Of a stretch of DNA of 62,236 nt, positions 1 through 62,236 are shown piece after piece. Both the position numbers and the translations under genes were made by a program. Numbering within the stretch: position 1 is the stretch's first letter; every line of letters starts with the position of its first letter. The DNA lies in contig NZ_JAJSDQ010000010.1 in NCBI RefSeq assembly GCF_021272345.1, positions 1 to 62,236 on the forward strand, in the 5' to 3' direction. Source of the stretch: Ornithinimicrobium sediminis (GTDB taxonomy: Bacteria > Actinomycetota > Actinomycetes > Actinomycetales > Dermatophilaceae). The notes beneath the pieces are model-generated. The model made no database searches and was not told the origin of the DNA. It saw only the letters and a program-made list of their open reading frames with translations.

Positions 1-17
1 AACAAACTTGGCATCAA

Positions 18-45
18 TTTTTGGCACGCTGTTGAGTTCTCAAGA
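18..45 (-). promoter_or_regulatory. rRNA operon leader (boxA/processing-type element)
   Basis: Read on the minus strand this stretch contains CTTGAGAACTCAACAGCG followed by TGCCAAAA, a sequence that recurs in the 16S leader and the 16S-23S spacer of many actinobacterial rrn operons, where it serves antitermination and RNase III processing. The transcript would run leftwards out of the window, so a 16S rRNA gene is expected just beyond base 1. The rRNA itself is not in view. The identification rests on recall of the conserved leader. Confidence 0.6.
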
Positions 46-275
46 ATCGGACACACACCAACCAAAGCCACACCACAACCGGTGCAACCCCGACCGGGGC
101 AACCTCTTCACTGTATCCGCCGGCTGCGGCCCGAGTCAACGTGACTCGTGCGCTGCATGCTCTGCTGACGCTCGACGGCGTCTGCGGACGATGTCCAGAC
201 CCGGGGACCGGCCAGCGAGCGGATCAGAATTCCGTCTCGGTGTCCGTGCCTCCCCGTTCGGGCTGGCGAGGTGAA

Positions 276-304
276 ACATTAGACGGCATCGCGTCGCAGG
301 ACAA
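276..304 (-). promoter_or_regulatory. Candidate rRNA operon promoter
   Basis: On the minus strand TTGTCC (299-304) and TAATGT (276-281) are separated by 17 bases, a good sigma-70-type promoter. It sits directly after the tyrS stop codon and about 230 bases upstream of the conserved rRNA leader sequence, where an rrn promoter should be. It is predicted from spacing and position only; further promoters may lie within tyrS. Confidence 0.5.
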
Positions 305-313
305 ATCCGCAGG

Positions 314-1606
314 TCAGCGGGCTGTGGGTGCAGCGGTGTGGTGCGTCGGGCCGGGTCGGACGGCTGCCAGGTGTTTGCGGCCACGCTTGAGGAGTGCCAC
401 CTCCCCGTGCAGGAAGTCGCCGCTCGACAGGAGCTGTTCCGCATCGCCGAGCCGCGCGTTGTTCAGGCTGACACCGCCCTCGGCGACCAGCCGACGGGCT
501 GCCCCTCTGCTGTCCGCCAGGCCGGTGGCCACCAGCGCGTCGAGGATGCTCTGGCCGGGCATGGCGACGGCGACCGGCAGCTCCGCCGTCGCGTCGGCGA
601 GCGTCCTGGCGTCGAGCGACCCGGGGTCGGCCTTTCCGAAGAGCACCTGGCTGGCGGTCTCGACCTGGTCCGTCGCCTCCCGACCGTGGACGAGGGTCGT
701 CACGTCGCGGGCCAGGGTCCGGTGCGCCTCGCGCGCGTGCGGCCGCTCCTGGAGCGAGGTCTCGAGCCGGCTGACCTCCTCAGGGGTGCGGTCGGTGAAC
801 ACCTTCAGCAGCTCGATGACCGAGGCGTCCTCGATGTTGATCCAGTACTGGTAGAACGCGTACGGGCTGTACATGTCGGCGGACAGCCAGACGGCGTTGC
901 CCTCGGACTTGCCGAACTTGTTGCCCGCCGCGTCGGTCAGCAACGGGGTCGTGAGGAGGTGCACCGAGGCTCCCTCCGCCCGGTGGATCAGGTCGACGCC
1001 TGCCGTCAGGTTGCCCCACTGGTCGCTTCCCCCGGTCTGCAGGGTGCAGCCGTACTCACGGTAGAGGTGCAGGTAGTCGAACGCCTGCAGCAGCTGGTAG
1101 CTGAACTCGGTGTAGGAGATCCCCTCGTGGCTCTCCAGGCGCGCCGCGATCGCATCCTTGCGGATCATCTGGTTGACCCTGAAGTGCCGCCCGACGTCGC
1201 GCAGGAAGTCGAGCGCGCTCAAGGACGCGGTCCAGTCGAGGTTGTCGACCAGAAGCGCCGGGTTGCCCCCGTCGAAGTCGAGGAAGGGCCGGACCAGCTC
1301 CTTGATCCGCGCCACGTTCGCGGCGGTCTGCTCCCGGGTCTTGAGGGCGCGCTCGGACGTCGCCTTCGGGTCACCGATCAGTCCCGTCGACCCCCCCACC
1401 AGGCAGATCACCCGATGCCCGGCACGCTGCAGCCGGCGCAGCAGGACCAGCTGGACCAGGTTGCCGAAGTGCAGGGAGGGCGCGGTGGGGTCGAACCCGC
1501 AGTAGACCGTCAGGCTGCCCCCGTCGAGCGCTTCGCGCAGGGCCGCCTCGTCGGTGGTCTGCGCCACCAGCCCTCGCCACTGCAGGTCGTCGACGATGCT
1601 GCTCAC
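314..1606 (-). CDS. tyrS: Tyrosyl-tRNA synthetase
   Basis: Charges tRNA-Tyr with tyrosine in the cytoplasm (class I aminoacyl-tRNA synthetase, homodimer). The 430-residue product has the HIGH-type motif as HFGN near the N-terminus (after FDPTAPSL), the KMSKS-type motif as KFGKS about halfway, and a C-terminal S4 RNA-binding domain ending in a lysine/arginine-rich segment. The GTG at 1604-1606 is preferred because the family begins with a short helix like SSIVDDLQWRG; the open frame runs 33 codons further upstream without resembling the family. The next element downstream is the candidate rRNA promoter, so tyrS and the rRNA operon lie head to tail. Confidence 0.96.
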   Translation of the reverse strand: MSSIVDDLQWRGLVAQTTDEAALREALDGGSLTVYCGFDPTAPSLHFGNLVQLVLLRRLQRAGHRVICLVGGSTGLIGDPKATSERALKTREQTAANVARIKELVRPFLDFDGGNPALLVDNLDWTASLSALDFLRDVGRHFRVNQMIRKDAIAARLESHEGISYTEFSYQLLQAFDYLHLYREYGCTLQTGGSDQWGNLTAGVDLIHRAEGASVHLLTTPLLTDAAGNKFGKSEGNAVWLSADMYSPYAFYQYWINIEDASVIELLKVFTDRTPEEVSRLETSLQERPHAREAHRTLARDVTTLVHGREATDQVETASQVLFGKADPGSLDARTLADATAELPVAVAMPGQSILDALVATGLADSRGAARRLVAEGGVSLNNARLGDAEQLLSSGDFLHGEVALLKRGRKHLAAVRPGPTHHTAAPTAR

Positions 1607-1749
1607 GGTCTGTCGTTCCTCTCCGGAGTGTGCGGGCCGCCGCGGCCGGCGGCGTCGGGCCAAGCCTGCCTCATCCCTGCGGCTCGGGTGCAATCCGTGC
1701 CTCACCGCCCTCGCGGGCCGGGCTCAGCGGTCGACACCTCGACCGGAGG

Positions 1750-2376
1750 TCAGGGACGGACCCGGGGGCTGCGCCGGTAGGCGCTCACGGTCGGGTCCCC
1801 GTCCACCCAGAACCTCCAGGGCACGTCGTGGGCCAGGCGGACGCCGACCCTGTGCCCGCTGGCGACATGGGACGGCGGCAGGTCGGGAGTGGGCCTCAGC
1901 CGCAGGGGCCCGGCACCGAGCAGGTCCATGCCGTTGTGTCCGCGATGCAGGCCCAGGGCCTGTCCCAGGCAGCCGGGTCCTCGAGCCAGCGCGGCATCCT
2001 TCACGCGTCCGCCACGCCGGTGACGTGCCAGGGAGGCTCCCTCGACCACGCGCCCGGCGCGCAGCAGCACCGCCGACGCCCGGCCGTCCTCACCGGTGAC
2101 CACGTTCGAGCACCAGTGGACCCCGTAGGACAGGTAGGTGTAGAGGTGTCCGGCCGGGCCGAACATCACCGCGTTGCGGGCGGTCGGCCCGCGGTGTGCA
2201 TGGCTGGCGGGGTCGTCCTCGCCCATGTATGCCTCCACCTCGGTGAGCCGGACGGTGACGGTGCCGTGCTCCGTCGTGTGGCTCAGCGTCCAGCCCAACA
2301 GCGTGGGTGCGACCTCCAGCCCCGGTCGCGCCAGCCGGGCTCGCACCTCGCCGGACTCGTCGCGCGCCTCAGCCAC
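1750..2376 (-). CDS. mpg: DNA-3-methyladenine glycosylase (AAG/MPG family)
   Basis: Removes alkylated purines (3-methyladenine, hypoxanthine) from DNA as the first step of base excision repair. The 208 residues match the compact AAG fold: LTEVEAY carrying the catalytic glutamate, then DPASHA, PTARNAVMFGPAGHLYTY and a YGVHWCSNVV strand. The start is GTG at 2374-2376, lying inside the 3' end of the upstream acyltransferase gene (8-base overlap), so translation of the two is probably coupled. No functional link between the two products is obvious. The assignment is firm at family level. Confidence 0.93.
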   Translation of the reverse strand: MAEARDESGEVRARLARPGLEVAPTLLGWTLSHTTEHGTVTVRLTEVEAYMGEDDPASHAHRGPTARNAVMFGPAGHLYTYLSYGVHWCSNVVTGEDGRASAVLLRAGRVVEGASLARHRRGGRVKDAALARGPGCLGQALGLHRGHNGMDLLGAGPLRLRPTPDLPPSHVASGHRVGVRLAHDVPWRFWVDGDPTVSAYRRSPRVRP

Positions 2377-3679
2377 GGGCGGTGGGACGGTCGGGCCGGA
2401 CGAGCAGCGTCACGGCGAGGACGACCGCGAGGCAGGCCGACACCGACCCCACGGTGGGGGTGACACCGATCCTCCACAGCACGGCGGCCCCCACCACCCC
2501 CAGCAACGACGCCCCCACGACGGCGATCCGGTCGGTGCGGAGCGGCAGGTGGCTCAGCTGGCGGTCCCAGGCTGCCGCCGCCCCGAGCACCGGCCACAGG
2601 ACGAGGGCGGCCAGGGCCAGCCACAGGGGTCGGTGCAGCCACCAGGTCGCCGCGTCGTCGGGCAGGAGCACCTCGGGGGCGAGCAGACCCAGCAGCGACA
2701 CCCCCGCAAGGACCGGCACGTGCCAGAGGTAGATGGGCACCATGCGCGGGGTCAGCCAGAGCAGGGTCGCTCCCACCACGGCGGGCGGATGCCGGGTCTC
2801 GACGGCCCTGCCGGCCAGGGTCACCAGGGCGAACTGGACCACTGCCAGGACGGCGAGCACGGCGGTCGGGGGCGCCAGGTTGGACACCGGCGCGTCGGCC
2901 AGGCCGATCGTGACCGAGGGGTACGGCCCCGTCTGCACCATGAGGACGAGGACCAGCGCCCCGGTCACCGCCACTCCCAGCACCTGGTGTGCGGGCCGCC
3001 TGCGCAGCACTCCGCGCGCGTAGGCGATGCCGAGCTGGTGGCAGGCGAGCCAGACCAGCGCAAAACCCGGGAACCGGGCCGTGTCCGCGTCGACCAGGCC
3101 GGCGTACCGGAGCGTGTCGACGGCCAGTGCCCCGGCGACCAGGACCGCCACCGTCCGCATCCCCCACCGGTCCTGCAGACCGACCATCACCGGCGCCAGG
3201 GCCAGGCAGAGCAGGTATGCCGTCACGAACCAGAGGTGCGCGCCGGCCTCCGCCCCGACCGTGAGCGCGGCGGCGGGGTCGACCCACGCGAGCATCAGGC
3301 TCACCCCGAGCAGCAACAGGACGAGAAGGGCCAGCGGGCTCAGCAGCCTGCGCAGCCGCAGGGCCTGGGCCGACGTCGCGCTGGTGCCCTCCCGGGCGCA
3401 GCGGTCGACCATGCGCGTGTTGGCGAAGCCCGCGGCGACGAAGAACAGCGGCATGACCTGCAGCACCCAGGTCAGGGCGGCGATGACCGGTCCGCCGATC
3501 GCTGTCTGTGCGACCAGGTCGCCGTCGACCAGGGTCAGCCGGACGTAGACGCAGTGCAGGGCGACGACCACGGCGAGGGAGAGCACCCGGACGACGTCGA
3601 TGACGACGTCCCTGGTGTCCGGCTGCGTCGGGTCGGCCGGGACCTCGCCGGCCCACAGGTCCTTCGACCGTGCGCTCAC
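2369..3679 (-). CDS. Membrane acyltransferase, acyltransferase-3 family
   Basis: A 436-residue integral membrane protein with about ten hydrophobic segments. Its N-terminal segment (IDVVRVLSLAVVVALHCVYV) is typical of the acyltransferase-3/OafB-like family, with the family histidine in this first helix. Such enzymes transfer acyl groups to sugars, lipids or peptides at the membrane; the substrate cannot be told here. It starts with GTG at 3677-3679, 28 bases after the argH stop, and its end overlaps mpg. It may be read through from argH, but no arginine-related role is implied. Confidence 0.85.
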   Translation of the reverse strand: MSARSKDLWAGEVPADPTQPDTRDVVIDVVRVLSLAVVVALHCVYVRLTLVDGDLVAQTAIGGPVIAALTWVLQVMPLFFVAAGFANTRMVDRCAREGTSATSAQALRLRRLLSPLALLVLLLLGVSLMLAWVDPAAALTVGAEAGAHLWFVTAYLLCLALAPVMVGLQDRWGMRTVAVLVAGALAVDTLRYAGLVDADTARFPGFALVWLACHQLGIAYARGVLRRRPAHQVLGVAVTGALVLVLMVQTGPYPSVTIGLADAPVSNLAPPTAVLAVLAVVQFALVTLAGRAVETRHPPAVVGATLLWLTPRMVPIYLWHVPVLAGVSLLGLLAPEVLLPDDAATWWLHRPLWLALAALVLWPVLGAAAAWDRQLSHLPLRTDRIAVVGASLLGVVGAAVLWRIGVTPTVGSVSACLAVVLAVTLLVRPDRPTARG

Positions 3680-3707
3680 CCCTCCATGATGGCAGCCACC
3701 GCGCCCC

Positions 3708-5734
<2,027 letters not shown>

Positions 5735-5742
5735 GGTGCACG

Positions 5743-5771
5743 ATTATACCTACGCACGTATGAGTATGCAC
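5743..5771 (-). promoter_or_regulatory. argR promoter with perfect -10 box
   Basis: On the minus strand TATAAT (5743-5748) lies 17 bases from a weak -35 (GTGCAT, 5766-5771). The region is unusually AT-rich for this DNA. The repeated CATAC half-sites around 5754-5770 could be an ARG-type operator for autoregulation, but they do not match the consensus well. The -10 is strong; the operator is speculative. Confidence 0.55.
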
Positions 5772-5792
5772 AGAGGGTCTTCTCCGAGAAGG

Positions 5793-6731
5793 TCAGAGCC
5801 CGCCGAACCGCCGGAGAAGCCGGGTGCAGGCTCTGCCCTGGGCAACCTGGAAGGCCCGCACGGTGGGCAGGCCGGGGGCGGGCGGTCGCGCCGACGTCTC
5901 GGTGAAGAGCCCGCCCATGCCTGCGACCAGCCCCACGACATCCCGGTCGGTGGCTCCCTGCGCCCGGACCAGCGGGAGGTAGTCGAGGGGGTCGACGGCC
6001 CCGTAGAGCTCCAGGTTGACCAGCAGGGCGGCCGCGTCGACCCACCCAGCGCCCTGTGCGGCCCACGGCCAGTCGACGACCCGCACCTCACCCCCCGGAG
6101 TGAGGAGCAGGTTGTCGGCGCGGGTGTCGGTGTGTGTGATGGAGCGGCCGGCCAACCGGGGCAGCACCTCACCGCTGAGGCCGTCCAGGAGCTCGAGTCT
6201 GCCGGCCAGCCACGGGTCCAGGTCCCGCGGCGGCGTGGCCGCGATGCGCGACCACGCGGCGAAGTCGCCCCGCAGCTCGTCCTCCAGCGCCGGCCACTCC
6301 TCCGGGGCAGTCTGCGAGGCCAGCCCACGGAGGGCCTCGAACGTGGCGCGGATCTCGGCGTGGACCCAGGGCGTGGTGGGGTGGCGACCCTCCACGTCCT
6401 CGATCAGCAGGCCGACCCACTCGCCGTCGTCGTGTGCCTCGAGCAGCAGCGGCACCCCGGCGGAGGCGGGCATCGAGCGCAGCACCCGGATCTCGCGCCG
6501 CAGGAGGTCGGGTGTGTCCGGGTTCTGGGCCGTGCTGACCGCCTTGACGAACCCACGTGCCCCGTCGGCGGTCACGACGCGAGCCGCTACTCCCGGGGAG
6601 AAGCCGCCGGGCTGGGAGTCGGCTCGCACGACGGGGGCACCGAGCGCCGCCTCGACCCAGCCGAGGACCGACCTGGGCAGGTCCTGCCAGGCCAGCCGCA
6701 CCCCGTAGGGCAGTGCCGGCGGTGAGGTCAT
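5793..6731 (-). CDS. Phosphotransferase family protein (APH/choline kinase fold)
   Basis: A 312-residue protein of the aminoglycoside phosphotransferase/choline-kinase superfamily. The Brenner-type catalytic motif reads HTDTRADNLLL (roughly residues 204-214), followed by the metal-binding VVDWPWA. The N-lobe lysine is probably in GFVKAV. Members phosphorylate small hydroxylated molecules; the substrate is unknown and antibiotic resistance should not be assumed. The ATG at 6729-6731 is chosen because the upstream 21 codons look non-coding. It lies 7 bases downstream of the SDR gene on the same strand. Confidence 0.8.
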   Translation of the reverse strand: MTSPPALPYGVRLAWQDLPRSVLGWVEAALGAPVVRADSQPGGFSPGVAARVVTADGARGFVKAVSTAQNPDTPDLLRREIRVLRSMPASAGVPLLLEAHDDGEWVGLLIEDVEGRHPTTPWVHAEIRATFEALRGLASQTAPEEWPALEDELRGDFAAWSRIAATPPRDLDPWLAGRLELLDGLSGEVLPRLAGRSITHTDTRADNLLLTPGGEVRVVDWPWAAQGAGWVDAAALLVNLELYGAVDPLDYLPLVRAQGATDRDVVGLVAGMGGLFTETSARPPAPGLPTVRAFQVAQGRACTRLLRRFGGL

Positions 6732-6738
6732 GACGCCC

Positions 6739-7581
6739 TCAGGTGGCCACCGGGTCGTCCGGGCCCCAGGGGCGCAGCCGCAGCATGCGCGCACCGTCGG
6801 CGAGCCCGGTGGCGCCCCGGCTACGGAGCTGCTCGACGCTGTCGGCGCCCGCCCGCACCATGCGTCCGGACCAGGCGTCGAGCTCGCCGGAGGCCAGGGC
6901 GAGGACGAGCGCTGTCACGTCACCGGGATCGGTCCAGTCGGTGCGTTCGCGGTGCATGTCCATCGCGGCGGTCATGTCCGTGTGGACGACCCCGGGCGCC
7001 AGGTCGAACGCGTGCACCCCGTGCTCGGCGCCGGCTGCCGCCGTGCCCCCGGTGATCCGGGCCAGGGCCGACTTCGACGCGGTGTAGGCGGTCAGCACGG
7101 GGTTCTCCCGCGTGCCGGCGCCCGAGTTGAGGTTGACGATCCGCCCACCGCCCTGCCCGATCATGACCGGAACCACCGCACGGGTCATCAGGAAGGGGCC
7201 CCGCACGTTGGTGACGACCACCTGCCACCACTCCTCGGGGTCCGCCTCCCAGATCGGCACCTCGGCCTCGATCAGCCCGGCGTTGTTGACCAGCAGGTCG
7301 ATGCTGCCGAAGTGGTCGCGCACCTGCGCGACCACAGCGTCCACGGCGGCCTCGTCGGTCACGTCGCAGGCCACCGGCAGCACCTCCGCCCCGGCGCGTC
7401 TGAGGCGGTCGGTGACGTCGGCCAGGCTGTGCTCGCTGCGGGCGAGCACGGCCAGGCTCCACCCGGCCTCGGCGAGGGCGGTGGCGATGTGGGCACCGAT
7501 GCCGCGGGAGGCTCCGGTCACGAGGGCGACGCGGTGCGCTTCGTCGCGGGCGGCTGGTCGGGTCGGGGTGTGCTCGGTCAT
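6739..7581 (-). CDS. SDR family oxidoreductase
   Basis: Classical short-chain dehydrogenase of 280 residues: TGASRGIG nucleotide-binding loop, NNAG, a serine in NLNSGAG, and YTASK catalytic motif, then the PG motif in DLAPGVVHTDM. The sequence after the TGASRGIG loop gives no strong cue for NADP over NAD. It follows pheT by a single base and may be co-transcribed with it, but no functional link is seen. The substrate cannot be predicted. Confidence 0.88.
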   Translation of the reverse strand: MTEHTPTRPAARDEAHRVALVTGASRGIGAHIATALAEAGWSLAVLARSEHSLADVTDRLRRAGAEVLPVACDVTDEAAVDAVVAQVRDHFGSIDLLVNNAGLIEAEVPIWEADPEEWWQVVVTNVRGPFLMTRAVVPVMIGQGGGRIVNLNSGAGTRENPVLTAYTASKSALARITGGTAAAGAEHGVHAFDLAPGVVHTDMTAAMDMHRERTDWTDPGDVTALVLALASGELDAWSGRMVRAGADSVEQLRSRGATGLADGARMLRLRPWGPDDPVAT

Positions 7582-7582
7582 C

Positions 7583-10126
7583 TCATGCTCCTCGCTGGAC
7601 GGCCCCGGTCAGGGCGGCGGCCCGCGCGATCGCGGCGTCACGCGCGGCGTTGACCTCCTCGGTCCGCAGGGTGCGGTCGTGCGCCCGGAAGGTGAGACGG
7701 AAGGCCAGGGACTTCTCGTGCTCCTCGATCTGGTCACCACGGTAGACGTCGAAGAGCAGGATCGACTCCAGCAGCTCACCTGCGCCCTCGAGCAGGGCGC
7801 TCTCGACCGTGCTGTGGTGGACGGACCGGGGGACGGTGAGCGCCACGTCGGACGTGGCGGCCGGGTGCGTGGAGATCGGTGAGGCCTGGACCCGGCGGTC
7901 CGAGGCGGTGACGAGGACGTCGAGGTCCAGCTCGGCAGCGACGGTGCGCTCGGGCAGCCCCAGACGCTGCGCGACCTTGGGGTGCAGCTCGCCGGCGTGG
8001 CCGAGGAGGCCGTCCTCGCCGTCGGGGGTGACGACCCGGAGAGCGACGCACCGGCCCGGGTGCCACGGTGCGCGCTCGGCCGGGACGGCCCTGACCGGGA
8101 CGCCAGCGGCCTCGGCCACCGACCGGGCCCAGGCCACCACGTCGGCGGCGTCGGCGGCGCGCCCGGCGCCCCACCACCCCGAACGGTCAGACTCGCCTGC
8201 GGCGACCAGTGCCAGGTGCCACGGCTGGTGCGGCACCGCACTGCGGATCGTCGCGAGCGTCGCGTCGTCGGGGCGGGCGCCGACGCCGGGCACCGGCGCT
8301 GCACGGTCGTCCACGGGCCGGGTGACCGTGTCGATCTCGAACACCGCGACGTCGCGGGTGCCGCGGGAGACGTTGCGTCGCAGCGCCTCGGGCAGGGTCT
8401 GCAGGAGCTCGGTGCGCATCAGCGGTGCCTCGTCGGACAGCGGGTTGGCCAGTGCCAGCGCGCGGCGGCGCTCGTCGTCCAGCGGCAGCCCCAGCTCGTC
8501 GAAGCGGTCCTGCCCGACGAACGGGTAGGTCAGCACCTCGGACAGACCCTGCCCGGCCAGGACCGACGCCACCACGCGCCTGAGGCGCTGCGCATGGGTG
8601 AGGCCGCGACCTCCCGTCGGCGACGGGACGACGGAGGGGATCCGGTCGTACCCGTCGATGCGGGCGACCTCCTCGACCAGGGTGGGCCCGTCCGTGAGGT
8701 CGGGGCGCCAGGACGGTGGGAGCACCGAGACCCTGTCGGAGGCGTCCTGGTCGGTGAGCGAGCAGCCGATCTCCGTCAGGACCTCGCGGACACGCTCGTG
8801 CGTGTAGTCGACGCCGACGTAGCGGGCCGGCAGGTCGAGGTCGAAGACGACCGGCGCACGTGCGACGCGGTGGTCCACGTCCGTCACCTCGGGGTCCGCG
8901 GTGCCTCCGCCGATCTCCACCAGCAGGTCCACCGCGAGCTGCGCGGCCACGGCGGTGACGTCGGGGTCGACACCCCGCTCGAAGCGCTTGGACGCCTCGG
9001 TCGACAGCCGGTGCCGCCGGGACGTGCGGGCGACCGTGCGGGCGTCGAAGTGCGCCGACTCGACGAGCACGTCCGTCGTGCCCGCCGAGACCTCGCTGGA
9101 CTCCCCGCCCATGACCCCCGCGAGGGCCAGCACGGTGTCGGACCCGCCGTCGGTGACGAGGAGGTCCTCGGCGTCCAGCGTGCGGGTCACGTCGTCGAGC
9201 GTGCGCAACGTCTCGGCAGGTCTGGCACGACGCACCACGACCGGGCCGGAGAGCCTGGCCAGGTCGAAGGCGTGCAACGGCTGGCCCAGAGCCAGCATCA
9301 CGTAGTTGGTGACGTCGACGGCCAGCGAGATGGGCCGCATGCCCGCTTCGAGGAGGCGGGTGGACATCCACCGCGGGGTCAGCCTCGACAGGTCCAGACC
9401 CTGCACGACGCGCGCCACGTAGCGGTCGCACCCCTCGACCCCGGACAGCGGGCTCTCGTCCGCCAGCCGCACGGCATACCCGCCCGTCGTCGCCGGGGGG
9501 ACGGGAAGGTCGGCGGGGTCGGTGAAGGCCGCGCCGGTGGAGTGGGAGTACTCCCGTGCGATGCCGCGCAAGGAGAAGCAGTACCCACGGTCGGGGGTGA
9601 CGTTGACCTCCACGACCTCACGGTCCAGCCCCAGCACGCCGATGAGGTCCTGCCCCGGCTCGAGATGCACCGCCTGCTCGCCGAGGTGCTCGGTCAGCAC
9701 GATGATGCCCTCGTGGTCGTCCCCGAGCCCGAGCTCGCGGGAGGAGCAGATCATGCCCGCGCTCACGTGACCGTAGGTCTTGCGGGCACTGATCTCGAAC
9801 CCTCCGGGCAGCACCCCGCCGGGCAGGATGACGGCGACGAGGTCGCCCTCGACGAAGTTGTGCGCCCCGCAGACGATGCCCTGGGGCTCACCGGTGCCGT
9901 TCGCCGCTCCGACGTCGACACGGCACCAGCTGATGGTCTTGCCGTTGCGCTGCGGCTCCTTGGTCAGCTCCAGGACCCGTCCGACGACGAGGGGCCCGGT
10001 GACCTCGCTGCCGTGCAGCGCCTCCTCCTCCAGACCCACCCGCACGAGGTCGGCCGCGATCCGCTCCCCGGTGACGTCCTCGGGCAGCGCGACGTACTCG
10101 CCCAGCCACTCCACTGGCACCCGCAT
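7583..10126 (-). CDS. pheT: Phenylalanyl-tRNA synthetase beta subunit
   Basis: Beta chain of the alpha2beta2 PheRS that charges tRNA-Phe. The 847 residues run in family order: N-terminal tRNA-binding domain (residues about 40-155, GRVLELTKEP), B3/B4 editing domain, B5 domain and the C-terminal ferredoxin-fold anticodon-binding domain (from about residue 755, SPISTHPAATSDVALTVP). The ATG at 10124-10126 overlaps the pheS stop by one base, the standard coupled arrangement. Confidence 0.97.
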   Translation of the reverse strand: MRVPVEWLGEYVALPEDVTGERIAADLVRVGLEEEALHGSEVTGPLVVGRVLELTKEPQRNGKTISWCRVDVGAANGTGEPQGIVCGAHNFVEGDLVAVILPGGVLPGGFEISARKTYGHVSAGMICSSRELGLGDDHEGIIVLTEHLGEQAVHLEPGQDLIGVLGLDREVVEVNVTPDRGYCFSLRGIAREYSHSTGAAFTDPADLPVPPATTGGYAVRLADESPLSGVEGCDRYVARVVQGLDLSRLTPRWMSTRLLEAGMRPISLAVDVTNYVMLALGQPLHAFDLARLSGPVVVRRARPAETLRTLDDVTRTLDAEDLLVTDGGSDTVLALAGVMGGESSEVSAGTTDVLVESAHFDARTVARTSRRHRLSTEASKRFERGVDPDVTAVAAQLAVDLLVEIGGGTADPEVTDVDHRVARAPVVFDLDLPARYVGVDYTHERVREVLTEIGCSLTDQDASDRVSVLPPSWRPDLTDGPTLVEEVARIDGYDRIPSVVPSPTGGRGLTHAQRLRRVVASVLAGQGLSEVLTYPFVGQDRFDELGLPLDDERRRALALANPLSDEAPLMRTELLQTLPEALRRNVSRGTRDVAVFEIDTVTRPVDDRAAPVPGVGARPDDATLATIRSAVPHQPWHLALVAAGESDRSGWWGAGRAADAADVVAWARSVAEAAGVPVRAVPAERAPWHPGRCVALRVVTPDGEDGLLGHAGELHPKVAQRLGLPERTVAAELDLDVLVTASDRRVQASPISTHPAATSDVALTVPRSVHHSTVESALLEGAGELLESILLFDVYRGDQIEEHEKSLAFRLTFRAHDRTLRTEEVNAARDAAIARAAALTGAVQRGA

Positions 10127-11226
10127 CAGATCTCCATCCCGAACTGGGCGTTGAAGCGCACGTCACCCTCGATGAGCTCACGCATGTCGGCCACGCCGTT
10201 GCGGAACATCACCGAGCGCTCCACACCCATGCCGAAGGCGAACCCCTGGTAGCGCTCAGGGTCGATGCCGGTGGCACGCAGCACGTTGTGGTTGACCATG
10301 CCGCACCCGCCCCACTCGATCCACCCGGTGCCTCCGCACGTGCGACACGGTGTGGCGGCGGGCTCGCCCCGGCAGACGAAGCACACCAGGTCCATCTCGG
10401 CACTGGGCTCGGTGAACGGGAAGTAGGCCGGGCGCAGACGACTGGTGATGCCCTCGCCGAACAGCCCGTAGGCGAGCCGGTCGAGCGTTCCCTTGAGGTG
10501 GGCCATCGTGAGGCCCTCGTCGACGGCCAGCCCCTCCATCTGGTGGAAGACCGGGGTGTGGGTGGCGTCCAGCTCGTCGGTGCGAAACGTCTTGCCCGGC
10601 ACGGCGACGTAGAGCGGCGCGCCACGCTCCAGGAGCGAGCGGGCCTGCACCGGCGAGGTGTGCGTGCGCAGGACCAGCCCGGCGTCAGCCGGGTCCACGA
10701 AGAAGGTGTCCTGCATCTGCCGCGCCGGGTGGTCGGTGTCGAAGTTCAGTGCGTCGAAGTTGAACCACTCGGCCTCCACGCCGGGGCCCTCGGCGATCTC
10801 CCAGCCCATGCCGACCATGACGTCCGCCATGCGCTCGGCGGTGAGCGGGACCGGATGGCGCCGTCCCAGGGGACGCCGACCGGGCACGGCGGTGAGGTCG
10901 AGCGCCTCCTCGACCAGGATCCGCTCGTCCCGCTCGACCTCCAGCTGTGCCTGTCGGCCCTTCAGCGCCTGGGTGACGGCCGCCCGGGCCTGACCGACGC
11001 GCTTGCCCGCCTCCGCCTTGGCGCTCGGTGGCAGCGCACCGATCTCACGGTTGGCGAGAGCCAGAGGAGATCGCTCTCCCGCGTGCGCGATGCGCACGGA
11101 CTTGAGCTCCTCCAGGCTGCTCGCGGCGGCGATGGCGGCCAGTGCCGCTGTCAGGTCCTGCTCGATGACCGCCGGGTCGAGTGCGGCCACCTCGACGGGG
11201 TCGTAGTTCTTGTTGGGTCCGGACAC
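10126..11226 (-). CDS. pheS: Phenylalanyl-tRNA synthetase alpha subunit
   Basis: Catalytic alpha subunit of PheRS (class II fold), 366 residues. An N-terminal coiled-coil (about 20-100) is followed by class II motif 2 (FRTDELDATHTPVFHQMEG) and motif 3 (GFAFGMGVERSVM). GTG at 11224-11226 is taken as start because it gives the family N-terminus SGPNKNYDPVEVAALDP; the longer open frame upstream runs antisense-like through the methyltransferase gene. It sits 10 bases after the rRNA methyltransferase gene and overlaps pheT by one base. Confidence 0.97.
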   Translation of the reverse strand: MSGPNKNYDPVEVAALDPAVIEQDLTAALAAIAAASSLEELKSVRIAHAGERSPLALANREIGALPPSAKAEAGKRVGQARAAVTQALKGRQAQLEVERDERILVEEALDLTAVPGRRPLGRRHPVPLTAERMADVMVGMGWEIAEGPGVEAEWFNFDALNFDTDHPARQMQDTFFVDPADAGLVLRTHTSPVQARSLLERGAPLYVAVPGKTFRTDELDATHTPVFHQMEGLAVDEGLTMAHLKGTLDRLAYGLFGEGITSRLRPAYFPFTEPSAEMDLVCFVCRGEPAATPCRTCGGTGWIEWGGCGMVNHNVLRATGIDPERYQGFAFGMGVERSVMFRNGVADMRELIEGDVRFNAQFGMEI

Positions 11227-11236
11227 CTGCGCAAGT

Positions 11237-12052
11237 CTAGGCAGAGCGGCGGGCCGCCGCGGACGCGTGGAGGCAGACGGTCGCGGCCATCGCCAGGTTG
11301 AGCGACTCCACGCGCACGATCGGGACCGCCACCGCCTGGTCACAGGCCCGCAGCACGTCCTCCCCCAGACCCTGCGCCTCGTTGCCCAGCACCCAGGCGT
11401 GCGGCGTGCTGAGGTCCGCGTCCGGCAGCATCGTCTGCCCGGTCCCGTCCGCAGCCAGCAGCCGCAGGCCGGCCTCCTTGCACAGACGCAGCAGGTCGGG
11501 CAGCGGGGTCCCGGTGCTGACGGGCAGGTGGAAGAGGGCACCGACCGTGGACCGCACCACCTTCGGGTTGTAGACGTCGACACTGGCGTCGCTCACGAGG
11601 ACCGCGGCAGCTCCGAAGGCGTCAGCGCCGCGGATCACGGTCCCGGCGTTGCCGGGGTCACGCACGTTCGCCAGGAGCACGACATACCCGGAGCGCCCCG
11701 CCGCCTCCAGGGCTCGGGCCGCGTCGACGCCGACCTCGCGGGCCACCGCGACCACGCCCTGCGGGTGGGGTGTGTCAGCCATGGCCGCGAGCACCTGCGG
11801 CGTGCAGTGCTGCAGCCGCACCCGACCGGCCGCCGCCTCCTCCACCAGATCCGCGTGCCGGTCCGCGGCCTCGGCGGTCAGGTAGACCGACTCGGCGTGG
11901 TCGCAGGCATGCACCAGCAGCTCGCGCACCGCCTGCGGCCCTTCGACCAGGAAACGCCCGGTGCGCCGCCGGACAGCCCGACGCCCCAGTGCCGTGACCT
12001 GCCTGACCCGTTCGCTGCGTGGGTTGTCCAGCAGCGGCAGGTCGGCGGTCAA
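11237..12052 (-). CDS. rRNA 2'-O-methyltransferase, TrmH/SpoU family
   Basis: SPOUT-class methyltransferase of 271 residues. The N-terminal substrate-binding domain (FLVEGPQAVRELL) is followed by the knotted SPOUT domain with motif 1 LANVRDPGNAGTVIR, motif 2 WVLGNEAQGL and motif 3 VPIVRVESLNLAMAA. It modifies a ribose 2'-OH in rRNA or tRNA; the site is not predictable. The start is TTG at 12050-12052, which gives the family-like opening PLLDNPRSERVRQV; no better ATG or GTG exists. It lies 33 bases after rplT and 10 before pheS, the usual actinobacterial order. Confidence 0.92.
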   Translation of the reverse strand: MTADLPLLDNPRSERVRQVTALGRRAVRRRTGRFLVEGPQAVRELLVHACDHAESVYLTAEAADRHADLVEEAAAGRVRLQHCTPQVLAAMADTPHPQGVVAVAREVGVDAARALEAAGRSGYVVLLANVRDPGNAGTVIRGADAFGAAAVLVSDASVDVYNPKVVRSTVGALFHLPVSTGTPLPDLLRLCKEAGLRLLAADGTGQTMLPDADLSTPHAWVLGNEAQGLGEDVLRACDQAVAVPIVRVESLNLAMAATVCLHASAAARRSA

Positions 12053-12085
12053 GGTCCTGGGGCGTCGTAGCCGGCGTCGGACGGC

Positions 12086-12472
12086 TCAGGCGGCGGAGGA
12101 GTCGCCGGAGGCCTGGGCCGGGACGTTGGCCTTGGCGATCTCGACCAGGGCGGCGAACGCGGCCTCGTCGTTCACCGCGAGCTCGGCCAGCATGCGCCGG
12201 TCGACCTCGACCTCGGCGGCCTTCAGGCCCTGGATGAAGCGGTTGTAGGTCATGCCGTGAGCGCGGGCTCCGGCGTTGATGCGCTGGATCCACAGCCGAC
12301 GGAAGTCGCCCTTGCGGGCCCGACGGTCGTTGTAGCTGTAGACCAGGGAGTGGGTGACCTGCTCCTTGGCCTTGCGGTAGAGCCGCGAGCGCTGGCCGCG
12401 GTAACCGCTGGCGCGCTCCAGGACGACCCGGCGCTTCTTGTGGGCGTTGACCGCCCTCTTCACGCGTGCCAC
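12086..12472 (-). CDS. rplT: 50S ribosomal protein L20
   Basis: 128 residues, beginning [25 protein letters not shown] with the long basic N-terminal extension that threads into 23S rRNA, and containing the globular domain [23 protein letters not shown]. It is essential for early 50S assembly and, in other bacteria, represses its own operon by binding the leader RNA. Third gene of the infC-rpmI-rplT operon, with a 59-base gap after rpmI. Confidence 0.98.
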
Positions 12473-12531
12473 GTGAGTACTCCTTGCAAGTCAGTAGGGG
12501 TGGTGCAGTGGTGCCGGAAGCCTGCGGTCTC

Positions 12532-12726
12532 TCAGAGACCGAGCAGCTTCTTGGCCTTCTTGGTGTCGGCCGGGGCCACGACGACGTCGTTGGCCAGGCG
12601 CCGGGCGGCTCGGGAGCTGCGCTCCTGGAACTTGTGGACGTGGCGGGCGCGCTGGCGCATCACCTTGCCCGACCCGGTCACGCGGAAGCGCTTCTTGGCG
12701 CCACTGTGCGTCTTCATCTTCGGCAT
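12532..12726 (-). CDS. rpmI: 50S ribosomal protein L35
   Basis: 64 residues, the normal L35 length, starting PKMKTHSGAKKRFRVTGSGK and highly basic. A structural protein of the large subunit. It lies between infC and rplT as in nearly all bacteria, 117 bases after infC and preceded by a GGAG ribosome-binding site. Confidence 0.98.
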   Translation of the reverse strand: MPKMKTHSGAKKRFRVTGSGKVMRQRARHVHKFQERSSRAARRLANDVVVAPADTKKAKKLLGL

Positions 12727-12804
12727 GGTGCCGATCTCCTTGCTCTTCGTGCCGCGCCCCGTCAGGGACGCCGCGTGTGCATCACTCGTGCGGACGTGCC
12801 GGAC

Positions 12805-12825
12805 CCGGACAGTGACCCTGTCCGG
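12805..12825 (-). other. Perfect hairpin between infC and rpmI
   Basis: An 8-bp perfect stem CCGGACAG/CTGTCCGG with a 5-base loop lies in the 117-base infC-rpmI spacer. There is no T-run, so it is not an obvious terminator. It could stabilise or process the message, or slow read-through so that ribosomal proteins and IF-3 are made in different amounts. The role is inferred. Confidence 0.45.
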
Positions 12826-12843
12826 CCGCGGCCGCGTCGGATG

Positions 12844-13476
12844 TCAGCTCGTGGAGACCTCGGTGGTCTCGGCCGACGGGTCCTGCTGCTCGTCCTGCCC
12901 GCCCTCGCCGTGCTGGGCCTGGGCGGCCCGCTCGGCGTCGCGGCGCTTCTCGCTGCGCACGACGGTCTTCTTCTTGGACGGACCGAGGACCATCACCATG
13001 TTGCGACCGTCCTGCTTGGGTGAGCTCTCGACGAAGCCGAGCTCGGCGACGTCCTCGGCCAGGCGCTGCAGCAGCCGGAAGCCCAGCTCGGGGCGCGACT
13101 GCTCGCGACCGCGGAACATGATGGTGACCTTCACCTTGTCCCCCGCCTTGAGGAAGCGCTCGACGTGGCCCTTCTTGGTGCCGTAGTCGTGCGCGTCGAT
13201 CTTCGGGCGGAGCTTGATCTCCTTGATGACGGTGTTGACCTGGTTCTTCCGGGCCTCCCGCGCCTTCATGGCGGCTTCGTACTTGTACTTGCCGTAGTCC
13301 ATGAGCTTGGCGACCGGGGGACGTGCCATCGGGGCCACCTCGACGAGGTCGAGGTCCGCCTCGGCGGCCAGGCGCAACGCGTCCTCGACGCGCACGATCC
13401 CGACCTGTTCACCGTTGGGGCCGACCAACCGCACCTCGGGAACCCGGATGCGGTCGTTGATACGAGGCTCGCTGAT
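12844..13476 (-). CDS. infC: Translation initiation factor IF-3, AUC start codon
   Basis: IF-3 binds the 30S subunit, prevents subunit joining and proofreads start codons. The 210-residue product has the N domain ([20 protein letters not shown] and [10 protein letters not shown]), the linker, the C domain (KEIKLRPKI and [18 protein letters not shown]) and a charged Gln/Glu-rich tail. The conserved N-terminus is only obtained if translation begins at ATC (minus strand of 13474-13476). It has AAGGAG seven bases upstream, and an in-frame TGA lies just before, with no ATG, GTG or TTG between. The first standard codon (GTG at 13432-13434) would delete 14 conserved residues. A rare start codon is known to let IF-3 control its own synthesis in Escherichia coli. 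Confidence 0.95.
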
Positions 13477-13520
13477 GTGCTTGCTCCTTCGTCATGTCAG
13501 GTGTCCGACCCCGGGGACGA

Positions 13521-13555
13521 GAAAGGCCTCTCGGCACCGGGTGCGCGAGAGGCCT
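13521..13555 (-). terminator. Leader hairpin/attenuator upstream of infC
   Basis: On the minus strand a 10-bp perfect stem (AGGCCTCTCG / CGAGAGGCCT) with an inner GCACC/GGTGC stem is followed by TTTCTC, about 45 bases before the infC start. It looks like an intrinsic terminator inside the leader of the infC-rpmI-rplT operon, the position where L20- or stringent-type attenuation occurs in other phyla. An antiterminator pairing was not identified. Confidence 0.6.
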
Positions 13556-13735
13556 GGAGATCCTCGGCGAGTGGGACGACACGGCGGGTATGCCGGGTCG
13601 TCGGCACTCCTCGACGGGCGAAGGTGCCACTCGGACCGGGACCCGGCGACCTGGACGGTCGGCGCGGGTGGAAACTCGAGGCTTCTCTTGCACTGTGGCC
13701 GGCCGGGACGAGCACCGGACACGTGGTCGGCTCCC

Positions 13736-13766
13736 AGGGTAGCAGCGGGTCGAGCCGGCAGACCAA
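13736..13766 (-). promoter_or_regulatory. Possible infC operon promoter
   Basis: On the minus strand TTGGTC (13761-13766) and TACCCT (13736-13741) are 19 bases apart, giving a leader of about 250 bases that contains the attenuator hairpin. The spacing is longer than ideal and the call is based on hexamer resemblance only. Confidence 0.35.
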
Positions 13767-14210
13767 TCAGGCGGCACGACGGCGCGCTCGCGACAGCACG
13801 ACCCGGCGCGCCTGCACCGCAGTCACGGCTCCTGCCGCGACGGCGACGTCGACTCCCCCGACGACGACGAAGCCGCCGGAGGCGCCCCAGACGTCGACGG
13901 CCATGCCGGCCCACGGCGCCCCTGCTGCGCTGCCGGCCGTCATCGCCGAGCCGTGCCGGCCCATCGCCTCGCCACGGGCCCGCTCCGGGACCACGCGGCT
14001 CAGGTCGTCCACCGTCGCGGTGATCGTCGGCGCACACACCAGGCCGGCCACCAGGGCCAGCACGGCGAGCTGGCCGACCGATCGTCCCAGCGCCATCGGC
14101 ACGGTCAGGGCTCCCAGCGCGCCGCGCAGCAGGGAGGGCGACAGTGCCCGCGGCCAGGCGACCGGCACCCGTTCACGACGCCGGTGCGGTTGAACCGTTC
14201 CAGTTTTCAT
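13767..14210 (-). pseudogene. MFS transporter, C-terminal remnant
   Basis: The 147-residue reading frame contains only the last two or three membrane helices of a major facilitator transporter, with the interhelical segment DDLSRVVPERARGEAMGRHGSA and a basic C-terminal tail. Whole MFS proteins have about 400 residues and 12 helices, so roughly the N-terminal two thirds is missing. The frame begins inside the promoter region of the divergent fur-type gene, and upstream sequence in the same frame is antisense to fur, so the 5' part was deleted rather than overlooked. Confidence 0.65.
14191..14209. promoter_or_regulatory. Possible Fur-type operator
   Basis: TGAACCGTTCCAGTTTTCA, 17 bases before the fur-type start codon, is an imperfect inverted repeat (TGAA...TTCA). 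Autoregulation through such a box is common for Fur/catalase pairs in actinobacteria, but the match to a known consensus is weak. Confidence 0.25.
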
Positions 14211-14225
14211 GATCGGGTGGCCTCC

Positions 14226-14681
14226 ATGCCCACCACCGACCCCGCAACCGAGGGACGGGGGTCCGATGCCACCGCGCTGCTGCGAGCGGCCGCGCTGCGG
14301 GTCACTGCGCCCCGGGTGGCCGTCATCGGCGTCGTGCGGGACCACCCCCACGTGGACGCCGGCACCGTGGTCGGGACGACGCGGGAGCGCGCCGGCTGGA
14401 TCTCGGTGCAGGGGGTCTACGACGTGCTGGCGACCCTCACGGATGCCGGGATCCTGCGACGGGTGCAGCCGGCCCGGTCCCCTGCACGCTACGAGATGGA
14501 GCTCGGGGACAACCACCACCACCTGGCCTGCCGCACGTGTGGCGGGCTGCGCGACGTGCCGTGCCCCGTCGGCGCCGCGCCCTGCCTGGCACCCGGGGAG
14601 GCGGAGGGTTTCGTCGTCGACGAGGCCGAGGTCGTCTTCTGGGGCACCTGTGCGCGGTGCCGGGACACGGCGCCGCACTGA
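14226..14681 (+). CDS. Fur family transcriptional regulator
   Basis: 151-residue metalloregulator of the Fur/PerR group. An N-terminal winged helix ([26 protein letters not shown] and [19 protein letters not shown]) is followed by the dimerisation/metal domain with [18 protein letters not shown] (histidine cluster and CxxC) and a second CxxC in GTCARCRDT, which together form a structural zinc site. It lies 28 bases before the catalase gene, so a PerR/CatR/FurA-like peroxide-sensing role is inferred. The ATG at 14226 is preferred, since frames upstream are antisense to the MFS remnant. Confidence 0.88.
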
Positions 14682-14709
14682 CCGAGAAGGACCCGACCGA
14701 GAGGACAGC

Positions 14710-16266
14710 ATGACCGACCCACACACCGGATCGACCACCGACACCGGAGCCCCCGCACCGAGCGACCGCAACAGCCTCACGGTCGGCGCGGACGGCCCGA
14801 TCCTGCTGCACGACGTGCACTTCCTCAACCAGATGGCGCACTTCAACCGGGAGCGTGTGCCGGAGCGCAACGTGCACGCCAAGGGCGGCGGCGCCTTCGG
14901 GGTCTTCGAGACCACCCACGACGTGTCCGCCTACACCAGGGCCGCGCTCTTCCAGCCCGGCGTGCGCACCGACATGCTGGCACGCTTCAGCACCGTCGCC
15001 GGGGAGCAGGGCTCACCCGACACCTGGCGTGACCCGCGGGGCTTCGCGCTGAAGTTCTACACCAGCGAGGGCAACTACGACCTCGTGGGCAACAACACCC
15101 CGATCTTCTTCATCCGCGACACGATGAAGTTCCCGCACTTCATCCGGTCACAGAAGCGCCGCGGTGGCAACGGGCTGCGGGACAACCACATGCAGTGGGA
15201 CTTCTGGACCCTGAACCCGGAGTCGGCGCACCAGGTCACCTACCTCATGGGAGACCGGGGCATCCCGGCCTCCTGGCGGGAGATGAACGGGTACGGCTCA
15301 CACACCTACATGTGGGTCAACGCCCAGGGCGAGAAGTTCTGGGTGAAGTACCACTTCCACAGCGACCAGGGGGTGCGCGGCCTCACGGGCGAGGAGGCCA
15401 CCCGCATCGCGGGCGAGGACGCAGACTTCCACCGGCGAGACCTCTACGACGCCATCGACGCCGGCGACCACCCCAGCTGGACGCTGTCGGTGCAGGTCAT
15501 GCCCTACGAGGAGGCCCGCACCTACCGCATCAACCCGTTCGACCTGACCAAGGTCTGGCCGCACGCCGACTACCCGCTCATCCCGGTCGGGACGATGACC
15601 CTCGACCGCAACGTCGAGAACTTCTTCGCCGAGATCGAGCAGGCCGCCTTCGAGCCCTCCGCCGTCGTGCCGGGCATCGGGTTCTCCCCCGACAAGATGC
15701 TGCTCGGGCGGGCGTTCGCGTATGCCGACACGCACCGGCACCGCATCGGTCCCAACTACCTGCAGCTGCCGGTCAACCAGCCCAGGCAGGTGCAGCACCA
15801 CAACACCTACACCTTCGACGGCGCGATGGCCTACCAGCACAGCGGCGATGCACCCGTCTACGCCCCCAACAGCGAGGGTCGCGGCTACGCCGACCAGACG
15901 GGGCAGATGGACGACTCGTGGGAGTCCGACGGCGCCATGGTGCGGCAGGCCTACACCCTGCGTGCGGACGACGACGACTTCAGCCAGGCGGGTGCGCTGG
16001 TGCGTGAGGTCTGGGACGACCAGCAGCGTGCCGACTTCGTCGACAACGTCGCGGGGCACCTGCTCGGAGGTGTCAAGGGCGACGTGCTGGAGCGCGCCTT
16101 CGGCTACTGGAAGAGCGTCGACGCCGACACGGGCGCCCGCATCGAGGCCAGGGTGCGGGCTCGCGTCGGAGGCACCAACCCCGGCGGGGAGGACGACCAG
16201 GCGCGCGCCGAGGCCGCCGGAGCCCCGGCCGATGAGGACACGCACGCGTCGACACCCCCGCACTGA
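14710..16266 (+). CDS. katA: Catalase (monofunctional, haem)
   Basis: Breaks down hydrogen peroxide to water and oxygen. The 518 residues show the small-subunit clade layout: the catalytic histidine in [16 protein letters not shown], the distal Asn in [16 protein letters not shown], and the proximal haem ligand tyrosine in [20 protein letters not shown] short acidic, alanine-rich tail follows. The ATG at 14710 has GAGAGGA upstream and gives the family N-terminus. It is the second gene of a two-gene operon with the Fur-type regulator and is closed by a strong terminator. Confidence 0.97.
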
Positions 16267-16294
16267 CCTCGCGACGGCTCGCCCCGACGAGCCG

Positions 16295-16338
16295 CGGTAG
16301 GTCGGCCCGGAGCACTGCTGCTCCGGGCCGACCTACCG
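16295..16338. terminator. Strong bidirectional hairpin terminator
   Basis: A perfect 20-bp stem (arms 16295-16314 and 16319-16338) with the 4-base loop CTGC. It stands between the convergent catalase and SseB genes, so it can stop transcripts from both sides. There is no long T-run, as is common in high-GC actinobacteria. Confidence 0.9.
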
Positions 16339-16356
16339 GGCGACGGGGAGGACGGC

Positions 16357-17103
16357 TCAGGCTGTGCGCAGCCGGAAGGCGACGGCGTCGATCCGGGCAC
16401 GCACCTCGCCGTCGGCGGCGACCTGCTCCCCCAGCCCGGTCACCAGGGCCTGCACCGCCTGCTGGTCGAGCCCGGGAGGCACCGTGAGGGTGACCTGCAG
16501 CGCACCGTGCGGGCCGGCTGACAGCTCATGTCCGGCGACCCGGTCCTCTGCGGCCACCGCCCGGGCGACCGCAGCCTGGACCTGCTCGTCCTCATGGGCC
16601 GGCACCCACGGCCTGCCCATCGCCAGGGCCCACACCATCGAGGGGCGCAACGCGCGAGAGACCCCGGCGACGTCGAGCACGATCACCTGACAGCCTTCCT
16701 GCACCGCGGCGAGGGCGGCCCGTTGGGCGCTCACCGGCACTGGGCGTGCGTCCGGGTCCCAGTCGGCGAGGGTGGCGAGGCTGGTGAAAGCAGGCAGGGC
16801 CTTCTGTCCGTCCGGCGCGACGAGGGTGACCGCCGCCATGTCAGTGCTGACGTCCCGGGCCAGCCCCGCGCTCTCGTCGACCTCCCCGGCGACCGCGACC
16901 ACCGGCACCAGCAGCCGAGCGCCGGCCACAGCAGCCACGAGCCCCACCTCCTCCCCCGGGTCCGCCAGTGCCGCCGCGAGGGCCGGGTCGGCCTGTCCCA
17001 GGTCGTCGTCGAACCCGGTGCCCGTCAGTGTGCGGCCAGCCCAGGGCACCCCTGCCGTGTCGTGCCCGCCCGCGGGGTCGTGCCCGTCGAAGCGCCCGGC
17101 CAT
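16357..17103 (-). CDS. SseB family protein
   Basis: 248 residues with the SseB-type core repeated weakly: GARLLVPVVAV...DMAAVTLVAPDGQKALPAFTSLATLADWDPDARPVPV. This is the pattern of the SseB N-terminal domain, found in many actinobacteria next to priA. The N-terminus is glycine- and histidine-rich and probably disordered. The molecular role of SseB-like proteins in actinobacteria is not established. Its ATG overlaps the priA stop by one base, so the two are translationally coupled. Confidence 0.8.
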   Translation of the reverse strand: MAGRFDGHDPAGGHDTAGVPWAGRTLTGTGFDDDLGQADPALAAALADPGEEVGLVAAVAGARLLVPVVAVAGEVDESAGLARDVSTDMAAVTLVAPDGQKALPAFTSLATLADWDPDARPVPVSAQRAALAAVQEGCQVIVLDVAGVSRALRPSMVWALAMGRPWVPAHEDEQVQAAVARAVAAEDRVAGHELSAGPHGALQVTLTVPPGLDQQAVQALVTGLGEQVAADGEVRARIDAVAFRLRTA

Positions 17104-17807
17104 CAGCGCGCCACCTCGAGCGCCTCTGCCAGGGTGAACGCTCCCTCGTGCAGGGCGGCGCCGAGCACCAGTCCCTGGACGCCGTCGGGCACCAGGGCCC
17201 GGAGCGCCCGGACGTCGGCCAGGTCGCTGATCCCCCCGGAGGCGATCACCCGGGCATGCGCAGCCAGTGCCACGGCGTGGAACAGGTCGATGTCCGCCCC
17301 CAGGCGACGACCGTCACGGTTGGCGTCGGCGACCACGAACGTGCTCACCGGCACGTCGTGCAGCGCGTGCAGCACCTCGGTGAGGGTCCCGAGCCGGACG
17401 TCGACTCCCCGGGCCACGACGTCCCCGTCACGCACGTCGAGCCCCACCGCGATGCGGCTGCCGTGCTCGGCCACCACGGCCCGCACCCAGGGGAGGTCGG
17501 CCACGGCGGTGCTGGCGAGGTTGACGCGCTCGGCGCCGGTCGCCAGGGCTGCACGCAGTGTCGCGTCGTTGTCGATGCCTCCGGAGACCTGCACCGGCAC
17601 CGGCACCGCAGCGACGACCGACGCCAGCACGTCACGGTTGGTCCCCCGGGCGAAGGCCTGGTCGAGGTCGACCAGGTGGATCCACTCGGCACCCTCCTGG
17701 ACCCACCGTCGCGCCACGGCCCGCGGGTCGGCGTCGGCGCCCGCTGCGACCTGGGTGGCCCGACCGCCGGCGACGTCGACAGCGGGGAGCAGGGTCAGCG
17801 ACGTCAC
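17103..17807 (-). CDS. priA: Bifunctional HisA/TrpF isomerase PriA
   Basis: Phosphoribosyl isomerase A, which in actinobacteria serves both histidine (ProFAR) and tryptophan (PRA) biosynthesis. The 234-residue TIM barrel has LLPAVDVAGGRA with the first catalytic aspartate, the phosphate loops VSGGID and ASGGISD, and a second catalytic aspartate in VGLDVRDGDVVARG. Start GTG at 17805-17807 overlaps the upstream gene by four bases (GTGA). That it is PriA rather than plain HisA is inferred from the lineage and the HLVDLDQAF segment. Confidence 0.93.
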   Translation of the reverse strand: MTSLTLLPAVDVAGGRATQVAAGADADPRAVARRWVQEGAEWIHLVDLDQAFARGTNRDVLASVVAAVPVPVQVSGGIDNDATLRAALATGAERVNLASTAVADLPWVRAVVAEHGSRIAVGLDVRDGDVVARGVDVRLGTLTEVLHALHDVPVSTFVVADANRDGRRLGADIDLFHAVALAAHARVIASGGISDLADVRALRALVPDGVQGLVLGAALHEGAFTLAEALEVAR

Positions 17808-18451
17808 GCGTCCACCCCCAGCTCACGACGCAGCAGGACCGCGTCCTTGACGGCGTCCTCGAAGTAGGCGACCTCGCGGGGGTCGGGCTGGTGCACCTGC
17901 GCACGGGGCAGGTCCTCGGCCGAGGCCGGGTCGAGCAGCAACGGCCCGCCGGGCAGTCCCAGCACGGCCAGCACCGCGCTGAGCAGCCGCGCCGGCGGGT
18001 GGTGCCGCTCCGCGAGCATCGACGTGAGCTCGGCCCGTGAGCCTCCCCCGGCCGCCGACACGACCTGCTGAGGGGTCGCGATCTGCACCCCCGGCGGTCG
18101 CAGCACGCCTCGCTCGGGGTCCCAGACGACCCAGCGCACCTGACGACGCCAGTGCCGCGACTGGACGGTCAGCACGGCACGCCCGTCGATCACCCAGCAG
18201 CCGAGGGTCGGCGCCAGACGGGTCGGCGCCGGTCGCGCCGCGCACAGCGTCGCGGCGTCGTCGTAGGGGGCTGCGACGGCGGGGCGGCCGCGCGGCACGA
18301 GCACCGTCCGCCCTTCCAGCGGCGCCACGACGACCGGCACCACGCCCTTGGCCGCCCACGCCAGGAGCTCGCCGACGGGTGCCTGGGAGAGCAGGATGCC
18401 GTGGGCGGACACGGCCGGGCGGGGGGTCACGGTCTGTTCGCTCGGGGTCAC
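17804..18451 (-). CDS. Conserved hypothetical protein
   Basis: 215 residues, no recognised domain. The sequence has an alternating hydrophobic/arginine-rich central part (CWVIDGRAVLTVQSRHWRRQ, VRWVVWDPERGVL) and a helical C-terminus. It contains no signal peptide or membrane helix. It lies between glnE and priA and overlaps priA by four bases, so it belongs to that transcript. The codon use is typical of this chromosome. The GC3 pattern and overlaps make it a real gene, but no function can be assigned. Confidence 0.75.
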   Translation of the reverse strand: MTPSEQTVTPRPAVSAHGILLSQAPVGELLAWAAKGVVPVVVAPLEGRTVLVPRGRPAVAAPYDDAATLCAARPAPTRLAPTLGCWVIDGRAVLTVQSRHWRRQVRWVVWDPERGVLRPPGVQIATPQQVVSAAGGGSRAELTSMLAERHHPPARLLSAVLAVLGLPGGPLLLDPASAEDLPRAQVHQPDPREVAYFEDAVKDAVLLRRELGVDA

Positions 18452-18460
18452 CGCGCCATC

Positions 18461-21400
18461 CTACGAACGGGTCGGCCGGTAGGACCTGGTCGTGGCCGTC
18501 GGCATCTGCTGGCCGTAGAACAGACGCTCCACGACGTGGCGTGCGCGACGCGCCTGACGGCGCCAGTCGCCCGCCAGGTCGGCACCGTGTCCGGGCGCGC
18601 GCCCGAGGATGCGGGCCATGCCCTCCGCGTCCCTGAGGTCACTGGGCACCGAGTCGACCGGCCGGCCGCGCCAGAGGACCCCGACGTCGCGCAGCCGCGA
18701 GGCCAGCTGCCACGACTCACGGAGCACCTGCGCGTCCGAGGCGTTGACCAGGTCGGCCTCCCATGCTGCGCGCAGGGCAGCCAGCGTGCCGGTCGTGCGG
18801 AGCCCGGGCACGGTGGCGGCGTGCTGCAGCTGCATCAGCTGCACCACCCACTCGACGTCGGTGAGCCCCCCGAGGCCGAGCTTGAAGTGGGTGCGCGGGT
18901 CTGCCCCCCTGGGCAGGCGCTCGGCCTCCATCCTGGCCTTGAGCTTGCGCATCTGCCGCAGGCCCACCTGGTCGAGGCCCTGCTCGGGCCAGCGCAACGG
19001 GTCGATGAGGGCTGTGTAGTCGGCGGCCAGCGACTCCTCACCGGCCACGACCCGGGCACGCAGGAGCGCCTGGGCCTCCCAGCCGGCGGACCAGCGCTCG
19101 TAGTAGGTGGCGAAGGAGTCGAGGCTGCGCACCAGGGGACCAGACCGGCCCTCGGGGCGCAGGTCGGCGTCGAGCTCGAGGGTCGGGTCGGGGCCGTGTC
19201 CAGCCAGGCCCTTGTGCAGCTCGGTGACGACCTCGGAGGCCTGCTCCCCGTGGTCGGCCCCGGCGTCGCCTCCGGTCGCCGAGCCGGGCGTGGGCCGGAA
19301 GCAGTACATGACGTCGGCGTCGCTGGTGTAGCCGAGCTCGCGCCCTCCCAGCCGTCCCATGCCGATGACGATGAGCTCGATGCCGAGCTCGGCACCCCGC
19401 CGCTGCTCGACGATGCGCCTGGCCGCCTCGAGGGAGGCACCGATGTAGGCGTCGGTGAGCGCGGTCAGCGCGGCACGGACCTCTGCCTCCTCTCCTCCGC
19501 CGACCAGGTCGGTCAGCACGATGCGCACCAGCTCGCGGGCCCGCACGGCCCGGATCGCCTGGAAGATGTCGGCCGGCTCCTGCTGGCGCTGTGCAGCCGC
19601 CGACATGCGGGTCACCAGCGTCTCCAGCGGAAGGGGCGCCAGCCCGTGCGGGTCTCCCAGCAGCGCGACCGTCTCCGGCGACTTGATGAGCAGGTCCACG
19701 GCATACCGGCTGCTGGACAGGACCCGGGCCAGCCGTTGGGCAGCGGTGCCCTCGTCGCGCAGCATGCCGAGGTACCAGTGCGTCGTGCCCAGGCTGTCAC
19801 TGATCCGCCGGAAGGCCAGGAGGCCGGCGTCGGGGTCGGCACCGTCGGCGAACCAGCCCAGCATGACCGGCAGGAGGGTGCGCTGGATCGTCGCCCTGCG
19901 GCTCACCCCGGAGGTGAGCGCCTCCAGGTGCCGCAGTGCGCCGGCGGGGTCACGGAAGCCGAGCGCGGCCAGCCGGGTGCGGGCGGCCTCGGGGGACAGA
20001 CGCAGGTGGTCGGGGCTCAGCTTGGCCACCGCCTGCAGCAACGGGCGGTAGAACAGCCGCTCGTGCAGCCGGCGCACCTCTCGCTGCTGGCTCCGCCACC
20101 GCTGGACGACGGCCCGCTCGGCCTCGCCACGCTCACCCAGCGACCTGCCCAGACGGCGCAGGTCGGCGTCGGAGGTCGGCATGAGATGGCTGCGCTTCAT
20201 GCGGTGCAGCTGGATGCGGTGCTCCAGGGCCCGCAGCAGCCGGTAGGACTCGGCCAGGGCGGCAGCGTCCTCGCGCCCGACATAGCCGCCGTCGCGCAGG
20301 GCGGCCAGCGCCTCCAGCGTCGTGCCGGAGCGGAGGGTCTCGTCGGCGCGCCCATGCACCAGCTGCAGCAGCTGGACGCTGAACTCGATGTCGCGGAGCC
20401 CACCGGGCCCGAGCTTGAGCTGGCGGTCGGCCTCGGCCGAGGGGACGTTCTGCTCGACCCGGCGTCGCATCGCCTGCACGCCCTCGACGAACCCGTCGCG
20501 GCTGCCGGCCTCCCAGACCAGCGGCTGCACGATGTCCAGCCACTCCTGTGCCAGCGCGGTGTCACCGGCGATGGGACGTGCCTTCAGCAGCGCCTGGAAC
20601 TCCCAGGTGTTGGCCCAGCGCTGGTAGTACTCGCGGTGCGAGGCGAGGCTGCGGATGAGCGGCCCCTGCTTGCCCTCGGGCCGCAGAGCGGCGTCGACCT
20701 GCCACAGAGACCCCTCCCCCGTGGCCTGGCTGCAGATCCGCATGACCGCGCTCGCCAGGGTGGTCGCGGCCCGCATCGCCTCGGTCTCGTCGGCTCCTTC
20801 CGAGGGAGCCCCGAGGAAGATCACGTCGACGTCGCTGATGTAGTTGAGCTCGCGCCCTCCACACTTGCCCATGCCGATGACGCTGAGGCGACACCGGTCT
20901 GCGTCCTCGACGTCGTTGCGGGCCACGTGCAGCGCGGCCTCGACCGCGGCCCCGGCGAGGTCCGCCAGCGCGGCGGCCGCCACCGGGACGGCCTCCAGCG
21001 GGTCCTGGGTGGTGAGGTCCGTGACGGCGACGCGCAGCAGCTCCCGGCGGTAGGCGACCCGGAGCGCGTCGGCGCCCGCCCGGCCGGACAGCCCGTGCAC
21101 CGCCTCGACGATCGCCGACGGCTGCGGCGCCGAGCCGTCGGCGGCGTCACGCAGGTGCTCCGGGTGCTTGACGAGGTGGTCGGTGAGGGCCGACGAGGCG
21201 CCCAGCACGGCCAGCACCCGTTCCCGGCCCGCCCCGGGCACGGACAGCAGCCGTGCCGCGTCGGCGTCGTGCTCGACGAGGCGCACGAGACCGAGCGCGG
21301 CCTCGTTGGGGTCGGCGACAGCGCCGAGGTCCGAGATCAGCGCACCCTCGTCGGTGTCGGCGTCCATCTGGTCCAGCGCCGCTGCGATGAGGCTGCCCGC

Positions 21401-21472
21401 CCGCCGTGCCTGGGTGAAGCCTGCCCGCGCCAGGTCGGCAACCGCGACCTCCGGGGTGCTCCGTCCGGTCAC
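18461..21472 (-). CDS. glnE: Glutamine synthetase adenylyltransferase/deadenylylase
   Basis: Bifunctional nucleotidyltransferase that switches glutamine synthetase off and on by AMP on a tyrosine. The 1003 residues carry two nucleotidyltransferase domains, each with its own GlnB-regulated partner helical domain: GMGKCGGRELNYISDVDV near residue 200 and GMGRLGGRELGYTSDADV near residue 704. Each has the DxD metal-binding pair. The start is GTG at 21470-21472, overlapping the glnA2 stop (GTGA); the longer open frame upstream is inside glnA2. In actinobacteria glnE is typically adjacent to glnA2 although its known substrate is the GlnA1 enzyme. Confidence 0.96.
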   Translation of the reverse strand: MTGRSTPEVAVADLARAGFTQARRAGSLIAAALDQMDADTDEGALISDLGAVADPNEAALGLVRLVEHDADAARLLSVPGAGRERVLAVLGASSALTDHLVKHPEHLRDAADGSAPQPSAIVEAVHGLSGRAGADALRVAYRRELLRVAVTDLTTQDPLEAVPVAAAALADLAGAAVEAALHVARNDVEDADRCRLSVIGMGKCGGRELNYISDVDVIFLGAPSEGADETEAMRAATTLASAVMRICSQATGEGSLWQVDAALRPEGKQGPLIRSLASHREYYQRWANTWEFQALLKARPIAGDTALAQEWLDIVQPLVWEAGSRDGFVEGVQAMRRRVEQNVPSAEADRQLKLGPGGLRDIEFSVQLLQLVHGRADETLRSGTTLEALAALRDGGYVGREDAAALAESYRLLRALEHRIQLHRMKRSHLMPTSDADLRRLGRSLGERGEAERAVVQRWRSQQREVRRLHERLFYRPLLQAVAKLSPDHLRLSPEAARTRLAALGFRDPAGALRHLEALTSGVSRRATIQRTLLPVMLGWFADGADPDAGLLAFRRISDSLGTTHWYLGMLRDEGTAAQRLARVLSSSRYAVDLLIKSPETVALLGDPHGLAPLPLETLVTRMSAAAQRQQEPADIFQAIRAVRARELVRIVLTDLVGGGEEAEVRAALTALTDAYIGASLEAARRIVEQRRGAELGIELIVIGMGRLGGRELGYTSDADVMYCFRPTPGSATGGDAGADHGEQASEVVTELHKGLAGHGPDPTLELDADLRPEGRSGPLVRSLDSFATYYERWSAGWEAQALLRARVVAGEESLAADYTALIDPLRWPEQGLDQVGLRQMRKLKARMEAERLPRGADPRTHFKLGLGGLTDVEWVVQLMQLQHAATVPGLRTTGTLAALRAAWEADLVNASDAQVLRESWQLASRLRDVGVLWRGRPVDSVPSDLRDAEGMARILGRAPGHGADLAGDWRRQARRARHVVERLFYGQQMPTATTRSYRPTRS

Positions 21473-22806
21473 AGCCGCACCAGGTAGCGATCCAGCTCGA
21501 ACGGTGTCACCTGGGAGCGGTAGTCGGACCACTCCTGCCACTTGTTGCGCAGGAAGAAGTCGAACACCTGCTCACCGAGCGTCTCGGCGACGAGCTCGCT
21601 CTCCTCCATGATCGCCACGGCCTCACCGAGCGACTGGGGCAGCGGGTCGATGCCCATCGCCCGTCGCTCGCCCTCGGTGAGCGACCAGACGTCGTCCTCG
21701 GCCTCCTCCGGCAGCTCGTAGCCCTCCCGGATGCCCTTGAGCCCGGCGGCGAGCACCATCGAGTAGGCGAGGTAGGGGTTGCAGGCCGAGTCGATGGAGC
21801 GGACCTCCAGGCGACGTGAGTGCCCCTTGCCGATCGAGTACATCGGCACCCGCAGCAGGGCGCTGCGGTTGTTGTGCCCCCAGCACACGTAGGCCGGCGC
21901 CTCGCCGCCGCCCCAGAGCCGCTTGTAGGAGTTGACCCACTGGTTGGTGACAGCGCAGATCTCCCGCGCGTGCATCAGGACCCCGGCGGCGAACCGGCGG
22001 CCCGTCTGGCTGATCTCGTACTTCGCGGAAGGCTCGTAGAACGCGTTGGTGTCGCCCTCGAAGAGGGACACGTGGGTGTGCATGCCGGACCCGGGCTGAC
22101 CGTAGAGCGGCTTGGGCATGAAGGAGGCCAGCGCACCGTGCTGGAGCGCCACCTCCCGCACGACGGTGCGGAAGGTCATGATGTTGTCCGCCATCGACAG
22201 CGCGTCGGCATACCGCAGGTCGATCTCGTTCTGCCCGGGGCCGCCCTCGTGGTGGCTGAACTCCACCGAGATCCCCATCTCCTCCAGCATGGTGATCGCG
22301 GCGCGGCGGAAGTCGTGGCCGTCCCCCCGGGCCACGTGGTCGAAGTAGCCGGCCTGGTCCACCGGAACGGGTGCGGTGCCCGGCTCGTAGGGCTCCTTGA
22401 ACAGGTAGAACTCGATCTCCGGGTGGGTGTAGAAGGTGAAGCCGTCGTCGGCCGCCGCGTCGAGCGCACGCTTGAGCACGTGTCGGGGGTCGGTCATCGA
22501 GGGTGTGCCGTCGGGCATGAGGATGTCTGCGAACATGCGGGCCGTGCCCGGGTTGTCCCCTCGCCACGGGAGCACCTGGAAGGTGCTCGCATCGGGCTGG
22601 ACGATCATGTCGGCCTCGTACACCCGGGTGAAGCCCTCGATGGCGCTGCCGTCGAAGCCGATCCCCTCCGTGAAGGCCTGCTCGAGCTCGGCCGGCGCCA
22701 CGGCCACCGACTTGAGGGCACCGAGGATGTCGGTGAACCACAGCCGCACGAAGCGGATGTCGCGTTCCTCGATGGTGCGAAGCACATACTCCTGCTGGCG
22801 ATCCAT
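21469..22806 (-). CDS. glnA2: Glutamine synthetase-like GlnA2
   Basis: Glutamine synthetase superfamily type I, 445 residues, same length as mycobacterial GlnA2. It has the beta-Grasp domain (FTDILGALKSVAV, EGIGFDGSAIEGF), the metal-binding strand HPEIEFYLF, the ATP region KPLYGQPGSGMHTHVSL and the glutamate flap NNRSALLRVPMY. The C-terminal region reads GYELPEEAEDDVWSLTEGE instead of the usual adenylylation-site loop (NLYDLPP-like), as in other GlnA2 enzymes. GlnA2 of Streptomyces is reported to ligate glutamate to polyamines; which reaction this copy performs is not decidable from sequence. It is divergent from nadE. Confidence 0.9.
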   Translation of the reverse strand: MDRQQEYVLRTIEERDIRFVRLWFTDILGALKSVAVAPAELEQAFTEGIGFDGSAIEGFTRVYEADMIVQPDASTFQVLPWRGDNPGTARMFADILMPDGTPSMTDPRHVLKRALDAAADDGFTFYTHPEIEFYLFKEPYEPGTAPVPVDQAGYFDHVARGDGHDFRRAAITMLEEMGISVEFSHHEGGPGQNEIDLRYADALSMADNIMTFRTVVREVALQHGALASFMPKPLYGQPGSGMHTHVSLFEGDTNAFYEPSAKYEISQTGRRFAAGVLMHAREICAVTNQWVNSYKRLWGGGEAPAYVCWGHNNRSALLRVPMYSIGKGHSRRLEVRSIDSACNPYLAYSMVLAAGLKGIREGYELPEEAEDDVWSLTEGERRAMGIDPLPQSLGEAVAIMEESELVAETLGEQVFDFFLRNKWQEWSDYRSQVTPFELDRYLVRL

Positions 22807-22863
22807 GCCCTCATCCTGCCCTACGAGCAGCCAGTCGTGCCGGGGCCTGCAACACTGTGGCGC

Positions 22864-24912
22864 GTGGAGTTTCTGAGCGTCTACGACCAGGGGTTCGCCC
22901 GGGTCGCCGCGTGCACCCTGCCGGTGGCCATCGCCGATCCGGCCACCAACGGCGCGCGCACCATCGCGGTGGCGCGGGAGTGCCACGACGAAGGGGCCGC
23001 GCTCGCGGTCTTCCCCGAGCTCGGCATCAGCGGCTACGCGATCGAGGACCTGCTGATGCAGGACGCGGTGCTCGACGCCGTCGACGCGGCCCTGGCCGAG
23101 GTGGTCCAGGCCAGTGCCGGCCTGGTGCCGGTGCTCGTCGTCGGTGCACCGCTGCGCCACGGGAACCGCCTCTACAACTGCGCCGTCGTCGTGCACCGTG
23201 GCCAGGTCCTGGGGGTGGCACCCAAGTCCTACCTGCCGAACTACCGCGAGTACTACGAGAAGCGTCACTTCGCCCCCGGCGCCGACCAGCACGGTGGCAC
23301 CGTCCGTGTCGGAGGCGTCGACGTGCCGTTCGGCCCAGACCTGATCTTCTCCGCCACGGACGTGCCGGGGCTGCACCTGCACGTCGAGGTGTGCGAGGAC
23401 GTGTGGGTGCCCATCCCCCCGAGCCGCGAGGCGGTGCTGGCCGGGGCGACCGTGGTGGCCAACCTCTCCGGCAGCCCGATCACGATCGGCAAGTCCGCGG
23501 AGCGGCACGCGCTGTGCGCCGAGGCCAGCGCCCGCGGGCTGTGCGGCTACGTCTACACCTCCGCCGGGGAGGGCGAGTCGACGACGGACCTGTCCTGGGA
23601 CGGCCAGACGATGATCCACGAGCTCGGGGTGATGCTGGCAGACTCCGAGCGGTTCGCGCTGGGAGCACAGCGCTCCGTCGCGGACGTCGACCTGCACCGC
23701 ATCCGACAGGAGCGGCTGCGCCAGGGGTCCTTCGACGACAACCGGGTCGCCTTCGCGGACCGGACCTCCCGCTTCCGCACCGTGCCCTTCAGGCTCGACC
23801 CCCCGCGCACCGACATCGGTCTGCGCCGTCACCTGGACCGGTTCCCGTTCGTGCCCGACGACCCCGCCGAGCTGGCGCAGGACTGCTACGAGGCCTACAG
23901 CATCCAGGTCTCCGGTCTGGAGCGTCGGCTCACCGCCATCGGCCACCCGAAGATCGTGATCGGCGTCTCGGGCGGGCTGGACTCGACCCACGCGCTGATC
24001 GTGGCGGCACGCGCGATGGACCGTCTGGGCCGGCCCCGCAGCGACATCCTCGCCTACACCCTCCCGGGCTTCGCGACCTCGGAGCACACCAAGGACAACG
24101 CGACCGCCCTCTCACACGCGCTGGGGGTGACCTTCGAGAAGATCGACATCCGGCCGGCGGCCCGACAGATGCTCGCCGACATGGACCACCCGTTCGCCGC
24201 TGGGGAGCCCGTCTACGACGTGACCTTCGAGAACGTGCAGGCCGGGCTGCGCACCGACTACCTCTTCCGGCTCGCCAACCAGCTCGGCGGCATCGTTCTC
24301 GGCACCGGTGACCTGTCCGAGCTCGCGCTGGGCTGGGCGACCTACGGGGTCGGCGACCACATGTCGCACTACACGGTCAACCCCGGTGTGCCCAAGACGC
24401 TCATCCAGCACCTCATCCGCTGGGTCGTCTCCGAGGGACTGTTCGCCGACGAGGTCGGCGAGGTCCTGCAGTCGATCCTGGACACCGAGATCACGCCAGA
24501 GCTGGTCCCCGCGGGCGAGGGCGAGGGGCCGCAGAGCACCGAGGAGAAGATCGGTCCCTACGAGCTGCAGGACTTCCACCTGCACCACGTCGTCCGCTAC
24601 GGCTTCCCGCCGAGCCGGGTCGCCTTCCTGGCCTGGCACGCCTGGCGGGACGCCGACGCCGGTGCGTGGCCTCCCGGCTTCCCCGTGGAACAGCGCAGGA
24701 GCTACGACCTGGCGGAGATCCGTCATTGGCTGGAGCTCTTCCTCCAGCGCTTCTTCGCCTTCAGCCAGTTCAAGCGCTCCGCGCTGCCCAACGGCCCCAA
24801 GGTGTCCCCCGGTGGGGCGGTCTCCCCGCGTGGGGACTGGCGGGCGCCCTCGGACGGCAACGCCGCAGCCTGGCTGGCCGAGCTCGAGGCGCACGTGCCG
24901 CACACGCTCTGA
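22864..24912 (+). CDS. nadE: Glutamine-dependent NAD+ synthetase
   Basis: Amidates deamido-NAD to NAD using glutamine. It has 682 residues in two domains. The N-terminal nitrilase-type glutaminase carries its Glu-Lys-Cys triad in FPELGISGYAIED, KSYLPNYREYYEKRHF and EVCEDVWVPIPPS. The C-terminal synthetase has the PP-loop SGGLDSTHAL and GTGDLSELALGW. GTG at 22864-22866 is the only start that gives the family N-terminus (FLSVYDQGFARVAACTLP). Its promoter lies in the 57-base divergent gap to glnA2. Confidence 0.96.
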   Translation: MEFLSVYDQGFARVAACTLPVAIADPATNGARTIAVARECHDEGAALAVFPELGISGYAIEDLLMQDAVLDAVDAALAEVVQASAGLVPVLVVGAPLRHGNRLYNCAVVVHRGQVLGVAPKSYLPNYREYYEKRHFAPGADQHGGTVRVGGVDVPFGPDLIFSATDVPGLHLHVEVCEDVWVPIPPSREAVLAGATVVANLSGSPITIGKSAERHALCAEASARGLCGYVYTSAGEGESTTDLSWDGQTMIHELGVMLADSERFALGAQRSVADVDLHRIRQERLRQGSFDDNRVAFADRTSRFRTVPFRLDPPRTDIGLRRHLDRFPFVPDDPAELAQDCYEAYSIQVSGLERRLTAIGHPKIVIGVSGGLDSTHALIVAARAMDRLGRPRSDILAYTLPGFATSEHTKDNATALSHALGVTFEKIDIRPAARQMLADMDHPFAAGEPVYDVTFENVQAGLRTDYLFRLANQLGGIVLGTGDLSELALGWATYGVGDHMSHYTVNPGVPKTLIQHLIRWVVSEGLFADEVGEVLQSILDTEITPELVPAGEGEGPQSTEEKIGPYELQDFHLHHVVRYGFPPSRVAFLAWHAWRDADAGAWPPGFPVEQRRSYDLAEIRHWLELFLQRFFAFSQFKRSALPNGPKVSPGGAVSPRGDWRAPSDGNAAAWLAELEAHVPHTL

Positions 24913-24934
24913 CCGGCCACCCCTGCGGCCGGTC
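24911..24934. terminator. Hairpin terminator between nadE and ATL gene
   Basis: Perfect 8-bp stem GACCGGCC/GGCCGGTC with an 8-base loop, overlapping the nadE stop codon and standing between convergent genes. No T-run, so it is judged on position and stem strength. Confidence 0.65.
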
Positions 24935-24937
24935 GCG

Positions 24938-25273
24938 TCAGCCGAGGTCGGCCACCGCCGCGGTGTATGCGGTGTGCAGCGCAGCCAGGTCGGCGCGGTG
25001 GTCGGCGATGCGGCAGCCCAGCCCGTTGCGCCTGACCAGGATCCCCTCCTCGGCCCAGTGCGGACGGGCTCGGTCGAGCAGGTCGGCGCCGAGGTCGCCG
25101 TGGCTGCTCACAACCCGCCACCAGGCGACGCCGGAGCCGTACAGCCGCATGACCGTGCCGACCTGGCGGGGCCCGGTGCCGACCAGCGCTGCGACGTCGC
25201 CGTAGGACACCACACGGCCGGGCGGCACCTGCTCCACGGCGCGCAGGACCCGCTCGACCACGACCTCGTCCAC
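24938..25273 (-). CDS. Alkyltransferase-like (ATL) protein, MGMT DNA-binding domain
   Basis: 111 residues with the C-terminal DNA-binding domain of O6-alkylguanine transferases: VERVLRAVEQVPPGRVVSYGDVAALVGTGPRQVG. The cysteine of the PCHR active site is absent; the corresponding segment reads GVAWWRVVSSHGDL. Such ATL proteins bind and flip alkylguanines without repairing them and hand them to nucleotide excision repair. GTG at 25271-25273 gives the family start; an upstream ATG at 25315 would add 14 unlikely residues. Convergent with nadE. Confidence 0.85.
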   Translation of the reverse strand: MDEVVVERVLRAVEQVPPGRVVSYGDVAALVGTGPRQVGTVMRLYGSGVAWWRVVSSHGDLGADLLDRARPHWAEEGILVRRNGLGCRIADHRADLAALHTAYTAAVADLG

Positions 25274-25344
25274 ATGACCGACGCTAGCGCGGTGTCCGCG
25301 CCCGGTCGTCCACACCGTCGGGGAGACCGCCTACGCTGGCGCGC

Positions 25345-26346
25345 ATGAGCGATCTCACCGTCGGGTACGCCGCCATGCTCGAGCAGTTCCACCCCACCGA
25401 GGCCGTGGAGCTCACCGCCTACGCCGAGCAGCGCGGCTTCTCGGGGTGCATGGCGGCCGACCACTTCCAGCCCTGGGTGCCGCAGCAGGGCCAGTCGGCG
25501 TTCGTGTGGAACGTGCTCGCCGCGGTGGGCGAGCGCACTACCGGCGACATGGGGCCGGGTGTGGTGTGCCCCAGCTTCCGCTGGCACCCCGCGATGGTCG
25601 CCCAGGCCGCAGCCACCCTCGAGGCGATGTACCCCGGGCGTTCCTGGCTCGGGGTCGGCGCCGGGGAGGCACTCAACGAGCACGTGGTGGGTGGCTACTG
25701 GCCGGAGGCGGGCGAGCGCTCACGCAGGATGTTCGAGGCCGTCGAGGTGATCAACAGGCTCTTTGTCGCGAGCCTCGAGGACAAGGACGTCAAGCACTCC
25801 GGCGAGTTCTTCACCATGGAGACGACCCGGCTGTGGACCATGCCCGAGCAGGCACCGCCGATCCTGGTCGCCACCGCCGGACCCGTCAACGCGAAGCGGA
25901 CCGGCAGGTTCGCCGACGGCATCATCACGGTCGGCGCACCACTGGAGAAGGTCGACATGCTCTTCGGGAAGTTCGCCGAGGGGGCGCGCGAGGCGGGCAA
26001 GGACCCGGACACGATGCCGAAGGTGCTGCAGCTGCACCTGTCGTGGGCGGACACCGACGAGCAGGCCCTCAGCAACGCCCTGACCGAGTGGCCCAACGGC
26101 GGCATGAAGTTCGCCAAGGCCGACATCCGCTCGCCGCACGACTTCGCGGCGATGGCCGCGCTGGTGCGGGAGGAGGACTTCGCGGGCCGGATGGTGGTCT
26201 CCAGCGACCCGGACGAGCACCGCGCCTCCATCCAGAGGTTCGTCGACCTCGGGTTCGACCGCATCTACCTGCACAACGTCGGGCGCAACCAGCGCGAGTG
26301 GATCGACGTGTTCTCCGAGCAGGTGCTGCCCAGGCTCGTGCGGTGA
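25345..26346 (+). CDS. F420-dependent LLM class oxidoreductase (FGD-like)
   Basis: 333-residue TIM-barrel flavin/F420 enzyme closely resembling F420-dependent glucose-6-phosphate dehydrogenase: MAADHFQPWVPQQGQSAFVW, a GERTTGDMGPGVVCPSFR loop, WLGVGAGEALNEHVVGGYWPE (F420 contact) and VVSSDPDEHRASI. Whether the substrate is glucose-6-phosphate or another alcohol is uncertain. No F420 biosynthesis gene is in view. The stop overlaps the GTG of the next gene by two bases. Confidence 0.88.
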   Translation: MSDLTVGYAAMLEQFHPTEAVELTAYAEQRGFSGCMAADHFQPWVPQQGQSAFVWNVLAAVGERTTGDMGPGVVCPSFRWHPAMVAQAAATLEAMYPGRSWLGVGAGEALNEHVVGGYWPEAGERSRRMFEAVEVINRLFVASLEDKDVKHSGEFFTMETTRLWTMPEQAPPILVATAGPVNAKRTGRFADGIITVGAPLEKVDMLFGKFAEGAREAGKDPDTMPKVLQLHLSWADTDEQALSNALTEWPNGGMKFAKADIRSPHDFAAMAALVREEDFAGRMVVSSDPDEHRASIQRFVDLGFDRIYLHNVGRNQREWIDVFSEQVLPRLVR

Positions 26347-26960
26347 GCACCCGCTGGCTGCACCTGGCCGACGACGACCATGTGGCGGGCTACGACCGGC
26401 GCACGGAGGCGCACCTGGCCGAGGTCGCAGCGGCCGGACGCAGCGTGCACGGCGAGGCGGACCTCGTCGACGGACTGCTCGACAGACAGGGAGACGTCCT
26501 CGACCTGGGGTGCGGCACCGGGCGGGTCGCCTGGCGTCTGGCCGAGCTCGGACACCGCGTGGTGGGGGTCGACCTGGACCCGCGCATGCTGGGGTCCGCA
26601 CGTGCCCGGGACGCCGAGGTCGCACCGCCGACGTGGGTCACGGACGACCTCACGGCATACCGGGGTGAGCCGGTCGACGTGGTGCTCCTGGCCGGCAACG
26701 TGGTGCCCCTGGTGGGCTCGGACCACCTGCAGGTCCTGACCCGGGCGGTCGTGCACCACCTGCGGCCGGGGGCGCTGCTCGTCAGCGGGTTCGGTCTGGA
26801 CGAGGAGCACCTGCCGGACGGGTGCCCGGTCATGCCCCTCACCGACCTCGACCGCGCCTGCGACGCCTCCGGCCTGCAGCTGCTGGCCCGCTGGGGCACC
26901 TGGCACGGCGAGCCGCTCACCGGCGACTACGCGGTCAGCGTGCACACCCTCAGCCGTTGA
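26343..26960 (+). CDS. Class I SAM-dependent methyltransferase
   Basis: 205 residues with a Rossmann methyltransferase fold: motif I VLDLGCGTGRVAWRL, the acidic strand VVGVDLDPRMLGSAR, and motif post-I DVVLLAGNVVPLV. It starts with GTG at 26343 overlapping the stop of the LLM gene, so it is co-translated. The substrate is unknown. Its 3' end overlaps the convergent small gene by 11 bases. Confidence 0.85.
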   Translation: MSTRWLHLADDDHVAGYDRRTEAHLAEVAAAGRSVHGEADLVDGLLDRQGDVLDLGCGTGRVAWRLAELGHRVVGVDLDPRMLGSARARDAEVAPPTWVTDDLTAYRGEPVDVVLLAGNVVPLVGSDHLQVLTRAVVHHLRPGALLVSGFGLDEEHLPDGCPVMPLTDLDRACDASGLQLLARWGTWHGEPLTGDYAVSVHTLSR

Positions 26961-27183
26961 GCGGGTTGCTGTCCCAGTCGTCGGCCTCCGGGTCACCGGA
27001 CTCCCAGGCGGCGTCCGCGCGGTCCTGCTCGTCCCAGGCCTCGGTGCGCTGCGCCGCCTTGTCCAGCGCCGTCTGGGCCTCCTCGCGCGTCTCGTAGGGG
27101 CCCATCAGCGAGTCGGCACGGGCGCGACCCGGGTCGTCGTGCTCCTCGACCTCGCGGGTGCTGATGTTGAACCAGTACTGCAT
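26950..27183 (-). CDS. Small SPOR-like acidic protein
   Basis: 77 residues: [20 protein letters not shown], then a [17 protein letters not shown] segment typical of short actinobacterial proteins annotated as SPOR-domain-like, then an acidic tail. No signal peptide, so a cytoplasmic location is likely. The ATG at 27181-27183 is preferred over the one nine codons upstream, because homologues open with the tryptophan/tyrosine motif. Divergent from map. Function unknown. Confidence 0.75.
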
Positions 27184-27224
27184 CCCATCCTCCTCGGGCA
27201 GAGACGACACCTAGACTTCACCGT

Positions 27225-28088
27225 ATGCCGAGTGCCACCGCAACCCTGACTCCCGGCCGGATCTCCCCTCGTCGCGCCGTGCCCTCGTCCATCGTCCGTC
27301 CCGAGTACGTCGACCGGCCGGCACCCGCGAAGTTCACCGGGTCCGACGTGAAGAGCCCTGAGGTCATCGAGGCCATGCGGGTCGCCGGCCGCATCGCGGC
27401 CCAGGCGCTCGAGGTGTGCGGCAACGCCGTGGCCCCCGGGGTGACCACCGACGAGATCGACCGGCTGGGGCACGAGTTCCTCCTCGACCACGGCGCCTAC
27501 CCCTCGACGCTGGGCTACCGCGGCTTCCCGAAGTCGCTGTGCACCTCGGTCAACGAGGTGATCTGTCACGGCATCCCGGACGACCGGCCTCTGCAGGAGG
27601 GCGACATCTGCAACATCGACATCACCGCATACATCGGTGGTGTCCACGGTGACAACAACGCCACCTTCCTGGTCGGCGAGGTGGACGAGGAGTCGCGGCT
27701 CCTCGTCGAGCGCACCCGGGAGGCACTGGCCCGAGCCATCAGGGCGGCACGGCCCGGACGGCAGGTCAACGTGATCGGCCGCGTCATCGAGTCCTACGCC
27801 AAGCGCTTCGGCTACGGAGTGGTCCGCGACTACACAGGGCACGGTGTCGGCGAGGCCTTCCACTCGGGTCTGGTCATCCCGCACTACGACTCGGCTCCCG
27901 ACTACGACACCGTGATCGAGCCCGGCATGACGTTCACGATCGAGCCCATGCTCAACCTGGGCACCCCCGACTGGGTGGAGTGGGACGACGGCTGGACGGT
28001 CGTGACCGCCGACGGGTTGCGCTCCGCGCAGTTCGAGCACACCATCCTGATCACCGAGAGCGGTCCGGAGATCCTGACTCTGCCGTGA
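27225..28088 (+). CDS. map: Methionine aminopeptidase type I
   Basis: Removes the initiator methionine from new proteins. 287 residues with an N-terminal extension of about 45 residues containing prolines ([18 protein letters not shown]), as in mycobacterial MetAP1c. The catalytic domain carries the metal ligands: [20 protein letters not shown] (two Asp), [12 protein letters not shown] (His), MTFTIEPML (Glu) and a final Glu in [11 protein letters not shown]. The start is ATG at 27225. Confidence 0.96.
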
Positions 28089-28128
28089 GCGGCCGGTCAG
28101 CCCCGACAGACGACGTCCAGGAGACACC

Positions 28129-28887
28129 ATGACCAAGAAGCACGTGCTGGGGATCGACATCGGGGGCAGCGGCATCAAGGGTGCCCCCGTCGACCTCCAG
28201 GCAGGGCAGTTCGCCACCGACCGCGAGCGGGTCGACACCCCTGAGGACTCGACGCCGGAGGCGGTCGCCGAGCTGGTCGCCGAGGTGGCGAAGACCTTCA
28301 AGGGCGAGGTCGACAGCAAGGCACCGGTCGGGGTGGCCGTCCCGGCCGTGGTGCACCACGGCGTGGTGCGCACAGCCGCCAACATCGACCCCTCGTGGAT
28401 CGGCACGGACGCCGAGGCGCTCTTCCGCACCGTGCTGGACCGCCCGGTCATCGTGGTCAACGATGCGGACGCGGCAGGGGCTGCCGAGATGCACTACGGC
28501 GCCGGCCGGGGCAGCGACGGCGTCGTGCTGGTCACCACGCTGGGGACTGGCATCGGCACCGCGCTCTTCCTGGGCGGCGAGCTGCTGCCCAACACCGAGC
28601 TCGGGCACGTGGAGCTCGACGGCCACGACGCCGAGACCCGCGCGGCCAACAGCGCGCGAGAGCGGGAGGAGCTGTCCTGGGAGGAGTGGGCCGAGCGGCT
28701 GCAGCGCTACTACGGCCACCTCGAGGACCTCTTCTGGCCGGACCTCGTCATCGTCGGCGGCGGGGTGTCGAAGAAGGCAGAGAAGTATCTCCCGCACCTC
28801 CATCTGCGCGCTCCCATCATCCCTGCGGAGCTGCGCAACGACGCAGGCATCATCGGTGCCGCCTGGCTCGCCAGCCACCACCGGTGA
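28129..28887 (+). CDS. ppgK: Polyphosphate glucokinase
   Basis: Phosphorylates glucose with polyphosphate or ATP. 252 residues of the ROK/actin-like ATPase fold: LGIDIGGSGIKGAPVD phosphate-binding loop, VVNDADAAGAAEMHYGAG with catalytic Asp, VLVTTLGTGIGTALFLGG, and the LIVGGGVSKKAEKY adenosine loop. It lacks the ROK zinc-cysteine cluster, as PPGK enzymes do. A strong AGGAGA ribosome-binding site lies upstream; it follows map by 40 bases. Confidence 0.95.
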   Translation: MTKKHVLGIDIGGSGIKGAPVDLQAGQFATDRERVDTPEDSTPEAVAELVAEVAKTFKGEVDSKAPVGVAVPAVVHHGVVRTAANIDPSWIGTDAEALFRTVLDRPVIVVNDADAAGAAEMHYGAGRGSDGVVLVTTLGTGIGTALFLGGELLPNTELGHVELDGHDAETRAANSAREREELSWEEWAERLQRYYGHLEDLFWPDLVIVGGGVSKKAEKYLPHLHLRAPIIPAELRNDAGIIGAAWLASHHR

Positions 28888-28903
28888 CGGACCGCGTCGA
28901 GAC

Positions 28904-31098
<2,195 letters not shown>

Positions 31099-31099
31099 C

Positions 31100-32194
31100 T
31101 CAGCCGATGCCGGTGGCGCCGAAGGCCAGCCCGAGCAGGTAGGTCACGGCCGCTGCGCCGTAGCCGATGAGCAGCTGGCGCACACCCCTGCGCAGCGGCG
31201 AGGCACCGGAGAGCAGCCCGACCACACCACCGGTAAGCAGCAGCGCCAGACCCACGAGCACGGCGGCGACCAGCAGGGCCGACGTCGCGGTGAGGCCGAA
31301 CAGGTAGGGAAGCACGGGGATCAGTGCGCCGCTGGCGAAGAAGAAGAAGCTCGAGATCGCAGCACCCCACGCGTTGCCGACGGCCTCGTGCTCGTCGACG
31401 TCCGCCTCGGCTGCCGGCACCGCGTCTGCGGGGACCCCACCGTCACGGTGGGCGGCACGGAGCACGTCGCCCGCCCTGGCCCGGGCGTCCTCGAGCTCCA
31501 TGCCTCGGGCGCGGTAGACGAGCTCGAGGTCGTTGACGTCGAGGTCGAGGTGCCGCAACGCGTCCTGCGCCTCCGCACCCGGCTGGGACGCCGCGAGCAG
31601 CTCGCGAGCGGAGCGCACCGAGATGTACTCCCCGGCCGCCATCGACAGGGCACCCGCGAGCAGACCCGCCATGCCGGCGGCGAGCACGACCCCGCTGCCC
31701 ACCCCCGTCGCACTCATGCCCATGACGAGGGCGAGGTTGGACACGAGACCGTCGTTGGCCCCGAAGACCGCAGCCCTGAAGTTCCCCGACAGCTGCGCTC
31801 TTCCCCTCGCCGCAAGACCCCGCAGCACCTCTTCGTGGATGATCTCGTCGGCGGCCATGGCGGCCGAGGCGTCCGTGTCGGCGGCGTAGCTCGTGTTGCC
31901 CTTCTCGCGCTGGAGCAGTGCCAGCACGAAGAGGGAGCCGAAGCGGGAGGCCAGCCCCGCCCAGAGGCGATGTTGCAGGCTCGGGGCGGGGTCGGGGGTC
32001 GCCCGCTCCCCGAGGAGGTGGACCCAGTGCGAGGCATGCCGCTCCTCGGCCTCGGCGAGCTGGAGCAGGATGCGGCGCTCCTCACCGGCGCGCCGGTCTG
32101 CCAGGGAACGCATCACGGCAGCGGTGCCACGCTCGTCGGCCAGGTGGCGGCGCCAGCGGGAGACGTCGCTGCGGGAGGGGGTCTGCGTGCTCAC
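31100..32194 (-). CDS. Ferritin-like / VIT1 family iron-manganese transporter
   Basis: 364 residues in two parts. The first 150 residues are a ferritin/rubrerythrin-like helical domain (EERRILLQLAEAEERHASHW and AADEIIHEEVLRGL, with Glu/His metal ligands). The rest is a CCC1/VIT1 transporter domain: AAVFGANDGLVSNLALVMG, MAAGEYISV, and C-terminal helices SSFFFFASGALIPVLPYL and onward. Such fusions (MbfA/ErfA-type) export iron and give iron or peroxide tolerance. GTG at 32192-32194 is used because the upstream frame is not protein-like. Located in the cell membrane. Confidence 0.88.
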   Translation of the reverse strand: MSTQTPSRSDVSRWRRHLADERGTAAVMRSLADRRAGEERRILLQLAEAEERHASHWVHLLGERATPDPAPSLQHRLWAGLASRFGSLFVLALLQREKGNTSYAADTDASAAMAADEIIHEEVLRGLAARGRAQLSGNFRAAVFGANDGLVSNLALVMGMSATGVGSGVVLAAGMAGLLAGALSMAAGEYISVRSARELLAASQPGAEAQDALRHLDLDVNDLELVYRARGMELEDARARAGDVLRAAHRDGGVPADAVPAAEADVDEHEAVGNAWGAAISSFFFFASGALIPVLPYLFGLTATSALLVAAVLVGLALLLTGGVVGLLSGASPLRRGVRQLLIGYGAAAVTYLLGLAFGATGIG

Positions 32195-32306
32195 CCGCCC
32201 AGGGTAGGTCTCGTCCCGCAGCCCCACCAGCAAGCACAGGCTGCCCTCACCCCGTGCCTCCCGGCGTCTCGGGCGACCCGCACGACCGGTCGGTGCGGAC
32301 CGGGGG

Positions 32307-32726
32307 TCAGTCCTCGTTCGGGTCCCGCTCGACGTCCTGCTTGGTCCGGTGCACCGTGCCGCGCACATGGTCGGCCGGGCCGTAGATGGCGTACAGCCGC
32401 ATCGGCTCGTCGCCGGTGTTCGTGATGTTGTGCCAGGTGCCGGCCGGCACGAACACCGCCCAGTCGTCGGAGACCTCTTGCTCGAAGGGCAGGTCGTCCT
32501 CGGCCGGCCCCATCTGGCACCGTCCCCGGCCCTGCTCCAGGCGCAGGAACTGGTCGTTGTCGGGATGGACCTCCAGGCCGATGTCGTCTCCCACCGCGAT
32601 GGACATCAGCGTGGTCTGCAGGTGCTCACCGGTCCAGATCGTGGTCCGGAAGGTCTCGTTGCCGGTCGTCGCCTTCTCGATGTCGAGGGCGAACGGCCGG
32701 CCGCCGTGGTCACTGGTCGTGGACAT
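32307..32726 (-). CDS. Cupin domain protein
   Basis: 139 residues forming a single cupin barrel: the first cupin motif GLEVHPDNDQFLRLEQGRGR and the second WAVFVPAGTWHNITNTGDEPM. The metal-binding histidines and glutamine are largely retained. Similar small cupins are listed as mannose-6-phosphate-isomerase-like or stress proteins; the reaction is unknown. ATG at 32724-32726. It is the last ordinary chromosomal gene before the accessory region. Confidence 0.82.
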   Translation of the reverse strand: MSTTSDHGGRPFALDIEKATTGNETFRTTIWTGEHLQTTLMSIAVGDDIGLEVHPDNDQFLRLEQGRGRCQMGPAEDDLPFEQEVSDDWAVFVPAGTWHNITNTGDEPMRLYAIYGPADHVRGTVHRTKQDVERDPNED

Positions 32727-32821
32727 CGGTCTCCTCAGGTCGTGGCCGGCCCCGATGCGGGGCCTGTCTCGCACTGTAGCGGGTCCGGGGGACGACGTCG
32801 CGGGCCCCCGCGGCGGTGGTG

Positions 32822-32880
32822 GATGAGTCGGCCGGTACGCCGGGTTCTGGCCCTGCGTCGCTCTGACGTGTGGTGATTCC
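32822..32880 (-). pseudogene. rnpB: RNase P RNA 3'-end remnant (probable attachment site)
   Basis: The minus strand reads CAGAACCCGGCG, then TACCGGCCGACTCATC (32822-32849), the conserved 3' end of actinobacterial RNase P RNA, including the strand that closes helix P1. Upstream (to the right) the similarity fades by about 32880, and the 5' core expected within 400 bases (GAGGAAAGTCCGGGCT) is absent on either strand. The gap 32727-33053 holds this remnant and an inverted repeat but no protein gene. An intact rnpB must exist elsewhere; the piece is the kind of direct repeat left when an element integrates at the 3' end of an RNA gene. Confidence 0.65.
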
Positions 32881-32962
32881 CCATCGACCCGGCCTGACCT
32901 GCGGAGACACCGTTGGAGGGCGTTGGCTCGCGTTGACCACTATTGGCCCCGCTGCGGACTTG

Positions 32963-33000
32963 CTGCGGACTACGCGCGGACCGCCGCGTACTGTCCGCAG
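32963..33000. repeat. Inverted repeat upstream of lipoprotein gene
   Basis: Arms CTGCGGAC (32963-32970) and GTCCGCAG (32993-33000) are perfect, with inner arms ACGCG and CGCGT. A further direct copy of CTGCGGACT lies at 32952-32960. It could be an operator for the adjacent gene or part of a recombination site at the island edge. Confidence 0.5.
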
Positions 33001-33053
33001 GTTGCAGTACGCTGACCGGCAACTGGGGGGGCATAGGCCTTGGAGGGGGAACC

Positions 33054-33716
33054 ATGAACCTGCATCTGAGCGCCGGGGCCCTGTCGGGCGCCCTGCTGCT
33101 GGCGGCTTGCGGCGGCGACGGGGCACAGCCTGACGATGAGCGGTTCGAGGTGACGGTCACGCAGACCGTCACTGCCAGCCCGGAGAACGACCCAGACACA
33201 CCGACCACTCCGGAGGACACGAGCACACCCGAGGACACGACCTCGGCATCGCCAGAGCCCACCACCGATGCATCCGCCCCTGAGGACCCGTCGGGCTCTG
33301 CTGCCGACGAACCGGAGGACGAAAGCGAGGAGCACTTCGAGGACTTCGACGAGGATGCGGAGTGGCCCGTCGAGGACTTCGACGAAGAGTGGGCCCTTGT
33401 GTGCACCGACCGCATACTCGAGGACCTCGAGATAGTGGACGAGCGTCTCTCTGACGGCATCCAGGTCTCCAACGCGCTCTACCTATTGAGCGACAGTTAC
33501 GACTGCCTCAACGACGCCGGCGTGCCAGGGGGCGCCGATCCGGCCGACTACCTCGCCCGCGTGGGCACTCTGTCCCAGTTCGCCGAGCTGGCGGCGGACG
33601 AGTTCGACTACGACCCCATGAACGCCACAGCCCGATACACCGTGCTCAAGGAAGAGACGACACCGCTCTTCGAGGTACTGAGTGCGGCGACGGGGGTGGA
33701 CCTACGGGTGCCCTAA
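33054..33716 (+). CDS. Predicted lipoprotein, acidic, unknown function
   Basis: 220 residues. Signal peptide followed by a lipobox LLLAAC at about residue 18, so it is exported and lipid-anchored. A Thr/Pro/Glu/Asp-rich low-complexity linker (about 25-105) precedes a folded C-terminal part with three cysteines besides the lipobox (ALVCTDRILEDLEIVDERL, SYDCLNDAG). No domain recognised. ATG at 33054 with GGAGGGGGA upstream. It is the first gene after the rnpB remnant. Confidence 0.72.
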   Translation: MNLHLSAGALSGALLLAACGGDGAQPDDERFEVTVTQTVTASPENDPDTPTTPEDTSTPEDTTSASPEPTTDASAPEDPSGSAADEPEDESEEHFEDFDEDAEWPVEDFDEEWALVCTDRILEDLEIVDERLSDGIQVSNALYLLSDSYDCLNDAGVPGGADPADYLARVGTLSQFAELAADEFDYDPMNATARYTVLKEETTPLFEVLSAATGVDLRVP

Positions 33717-34097
33717 GGGGCACCTTCCGTACCCAGGACATCCCATGCCACCCCGAGCTTAGGGCGGCGTCCCATGGGTCGAACCTCGACTTCAGTCCAG
33801 GTAGTCGCGAACTAGGATCTGCGCTGTGCTGCCGTGCTTGACAAACGCGCAGTTCATGAGCGCTGTGCACTGAAATATCCTGGAGTGAGATCGGGAGCTT
33901 GGGCCGAACGAGCGGATGACGCAGACGCTCTCCGTCAGGTCCTCCAAACCGCGTGGCCACTCCCCCCAGGTCCCCCTCCACTCCCTCCTGCCCTGTCCTA
34001 CAAGGGTCAAGAGGGAGTGGGGACTCATCGTCGTGCTGAAGCCGCGCCTCCCACAGCGATTGCCGCCGCCCAGCGGCCTAGCGCGTATCATGCGTTG
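33717..34097. other. Intergenic region, no convincing gene
   Basis: About 380 bases of lower-GC sequence. A 99-codon frame on the minus strand (33792-34091) ends with a protein-like stretch (MNCAFVKHGSTAQILVRDY) but its first two thirds is not protein-like, so it may be a decayed fragment. Nothing else was identified. Confidence 0.4.
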
Positions 34098-34457
34098 GTG
34101 ACCGATGCCACGGAGTGGGCAATGAACCCGACTGGCCTCCAGATGGCCAGCTCCTACGACGGGGATTACACCGCGGTGGTTTCTGCAGACAATCTTGACC
34201 TCGGCGGTTGGTACCTGATTGCGGTCCTCCCCGACGGCGATGTCGTGGACGAGGCCCCCTGGGAGCGGGAGGCACGGTGGGCCTCATGGACGGTGTCGAT
34301 GATTGAACCCGCCTGGACTGCTGACGCGGAGTTCCGCGATCGACGGGCCTGGACGTACGCCTTGCGCTCACCTGATGGTGAGACCTTCCCCCTCGTCACC
34401 GCCCTCCGGCGGGGTGAAGCAGGCCAGCAGCCGGGGAGCGCCAGTGGCACTCTTTGA
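34098..34457 (+). CDS. Hypothetical protein
   Basis: 119 residues from a GTG at 34098; the upstream open frame looks non-coding. The sequence is rich in Trp and Asp (LDLGGWYLIAVLPDGDVVDE, EARWASWTVSMIEPAWTADAEF) and ends in a short polar tail. No motif recognised. It overlaps the next gene by 14 bases, so the pair is probably one transcript. Codon use is less GC-biased than the chromosome to the left, fitting an accessory gene. Confidence 0.55.
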   Translation: MTDATEWAMNPTGLQMASSYDGDYTAVVSADNLDLGGWYLIAVLPDGDVVDEAPWEREARWASWTVSMIEPAWTADAEFRDRRAWTYALRSPDGETFPLVTALRRGEAGQQPGSASGTL

Positions 34458-35214
34458 TACATCAGTACCATCTGCGACCGTCGTCTCGACGGGACGAGAA
34501 CTGCTGAACACCGCGGCCCTGGGCAGCGAAGAGGACCTTGAAGACATGCTCCTCAATGCCATGGACATCCCTGAAGGAGCGGGACGAATTTTTCTTGAGG
34601 AAGATGGCTGCTTCATCTGTGTCGCCAACAACCTGGGCCTTGGCCTGGAGTACCCTTTCACCCTCGCCGAGTTCCGAGAACACCTAGATCAGTGGCGGGC
34701 GATCTACGACCGTCAACTCGGTCTGCTCCACCTTCCTCAACCCGACGACGACTCTGACGGTCCCGACGCGAGCAGCGCGCTTGCGCGTTACCTTGGACTC
34801 GATCACTCAGAGTTTGTGGGCGCCGCAGGAATCAATTGGCGGCCAGCCGATCCCCGCGACTACTGCGCCTCCCCAGACACCGGGCCAGTTTTCGGGAACG
34901 ACGCCCACACCTTTGTTAGTGGAGACCCACAGCAACTGCTGATGGCCCTGAACGAGGACACCGTAACGGTTGCAGAGGTTCGCGAGCACCCCTCACGCGG
35001 CCTGCCACCATGGAAGGAGTGTCAACTGCGAGGCTCGCTCAGCCTTCACTCCAGCAACCTCGCTGCGGAACTCCAAGAGCTGGTCGAGAGAACCTGGCTA
35101 CGACGGCAACGAACCCTTGGTACCTGCCGTAGCTGCCGCACCCTGCAGGACATTGCAGTCGGCCAAATGGACTGCCGGGCCTGCGTGGACTCGAAGCTGG
35201 GCATCTTGTACTGA
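34444..35214 (+). CDS. Hypothetical protein with C-terminal zinc ribbon
   Basis: 256 residues. The middle carries acidic stretches and no known fold; the C-terminus has a CRSCRTLQDI...MDCRAC arrangement (CxxC plus CxxC) that should bind zinc. GTG at 34444 within the end of the previous gene is the most upstream start that avoids antisense-like sequence; a later start is possible. Function unknown. Confidence 0.6.
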   Translation: MALFDTSVPSATVVSTGRELLNTAALGSEEDLEDMLLNAMDIPEGAGRIFLEEDGCFICVANNLGLGLEYPFTLAEFREHLDQWRAIYDRQLGLLHLPQPDDDSDGPDASSALARYLGLDHSEFVGAAGINWRPADPRDYCASPDTGPVFGNDAHTFVSGDPQQLLMALNEDTVTVAEVREHPSRGLPPWKECQLRGSLSLHSSNLAAELQELVERTWLRRQRTLGTCRSCRTLQDIAVGQMDCRACVDSKLGILY

Positions 35215-35289
35215 TCCGGACTCACCGTCGGTTGGCGGTCTTCCAGCACAAGACTTCTTGCCACCAGCGATGAACCGATCGGAGACCCC

Positions 35290-35480
35290 AACCGTGAGAG
35301 AGGTAGGGGCAAGCGGTGGGGAGGCACGGCGCTCGGCGTCCTCCAGTCGGTCAACACCTACGACCACCACCACTCGATCGTCGGTGGAGCCACCCGCCCC
35401 GAACGCAGCGTGCTACGCACCGTCAAAGGCGACTTCGACGCCACAGACCGGTCCGCCCTGTTGACACTCTGCAGAGGCTC
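35290..35480 (+). pseudogene. DUF932 phage/plasmid-related protein, C-terminal remnant
   Basis: One frame reads WGGTALGVLQSVNTYDHHHS and continues ...RPERSVLRTVKGDFDATDRSALLTL, the C-terminal signature of the DUF932/phage-plasmid-like family (about 300 residues or more when whole). No start codon or N-terminal domain precedes it, so it is a broken remnant. The rest of the gap 35215-35729 holds nothing further that I recognise. It marks past phage or plasmid DNA. Confidence 0.55.
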
Positions 35481-35729
35481 CAGGCGGCCTGACCGACCCT
35501 ATCTCTCCTGCTGCTACCGGTCCCGAGGGGCGGCAGGAGAGGCCGAGCCCCCGGACCGTCGGGGTCCTGCGCCTTCGTACTTGGACACTTCATACCTGCC
35601 CGGGTGTGTCGAGGGCGGATAACAGGTCTGACCCCGACGTGTCTTCCTGTTGAGGACCGAGTCCCTTGGCACATGGCCACCGATTTTTTATGGGTTGCGT
35701 GCGTTGTCCAGACGCGCCACACTCGCTGT

Positions 35730-37211
35730 ATGGGGAACTGGGTCGAGAGGGTCCGTGCACGTAACTGGACGCCGATAGTATTTTGGCTCATCGGAATCTC
35801 GATCGTGACGGTGGTCTGGGCCACCCAACGAGGTCAATCGGATTCTTTTCCCGCGCCGTTGCTGCAGGCAGTCGGTCTACTTCTAACAGCGCTCGTATTC
35901 GTGCTGAGCCTCGCCCAGAGCCGACTGACCCGCACGGTCGATTCATTGGCGAACGCCGCGCGGCGAAGAGAGGAAGCGCTGCTCAAGTCTTATGCCGAAC
36001 ACCCCGAGGCAGTAACGACCCTTGATCTATGGGGACACGCTGGTCGAATTAAAGCAGCACTCATGGAGACGGGGGCCGTAACAAACGTCGAGGCGAGACG
36101 CATCCTGCGGGAGGCCCGCAGGCCGGTGAGCAATTGGGGGGAAGCCGGCAAGTTTGAACGAGGATTCTCGCTCATGCAAATCGATCGTGAACTCACCGCT
36201 AGCGAGGAACGAGTCACGCCGTCACCACGTCGACAGCGGACCTTGGAAAAGGAGAAGCAACGCCTCCTACGAGAGGACGCAGAGGCTACGACCGCTGCTA
36301 ACCAAGCCGGTGTTACCACCTCTGGTTACAGAAGACTAACTGGGCGCGCAAGAGTAGCCGAACTCTCCGTGCGATCCCTCCTCAGAATGGCTCGGGGATT
36401 CTTGTTAGTCATGATTGGGTTGATCGCGATTGGTGCGATATACGCTGGATGGTCCTGGGACCAGTTGCCATCCGTGGAAGTTTGGGCAGCACTTGTTCTG
36501 CTGACGCTCGCTGGGGTCTACCTGGGTATAGTCCGCCGAGAGGTAGACCTGGAGATTCGGGCGCTCGCCATGGCACTGCGCGATTCATCTCTGTTAGCTT
36601 TACTCGATGCCGAGTATGCTTTGCTGTTTTATTACGAAGCCCGCCGCGAGCGTGACACCGAGAGAACTCTCGGGATTAGACACTACGTCCTATCGCTCTT
36701 AGACCAGGCTGACGAAAGCAGCCCTGGTCTGCCTTGGGTGTCCAGCGTGCGTGGACGACTTCACCTGCCGGAAGCTATCGAGTCAGCCTCTTCTCTACAG
36801 TCCTGGAGACAGTACTCCCGTTCGGACAGCAGTGAGGGGGAAGAGCGTAGACTGATGGAGGACCTGCGACCCGCCTCGCGATACCTGCGGTACGCCGCCG
36901 CTCGGTCTGATGATCCCATCGCCGCTTTGGCTTATGCCCGGTGCCTGCATCTGCAAGCGGTCGTTCTCGCTGAAAACTTGGCCCCCTCCGCATTGGACGT
37001 GCTGTCTGGGGACCCAGACCAACTACATGATGCCGCAGACGACCTGGCCGCAGGTGCAATTCCCCTACTTCGCGATATCCCAATCTTCGGCCGAGAAGCA
37101 CTATGGGGCGACCCGTACTGGACCTGGATTCGCCAGTCACCGCTCCTTTGGCCCGACGACCCCCGGTTGCGCGGCGCATTGGCCCACGTGGTTCCCCTCA
37201 GCGACCCATGA
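35730..37211 (+). CDS. Membrane protein of unknown function
   Basis: 493 residues with two N-terminal helices (about 14-30 and 42-60), a long charged cytoplasmic region with probable coiled-coil (LANAARRREEALLKSYAEH), a second helix pair around residues 225-275 (GFLLVMIGLIAIGAIYAGW; WAALVLLTLAGVYLGIV) and a C-terminal alpha-helical domain of about 200 residues resembling tandem repeats. No family was recognised. Markedly lower GC and many A/T-ending codons point to transfer. ATG at 35730 is chosen; ATG at 35673 is an alternative. Its position beside a restriction cluster hints at, but does not show, a defence role. Confidence 0.7.
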   Translation: MGNWVERVRARNWTPIVFWLIGISIVTVVWATQRGQSDSFPAPLLQAVGLLLTALVFVLSLAQSRLTRTVDSLANAARRREEALLKSYAEHPEAVTTLDLWGHAGRIKAALMETGAVTNVEARRILREARRPVSNWGEAGKFERGFSLMQIDRELTASEERVTPSPRRQRTLEKEKQRLLREDAEATTAANQAGVTTSGYRRLTGRARVAELSVRSLLRMARGFLLVMIGLIAIGAIYAGWSWDQLPSVEVWAALVLLTLAGVYLGIVRREVDLEIRALAMALRDSSLLALLDAEYALLFYYEARRERDTERTLGIRHYVLSLLDQADESSPGLPWVSSVRGRLHLPEAIESASSLQSWRQYSRSDSSEGEERRLMEDLRPASRYLRYAAARSDDPIAALAYARCLHLQAVVLAENLAPSALDVLSGDPDQLHDAADDLAAGAIPLLRDIPIFGREALWGDPYWTWIRQSPLLWPDDPRLRGALAHVVPLSDP

Positions 37212-37221
37212 AACAACAATG

Positions 37222-37263
37222 AGCGGTCTACCCACCACACTCGTGAGGATCGTACAGACCGCT
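37222..37263. terminator. Weak hairpin between convergent genes
   Basis: Arms AGCGGTCT and AGACCGCT (8 bp) enclose a 26-base loop in the 190-base gap between the membrane-protein gene and the methyltransferase gene. The long loop makes it a weak candidate terminator. Confidence 0.25.
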
Positions 37264-37402
37264 CCGTCGAGTGATCGCATACCTAATCCGATGCCCGCTG
37301 CCTGTGGTCTCTTCGATGTGAGTTGGCTGCCTTGCTCGCCGGACCATCGGCACGCTAGCGAGCGTCGGTGACATTCTGGGTTCGAGGGCCCGAAGCAAGC
37401 AA

Positions 37403-40138
37403 TCAGCGGCGCGCGAGTTTTTGGTATCTAGCGAAGAGAACCTCCTGTCTCTCCAGCTCCGTGGGCGCTTCAGACTTCAGGCCAAACAGTCTGTCCACCT
37501 GAACATCGAGATTCGTGTGCGCTTCGAGTAGATTTCGCGTCATGTAGTCCGGGTGGTACATCTTCGCTAGAGAGGCGTGAGGATCCCATTCACGAGCTTG
37601 CAGGATTTCTGCGCCCGCTCCAATGATGCGCTCCCTGTTGCCCTCATCAGTGCAAGGAAGGGGGAAAGTGTTCCAGGTCAGTAACTTGTTGAACCGCAGG
37701 TCCGACTTTAGTCGCCCTCCCACCGTGCGCTGCCACGTGATGAACATGCTTGACGAGATGATGGCGAACATGAAGCCGTCAGCATCCGGCGTAATGAAGT
37801 TGGCGTTACTTGCGATCGTCCCCGGGTCGAAGCGTGCTGCCAGGAAGTATGGCCGAGACTCCGAGACATGTGCAGGGATGCATAAGTAGGATGTGTTGGG
37901 TTGGGCGATCTGTCTGAACAGATGAGGTGTTGCCGCGGCAGCCCTGGTTGACGCTGCCTTGCTGGCGGCGCGGAACGCTTCGACTCCCCAGATGCGTTCC
38001 TTGAGGAGTGTACTCCGGTCAGCGTCGCCGTCCTTGAGGTCGGTCAGCCACAGGCAGTAGCGGTCTTCAGTGTGGATGAGTTCGCGCGCTCCCACGTACT
38101 TCCGTATGTACTTGGCGGCCACGGCATCGGACATCGCGTCCTCGTAATCCTCCCTCTCGACAACGAGCCACCCTCCGTCTGTGGGCTTGTTCCCGTAGGA
38201 GACCTCCCCTAGTTGAGGGTTCAACGGCTTGGTGCTGGGCTGGACGATCACAGTAGGACCGTCGGTGAGGTAGGGCGTGATGTTCGCCACGGTCTGCTCG
38301 AGCGGGGCGGAACCGTTTCCTTGGTACTCGAACAGCCTCACGTTACCGGGCTGTCGCCAGAACCCGACGATGACGCAGTGCACCGCAGCCTTCCCCACGG
38401 CCTCGGATGTCCACGGGAAGGTTCGGTGGGCGAGTTTGATTCGCCAACCCCTATCCAAGGTAGGTTGGAAGAGTGGAGCAACCGCTTCGCCCCGGGTGAT
38501 GGAACTCGTGCTGACGAATGCCCATCTGCCATCCACAGCGCCGAAGTACTGCACGGCCTTCGCGTACCAACCGGTGACGTAGTCCAAGGTTCCGTGGTAG
38601 CGGCTTCCCCAGACCAACTGTAGGTCTGCAGTCTGTTTTGCTGAGCGTAGGGAGATGCCGAGGAACGGAGGGTTGCCGGCCACAATGGCTTCGTGTGTGG
38701 GTGGACAGATCTGAGCCCAGTCCGAGCGGAGGGCGTTGCCGACGACGATGGTGGCTTGCTCCTGGATTGGTAGACGGTTGGGTGCGTAGCCGAGTGAGGC
38801 GGTGAGCTTGAGGTCGCACTGTCGGTCGACGAGGAACATGGCTGTTTCGGCGATGCGGGCTGGCCATTCGTCGATCTCGATGCCGTAGAAGTGGTCGAGG
38901 GTGACCTTGAGACCGACATTGGCTAGGAGCATGGGGTTGTCGCCCGTAATTTCTTGCAGGCGTTCCATGATCGCCAGTTCGAGGTCTCGAAGTTCTCGGT
39001 AGGCGACGATGATGAAGTTGCCGCAGCCGCAGGCGGGGTCCATGTAGCGGATGCGGCCGAGTTTCTCGCGGAGCTTGCGGAGTCGGTCGGCTTCGTACCT
39101 GCCCAGGGATCGGACGTGCTCGAACTCGGCCCGCAACTCGTCAAGGAAGAGCGGGTTGAGGGTCTTGAGGATGTTTTCTTCTGAGGTGTAGTGCTCTCCG
39201 AGTTGACGCCGGGTCTCGGCGTCGCGGACGGACTGGAACATGGACCCGAAGATGGCAGGGCTGATGCTGGCCCAGTCACGGTCGCACGCCTGCAACACGG
39301 CGGTACGGAACTCGGCGTTGAGGGCCGGCAAGGTGACGCGCTCGGTGAAGATCCGGCCGTTGACGTAAGGGAAGCCGTTGAACTCCGATCGAGAGACGCC
39401 ACGCTGGTCGTCGGGAGTGTCGAGGTGGTCGAACAGGTCGGTGAGCTGAGCCCCCACGTCGGAGCCATCGGGTTTAGCAAAGTCGCGGATGAGGTCGCGG
39501 AAGAGGTTGGGGTCCCACATGTCGGTGTCGTCTCCGAACATGAGGAAGAGGATCCGGGCGAGTGTGACCGAGATCTCGTGATCGCGGACGGCACGAGGTG
39601 TGGCGGCTGGGTAGGCCTTCTCCATGGCTGCGTAGAGACGAGCCATGAGCTTGGAGGCGTGCTTGGTCTCGTTGTGCGCCTCGACGTCGAAGGCCTGGCG
39701 GACCTTGGCGAGGACGGCGTTGCTGTCGAGCGTCAAGTCGAACGGCAAGCGGATGACGTCGAGTTTCTCGGCGAACCGGGGGTCGGTGTCACCGGTGCGG
39801 TGTCGGTGCCGGCTCAGGCGGGTGATGGTGGTGTTGCCGACGGAACGGCGGACGGGCCAGCGCCACACCTGCTCGCTGTCGTCGTGAAAGATCAGGATTC
39901 TGTCCGTGCTGTTCTTGGCCAGGTGCTGGTCTAGGGCGGCCTCGAGCCTTGAGTCGGGCTTCTCGTCCGCCAACCACACTCGTAGGCCCCGGTACGAGGA
40001 GACATTGGTCGCAGTGACCATGCGTCCGTCGTGCTCAAGGGTGACCGGTGGGTGGTCGGGCTTGGACCAGTTCAGGTCGTGCACGAACAGTCTCTGGTAG
40101 TCGCGCCGCTCGGCGCGCTGGATGAGCGGGTGGGTCAT
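37403..40138 (-). CDS. Gamma-class DNA adenine methyltransferase of large restriction type
   Basis: 911 residues, the length of MmeI/type IIL and type IIG enzymes. In order: an N-terminal 180-residue domain (SSYRGLRVWLADEK, ILIFHDDSEQVWRWP), a helical region, GEHYTSEENILKTL (about 315-328, motif X), DPACGCGNF (367-375, motif I; the usual serine is cysteine), GIEIDEWPARIAE, GNPPF (488-492, motif IV) and a C-terminal target-recognition part from about 600. It should methylate adenine in a specific sequence. I do not see a clear PD-ExK nuclease motif in the N-terminal domain, so cutting may be done by the neighbour. Its ATG overlaps the helicase stop (ATGA). Confidence 0.88.
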   Translation of the reverse strand: MTHPLIQRAERRDYQRLFVHDLNWSKPDHPPVTLEHDGRMVTATNVSSYRGLRVWLADEKPDSRLEAALDQHLAKNSTDRILIFHDDSEQVWRWPVRRSVGNTTITRLSRHRHRTGDTDPRFAEKLDVIRLPFDLTLDSNAVLAKVRQAFDVEAHNETKHASKLMARLYAAMEKAYPAATPRAVRDHEISVTLARILFLMFGDDTDMWDPNLFRDLIRDFAKPDGSDVGAQLTDLFDHLDTPDDQRGVSRSEFNGFPYVNGRIFTERVTLPALNAEFRTAVLQACDRDWASISPAIFGSMFQSVRDAETRRQLGEHYTSEENILKTLNPLFLDELRAEFEHVRSLGRYEADRLRKLREKLGRIRYMDPACGCGNFIIVAYRELRDLELAIMERLQEITGDNPMLLANVGLKVTLDHFYGIEIDEWPARIAETAMFLVDRQCDLKLTASLGYAPNRLPIQEQATIVVGNALRSDWAQICPPTHEAIVAGNPPFLGISLRSAKQTADLQLVWGSRYHGTLDYVTGWYAKAVQYFGAVDGRWAFVSTSSITRGEAVAPLFQPTLDRGWRIKLAHRTFPWTSEAVGKAAVHCVIVGFWRQPGNVRLFEYQGNGSAPLEQTVANITPYLTDGPTVIVQPSTKPLNPQLGEVSYGNKPTDGGWLVVEREDYEDAMSDAVAAKYIRKYVGARELIHTEDRYCLWLTDLKDGDADRSTLLKERIWGVEAFRAASKAASTRAAAATPHLFRQIAQPNTSYLCIPAHVSESRPYFLAARFDPGTIASNANFITPDADGFMFAIISSSMFITWQRTVGGRLKSDLRFNKLLTWNTFPLPCTDEGNRERIIGAGAEILQAREWDPHASLAKMYHPDYMTRNLLEAHTNLDVQVDRLFGLKSEAPTELERQEVLFARYQKLARR

Positions 40139-43100
40139 GAGTCGAGAACCCCCAGTGAGCAGACGATTTTGATGGTGTCGGTGTCGGTCGCGCCGATGAC
40201 GAGCCGGTCCTCGCCGTGGAGCTGGTTGAGCAGGTCGGCTAGGTCGTCTGGGCTGTACTTGTTGCGGCGTGCCTGGCTCAACCGCATGGTGGCGTGCTCA
40301 GTGAGTGGTCGGGCGTGCAGCGCGTCGAGAGCTTCGGAGGCCTTCTCTCCGAATACGGTTCCGCCGAGGCGTTGCCATGCCCACTTGCGCACGCCTTTGA
40401 GGTTTCCGGCGGCCACGGTCTCGGTCTTCAACGGTCCCCGGACCAGAGCAGCTTCGCGGTCAAAGTGATCGGCTCGCTGGAGGGCTGTCGGGGTGGTGGG
40501 CTCGGCGCGGAAGATCCGAAGGGCTTCCAGGGGGGTGAGGATCCGCTCGTGCGTTTGATGGTCGGTGATCGTTGCGGTCGCGAAGGCGTCCACACCTGAG
40601 CCGGTGGAGATGTAGCAGGTCACGCCGGCGTGGCTCTCGTCCATGTACTGCTCACGTGTGGAGTGGATCATGTCCTGCATCCGGAGCACTTTTGCGGCGG
40701 TAGCGGGGTGCTTGTCTTGCGCGTTGGACCACACGAGCCAGGCTTCGCTGACCGAGTCGACCTCGGCCTCGTCGTCGCTGTCATCGTCACTGACCCGGCC
40801 CTTGTACAGGTCGTCGAGGATCTTGACCTCACGGTCGCCGCCGAAGAACTTCTCATCGGAGCCGAACGCCTCGGCGGAGGCACCGAGCCGTTCCTTGATC
40901 CGTTGCCGCAGCTGGATCTGTTCCTCGATCTTCTCGTGCGTGATCAGGTACAGGTGGACGGTGTCGGAGCGCTGCCCGATGCGGTCCACGCGGCCGGCGC
41001 GCTGGATGATGCGGATGATCGCCCAGGGCAGGTCGTAGTTGACGATGATGTGGCTGTCCTGCAGGTTCTGACCCTCGGACAACACGTCGGTGGCTACGAG
41101 CACTTCGATGGGGTTGTCCACCTCGACCGGGGTGTCGGTGGATTCGGATGGCAACCGGTTGGAGCGGGGTGAGAACCGTCGTGCCACGTCTGCGGGGTCG
41201 TCGGTGTCACCGGTGGCCAGCCCGACGCGGGGGATCCCAGCGCCGGTGAGGGCGTCGGCGACGTACTGGGCGGTGTCGCTGTACTCGGTGAAGACGAGCA
41301 CTTTGTCCCCGGGGTGGTCGTTCGTGAGCAGGTCGACCAGCTTGTCGATCTTGGAGTCGCGGGTGGGGTCCCAGTCACCGAACCGGGTGAGGAGGTAGGT
41401 GATGGTCTCGTTGTCCTTGAGCAGGTCCTTTCGCAAGGTGGGTTGGAAGACGGTCGAGTTGACCCACTTGGTCCTGGCGGGCAGGGAGGCCACGAGGTTC
41501 TTGTAGCGGGTCTCGACGCTGCCGTGCAGGCTGCCGTCGGTCTCGATGTCCTCGTCGCTCACGGCGATCTGTTTGTCGGAAAAGCTGCCCAGCGGGATGG
41601 GCAGCTGGTTGTCGATCGCGTGGATGAACAGCTCGTTACGTGACCGCTGCCGTTGCAGCGACAGGATGAAGGAGTATCCGGAGGAGGACAGTCGTTTGAA
41701 CAGCCCGATCCGGACGAAACCGCTGACGTTGCCGCGTCCGGACCGGATGTCATCCAGGTTCTTGATGTCCGTCTCGGTGTGCTCGGCCTTGCGGTCGTCG
41801 TAGTCAGCGAGCCGGTACCGGGGCAGGATCAGGTCACGGACTGCGTCCAGAGTCGTGTCGTCCTCCATAAGCGCGGCAGGGTCGTCGGGAGCGAAGTCCA
41901 GGCTCAGCGGCGTGGAGACGCGGGTGGGGAAGTGGAACTTTTGCCCGTTGGCGAACTCCAGGTACTCCCGCTCTACCGGAGTCCCGTCCGGGCCCGTCAC
42001 CAGTTCTTTCTTGGCCGTGCGCTTGATGAAGGAGCGCGTGCGGCGGACGAGGTGGTCGCTCATGAGCCTCCGCCAGTCCTCAGGTTCCTCGGAGCGGCGG
42101 AACGCGGTGAGCGTGTTGATCTTGCCGTCGACCTTGGCGACCAGGTTGGGGTCGTTGCTCATGGCCTCGGTGGGCACGATGCCCAGGTCCTGGTCCTCGT
42201 CGATGTACAGGCCGATCTGGCTGGCGACATCGGTGAATGCGAGGTTGTACGGGGTGGCAGTCAGCAACAGGACTTTGGAGCTGTTCGCGCGGATGTACTG
42301 GTGGATCGATTCGTAGGCGATGGTGGAATTGTTCCGCAGGTTGTGCGACTCGTCGCAGATGACCAGGTTGAACCGTTTGAGCTCGGGCAGGACCTTGTCA
42401 GCCATGGAGTAAGGCACGACCCTTCCGTTGATGTCGTACTCCTCGACGTGCCTCTCCCACATGGTCTGCAAGTTCTTCGGGCACAGCACGAGGGTGGAGT
42501 AGTCCTCGGCCGCCTGCAGCATCAACGAAGTGGCAACGGCCGTGAGCGTCTTGCCGAGACCGACGACGTCGCCGAGCATGGTGCCGCCCCGGCGCACGAT
42601 CCGCCGAGACAAGGTGCGCACGGCGCTCTCCTGGTAGTCCAGGAGCAGGTCGCTCATCGACTTCGGCAGGACGTACCCCATGCCGTCACGCGCGTCCTGC
42701 GACAACGAGTGGCAGACCTTGAGGTAGACCTCGAACGGGGTGGGCTGCACCTCGTCGGCCCAGGAGCCGGCGATCAGGTCAACGATCTCAGCGGAGATAT
42801 CCAGGGAGAACCTGTCGTTCCATCGGTCCTCGAACCAGGTCGCAAGCTTGGTCGTGGCGTCGGAGTCCTGAACGTCGATGTTGAGCTCGAGATTGCGGTG
42901 TAGGCCAGCGCCGGTGAGGTTTGACGAACCGACGTAGGCCCACCGGGACGCATGCTTCTTTCCGGGGGCGTGGAAGAGGTACGTCTTGCCGTGCAGCGGC
43001 GTCTCGGTGAACACCTTCATCGCCACCAACCCTTCCGCCAGCTGACGCTTGAGCGTCTGCAGGGTCGCCTGCCCCTCGGTGGTAGCCAAACCCCGCATCA

Positions 43101-43440
43101 GCTGCGTGCGCAGGTGGGCCACCAGCTGATCGCGGCGAGCGAAGGCCCGCTCCCGGTCGTGGATATCGGAGCCGTACTCGGGCGGCTGTACGTGATCCTG
43201 CAACAACTCCAGCAACTGCCGGGAGTCCGACGGAGCTACCATCCCGACCAACACACGAGCGGTCGGGCGCCCTCCAGGCTCGATTGCGGGCTTGGCATCG
43301 ACGATGTCGGCCATGCTCGACCAACCACGCAGGTCGATATACCCAGTAGCCACGTCCACAGTATCGAAGTCGCGCAGCGACTCACGCAAAGCCGAACCGA
43401 GGCGCGTGTCATCGGTGAGGTTGTCAAAGATGTTAGGCAC
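40135..43440 (-). CDS. HKD-nuclease/SNF2-type helicase fusion
   Basis: 1101 residues. The N-terminal phospholipase-D-like domain carries one HxK...GSSN motif (HGKTYLFHAPGKK, residues 150-162; YVGSSNLTGAG, 169-179), so it may act as a dimeric nuclease. Then an SF2/SNF2 engine: Walker A DVVGLGKTLTAVA (about 291-303), DESH box in VICDESHNLRN, TATPYN, and the C-terminal lobe with VATDVLSEGQNLQ and QRAGRVDRIGQ. A long C-terminal region is of unknown fold. GTG at 43438-43440. It is translationally coupled to the methyltransferase, suggesting one system in which this protein translocates on and cuts unmodified DNA. Confidence 0.9.
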   Translation of the reverse strand: MPNIFDNLTDDTRLGSALRESLRDFDTVDVATGYIDLRGWSSMADIVDAKPAIEPGGRPTARVLVGMVAPSDSRQLLELLQDHVQPPEYGSDIHDRERAFARRDQLVAHLRTQLMRGLATTEGQATLQTLKRQLAEGLVAMKVFTETPLHGKTYLFHAPGKKHASRWAYVGSSNLTGAGLHRNLELNIDVQDSDATTKLATWFEDRWNDRFSLDISAEIVDLIAGSWADEVQPTPFEVYLKVCHSLSQDARDGMGYVLPKSMSDLLLDYQESAVRTLSRRIVRRGGTMLGDVVGLGKTLTAVATSLMLQAAEDYSTLVLCPKNLQTMWERHVEEYDINGRVVPYSMADKVLPELKRFNLVICDESHNLRNNSTIAYESIHQYIRANSSKVLLLTATPYNLAFTDVASQIGLYIDEDQDLGIVPTEAMSNDPNLVAKVDGKINTLTAFRRSEEPEDWRRLMSDHLVRRTRSFIKRTAKKELVTGPDGTPVEREYLEFANGQKFHFPTRVSTPLSLDFAPDDPAALMEDDTTLDAVRDLILPRYRLADYDDRKAEHTETDIKNLDDIRSGRGNVSGFVRIGLFKRLSSSGYSFILSLQRQRSRNELFIHAIDNQLPIPLGSFSDKQIAVSDEDIETDGSLHGSVETRYKNLVASLPARTKWVNSTVFQPTLRKDLLKDNETITYLLTRFGDWDPTRDSKIDKLVDLLTNDHPGDKVLVFTEYSDTAQYVADALTGAGIPRVGLATGDTDDPADVARRFSPRSNRLPSESTDTPVEVDNPIEVLVATDVLSEGQNLQDSHIIVNYDLPWAIIRIIQRAGRVDRIGQRSDTVHLYLITHEKIEEQIQLRQRIKERLGASAEAFGSDEKFFGGDREVKILDDLYKGRVSDDDSDDEAEVDSVSEAWLVWSNAQDKHPATAAKVLRMQDMIHSTREQYMDESHAGVTCYISTGSGVDAFATATITDHQTHERILTPLEALRIFRAEPTTPTALQRADHFDREAALVRGPLKTETVAAGNLKGVRKWAWQRLGGTVFGEKASEALDALHARPLTEHATMRLSQARRNKYSPDDLADLLNQLHGEDRLVIGATDTDTIKIVCSLGVLDS

Positions 43441-43860
43441 TACTGAGTCCCCTTGGTCGACATGTCGAACGGCTCAGGCGCGGAGCGCAACTGGGGCGTG
43501 TCAGGTCCGAGTCGGGAGTCACCCGCATGCAGGTTTCTCCCTCTTCCGCAGACGTCGACCCCACGAACGGCATCCTGCCTCATCGCCGCGGTCGTGCCGA
43601 CCCGACCCCCCTGACGTGACTGCGACATCGCGTGCTCGCCGACGCGTCGCTCGCCCCCAAGCACGAGGGATCGGACTCCCGATCCGATACGCATGTTCCT
43701 GACCTGCCCATCACCACCTCGGTCTCACGCGGTGACGGATCGTCTAACCCCACGGAACGTCCTTCGCGGACCAGCTCGTGAGGCTCGTCCTGTCCTGCGG
43801 CGGATCCGCGTGACCGCACATTCTCGAGGGGCTCGGCGTGAGTCGCCCCGGGGCCGTTGA
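43441..43860. other. Spacer between mcrC and helicase gene
   Basis: 420 bases between two co-directional genes of the defence cluster. Short open frames here lack protein-like composition. It presumably holds the promoter of the helicase-methyltransferase pair. It includes a small palindrome GGATCGG...CCGATCC near 43670. No RNA gene recognised. Confidence 0.4.
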
Positions 43861-44937
43861 TCACTGAGTCAGGGCGGTCTGCTTGTCCTCCAGCCAGGTG
43901 ACGATCTCTTCAAGCTGAGCGCGAAGCTGGTCCCAGGGCCGCCCGAGGTCGAGGGTTCGAGCGCCGATGCGATTTCCCTGTATGACGACGTCGAGGTCGG
44001 GCTGGTCGGGTGCGTTGGTGCGCGCGTAGAGGAGAAGCCCGCTGACGGATCCGTCGCGGTGGACGTCGGCGTTCTTCGTGTAAGCGAGCATCTGGTAGAG
44101 GTGCTCTGAGTGCACGGTAGTTTTGCTCCCCCACTTGCTGACCTGCATCGATTCGCTGTAGTACTTCGCGTCAACGATAAGGGTGCGCTGCTCTGACCGG
44201 AGCGTGACGTCGGTGCGCATTGCTGGGAGTTGTTCGACCCCGCGTGTCTTCGTGCCATCGAGGTCCCAAGCGACGGTGGGCGCACCCGGTGACAACTCCG
44301 GGTGGTGGAAGGCGTAGTACTCCCGAATGAACCGCTCGTACAGCCGGTTCATCTGCTCATCCGACACCCACGAGGTGAGTTGTGTGGCTCCGGGGTTCTC
44401 GGTGGGCAGGAGCCCGCGGACGACCAGTTCACAGACACCGAGCAGCAACCGGTAGGTAGCGTTGGCGCGGTGGTAGGTGAGTGCGTCCCAACGGATCGAG
44501 GTCGGCGCGATCAGGGTCACGGCGTCCAGGTAGGGCAATAGCCGGCGAAGTGCCGCCTTGCGCGGTGTACCCACGTCGCCCCGGCGGATCAGGAGCACGA
44601 TGACCGACTTCAGGGCCCGGTTGTGCGGCGTGTCCGCCTCGTACTCGTCGAACTCGCACACCAGCCGCCCCCGCGTCGTGGAGCGGGTGGCGACGGTGCG
44701 GGTGATGTTGATGCGACCACGGACGGTGGCGAGCTCGTCGCGGCGGTCGAGGTAGTCGCGGTGAAGGCCGCGCTTGACCTGTGCGCCGACGCCTCGTGCA
44801 AGGATCTCTGCGAGCAGGTCGTGGAGGTGGTCGAACCGCTGGCCTTCGATCCGATCCTTGCCCTCGGAGCGGATCGCACGGAACGCGTACGCCAGCATCA
44901 CGTAGACGTTCGAGATGGCGATCGTCCGGTCGATCAT
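43861..44937 (-). CDS. mcrC: McrC-family restriction nuclease subunit
   Basis: 358 residues of the McrC/LlaJI type. An N-terminal helical domain (NVYVMLAYAFRAIRSEGKDRI) and a middle INITRTVATRSTTRGRLVCEFDEYEADTPHNRALK segment precede the PD-(D/E)xK nuclease core MRTDVTLRSEQ...LIVDAKYYSES (about 245-272). McrC partners the McrB GTPase to cut DNA at modified cytosine sites. ATG at 44935-44937 overlaps the mcrB stop (ATGA). Confidence 0.9.
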   Translation of the reverse strand: MIDRTIAISNVYVMLAYAFRAIRSEGKDRIEGQRFDHLHDLLAEILARGVGAQVKRGLHRDYLDRRDELATVRGRINITRTVATRSTTRGRLVCEFDEYEADTPHNRALKSVIVLLIRRGDVGTPRKAALRRLLPYLDAVTLIAPTSIRWDALTYHRANATYRLLLGVCELVVRGLLPTENPGATQLTSWVSDEQMNRLYERFIREYYAFHHPELSPGAPTVAWDLDGTKTRGVEQLPAMRTDVTLRSEQRTLIVDAKYYSESMQVSKWGSKTTVHSEHLYQMLAYTKNADVHRDGSVSGLLLYARTNAPDQPDLDVVIQGNRIGARTLDLGRPWDQLRAQLEEIVTWLEDKQTALTQ

Positions 44938-47192
44938 GCGACCGCGGCCCTCAGCCTGTCCGCCCACTCCTTGGCCTTGGCTAGCTCGTCGAACCAGTAC
45001 TCATCGATCAGCGGGATGAGTTCGTCCTCGACGACCGAGTAGAGCCAGGCATCGTCTGCGTCGGTGCCCGTGGGGCGGGACAGGAAGCTGTGCCCTATGG
45101 CGAAGCCCTGGCCGAGCGCAGGGTCCTCGGCGATCGCTGCGTTGAGCTCGACGACAACCTCGACGAGGCGATCGAGAGTGGGGCTGCCGGCGTCCTGCTG
45201 CCAGCGACCGAACCCTGCTGAGTCGAAGCCGGGGGGCATCTCGAAGAAGCCGAAACGTCGGCGCAGCGCGTAGTCAAGCACGGCGAGGCTGCGGTCGGCG
45301 GTGTTCATCATGCCGATGATGTGGACGTTCGCCGGGACGGAAAAGGTCTCGTTCTTATAGAGCAGGCGCAGGTGGTGTCCGCGCTTGTCAGCCTCGATGA
45401 GCATGAGCAGCTCGCCGAAGATCTTGGAGATGTTCCCGCGGTTGATCTCGTCGATGATGAAGAAGTACGGCCGGTCGTCGTCGGCGGCGCGGGCAGCTTC
45501 GCAGAACCGATAGAACGGGCCTTCGGCCAGCGTGAATCCGCCTGCCTCAGTGGGCCGGTAGCCCATCATGAAGTCCTCGTAGCTGTAGCTCTGGTGGAAC
45601 TGGACCACCTGCACCCGGGCTGGGTCCTTCGCGCCCATGACCGAGTACGCCAAGCGCTTCGCGGCGTACGTCTTCCCCACTCCGGGCGGGCCCGCAAGGA
45701 TGACGTTCTTCTTGCGGGCCAGCAGGGCGCGCAGCCGTTCGTAGCGCTCCTCAGACAGGTACACCTCCTTCAGAAACGCAGCCTTGTCGTAGGCCGGAGG
45801 AGGCGTTGAGGGCTCGGGCAGCGGTGGGACCTCTTCGCCAGTCACGAGCCTCTCAAGGTCCTCGACGTAGTCGCGGAAGGTCGTGACGTCAGTCAGAGTC
45901 TTGATGGCAGCGGATCCGGGGTGCTCCCAAGAACCCGTGTGAGTCCAGTTCACCGAGCGGACGTGGCGGTAGGACTCGCGCCCCGGCTCGAACCGTGAGT
46001 CGGACGTGACCTCGCCGCGCCCGACGATCTCTCGCCGCCCGCGCTTGGCGAAGACGATGTCGCCGACGGCGATCTCGTTCTGGAACTGCCAGACGGCAAG
46101 CACGATGTTCGTCTTCGACCCACCGGTGCCGTCCGGGTCTAGGGCCTGGCGGACCGCTTCCCGGCTCGGGTAGGTGGCAAGGTCGTCGAGCTCGTCCCAG
46201 CCGATGGCCATGATGCCGCTTGATGAGAACTCGTCCCACTCCGAGGCCTGCGGACCGGGGGCGTAGAGCCAGTAGTGCCGTGGCCGGGGCTCGGCTATGT
46301 CTGCGGACTCAGCATCCGAGTCGCTCTCGCCTGGCGAGTTGTTCCAGAGCTCGTTCACGCCAGGAGACCAGAAGTGGAACGGTCCCTCGATCTCGCTGGC
46401 CAAGGCGGCGCGGATCGCGAGCAGGTCACGGTCTATGGCTGCAGGGTCTTCACCGGTCGCCCCGCCGATCCGATCGGCGAGTCCATCGCGGACCTTCTTC
46501 TTCATCGACGCCGACGAGATCGGCTCGAACACCTCCGGCCAGGCGAGGAACTGCAGCACGTTCCGCATGTCGGAGCGGTCGTCGCCAGAGGTGAGCATGA
46601 CGTGCTGCAGCTCCCACGGGTCGTTGCGCGCCTTCTCGCGCTCGGCGAGCGGTAGGCCGGTCCAGTAGCGCACGAAGGTGGAGGCCCAGATGACGTGCCG
46701 CCAGAGCGCGCCGTGGTACCAGGTCCCCGGCTCCAAACCTGCGGTCCCAGGCGGGCGTCCCAGCCACGTGGACATCGGCTCGGGGATCGTCACGGGTGGG
46801 TCGAGGTGCGCCAGAACCCGGTCGACGTGGGCGCGGCGGGTCTCAGGCTTGGCTGAATGCAGCGGGTGCTCCCGGAGAAACACGAGTTCGGCCGCGAGCA
46901 GTACCACCTCGCGGGGTGCGCCTTCGAGTTGACGGTCAAGTTTGTCCCATTGGCCCTGAGCCTTGCCGAGGATCGGGTTGTCCCCGATCCTCGCGCGGAG
47001 GTCCTCCGCTGTCTCAGCCGTCCACATCATCGTCCCGGGATCGATCACGGACCGACCGTCTCCGAGCATGTGCTCGAGCACTTCTGCGGCGTCCCGCGCT
47101 ATTGCCATGTCGGCGGCCGGCCGCGAGGCTGCGACAGCAGCGAGAACGTCCTCACCATGTTCGTTGGTCACGCTTGCATTCTTGCCGACCAT
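44934..47192 (-). CDS. mcrB: McrB-like GTPase with EVE-type reader domain
   Basis: About 752 residues. The N-terminal 300 residues are helical and uncharacterised (ASTFVRYWTGLPLAEREKAR). Next comes an EVE/PUA-like domain (about 306-425: RHYWLYAPGPQASEWDEF, IGWDELDDLATYPSRE, GDIVFAKRGRREIVGRGEV), a fold that binds modified cytosines. The AAA+ McrB motor follows: Walker A GPPGVGKTY (about 501), Walker B FFIIDEINRGNISKIFGEL, and the McrB signature MMNTADRSLAVLDYALRRRF. It should recognise modified DNA and drive McrC. Start uncertain: ATG at 47192 or GTG at 47171; the longer frame to 47270 looks less likely. First gene of the cluster. Confidence 0.9.
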   Translation of the reverse strand: MVGKNASVTNEHGEDVLAAVAASRPAADMAIARDAAEVLEHMLGDGRSVIDPGTMMWTAETAEDLRARIGDNPILGKAQGQWDKLDRQLEGAPREVVLLAAELVFLREHPLHSAKPETRRAHVDRVLAHLDPPVTIPEPMSTWLGRPPGTAGLEPGTWYHGALWRHVIWASTFVRYWTGLPLAEREKARNDPWELQHVMLTSGDDRSDMRNVLQFLAWPEVFEPISSASMKKKVRDGLADRIGGATGEDPAAIDRDLLAIRAALASEIEGPFHFWSPGVNELWNNSPGESDSDAESADIAEPRPRHYWLYAPGPQASEWDEFSSSGIMAIGWDELDDLATYPSREAVRQALDPDGTGGSKTNIVLAVWQFQNEIAVGDIVFAKRGRREIVGRGEVTSDSRFEPGRESYRHVRSVNWTHTGSWEHPGSAAIKTLTDVTTFRDYVEDLERLVTGEEVPPLPEPSTPPPAYDKAAFLKEVYLSEERYERLRALLARKKNVILAGPPGVGKTYAAKRLAYSVMGAKDPARVQVVQFHQSYSYEDFMMGYRPTEAGGFTLAEGPFYRFCEAARAADDDRPYFFIIDEINRGNISKIFGELLMLIEADKRGHHLRLLYKNETFSVPANVHIIGMMNTADRSLAVLDYALRRRFGFFEMPPGFDSAGFGRWQQDAGSPTLDRLVEVVVELNAAIAEDPALGQGFAIGHSFLSRPTGTDADDAWLYSVVEDELIPLIDEYWFDELAKAKEWADRLRAAVA

Positions 47193-47455
47193 CGCCAGCT
47201 TCGGCTGCCAGAACCTCTCTTTCCTGCTGCACTGGTACCTGGCCATCCGCTGCCGAGGCGTCAACCACATGCCCCTCGGCTCGGAATCCCTCTCCGACTA
47301 CCGGGCCTCGGAGCAGCGACGACACCGGCCGGTCTCACACCGGTCCAACGCAGCGAGTCGTCGCCGCCCGGCGAGGAGACGGCCGGGTTGGCCCGCTGGT
47401 GCGGCGTGCTCCAAGTGGCCAACGGCATCGTTGGTGGGCACGATTGGGAGGTGTG

Positions 47456-47463
47456 GCTTTACG
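47456..47463. repeat. Target site duplication, left copy (GCTTTACG)
   Basis: GCTTTACG is found directly outside the left inverted repeat and again at 48943-48950 outside the right one. Eight bases is the normal ISL3 duplication length. The copies are identical, so the insertion is recent. Confidence 0.95.
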
Positions 47464-48942
47464 GGCTCTTCGTCTTTGAGGGTGGGGTCATAGGTTCAGG
47501 CCTCCGCCGATGAGGAGCACGCGGAGGCGGTAGTTCTCGAAGTTGGTCAGGCCTCGGGCGATGCGGCGGTGGAGCTCGATGAGTCCGTTGATGGCCTCGG
47601 TGCCGCCGTTGGTGGCGCCGGTGTCGAAGTAGGCCAGGAACGCCTCCTTCCAGGTGCGTAGGGTCCGCCCGAGCCGGGCGATCTCGGGGATCGGGCAGGT
47701 CGGGAACGACGCGACGATCCGCTCGGCGATCTTCTTTCCCTCGGGCTTGTCCGTGGTCTTGTACGCCGAGCGGAGCAGCTGGGCGGCCTGCCAGGTCAGG
47801 TCGACCTCGTCGTGGGCCTCGTGGGCAGCGAACGCCCGCTCGATCCGCCCGCGCTGCTTGTCGGTGAGGTTCTCCTGCCCGGCGCGCAGGATGTTCTGGA
47901 TGCCGTACAGCGGGTCGTCTTTGCGACCGCGGTGTCCGGTGGTGTCCTGCTGCACCCGGCGGCGGACCTCGTCGACGCACTTGGTGCCCAGCGCCACGAC
48001 GTGGAAGGCGTCCAGGACCGCGGTCGCGTCAGCGAGCTCGTCGTCGATCGCGGACTTGTACCCCTGGAACGGATCCAACGTGGCCACGTCCACGCCGGCG
48101 GTGAACTCGCTCCCGCGTGCCTCGAGCCAGTCGGCGTAGGCAGCCTTGGTCCTGCCCTGGACCAGGTCGAGCAACCGGGCTCTGACCTGCCCGTGCTCAT
48201 CGACGGTGAGGTCGACCATGCCGGTCAGCTCTTTCGGTCCACGGCCCCCGTCCTCGGGCGGCTTGGTGGACACGTGGTGCCACACGTGCTCATCCACGCC
48301 CAGGGTGGTCACGCCGGCGAAGCGGGTCTCGTCATCGGCTGCGGTGGTCAGGATCGGCTTGATCGCCTCCCACACCGTGCGCCAGCGGACCCCGAGCTGG
48401 CGGGCCACGCCCTGCACGCTGGCGTGCTCACGGCGGATCTGAGTGATCGCCCACCTGGCCGCCCGGGAGGTGAGCAGCCCGCGAGGCCGGGCCAGGTCGG
48501 GGTCCTGCTCGGTGAACGTCACCACCTCGCAGAGGTCCTCCCGGCACCGGTACCGGCGCTTGCGCCACAGCAGCACGACCGGGGTGCTGAAACAGGGCGC
48601 GTCGACCAGGCGCACCGTCCGCCGGCCGAGCGACTCTGCCACCACCCCGCAGGCCGGGCACCCGGTGGGGACCATCGCGGACTCAACCGTGACGGTCAAC
48701 AGGTCCACGCCACGATCGACGGTGGTCACGTGCACGCCCTCCAGCCCAAGGAAGAGGTCGCAGTTGTCGCAGTACGCACCGCCCGCGCACACAGCGGGGC
48801 AGCACGACGTAGGGTCAGACACGTCGAGGTCCTTGAGATCGGGAGAGGTAGAAGTCCCCTGATCCTCGGGGACCTCGACCCCATCACCGGCTCAAGTCCG
48901 CGCTGCGGCGCGTCGCCACCCCACCCTCAAAGACGAAGAGCC
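47464..48942 (-). mobile_element. ISL3-family insertion sequence, complete
   Basis: 1479 bp bounded by perfect 25-bp inverted repeats (47464-47488 and 48918-48942; each begins GGCTCTTCGTCTTTGAGG inwards) and flanked by the identical 8-bp duplication GCTTTACG. It contains one transposase gene. It is inserted within the thioesterase remnant. All parts needed for transposition appear intact. Confidence 0.96.
47488..48822 (-). CDS. ISL3-family transposase
   Basis: 444 residues. An N-terminal zinc-finger region (CCPAVCAGGAYCDNC, GCPACG, RCREDLC) is followed by an HTH (SVQGVARQLGVRWRTVWEAI) and the DDE domain: first D in TLGVDEHVWHHV, second D in VLDAFHVVALGTK, and the final E in GATNGGTEAINGLI. 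GTG at 48820-48822. Its stop codon falls at the inner edge of the left inverted repeat. Full length, no frameshift, so probably active. Confidence 0.95.
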   Translation of the reverse strand: MSDPTSCCPAVCAGGAYCDNCDLFLGLEGVHVTTVDRGVDLLTVTVESAMVPTGCPACGVVAESLGRRTVRLVDAPCFSTPVVLLWRKRRYRCREDLCEVVTFTEQDPDLARPRGLLTSRAARWAITQIRREHASVQGVARQLGVRWRTVWEAIKPILTTAADDETRFAGVTTLGVDEHVWHHVSTKPPEDGGRGPKELTGMVDLTVDEHGQVRARLLDLVQGRTKAAYADWLEARGSEFTAGVDVATLDPFQGYKSAIDDELADATAVLDAFHVVALGTKCVDEVRRRVQQDTTGHRGRKDDPLYGIQNILRAGQENLTDKQRGRIERAFAAHEAHDEVDLTWQAAQLLRSAYKTTDKPEGKKIAERIVASFPTCPIPEIARLGRTLRTWKEAFLAYFDTGATNGGTEAINGLIELHRRIARGLTNFENYRLRVLLIGGGLNL

Positions 48943-49167
48943 GCTTTACGCCTACGTCGACCTCACGCTGCACTTGCACCGCCAGCCCGAGGGGCCGTGG
49001 GTCGGGGCGAACAGCCAGGTCTCGTGGCGCCTGACCCGTATCGGCCAGTCCTCCTCGCACATGCATGACATACACGGCCAGGTCGGGTCGGTGGTGTAGT
49101 CGCTGACGCTGCGGCCCCGGACCTGACGCCACCCAGATGGATGTGTGGCGGCGGTTCGCCCGGACTT

Positions 49168-50079
49168 TCAGCCGCGCGCCCTGGTGATCAGCTTCAGTCC
49201 AACCACTCTCACCGTGCTCTTGAACGGGCCGAGCTTCGCGTTGACGTCGTCCAGCACCTGCAGTTGGGGCAGCGGCCTCAGGACTTCGTCCCCGAGCGTT
49301 GAGACCCGACCGTCCTGGAAGTGCACAGGCACCTTCTTGGTTTCCGTGTAACAGGCGTTCGCCGTGCCCGCCGCGCCCAGGCCCCCGATGATCACCTCAT
49401 ACGGGTCCGTCGCCCCCCAGTCATCGACCGACTGGGCGTAGTTGTGCACTTCGAGCGCGCACACGGCGAGCGCACGGGAGCCAACTTGACTCGTGAGCGA
49501 TCGCACGTATGCCGGCCCCAGCCGTGCGTTAACCGCGTCCAGAAGCGCCCCCTGGGCCTCCCAGGCCAGGGTCGTTTCGAGGTCCAGCGCCCACGCGACG
49601 TCCTCCGGCGGGCGGTGGATACGCATCGAGGCACCAGGTGAGAGGAAGACGCTGTCAACGAGCATGACCGACAGCGCCGCCTCCTTGGCGGCGCCCGCAC
49701 CCAGTGCGTCGTCGGCGAGGACGCGCTCGCTGACGTCCGACCAGCTCACGCCCTGCACGACCCATAGCGCGTCCGTCCGGTTACGGATCCAGGTCTCGCT
49801 CGCTCCGGACTCGAGACGCAGGCAAACGTCCCACGAGCTGATGTAGGGCATCTCCTCGGGAATGCTGGTTGTGACGACAAGGGGGTGTCCCCCTACGAAC
49901 GCCGCGCAGGCCGCCGGGTCCGTCGCGTGAGACACGGGCGGATCGTCCGGGACCTGGGGGGGCGTGTCCGGGGATTCGACTGGCGGTGGACTCCAGGTGG
50001 ACTCCTCAGGCACCGGATTCGAGGTGCAGCCGTTCAGCCCGACCGCTGACGCAATCAGGAGGATCACCCATCGGCCCAT
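49168..50079 (-). CDS. Predicted lipoprotein, unknown function
   Basis: 303 residues. Signal peptide with lipobox LNGC at about residue 18, then a proline/serine-rich linker (to about 55), then a folded domain with five further cysteines (CAAF, VCLRLESG, VCALEVHNY, ANACYTETKK) that may form disulphides outside the cell. No family recognised. ATG at 50077-50079. The composition is that of the local chromosome. Nothing links it to the restriction genes. Confidence 0.75.
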   Translation of the reverse strand: MGRWVILLIASAVGLNGCTSNPVPEESTWSPPPVESPDTPPQVPDDPPVSHATDPAACAAFVGGHPLVVTTSIPEEMPYISSWDVCLRLESGASETWIRNRTDALWVVQGVSWSDVSERVLADDALGAGAAKEAALSVMLVDSVFLSPGASMRIHRPPEDVAWALDLETTLAWEAQGALLDAVNARLGPAYVRSLTSQVGSRALAVCALEVHNYAQSVDDWGATDPYEVIIGGLGAAGTANACYTETKKVPVHFQDGRVSTLGDEVLRPLPQLQVLDDVNAKLGPFKSTVRVVGLKLITRARG

Positions 50080-50200
50080 GGTTCAGTGTGGACCTCGACG
50101 CGCCCGAGGGGAAGGACCCGTGGCCAGGATGGCTCGGCGGGTCTCACGGAGTCCGGGTATGGGGTGGCCGTGCCTCTTCCGAGCACCAGTCCAGGTGAGA

Positions 50201-50641
50201 TCATGCGGCACCGTGAACGTTTCTCAGGTGAGCTTGCTGATGGCTCGGTCGAGGGCCGCGGACTGACTGGTGACCAGGGACGACGCGGCTGGTCCTCAGT
50301 GCCTCTAGCCTGTCGGTGCTCGGGTCGTTCATGGGCCCTGCCACACTGGGGTCCAGCACCTGGAACCGGTGCAGGTTGTCGTGCAGAGCACGGCTGGCCA
50401 ACAGTTCACCCGCCCAGACGCTGGTCGCCATCCCGGCCAGGTCCATGGCCACGCCCAGCCATGAGCCGTTCCCGTCCAGCACCGAGTCTCCGGGAGCGAC
50501 TCCGGTGCCGAGCGAGACCATGACGATGGACTCGGCGGTGGCGCCGCCCTCGAGCGCGAGGGCTTCGGAGAGCGCGACTCCTCCAGGGTTGTTCGCCCAG
50601 ACGCCGCCGTCGACGAATTCCCGGTCCTCGCCCGCCCGTCA
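50201..50641 (-). pseudogene. Patatin-like phospholipase, 3' fragment
   Basis: The reading frame opens just after an in-frame TGA with GEDREFVDGGVWANNPGGVA, carrying the catalytic aspartate motif DGG and the following NP of patatin phospholipases. It continues with MVSLGTGVAPGDS, another family mark. The N-terminal half with the GxSxG serine is missing, so the fragment cannot be active. It abuts the end of the DUF5655 gene. Patatin lipases include anti-phage effectors (CapV), but this piece is too short to say which group it came from. Confidence 0.7.
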
Positions 50642-50738
50642 ATCGGCCTCTGGCGGGATGGCTGACGGGCGGTGGGTGCTGGACTGGCCGCTGGTGATGA
50701 CTGTGGAGCCCAATGGAATGCCCTGGTTCGCCCCAGAC

Positions 50739-51834
50739 TCACCGTCCGTAGGCGGCTTCGATCAGGCTGCGGGCATCGCCCAGTTGCTCAGCGGTGGTCA
50801 GCGAGTACTCGACGTCTCCCATCCCGAAGTGCCCGATGTTGGTGGTGTCTCGCATCACAGCGTCGTTCCACAGTTTCGTGGAAGCAGGGTCCAGGCAAAG
50901 GTACAAGAGGATGCGGCTCTTCTGAACCTCTACCGTGAAGAAGGACCGCTTCCCCCGGAAATAGCCCACGTAGAACTTCCGGATACGCCGCGAGACGTCA
51001 CCACCGAGAGACTCGGCATAGTTGTCGACCGCCTCGAACAGCTCGCGGATTAGGCTGCTCTTTCCACCAATGTGGTGATCGAGGTCGTACTCCTTGCCCT
51101 TTGGGGGGACCGCAGGCCCAACTCCCTTTGCGGAGGCAGGCGTGGGCTCGGTGGCGAGCGGCGCGGGCGTCGTCACATCCCCGTCGAGCACCCTCACAAG
51201 ACTACGTCGCAGGGCCTCGCTGGAGACGGCTGGATGCCCCAGCCTGTCCGACAGCAACTTCATGAACTCCCTGGGAGGGTTGGTGGCCAGATTGGCCAGC
51301 GCGGCCCGCACACGGGTGTCAGTGAAGACCCGCTCCCCCAACGCGTCGAGCTCGCCACTGGACACGGCGTCCCTGCTCAGTGCCCGCAACTGGCGCAGCC
51401 GGTCGGCCAACGACTGGGACTCGTCGCGCAGATCCACTTCAAACAGGAGCTTCTGGTCCATTGCCACAGGCTCCGTTAGTCTTGAACACGCGGTACTGCA
51501 GGCCGTTCGTGAGGACGCACCACACGACACCGTCGTTGTTGGCGTAGTTCACCGTCTGCGCGATGAACTTCTTGTCGTTCAGGTTCTCCTTCAGGCCCTT
51601 CGCCTCGACGTACAGGCTCGTCCCCCCGGCCACGATCAACGCATAGTCCAAGTAGGTCCCCTCGAACACCTTCACCTCCCGCTGAACAGCGTCGAGGTCA
51701 TCGGTGTCCCAGCCAAGCCCACGGAGGACCGGCTCGATCAGCAGCGCCTTCGTGTTGGCCTCGTTCCCCTTCTTAGCCTCTCGCAGCCTGGACGATCGCT
51801 CCAGAACATCAGCAATAACTTGAGACATACCCAT
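50739..51834 (-). pseudogene. HsdR N-terminal domain/DUF5655 protein, frameshifted
   Basis: Two overlapping frames form one protein of about 360 residues. The first (from ATG 51832-51834 or 51826-51828) is an HSDR_N nuclease-like domain: ANTKALLIEPVLRGLGWD, GTYLDYALIVAGGTSLYVEAKG (DY...EAK active-site pattern) and VLTNGLQYRVFKTN. The second continues EPVAMDQKLLFEVDL and ends in a DUF5655 domain (YDLDHHIGGKSSLIRELFEAV, RKFYVGYFRGKRSFFTVEV). The frames join perfectly if one G is removed near 51474 (AACGGAG to AACGAG). Either a real inactivating insertion or a base error. Confidence 0.75.
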
Positions 51835-52111
51835 GCGTGGCATGCTGCCACACCCCAGGATCCGACCGGTGTGGAACACCCACCCGAGACGACGTGACAC
51901 GACCACCACCCGCGCTCACGCACTTGGTCACCATGTTTGGTTGAAGCAATCAGCCCACGGGTGCGCAAGTGGCGACCGTGCGAACGCGCGTCAGCTCGGC
52001 CGAGCGGCGGGGCGAGGATCACATCAGCTTGGGCCGCTACCGTGCGAGTACAGCCGCACGCTGCGTATAGTCTGCTCCGACACAATCGCAAATCTACCTA
52101 GGAGCAACAAG

Positions 52112-52441
52112 ATGGCGCAGCGCGTCCAGACGCTTTTTGTCAGCGACCTCTCGGGCGATGACCTCGGCGAGAGTGGCCAGACCGTCAGGTTCGGCTACAA
52201 GGGCGTCGAGTACGAGATCGACCTCAGCGAGAACGAGATCGCCGACTTCGACAAGGCCATCGGCATGTACATCGAGCACGGCCGGAAGGTCGGCGGGCGA
52301 CGCCAGGCTGGCCAGAAGTCATCCGCGAGCAAGGAGGACCTCAGCAAGATCCGGCAGTGGGCCAAGGCCAACGGTCACCAGGTTTCCGAGCGTGGCCGCA
52401 TCGCCCAGGCAGTCAAGGACGCGTACTACGCGGCGAACTGA
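52112..52441 (+). CDS. lsr2: Lsr2 nucleoid-associated protein
   Basis: 109 residues: N-terminal dimerisation domain (VQTLFVSDLSGDDLGESGQTVRFGYKGVEYEIDLSE) and C-terminal DNA-binding domain with the AT-hook-like IRQWAKANGHQVSERGRIAQAV segment (here SERGRI for the typical RGR). Lsr2 is the actinobacterial H-NS analogue that coats and silences AT-rich, horizontally acquired DNA. The ATG at 52112 has a TAGGAG-type ribosome-binding site. Located at the edge of the accessory region; it could be the chromosomal copy or an island-borne one. Confidence 0.95.
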   Translation: MAQRVQTLFVSDLSGDDLGESGQTVRFGYKGVEYEIDLSENEIADFDKAIGMYIEHGRKVGGRRQAGQKSSASKEDLSKIRQWAKANGHQVSERGRIAQAVKDAYYAAN

Positions 52442-52454
52442 GCACCACAAGCGA

Positions 52455-52487
52455 ACGCCCCGGCAGCCCTCAGGGTTGTTGGGGCGT
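52455..52487 (+). terminator. Hairpin terminator after lsr2
   Basis: ACGCCCC (52455-52461) and GGGGCGT (52481-52487) form a 7-bp stem whose inner part continues with CA/TG and CCC/GGG pairs. It begins 14 bases after the lsr2 stop. No T-run. Confidence 0.6.
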
Positions 52488-52558
52488 CCGCATATTCAGG
52501 ATTGCTGATCGAGTTGGCAAGCCCGATGCTGCGCAACCGGCTCATTGACGGCGGAGAC

Positions 52559-52984
52559 TCACTCCCCGTCGGGCATGGTAGAGAGGTGCTCATGCACGGC
52601 GAGCCATCCGCTATCAGGCACTCTGCGAAAGATGATCGTCTCCCGCTCCACGAGTGTTTCCTCACCCTCTAGCGTGCTGGTCCTGGTGCGGACGTCATGG
52701 GTGAAGACTGCAACGTCGCCATGAACGTCCAGTGCCTCATTGGACGATCGGCACTCTAGCACCCGGAAGTCCAGGTGGCGCTCCCAGTCCAGCCACAGCC
52801 GCTCGTAGTCCGCGCGTGATCGTAACGGCTGGCTGACATTGTGGAAGATGAAGGTCGCCGACTCATCGAAACAGCCGAAGTAGTCAGCCACCCGGTGTTC
52901 GCCGAACGCCGCGACGAGTTGGGCTGCGGCTCGAAGCACCTCGACCTCGTCAGTCTGGGACTGCCCTTCCTTGGACTCGTTCAT
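52559..52984 (-). CDS. NTF2-like (SnoaL/DUF4440-type) protein
   Basis: 141 residues with the cone-shaped NTF2 fold: AAAQLVAAFGEHRVADYFGCFDESATFIFH, a strand pair ending VAVFTHDVRTRT, and GWLAVHEHLSTMP. Members are enzymes (cyclases, dehydratases, isomerases) or binding proteins. Last gene of the six-gene minus-strand operon; its ATG overlaps the stop of the pseudo-SDR gene (ATGA). It may shape or hydrate a product of the pathway. Confidence 0.8.
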   Translation of the reverse strand: MNESKEGQSQTDEVEVLRAAAQLVAAFGEHRVADYFGCFDESATFIFHNVSQPLRSRADYERLWLDWERHLDFRVLECRSSNEALDVHGDVAVFTHDVRTRTSTLEGEETLVERETIIFRRVPDSGWLAVHEHLSTMPDGE

Positions 52985-53532
52985 GGTCGCAATTCCCCGG
53001 CGCTGCCAAGGGTGATGAGCTGCCCTGTGATGGCGCCCCCGTGAGTACCACCAAGGTAGGCGACGGTCCTGGCGACATCCTCGGGACGAGGGGGGTCGAA
53101 GGGGTGGAGGACGACTTCGTTGACGGTGATGCCTTGGGGGCCGAGGTCACGAGCGAGGGTCTTCACGAGGCCGACGACGGCTCCGTGCGCGACGGCAGCC
53201 GCGCTGGCGCGCAGAGACGTGGGAATCCATCCGGACCCGAGCACTACCACCCGGGCGTCACCGGAACGACGCAGGGCTGGGGTCGCGGCATGCACCAACC
53301 GGAAGGGCCGGGAGACCGCCGCGCGCACGTCGTCGTACCAACGTTGCACGTCGCTCTCGAGGAAGTCGCCGGCCGGAGGCACAGGAGTGTCGACGACGAG
53401 CAGGTCGAGGGTCGAAGGCAAGTCCGAGCCACTGTCGTAAACCTCGTAACCGTCCAGGTGAAGCGCGCCAACCACCGACTCAACGATGGCGGCGTCCTCG
53501 AGCTCGACGAGAGCTGTTCTGCGCCGGCTCAT
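52981..53532 (-). CDS. Degenerate SDR-fold protein (no catalytic residues)
   Basis: 183 residues that align with the C-terminal two thirds of short-chain dehydrogenases (LLVVDTPVPP, ARVVVLGSGWIP, VVGLVKTLARDLGPQGITVNEV, GQLITLGSAGELRP). The N-terminal TGxxxGxG loop is absent and the YxxxK motif is replaced (AAAVAHGAVVGL). It is therefore not a working dehydrogenase on its own. It is overlapped by one base with the true SDR gene upstream, so the two may form a hetero-oligomer with one catalytic and one structural subunit. The reading frame is intact. Confidence 0.75.
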   Translation of the reverse strand: MSRRRTALVELEDAAIVESVVGALHLDGYEVYDSGSDLPSTLDLLVVDTPVPPAGDFLESDVQRWYDDVRAAVSRPFRLVHAATPALRRSGDARVVVLGSGWIPTSLRASAAAVAHGAVVGLVKTLARDLGPQGITVNEVVLHPFDPPRPEDVARTVAYLGGTHGGAITGQLITLGSAGELRP

Positions 53533-54224
53533 CAGATTGTTGCTCCGCAGTTGGGCGAGACGACCTGGCCGACGAAGGCCTGGCCGCTACGCACGATGAA
53601 CAGGACTGCCGCGGCGATCTCGTCGGGTCGCACCAGCCGTTGGACTGGAATCGTTGACAGGAAGTCGTCGGCCCGCCACGGCGAGTCCACCGCGAGCATC
53701 GGGGTGTCAGCCGCGCCCGGCGCGACGGTATTGACCGCGACGCCCGCCGACTGGACCTCCAGCGCCAGGCTACGGGTGAGGCCAACGATCGCCCCCTTGG
53801 TGGCCGCGTAGTGGGCGTCGCCTTGGCTCCCGCCGTAGCCGAGGTCGGAAGAGATCATGACCACGCTGCCACGTCCACGCTCCACCATCCGGGGCACCAC
53901 GGCGGCGCACGTGTTCGCGGTGCCGCCGATGTTCACGCTCAGCATCCGCTCCCAGCTCTCGTCGCTGATCTCCTCGATGTCGAGCATCTCGTAGATGCCG
54001 GCGGCCGTGACGAGTACGTCGATGGCACCGAGCTCGTTTTCCACCCGACGCACGGCCTCGGCCACGTCGGCCGCGATAGCCACGTCGACCTCGATGCTCA
54101 GATCGGTCTCGGAGCGCAGCAGATCGACCCCTGCTACCCGCCAGCCTTCGGCCCTCAGGCCTTGCGCAATCGCGGCACCGAGACCCCTGGCGGCGCCGGT
54201 AACCAGGGCGATGCCGTCGCTCAT
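53532..54224 (-). CDS. SDR family oxidoreductase
   Basis: 230 residues, classical SDR: TGAARGLG cofactor loop, the NAG position as TAAGIYEM, catalytic serine in MISSDLGYGG, YAATK, and VNTVAPGAADTPM. The DLL sequence after the second strand suggests NAD+ use. It lies in the operon after the cyclase-family gene (4-base overlap) and before the degenerate SDR. Probably oxidises a hydroxyl intermediate of the pathway. Confidence 0.9.
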   Translation of the reverse strand: MSDGIALVTGAARGLGAAIAQGLRAEGWRVAGVDLLRSETDLSIEVDVAIAADVAEAVRRVENELGAIDVLVTAAGIYEMLDIEEISDESWERMLSVNIGGTANTCAAVVPRMVERGRGSVVMISSDLGYGGSQGDAHYAATKGAIVGLTRSLALEVQSAGVAVNTVAPGAADTPMLAVDSPWRADDFLSTIPVQRLVRPDEIAAAVLFIVRSGQAFVGQVVSPNCGATI

Positions 54225-54895
54225 GACACCACCTCCATCGCCACCGCTCGCACGGGAGCACCGTCTGCTCCCCGAAAACGAATCGGGAGAAGGCTCACCA
54301 CCGGGTCAGGGAAATCGATGTCAGCGAGCCGGGTGAGGTTCTCCGCGATCGTTCCGCCGGCACCGAGCACTTCGTAGTGCGCGGCGAACCCGCTGGGGTG
54401 CTCGGCAGCGTCAGAGGTCTCATCGAGGCTCATCGCGTCGATCGCCACGGTGCGGACGCCCGCGGCCACCACCCGCTGGGCGGCCGCTGCGTCCAGGAAC
54501 GGGTGCTCTGCGTACGCGTCGGTACCCCAGTGCTCGGACCACCCGGTGTGCAGCACCAGAATGACCCCGGACTCGAGCGATGAGGCGTACGGCTCGATGT
54601 CCCTCCAGGTGATCGGCTGTCGCGGCTGCTTGCCTCTCACATTCACCACGACGGCCGGCGCGCACAGCAGGCCTAGGTCGAGCTCATCGACGCGGGCACC
54701 GTCCTCAAGGAAGTGGTAGGGCGCGTCGAGATGGGTGCCGGTCTGGGAGCCCATACTCACATGCAGCACGTTGTAGCCGTCCTCGGCGATGGTCGTCGCA
54801 GGGGTGAAGGCCGGCTCGGGGTCGCCTGGGTAGACGGGTGTGCCCTCGCCGACCGGGTGCGAGAGGTCGACGATGCGGCGGATCTGCGGTGCCAT
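54221..54895 (-). CDS. Cyclase family protein (kynurenine formamidase-like hydrolase)
   Basis: 224 residues of the metal-dependent cyclase/formamidase family: VDLSHPVGEGTPVYPGDPEP, then QTGTHLDAPYHFLEDGARVDEL. The canonical motif is HxGTHxDxPxH; here its first histidine is glutamine, as in a subset of members, while the other ligands remain. Further marks are VLHTGWSEHWG and the DAMSLDE segment. Enzymes of this group open amides, lactams or lactones (N-formylkynurenine, isatin). ATG at 54893-54895, six bases after the permease gene. Confidence 0.85.
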   Translation of the reverse strand: MAPQIRRIVDLSHPVGEGTPVYPGDPEPAFTPATTIAEDGYNVLHVSMGSQTGTHLDAPYHFLEDGARVDELDLGLLCAPAVVVNVRGKQPRQPITWRDIEPYASSLESGVILVLHTGWSEHWGTDAYAEHPFLDAAAAQRVVAAGVRTVAIDAMSLDETSDAAEHPSGFAAHYEVLGAGGTIAENLTRLADIDFPDPVVSLLPIRFRGADGAPVRAVAMEVVS

Positions 54896-54901
54896 CGGCC
54901 T

Positions 54902-56287
54902 TCACCTACCCACGGTGTCGGTCGCTGGCGGCGAGGTCGCCGCCGCTCGGTCGGCCTGAGCCTTCGGTCTACGTCCGACGAGAAGGCTGGCGAGTAGGTA
55001 GAGAGCGAAGGTCACGAAGAAGACCGGCACGGTCGCACCGAAGGACAGCGGCGACACCTGAGACCAGTAGTAGGCGAGCGCCGCGCCGACAGCCCAGCTC
55101 AGCAGCGCAACGGGGTTGAGGCCGCCGGAGTACCAGTAGGCGCCGCCACGGTCCTTGACCAGGTCGGCGAAGATGTAGCGTCCGCGCCGCAGGATGTAGT
55201 AGTCAACGAGCAGGATCGCGAAGACCGGCACAAACAGCCCGCTGATCAAGAACAGGAAGTCGATGAAGCGCTCGAGCAGCCCCTGCCACGTCGCACCGAC
55301 GATGGAGATCAGGCCGATGACGAGAGCAGCCACGAGGAAGTTGTCCTTGGGACGCACGTTCAGGTACGACATCACCATGCCGTAGACGACCATGGTGTTG
55401 GTCGCCATCACCGAGATGAAGATGATGATCGCCAAGGGGACGCCGAACCGTTCCACGATGACGGTGGGGTCGAACGGGATGGGCTCGCCGCCTTCGAGGA
55501 ACACGTAGCCGAGGGCCGTCGCCCCGAGCGCCATGGCGGTGAACGTCGAGGCGGTGTAGCCGATCGCGGTGCCAACGACGCCGGCCCGCTCGCTCATTGC
55601 ATGGCGGTTGAAGTCCGCGGACAGGACCGTCCACGAGATCGCGGTCGCGACCACGATGTCGAAGACCACGATGGTTGTGATCACCTCTGGCTGAGCAGGG
55701 ATGGCGAGGAACTCGCTCACACCGAAGGTGCTGAAGGCCGTGTAGAAGACGTAGCCGGCGACCGCGACCATGATCACGGCCAGCCACGGCTCGACCCGCT
55801 GGATGCCCAGGTGGCCGAAGAGCGCCAGCAGCACCACGATGGTCTGGGCAATGACGGCGAACAGCACCGGATTAGAGAAGCCTGTGGCGCGCTCCACGAC
55901 GTAGTTGAGGGTGATCCCGGCCAACAGTGCCTGGACCCATGCCCATCCCATGAGCACGATCAGGTTGAAGGCGGCCGGGAGATAGCCGCCGCGCCGGCCG
56001 AAGGAGCCGCGGGTCAACACCATCGTGGGCAGGCCGGTGCGGGTCCCGATCCGGCCCACCAGGATGAGGACCGCGCCACCGACCAGGGTGCCGGTGAGGA
56101 TCATCAGCAGGGCGGTGGCGTAGGAAACGCCGGGCACGAACAAGGTGCCGGTGAGCAGTGTGGTGACGACCATGTTGGCGGCGAGCCACAGCATCGCTGT
56201 GCGGCCCAGGCTCATGGTCCGTTCGGCAGGTGCGTCCGCGTCGGACTCCTTTGGCATCCTGCTAACCAGGTTCTGCCAGGTGCTCAT
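54902..56287 (-). CDS. NCS1 family nucleobase/hydantoin-type permease
   Basis: 461 residues with twelve predicted membrane helices, opening with [20 protein letters not shown] and [20 protein letters not shown], signatures of the purine-cytosine/hydantoin NCS1 transporters. It imports a nitrogen heterocycle by cation symport. Overlaps the ureohydrolase gene by four bases and precedes the cyclase gene by six. Substrate not predictable; by context it is what the operon consumes. Confidence 0.9.
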
Positions 56288-57330
56288 GCTCTCTCCTCCG
56301 GGGTCTGATCGGTGCCGGTCTCGGTGGTGCCGCGACCGCTGGATCTCGCCATCGCCGACAGCAGCTCGTAGACGACGTGCGAGGCGGCGATGCCGGTGAT
56401 CTCCGCGTGGTCGTAGACAGGGGCGACCTCGACAACGTCGGCGCCGACGAGGTTCAAGCCACCCAGGCCGCGAAGAACCGCGAGCAGCTCGCGACTGGTC
56501 ATACCCCCGGCCTCCGGCGTGCCCGTGCCCGGAGCGAAAGCCGGGTCGAGTACGTCGATGTCGATCGAGACGTAAACAGGTCGCTCCTGCACCCGGTCCC
56601 GAATACGCTCCAGGACACCACCGACGCCGATGTCATCCATCTCAACGCTCGGCACGATCTGGAAACCAAGCTCGGCGTCGTCGGTCAGGTCCTGGGTGGA
56701 GTAGAGCGGGCCACGCGTGCCGACGTGCATACAGCCGGACCGGTCGATGAGGCCCTCTTCGGAGGCCCGCCGGAATGGCGTCCCATGAGTGTAGGCGGCA
56801 CCGAAGTAGGTGTCCCAGGTGTCGAGGTGGGCGTCGAAGTGCACCACCGCCACAGGACCTTGCCTTGCCGCTATGGCGCGCAGCAGTGGCAGGGCGATGG
56901 TGTGATCCCCGCCGATCGTCACGAGCCGGCCGGCCCGTTCCAGCATCGCCTGCGCGCCGGCCTGTATCTGGCTGATGCCGTCCTCGATCGAGAAGGGGTT
57001 GGCAGCCACGTCCCCAGCGTCCACGACCTGCTGAGCCGCGAACGGCTCTACGTCAGCCGCAGGGTTATAGGGCCTTAGCAGCCGGGAAGACTCGCGCACG
57101 TGTGCCGGGCCGAACCGAGCCCCGGGGCGGTAAGAGACCCCGGCGTCAAACGGGACGCCTATCACGGCCACGTCGACGTCAGAGACCTCGTCGATCCTCG
57201 GCAACCGCGCAAATGTCGTCGGTCCGGCGAACCGCGGCACGACCGTGGCGTCGACCTGCCCTACCGCACGTTCGCTGACGATGCGCGGAAGACCGCCACT
57301 CTCGCTCATCGACTGTCTGGAGCCGGTCAT
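56284..57330 (-). CDS. Agmatinase/ureohydrolase family enzyme
   Basis: 348 residues with all five dimanganese-binding elements: [19 protein letters not shown], and [22 protein letters not shown]. Ureohydrolases release urea from guanidino compounds (agmatine, guanidinobutyrate, guanidinoacetate). The substrate loop [15 protein letters not shown] differs little from agmatinases, but an NCS1 permease and cyclase next door argue for a less usual guanidine. First gene of the operon; ATG at 57330 or 57309. Divergent from the PucR gene. Confidence 0.88.
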
Positions 57331-57356
57331 CCCACCCCTCCAAGATCGGGCCAGTG

Positions 57357-57369
57357 GTGTGGATCACAC
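57357..57369. promoter_or_regulatory. Candidate operator in divergent promoter
   Basis: GTGTG-GAT-CACAC is a perfect 5+3+5 inverted repeat in the 134-base gap between the ureohydrolase gene and the pucR-type gene. Position suggests a binding site for the PucR-like regulator controlling both directions. No consensus is known to me. Confidence 0.35.
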
Positions 57370-57464
57370 GCTAACCCTCGACACACAACGAACTTCCCTG
57401 ACAGTTATGCCAATCTTTGAGCGATACTGTCGGAACTGGAGTGCGGAACGAGAGGACCTGGGCC

Positions 57465-58955
57465 GTGACGGTGACGATCCGTAGCCTGATTGCCGACGGC
57501 GATCTGCGGTTGACCGCCCATGGTGACCCGCAAGGGCTTGACCACGAGGTGGGCTGGGTGGCGGTATCCGAGCTACCCGACCCCACACCGTGGATTCAGG
57601 GAGCCGAGCTCCTGCTCACCAGCGGCATGTGGCTCAACGAGGTGGCCGACCGGGCCCGAACCGCTGACGAATGGGCCGGACGGCTCGCGCGGTCGGGTGC
57701 CACGGCGGTGGGATTCGGGCTGGAACCGTGCTTCACCGCAGTGCCGGTCGAGATGGTAGCCGCAGCCGAGCGCCACAGGCTCACCTTGTTCGAGGTGCCG
57801 CCAGGTACTCCGTTCGTAGCCATCGCCCGTCGCGTGGCCGACCTGCATGCCGCAGAGTCACGCAGGCGCCAGGCCGACGCCGTACGCAGCCAGCAGCGGC
57901 TGGCCGCCGCGGCCAGCTCCGGCAGCCCCGCGGTGGTGCGGACACTGTCGCGTGAACTCCGCGGGTGGGTCATCACCTTGGACGCGGGACACCGCATGCA
58001 CGACCGTGCGGGTGACCTCCACGACGTGAACCTCGCGCAGGTCCGCGAATTGGCAGTCCAGGCAGCACGGGAAGCTCGACGCAGCCTGCTCGCCGGCGAC
58101 TCCACCCAGCCGGTTTACCTCGTTCCTGTAGGAGACGCCGACAGCCGACGAGGCACCTTGTGCGTCGACGGACGATCGATCACCGGCCACGCCGGCCAAC
58201 GCGTTGGCATCGTGGGGACAGCGGCCGCCATCTTGTCGGTGATCCCGTCTTCATCGCCCGAACCGGTCCTGGATGTCATCCTGGACCTGCTGCTCACAGG
58301 CGAGGACGACGTAGCGCACAGGATCTGCGAAGCCGCAGGCCTGCAACTTCCAGAGCGTCTGGTAGCGGTGAGCCTGGGCGGTGTTCAAGCCGAGCAAACG
58401 GTGACCCGCGCGATCTCGCTGGGGATGTGGCGCCTGCCCTGGAACCACAGCACGAGGACGGTCGTGGTCGGAGAACCATCGGTCGTGGCGGCCAGGGTCT
58501 CCGACCTCATTGACCAGACAGGTGCGCGTGCCGGAGTTTCCGCGCCATACCCTCCGCGAGATGTCCGCCGAGCGGTACAGGAGGCCACCAGCGCCCAGCG
58601 ACTCACCAACGACAAACAGCGGCTGGCCCACTACCGCAACTTGACCGTCCCAGCCCTTGAAAGCCTGCTAGCGGCCGAGCCGACCCAGCACTTCGCCGAA
58701 GGCCTCCTCGCACCGCTGATCGGGCACCCCGAACAAGACCGGCTCTTGGAGTCAGCCACCGCTTGGTTGCAGGCACACGGACGTTGGGACCCGGCGGCCG
58801 CGACCCTAGGGATCCACCGAGCAACGCTTCGCGGACGCATGAACAGACTCGCCGACGCCCTCGGACTCGACCTGGACAGTGCCTACGACCGACTCGCCCT
58901 CGCCCTCGCACTGGAGACCTTCCCAACAGCCGAAAAGAACAACGGTCCGAAGTAG
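57465..58955 (+). CDS. PucR family transcriptional regulator
   Basis: 496 residues. N-terminal PucR/XylR-type sensory domain (about 5-125: GDPQGLDHEVGWVAVSELPDPTPWIQGAELLLTSG, VPPGTPFVAIARRVADLHA), a central GGDEF-like domain, and a C-terminal PucR helix-turn-helix (HGRWDPAAATLGIHRATLRGRMNRL). PucR proteins commonly activate purine or amide catabolism in response to an intermediate. GTG at 57465 has an AGAGGA ribosome-binding site 8 bases upstream; a TTG at 57417 would add 16 residues. Divergent from the six-gene operon it probably controls. Confidence 0.9.
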   Translation: MTVTIRSLIADGDLRLTAHGDPQGLDHEVGWVAVSELPDPTPWIQGAELLLTSGMWLNEVADRARTADEWAGRLARSGATAVGFGLEPCFTAVPVEMVAAAERHRLTLFEVPPGTPFVAIARRVADLHAAESRRRQADAVRSQQRLAAAASSGSPAVVRTLSRELRGWVITLDAGHRMHDRAGDLHDVNLAQVRELAVQAAREARRSLLAGDSTQPVYLVPVGDADSRRGTLCVDGRSITGHAGQRVGIVGTAAAILSVIPSSSPEPVLDVILDLLLTGEDDVAHRICEAAGLQLPERLVAVSLGGVQAEQTVTRAISLGMWRLPWNHSTRTVVVGEPSVVAARVSDLIDQTGARAGVSAPYPPRDVRRAVQEATSAQRLTNDKQRLAHYRNLTVPALESLLAAEPTQHFAEGLLAPLIGHPEQDRLLESATAWLQAHGRWDPAAATLGIHRATLRGRMNRLADALGLDLDSAYDRLALALALETFPTAEKNNGPK

Positions 58956-59136
58956 CGCGCTTCGCACACGGGGCCACCGTCTGCCACGGGACATTGGGAC
59001 ATCACCGGGGACGTCCGGCTCTGCGCAGATGCAGTGTAGGGAGCGCTAGCGCGTCGCTGGCCGGGTGAGGGTCGAGGTCTATCAAGGATGGCAGCTCGCA
59101 CGCTGCCCATGAGCACGGACAGGTTGCCCGTCCGGT

Positions 59137-59472
59137 CTAGCGGTCCGGGGTGAACATCGGCAGGCTGCTCCGCAGACGCTCGGCCGACACCTGACCGCTG
59201 CTGTCCTTCACGACCACGCGCTGCAGGTCTGGGTGCTCCTCGCCGGTCAATGTCAGCACAGATAGCGCTGCGTTGTAGGTGAGCGCGTCAGTGGGGTCGG
59301 ACGCATCCAAGGTCACAGAGACAGCGCCCTGCTCCTCATCCTCCACGGACGAGATGCGCCGAGCCCAGTCGTGGTCCGGCTTGGAGTCCGCGTCGAGCTC
59401 GGAGAAGCCGTCCTCCACCTGGAAGACCGCACGCAACTGAGCCTCAACACGGGCAGCCAGAGAGTCCGTCAT
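59137..59472 (-). CDS. Hypothetical acidic protein
   Basis: 111 residues from ATG at 59470-59472: MTDSLAARVEAQLRAVFQVE and a C-terminal RLRSSLPMFTPDR. Strongly acidic, no signal peptide, no membrane helix. No domain recognised. The codon use (GC-ending third positions) and the nearby start suggest a real gene. Confidence 0.6.
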   Translation of the reverse strand: MTDSLAARVEAQLRAVFQVEDGFSELDADSKPDHDWARRISSVEDEEQGAVSVTLDASDPTDALTYNAALSVLTLTGEEHPDLQRVVVKDSSGQVSAERLRSSLPMFTPDR

Positions 59473-59668
59473 ACCCCAGACGCTAGTCGTCAGCACCCAC
59501 TCTCGCCCCTGCAAGCCACACCAACTACGGCACTCGCAACCCTGCCTCCGGTGGGATCGAAGCTTCGCGGCCCAGCGGTCGCCTGCCCTCCCAACCACAC
59601 CACCGACGTGAGAGTCACGGCCCTCGACAGGGCATCGTGCCCACGATGCGGCCATCAGTCTCCTGCCG

Positions 59669-59851
59669 TCAGCCCTCCTTGGGGATCATGATCCACAAGA
59701 CGATGTAGACGATCTCACCGACGCCAGTGACTCCGAAGATGACGAAGCCGATCCGGACGAGCAGCTTCGGCACCCCGAACCGCGCGGCGAGGGCTGCACA
59801 GACGCCGGCAATGATCTTGCCGCTGCGGGGCCGGACCAAGGCTGGTGACAT
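59669..59851 (-). CDS. Short PspC domain protein
   Basis: 60 residues: RPRSGKIIAGVCAALAARFG then one membrane helix (VRIGFVIFGVTGVGEIVYIVLW) and IMIPKEG, the minimal PspC domain. PspC domains sense or answer cell-envelope stress. The ATG at 59849-59851 gives the family start. No other phage-shock genes are nearby. Confidence 0.85.
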   Translation of the reverse strand: MSPALVRPRSGKIIAGVCAALAARFGVPKLLVRIGFVIFGVTGVGEIVYIVLWIMIPKEG

Positions 59852-60207
59852 GACGGGGGTCCCTTCCGTTGGGTAAAAAGAGTCTGCCACTGGATCCTCA
59901 GCCCGGCGCGCCGGAGAACGCCCGTACCGACCATCACCACCCTCGCCAGAGCCCGCGCGCAGGCAGCGACCGTTCGAGCGCTCCGAGGCTGGACACTGAA
60001 CCCCCAGGTCCGTGTCTCGCATTCTTCCCGCCGTGGGACGAGCGCGGCCGTCCCTCCGCGAGGTAGGGGCCTGCGCACGTCTACGACGAACGGGCGGACT
60101 TCACCGGTCGTCCGGGCCTCAGCAGCTGCGTGTCACCAAGGGGTCGACTGCGGCAACACCGAGGTTTCATGCGTTCTGAGGGCAGGCGGTGCCGGGTCCG
60201 TCATGCC
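59852..60207. other. Intergenic region
   Basis: 356 bases between two co-directional genes. Open frames here lack protein-like composition, and no tRNA, riboswitch or strong terminator was recognised. It should hold the pspC-like gene promoter. Confidence 0.4.
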
Positions 60208-60990
60208 TCAGGCTGTGTTGTCGAGGATGAGCCGGACTGCGTCATCTGGTGCGTCCCATTGGGGGAAGTGTCCGCACCGCTCGAACCAGTGCACCACCGC
60301 GTCCGGGAAGGCCGCTTGGGCCCGTGAGGCCTGTCGGGGCAGGGTCACCAGGTCGCGGCGACCCCAGCCGATGGTGGCCCGACCAGGCAGGGTACCGGCT
60401 GGGGCCCCTGCCTGCTTGGGCCCCTTCGTCAGAGCGTCCATGGCGGGGCCGGTGGCGGGCGCCTCCGCTAGCCCGCGCAGGTCCGGCAGCACAGTGTGGG
60501 CGGAGAGCGCCCAGGGCCGGGCGGAGAACTGGGCGAGGAGTGCTGTTCGCGTGACGGGGTTGCCCAGCATCGTGGGCAGCACCGCGTGCAGCGCCTCGAC
60601 GAGCTTGATGGAGGGTCGCAGCGTGGCGCCGAAGACAGCCAGTTCGCGATCGTTCCAGAAACCGCCCGGATCCAGGGCGACGGTGTCTCCGCCGACCCCG
60701 CGACGGGCGAGCTCGAGCACTATCCGTCCGCCCATGGACTGGCCCGCGGTGGAAACCTTGCCGAGCCCCTGCTGGTGGATGAAGTCCGCGACCGCGTCGG
60801 TCAGGGTCGCGATCGAGACCTCGCCGGTCAGCGGTGGGGTCTCGCCGAAGCCGGGCAGGTCGACCGCGATGACCTCGCGTCGCGCAGCCAACCCGCCCAG
60901 GATCGGGGTCCAGGACTGCAAACCCGCGCCGAGACCGTGTACGAGCAGCAATGGGCTGCCGCTGCCGCGCCGAACGTGATGCAACACCAT
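60208..60990 (-). CDS. Alpha/beta hydrolase
   Basis: 260 residues. Oxyanion strand LLLVHGLGAGLQSW, nucleophile elbow GQSMGG (serine), the acid in IGWGRRDLVTLP, and the final histidine in RCGHFPQWDAPDD. Similar to meta-cleavage product hydrolases and haloperoxidase-like esterases; substrate unknown. Stands alone on the minus strand with an upstream degenerate region. Confidence 0.87.
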   Translation of the reverse strand: MVLHHVRRGSGSPLLLVHGLGAGLQSWTPILGGLAARREVIAVDLPGFGETPPLTGEVSIATLTDAVADFIHQQGLGKVSTAGQSMGGRIVLELARRGVGGDTVALDPGGFWNDRELAVFGATLRPSIKLVEALHAVLPTMLGNPVTRTALLAQFSARPWALSAHTVLPDLRGLAEAPATGPAMDALTKGPKQAGAPAGTLPGRATIGWGRRDLVTLPRQASRAQAAFPDAVVHWFERCGHFPQWDAPDDAVRLILDNTA

Positions 60991-61485
60991 GGTCGAATGC
61001 TATGAGCGGTGATCCTCGGGCGCACCCCAGTGCTTCACTCTCTTCCCGGCCGAGGTGGCACCGGTACGGCATGTGTCCTCACCAACTGGAGGACAGATCG
61101 GGACGAGTTACGCACAGCGAGGCCGAGCGCCCGAACGTGGCCGGCACCCGGTCAGCCACGGGGTGGGATGCGGCTCCTGACGGTGTGGTGCAGGAGCCGG
61201 CCACGCTCGCCTTCGGACGGCCACCACTCTGAGGACGCCACGACCGTCGGTTCCGCTTGGCGTGGGGTGCCCGCAAGAACGGGTACGCGTACGGGTCGAG
61301 GTCATCGACGCCGAACCCCCCGACGTCGTCGACCGACTGCACGTCGTAGACCTGCATGCTGGCCTGAGAGGACCTGGCGCACCAGCTCACGTTCTGCGTC
61401 GGGTGCCGCGGCCGTCATGACGAGGCTGGTGAAGAACCGTCCCCCGATTCGGCGTACGGAGACGTCTCCGGACGCGATGCATCCC
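60991..61485 (-). other. Degenerate stretch with two protein-like fragments
   Basis: No whole gene. On the minus strand one frame reads GDVSVRRIGGRFFTSLVMTA then APDAERELVRQVLSGQ (about 61375-61480), and a second, shifted frame continues MQVYDVQSVDDVGGFGVDDL then DPYAYPFLRAP (about 61260-61357) with GC-rich third positions. Together they look like a frameshifted or decayed gene of unknown family. The remaining part has no clear content. Confidence 0.3.
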
Positions 61486-62217
61486 TTAGTTGGTGGTGTC
61501 GACCAGGGTGGCGTAGGCGACGATGTTGTCGCGGTAGCCGACCGTGCCGCCGTCCCATTCGCCGCCGCAGGTGATCAACCGCAGCTCCCGTCCGGTGGAG
61601 GCGTAGATCTCCACGGTGGGGAGGTCGTCCTTGGGGTAGTGGGCTACGCGATCGACGCGGAAGACGGCGGTGGTGCCGTCCTGGCGGTCGATGAGTATCT
61701 CGGCGCCCGCGGGCACGTCGGTGAGGTCGAAGAACACGGCTGGGCCTTCGTGGGAGTCGACGTGCCCGGCCATGACAGCGGCGCCCAGGTCACCGGGGGC
61801 GGTCCCCCACGAGAACCACCCGACCAGGTCAGGGTCCTCGGGCACCTCCAGGACTCCGTCGGCGTCCAGCCCTAGGTGCAGCAGGGTGGTGTCGACATCG
61901 ATGGAGGGCACACGCAGCCGGACCGGAGCAGCGGCGCTCTCACCGGATGTGCGGGCCTCGCCCGACACGGAGTCGCGGTTGAGCACAGGTTCCGAAGAGC
62001 CGCCGGCTCGGGTGTCCCCAGGCGAAGTGTCGGGCGCTACGGCCGGCGAGGGTGCCTGTGGGGGTGGTGGTTGCTGAGTCGCTGCGGCCACCCCGATAAG
62101 GCTCAGGCCGAGGACGAACAGGACCGTGGCGGTCACCGGCGCCAGGAGACGCCGGTGACCGCCACGGGTGCGGTGCTTCCCGGACGGGCCGCCGCCCTGG
62201 ACCGCTGGCGCCGTCAT
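61486..62217 (-). CDS. Sortase (class E/F type)
   Basis: 243 residues. One N-terminal membrane helix (LLAPVTATVLFVLGLSLIGV), a proline/serine/glycine-rich linker (to about 100), then the sortase beta barrel: catalytic His in AVMAGHVDSHEG, Cys in LRLITCGGEWDGG and Arg in VGYRDNIVAYATL. It would couple LPxTG-type surface proteins to the wall. No sortase substrate gene or signal-motif protein is in the window. ATG near the right window edge. Confidence 0.9.
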   Translation of the reverse strand: MTAPAVQGGGPSGKHRTRGGHRRLLAPVTATVLFVLGLSLIGVAAATQQPPPPQAPSPAVAPDTSPGDTRAGGSSEPVLNRDSVSGEARTSGESAAAPVRLRVPSIDVDTTLLHLGLDADGVLEVPEDPDLVGWFSWGTAPGDLGAAVMAGHVDSHEGPAVFFDLTDVPAGAEILIDRQDGTTAVFRVDRVAHYPKDDLPTVEIYASTGRELRLITCGGEWDGGTVGYRDNIVAYATLVDTTN

Positions 62218-62236
62218 AGGCGCCGGGTCCGGGACG

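Follow-up and report, generated by a model that had tools for sequence, protein, structure and literature searches.

An HKD-helicase and MmeI-type methyltransferase gene pair adjoining McrBC in Ornithinimicrobium sediminis

Four large genes follow one another on the same strand in a 62,236-nucleotide stretch of the Ornithinimicrobium sediminis genome (hereafter the window): mcrB, mcrC, a gene for an HKD nuclease joined to an SNF2 helicase (HEL) and a gene for a DNA methyltransferase (MT). The McrBC and HEL-MT pairs lie 420 bases apart (43441-43860), and the locus raises the question of whether they form a single defence system, as the initial annotation had proposed, or two systems that came to lie side by side. 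Profile matches in the window confirmed the four gene identities given there (Table 1). In our judgement, it is probable, with room for doubt, that two independent defence cassettes adjoin here, a type IV unit of EVE/YTH-McrB with McrC and a HEL-MT unit acting as an ATP-dependent restriction-modification (RM) system, in which MT would methylate DNA and HEL would cut unmethylated DNA.

Table 1. Features of the McrBC and HEL-MT region, in window coordinates
Feature	Position	Strand	Remarks
mcrB	44934..47270	-	N-terminal helical region followed by an EVE/YTH-fold domain and an AAA+ GTPase; start not certain (47192 or an internal position)
EVE/YTH-fold domain of McrB	45831..46295	-	Residues 326-480
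mcrC	43861..44937	-	Start probably the ATG at 44937, which overlaps mcrB (ATGA); PF10117 E 9e-37; NF007277 371 bits, cut-off 338
Junction of the two DNA-similarity blocks	43509..43864	.	Resembles no fetched locus; 0 of 206 blastn matches in or across it
Probable relic, final 22 codons of the small ORF preceding HEL in recombinase-linked relatives	43443..43508	-	tblastn 59% over 22 residues, E 5e-4; L071 DNA match reaches 43508
HEL	40135..43440	-	N-terminal HKD (phospholipase-D-type) nuclease domain and SNF2-family helicase, 1101 aa
HKD region of HEL	42820..43068	-	Residues 125-207: HxK, GSSN, ELN; PLDc_2 match
MT	37403..40138	-	MmeI-family DNA methyltransferase, 911 aa
N-terminal domain of MT	39644..40138	-	Residues 1-165; occupies the place of MmeI's N-terminal domain
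Target-recognition domain (TRD) of MT	37655..38263	-	Residues 626-828; PF20466 E 4e-62; exchanged relative to nearest kin
ISL3-family transposase	47488..48822	-	PF01610 E 2e-51; directly upstream of mcrB; context, outside both units

McrBC and HEL-MT across genomes

McrB matched AAA_5 (E 9e-24) and scored 270 bits against the McrB model NF008457, under its equivalog cut-off of 637. With an AAA+ GTPase domain, an adjacent McrC and a domain of the EVE/YTH fold as reader of modified bases, the cassette is best explained as a modification-dependent (type IV) restriction unit; the McrBC family cuts modified DNA. A PDB sequence search with the EVE region returned no match. EVE-McrB is the commonest EVE defence fusion, occurring in nearly 300 genera according to the available text of PMC7641849, and the copy in the window is the same in kind, with a long helical N-terminal region as its own feature.

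McrBC was absent from all nine HEL loci of our order sample, which covered 396 genomes, nine of them with HEL relatives besides the window's own (the fetched stretch was 20 kb for eight loci and 8 kb for one). McrC was likewise absent from every one of a larger set, the best 80 of at least 540 confirmed HEL loci, where a single match to the McrB profile was seen (25 bits, L132). From the other side, relatives of McrB were found at E<=1e-40 in 60 other genomes, and all 60 neighbourhoods were taken at up to 20 kb each, four of them shortened by contig ends (L061, L144, L182 and L191). None held HEL at family strength; seven held SNF2 helicases scoring 31-102 bits against the HEL profile, compared with at least 300 in all 80 HEL loci. 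Plasmid records at E<=1e-60 numbered 25 for HEL and 11 for McrB, with no accession common to both. The neighbourhood comparison suggested in the initial annotation therefore found the two pairs apart, an outcome that speaks against one system.

The DNA of the window also falls into two separate blocks of similarity, one covering McrBC (43865-47138, 83% to L051) and the other HEL-MT (37644-43508, 84.5% to L071). No blastn match to the fetched loci entered or crossed the 356 bases between them and, within 33000-52500, none reached beyond the two blocks. In L071, a small ORF sits immediately before HEL, and its end is similar to the final 66 bases of the HEL-MT block. Six loci (L062, L063, L064, L071, L073 and L074) carry recurrent ORFs upstream of HEL; three large ones were scanned and two had a weak match to the N-terminal part of phage integrases. 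The Gordonia plasmid pPAE01 carries, in this order, a site-specific integrase gene, two genes annotated as hypothetical, a small gene, HEL and MT. Because of the relic ORF, the integrase-like upstream ORFs and this gene order, we think it probable that HEL-MT moves with an element linked to a recombinase and that a remnant of this element persists in the window. The GC content of the window drops from ~0.72 to 0.59-0.69 over 34-52 kb and is 0.65-0.70 beyond, and this low GC, together with the ISL3 transposase abutting mcrB, is in keeping with acquired DNA.

If the four genes were one functional system, McrBC and HEL-MT would be co-expressed and mutually dependent, and the shared strand, the short spacing and the failure of a junction scan to find a terminator are all consistent with that; the scan found no promoter either. 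It is also true that McrBC forms operons with another helicase-methyltransferase cassette. Two of the 60 McrB neighbourhoods (L058 and L156) contain an operon of an MZB-domain gene, an SNF2 helicase, a ~1,340-aa methyltransferase, McrB and McrC, in which the genes for the helicase, methyltransferase, McrB and McrC overlap, and a short contig (L182) carries pieces of the ~1,340-aa methyltransferase with McrBC. Elsewhere, a helicase-methyltransferase pair lies on the strand opposite McrB (L177), and MmeI-like fragments or a complete MmeI-type enzyme lie near McrB (L144, L147 and L165). Searching for ARMADA-like methyltransferases in 394 genomes of the class gave 29 positive genomes, and half (10) of the 20 stretches taken from 36 listed places had McrBC on the strand of the methyltransferase. 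As far as the available text of two papers goes, these counts are in line with a DISARM-like cassette described as often associated with McrBC and with the systems later named ARMADA (PMC11090510, PMC12458937).

ARMADA type I with McrBC resembles our locus in having an SNF2 helicase, a methyltransferase and McrBC in one operon (PMC12458937, PMC11090510, as far as accessible), but it has a YprA-like gene, a different SNF2 family and the ~1,340-aa methyltransferase, and it recurs with McrBC, whereas the set of genes in the window does not. These operons display the appearance of a recurrent association, and the window's set looks unlike that. Since the coupled operons contain other protein families, and since HEL-MT and McrBC are apart in genomes, in plasmid records and in blocks of DNA similarity, we rejected a single four-gene system and regard it as very unlikely. 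The claim that no named system has this exact set fared better, as we met none, but it has to be read beside the McrBC-linked, DISARM-like helicase-methyltransferase cassette already in print (available text of PMC12458937 and PMC11090510). Genes that are neighbours in a defence island, even when they share a strand at such a short distance, need not belong to one system.

HEL and MT as a recurring pair

The coupling of HEL to MT was upheld. MT adjoins HEL in nine of nine loci of the order sample and, among the best 80 of at least 540 confirmed loci, 73 have a DNA methyltransferase no further than 4.5 kb from HEL, while in the other seven the contig ends no more than 1,110 bases after HEL. Among the HEL loci, L020 is shortened by a contig end. 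Within these 80, the partner is MmeI-like and downstream in 21 loci and fits a second family better in 52, being downstream in 44 and upstream in eight; all 29 scanned members of this second family match Eco57I and, more weakly, the MmeI methyltransferase model. The HEL stop and the MT start overlap by 4 bases in 25 of 30 loci, with the start codon nearest the HEL stop taken as the MT start. Relatives of HEL on genome contigs come from many phyla among the best 80 of at least 540 confirmed loci, and phage records gave none at E<=1e-40. One relative is on plasmid pSYSX of Synechocystis PCC 6803, to whose methyltransferase partner no methylation motif is tied in the available text of PMC6560206 and PMC6604393. 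HEL-MT is a genuine two-gene unit present in many phyla. Neither a published name nor a description of HEL-MT as a stand-alone two-gene system was found in the open-licence literature. The recurring unit is the point of interest; its adjacency to McrBC looks accidental.

The nuclease site of HEL is conserved: in an alignment of 90 HELs, which includes two duplicates, the histidine of the HKD site is present in all 90, the lysine in 88 (arginine in two), and GSSN with the following glutamate in 88, with gaps in two. The helicase motifs are near invariant among the aligned HELs, partly by construction, as MLGDVVGL and TDVLSEGQ served as search patterns. PADLOC placed HEL in no family with a strong score; the top model was 'HKD+Snf2' (C3a139, 119 bits).

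These signatures bear on whether HEL-MT cleaves DNA at all. It might instead protect in the way proposed for BREX- or DISARM-like systems, with the helicase blocking or remodelling phage DNA, and HEL does score against DrmD and BrxHI models, as MT does against DrmMI and, weakly, PglX. Such protection is unlikely in our estimation, as the HKD residues are kept in at least 88 of the 90 HELs and the genome's one MZB (DrmB-type) protein is encoded on another contig. The class I DISARM genes DrmD and DrmMI share with HEL-MT an SNF2 helicase and a large adenine methyltransferase, but no MZB protein lies beside HEL-MT and HEL carries an HKD domain. DrmD is not known to have an HKD domain, and the system needs DrmA, DrmB and DrmC. 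HEL reached 123 bits against the DISARM_DrmD model NF038317, whose cut-off is 610, and the sole MZB/DUF1998 (PF09369) match in the genome is on contig C7, whereas the window is contig C1; with no DrmB beside HEL-MT, we rejected membership of DISARM.

The methyltransferase and its exchanged target-recognition domain

MT has a methyltransferase region and a TRD of the MmeI type (PF20473, E 4e-82, and PF20466, respectively). It matches MmeI (PDB 5hr4) over residues 184-909 (E 6e-167), so that the likeness starts only at residue 184, and PADLOC files it as type IIG (PDLC03598, 894 bits) through a match that begins at residue 152. The HEL partner in L121 also falls under a PADLOC type IIG model (PDLC03628, 1045 bits). 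The N-terminal domain of MT is different: MmeI_N (PF20464) had no match in MT at E<=0.01, whereas it does match the MmeI-type enzymes of L144 and L165, and the domain gave no profile alignment with the MmeI_N domains of those two enzymes (probability ~1%). A PDB sequence search with this domain returned five matches at E>=0.15, no restriction enzyme among them, and Foldseek returned nothing at E<=0.001; there is a weak fold likeness to DrdV. Judged by its sequence, MT is an MmeI-type enzyme whose N-terminal domain is not recognisable as that of MmeI.

MmeI cuts alone through its N-terminal domain. Compared with this type IIL/IIG enzyme, which MT resembles over residues 184-909, MT lacks the MmeI_N model and is adjoined by an HKD-helicase gene. 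MT could still be a self-sufficient type IIG/IIL enzyme with a nuclease of its own, leaving HEL as an accessory, and D70 and R80, which are invariant, slightly raise the chance of this. The N-terminal domains of the MmeI-like and Eco57I-like partners of HEL align with each other, and across 32 of them, drawn from both families, F18, W24, G51, P61 and W92 are invariant and L17, L22, I83, F84, Q90, W94 and F150 nearly so, with no acidic residue and no lysine among them. This, the lack of a PF20464 match, the late start of the PADLOC match and the failure to align with true MmeI_N domains make a self-sufficient MT quite improbable.

To compare the inheritance of the parts, we used 24 MTs (276 pairs) out of 31, leaving out five that were incomplete or split (L066, L076, L077, L078 and L081) and two copies (L089 of L020 and L133 of L015). 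HEL identity correlated with identity over MT residues 1-540 (Spearman 0.90), compared with 0.20 for TRD identity. The window and L071 share 89% identity in HEL and 84% in MT 1-540 but 45% in the TRD; for the window and L012, the values are 78%, 73% and 75%. In quick trees built from HEL and from MT 1-480, the window fell with L071, L062 and L063, whereas the TRD quick tree grouped it with L012 (support 99). In an AU test, the TRD alignment rejected the group seen for HEL (p 0.005), which was picked after the identities had been seen. The TRD was thus swapped among close relatives, and HEL and the remaining MT stayed together. An exchange of this kind would be expected for a system in which HEL brings no specificity and the TRD determines where DNA is both methylated and restricted.

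The same data bear on a SauUSI-like alternative, in which HEL would be a type IV enzyme that depends on modification and MT an unrelated passenger. SauUSI likewise joins a phospholipase-D-type nuclease to a helicase, but a passenger would fit poorly with a DNA methyltransferase beside HEL in 73 of 80 loci and with the 0.90 correlation between HEL and the MT core, and we give this idea hardly any credence.

Proposed working and relation to known systems

For HEL-MT as an ATP-dependent RM system, we propose that MT, which carries the TRD, would read an asymmetric site and methylate adenine, the adenine specificity being predicted from its family. This methylation would protect DNA. The N-terminal domain of MT, presumably inert, would not serve as a nuclease; at unmethylated sites, HEL would associate with MT on the DNA, with that domain as a possible contact, then translocate with its SNF2 motor and cut with its HKD site. 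We tentatively suggest, as a reading that falls somewhat short of probable, that HEL-MT exemplifies a widespread and so far unnamed class of ATP-dependent RM systems, in which cutting is left to an HKD-SNF2 translocase that docks on a conserved methyltransferase N-terminal domain, one HEL family pairs with both MmeI-like and Eco57I-like partners, and specificity changes through TRD swaps.

If this is true, proteins that fit PDLC03598 or PDLC03628 would supply recognition and modification within a two-gene ATP-dependent system and would not be expected to cut alone, so their annotation as type IIG would change. It could also explain clones that show methylation but no cutting, and the target of the system would depend on one exchangeable domain.

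The nearest published arrangement that we met for HEL-MT is the Type-2 BREX-related (BR) system, where, in the available text of PMC12839542, an HKD-endoDNase fused to a Swi2/Snf2 helicase occurs with an N6 methyltransferase and is read as RM-like. According to the same text, a DUF499 ATPase forms the core of these systems, and 98% of taxa also have a DUF3780 protein. DUF499 (PF04465) had no match in the O. sediminis genome, and the positive control matched in Thermotoga maritima; DUF3780 (PF12635) also had none, in a search that is uninformative because the 14 controls gave none either. With no DUF499 match in the genome, membership of Type-2 BR was rejected. CglI and NgoAVII are similar in that an endonuclease works with a helicase-like ATPase (PMC5737866 and PMC4267653, as far as accessible), CglI having an asymmetric site and NTP hydrolysis (accessible text of PMC5737866), but in both the nuclease and the motor are separate proteins.

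The two cassettes may act on opposite classes of DNA, modified and unmodified, as the initial annotation suggested. Although we treat them as independent, one might still affect the other. An archaeal McrB carries a YTH domain that is said to bind m6A in DNA (available text of PMC7641849), and since YTH/EVE folds include m6A readers, it is a reasonable idea that the mark of MT must be invisible to McrB. By this analogy, the EVE/YTH-fold domain of McrB could in principle read adenine methylation by MT, and a conflict between the units might arise. Published work already describes such a conflict for a methylation-dependent nuclease and a mobile RM system (PMC8989522, in its available text), and the EVE/YTH-type McrB next door makes this locus a natural test of conflict between methylating and methyl-reading defences.

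Apart from the methyltransferase, the flanks of the HEL loci share a recurrent gene family, found in 16 of the best 80 of at least 540 confirmed loci, mostly 2-5 ORFs downstream; flanking ORFs were chosen greedily by length, a procedure that misplaces genes in GC-rich DNA. Five of six scanned members match DprA (DNA_processg_A), one of these below the model cut-off, and the sixth, in L095, matches DUF3293 only. None of the 16 loci with this DprA-like family has an MmeI-like partner. Separately, MTaX1-HNH was seen in the flanks of two HEL loci only, L100 and L102.

HEL-MT units and a recurrent flanking family

In seven of the fetched comparison loci (L062, L063, L064, L071, L073, L074 and L143, the last being the Gordonia plasmid pPAE01), tandem recombinase-like genes directly precede HEL-MT, the unit formed by the HKD-nuclease/SNF2 helicase (HEL) and its methyltransferase, and in most of them a small ORF accompanies the recombinase-like set. 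In these recombinase-linked loci, HEL-MT looks like the cargo of a mobile element. A HEL relative (36%) was also found on pSYSX (L142), a plasmid of the model cyanobacterium Synechocystis PCC 6803, and behind it lie a hypothetical gene, one of the VapC family and one for a DNA methyltransferase. This plasmid is a tractable place for testing the HEL-methyltransferase pair.

Among the best 80 of 540 confirmed HEL loci, 16 share one gene family, mostly 2-5 ORFs downstream (L092, L095, L097, L100, L102, L106, L114, L116, L121, L124, L125, L127, L128, L131, L138 and L141). Six members were scanned: five are DprA-like (DNA_processg_A), and the L095 member has DUF3293 as its sole match. This mostly DprA-like family is possibly a third component of HEL units with an Eco57I-like methyltransferase. 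Immediately after the methyltransferase, L100 and L102 also carry MTaX1 (methylase-associated X1) and an HNH nuclease fused in one gene (see table).

HEL is preceded by methyltransferase sequence in L083, L085, L086, L087 and L091. In L091 this sequence is split between an ORF of 376 aa that matches the front of one model and an ORF of 706 aa that matches its back, and the scanned upstream ORF of L083, L085 and L086 covers only the back part of the methyltransferase model.

McrBC beside other enzymes

McrBC lies on the same strand as ARMADA-type-I-like operons in L058, L156, L182, L205-L207, L209, L210, L217, L218 and L221-L223. These operons contain an MZB gene, an SNF2 helicase and a methyltransferase of ~1,340 aa, of which L182 has parts only. 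In L144, pieces of an MmeI-type enzyme flank McrBC on either side, on the same strand, and the upstream piece retains the MmeI N-terminal (nuclease-domain) model.

Surroundings of the two units in the window

GC content drops from ~0.72 to 0.59-0.69 in the low-GC stretch and is still 0.65-0.70 rightward of it. Ordinary metabolic genes border the stretch, with IMP dehydrogenase and a VIT-family gene on the left and arginase and a permease on the right. On the minus strand, two ORFs overlap in different frames; one carries DUF5655 (PADLOC PDC-S18 candidate) and the other an HSDR_N-like domain, and they look like parts of a single defence candidate gene.

Coordinates of features in the window and comparison loci
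Sequence	Positions	Feature
L100	16836-17846	MTaX1-HNH gene
L102	16838-17848	MTaX1-HNH gene
L144 (G226)	11732-12868	MmeI-type piece
L144 (G226)	4451-4885	MmeI-type piece
Window	34000-52000	low-GC stretch
Window	50739-51530	overlapping ORF
Window	51439-51909	overlapping ORF
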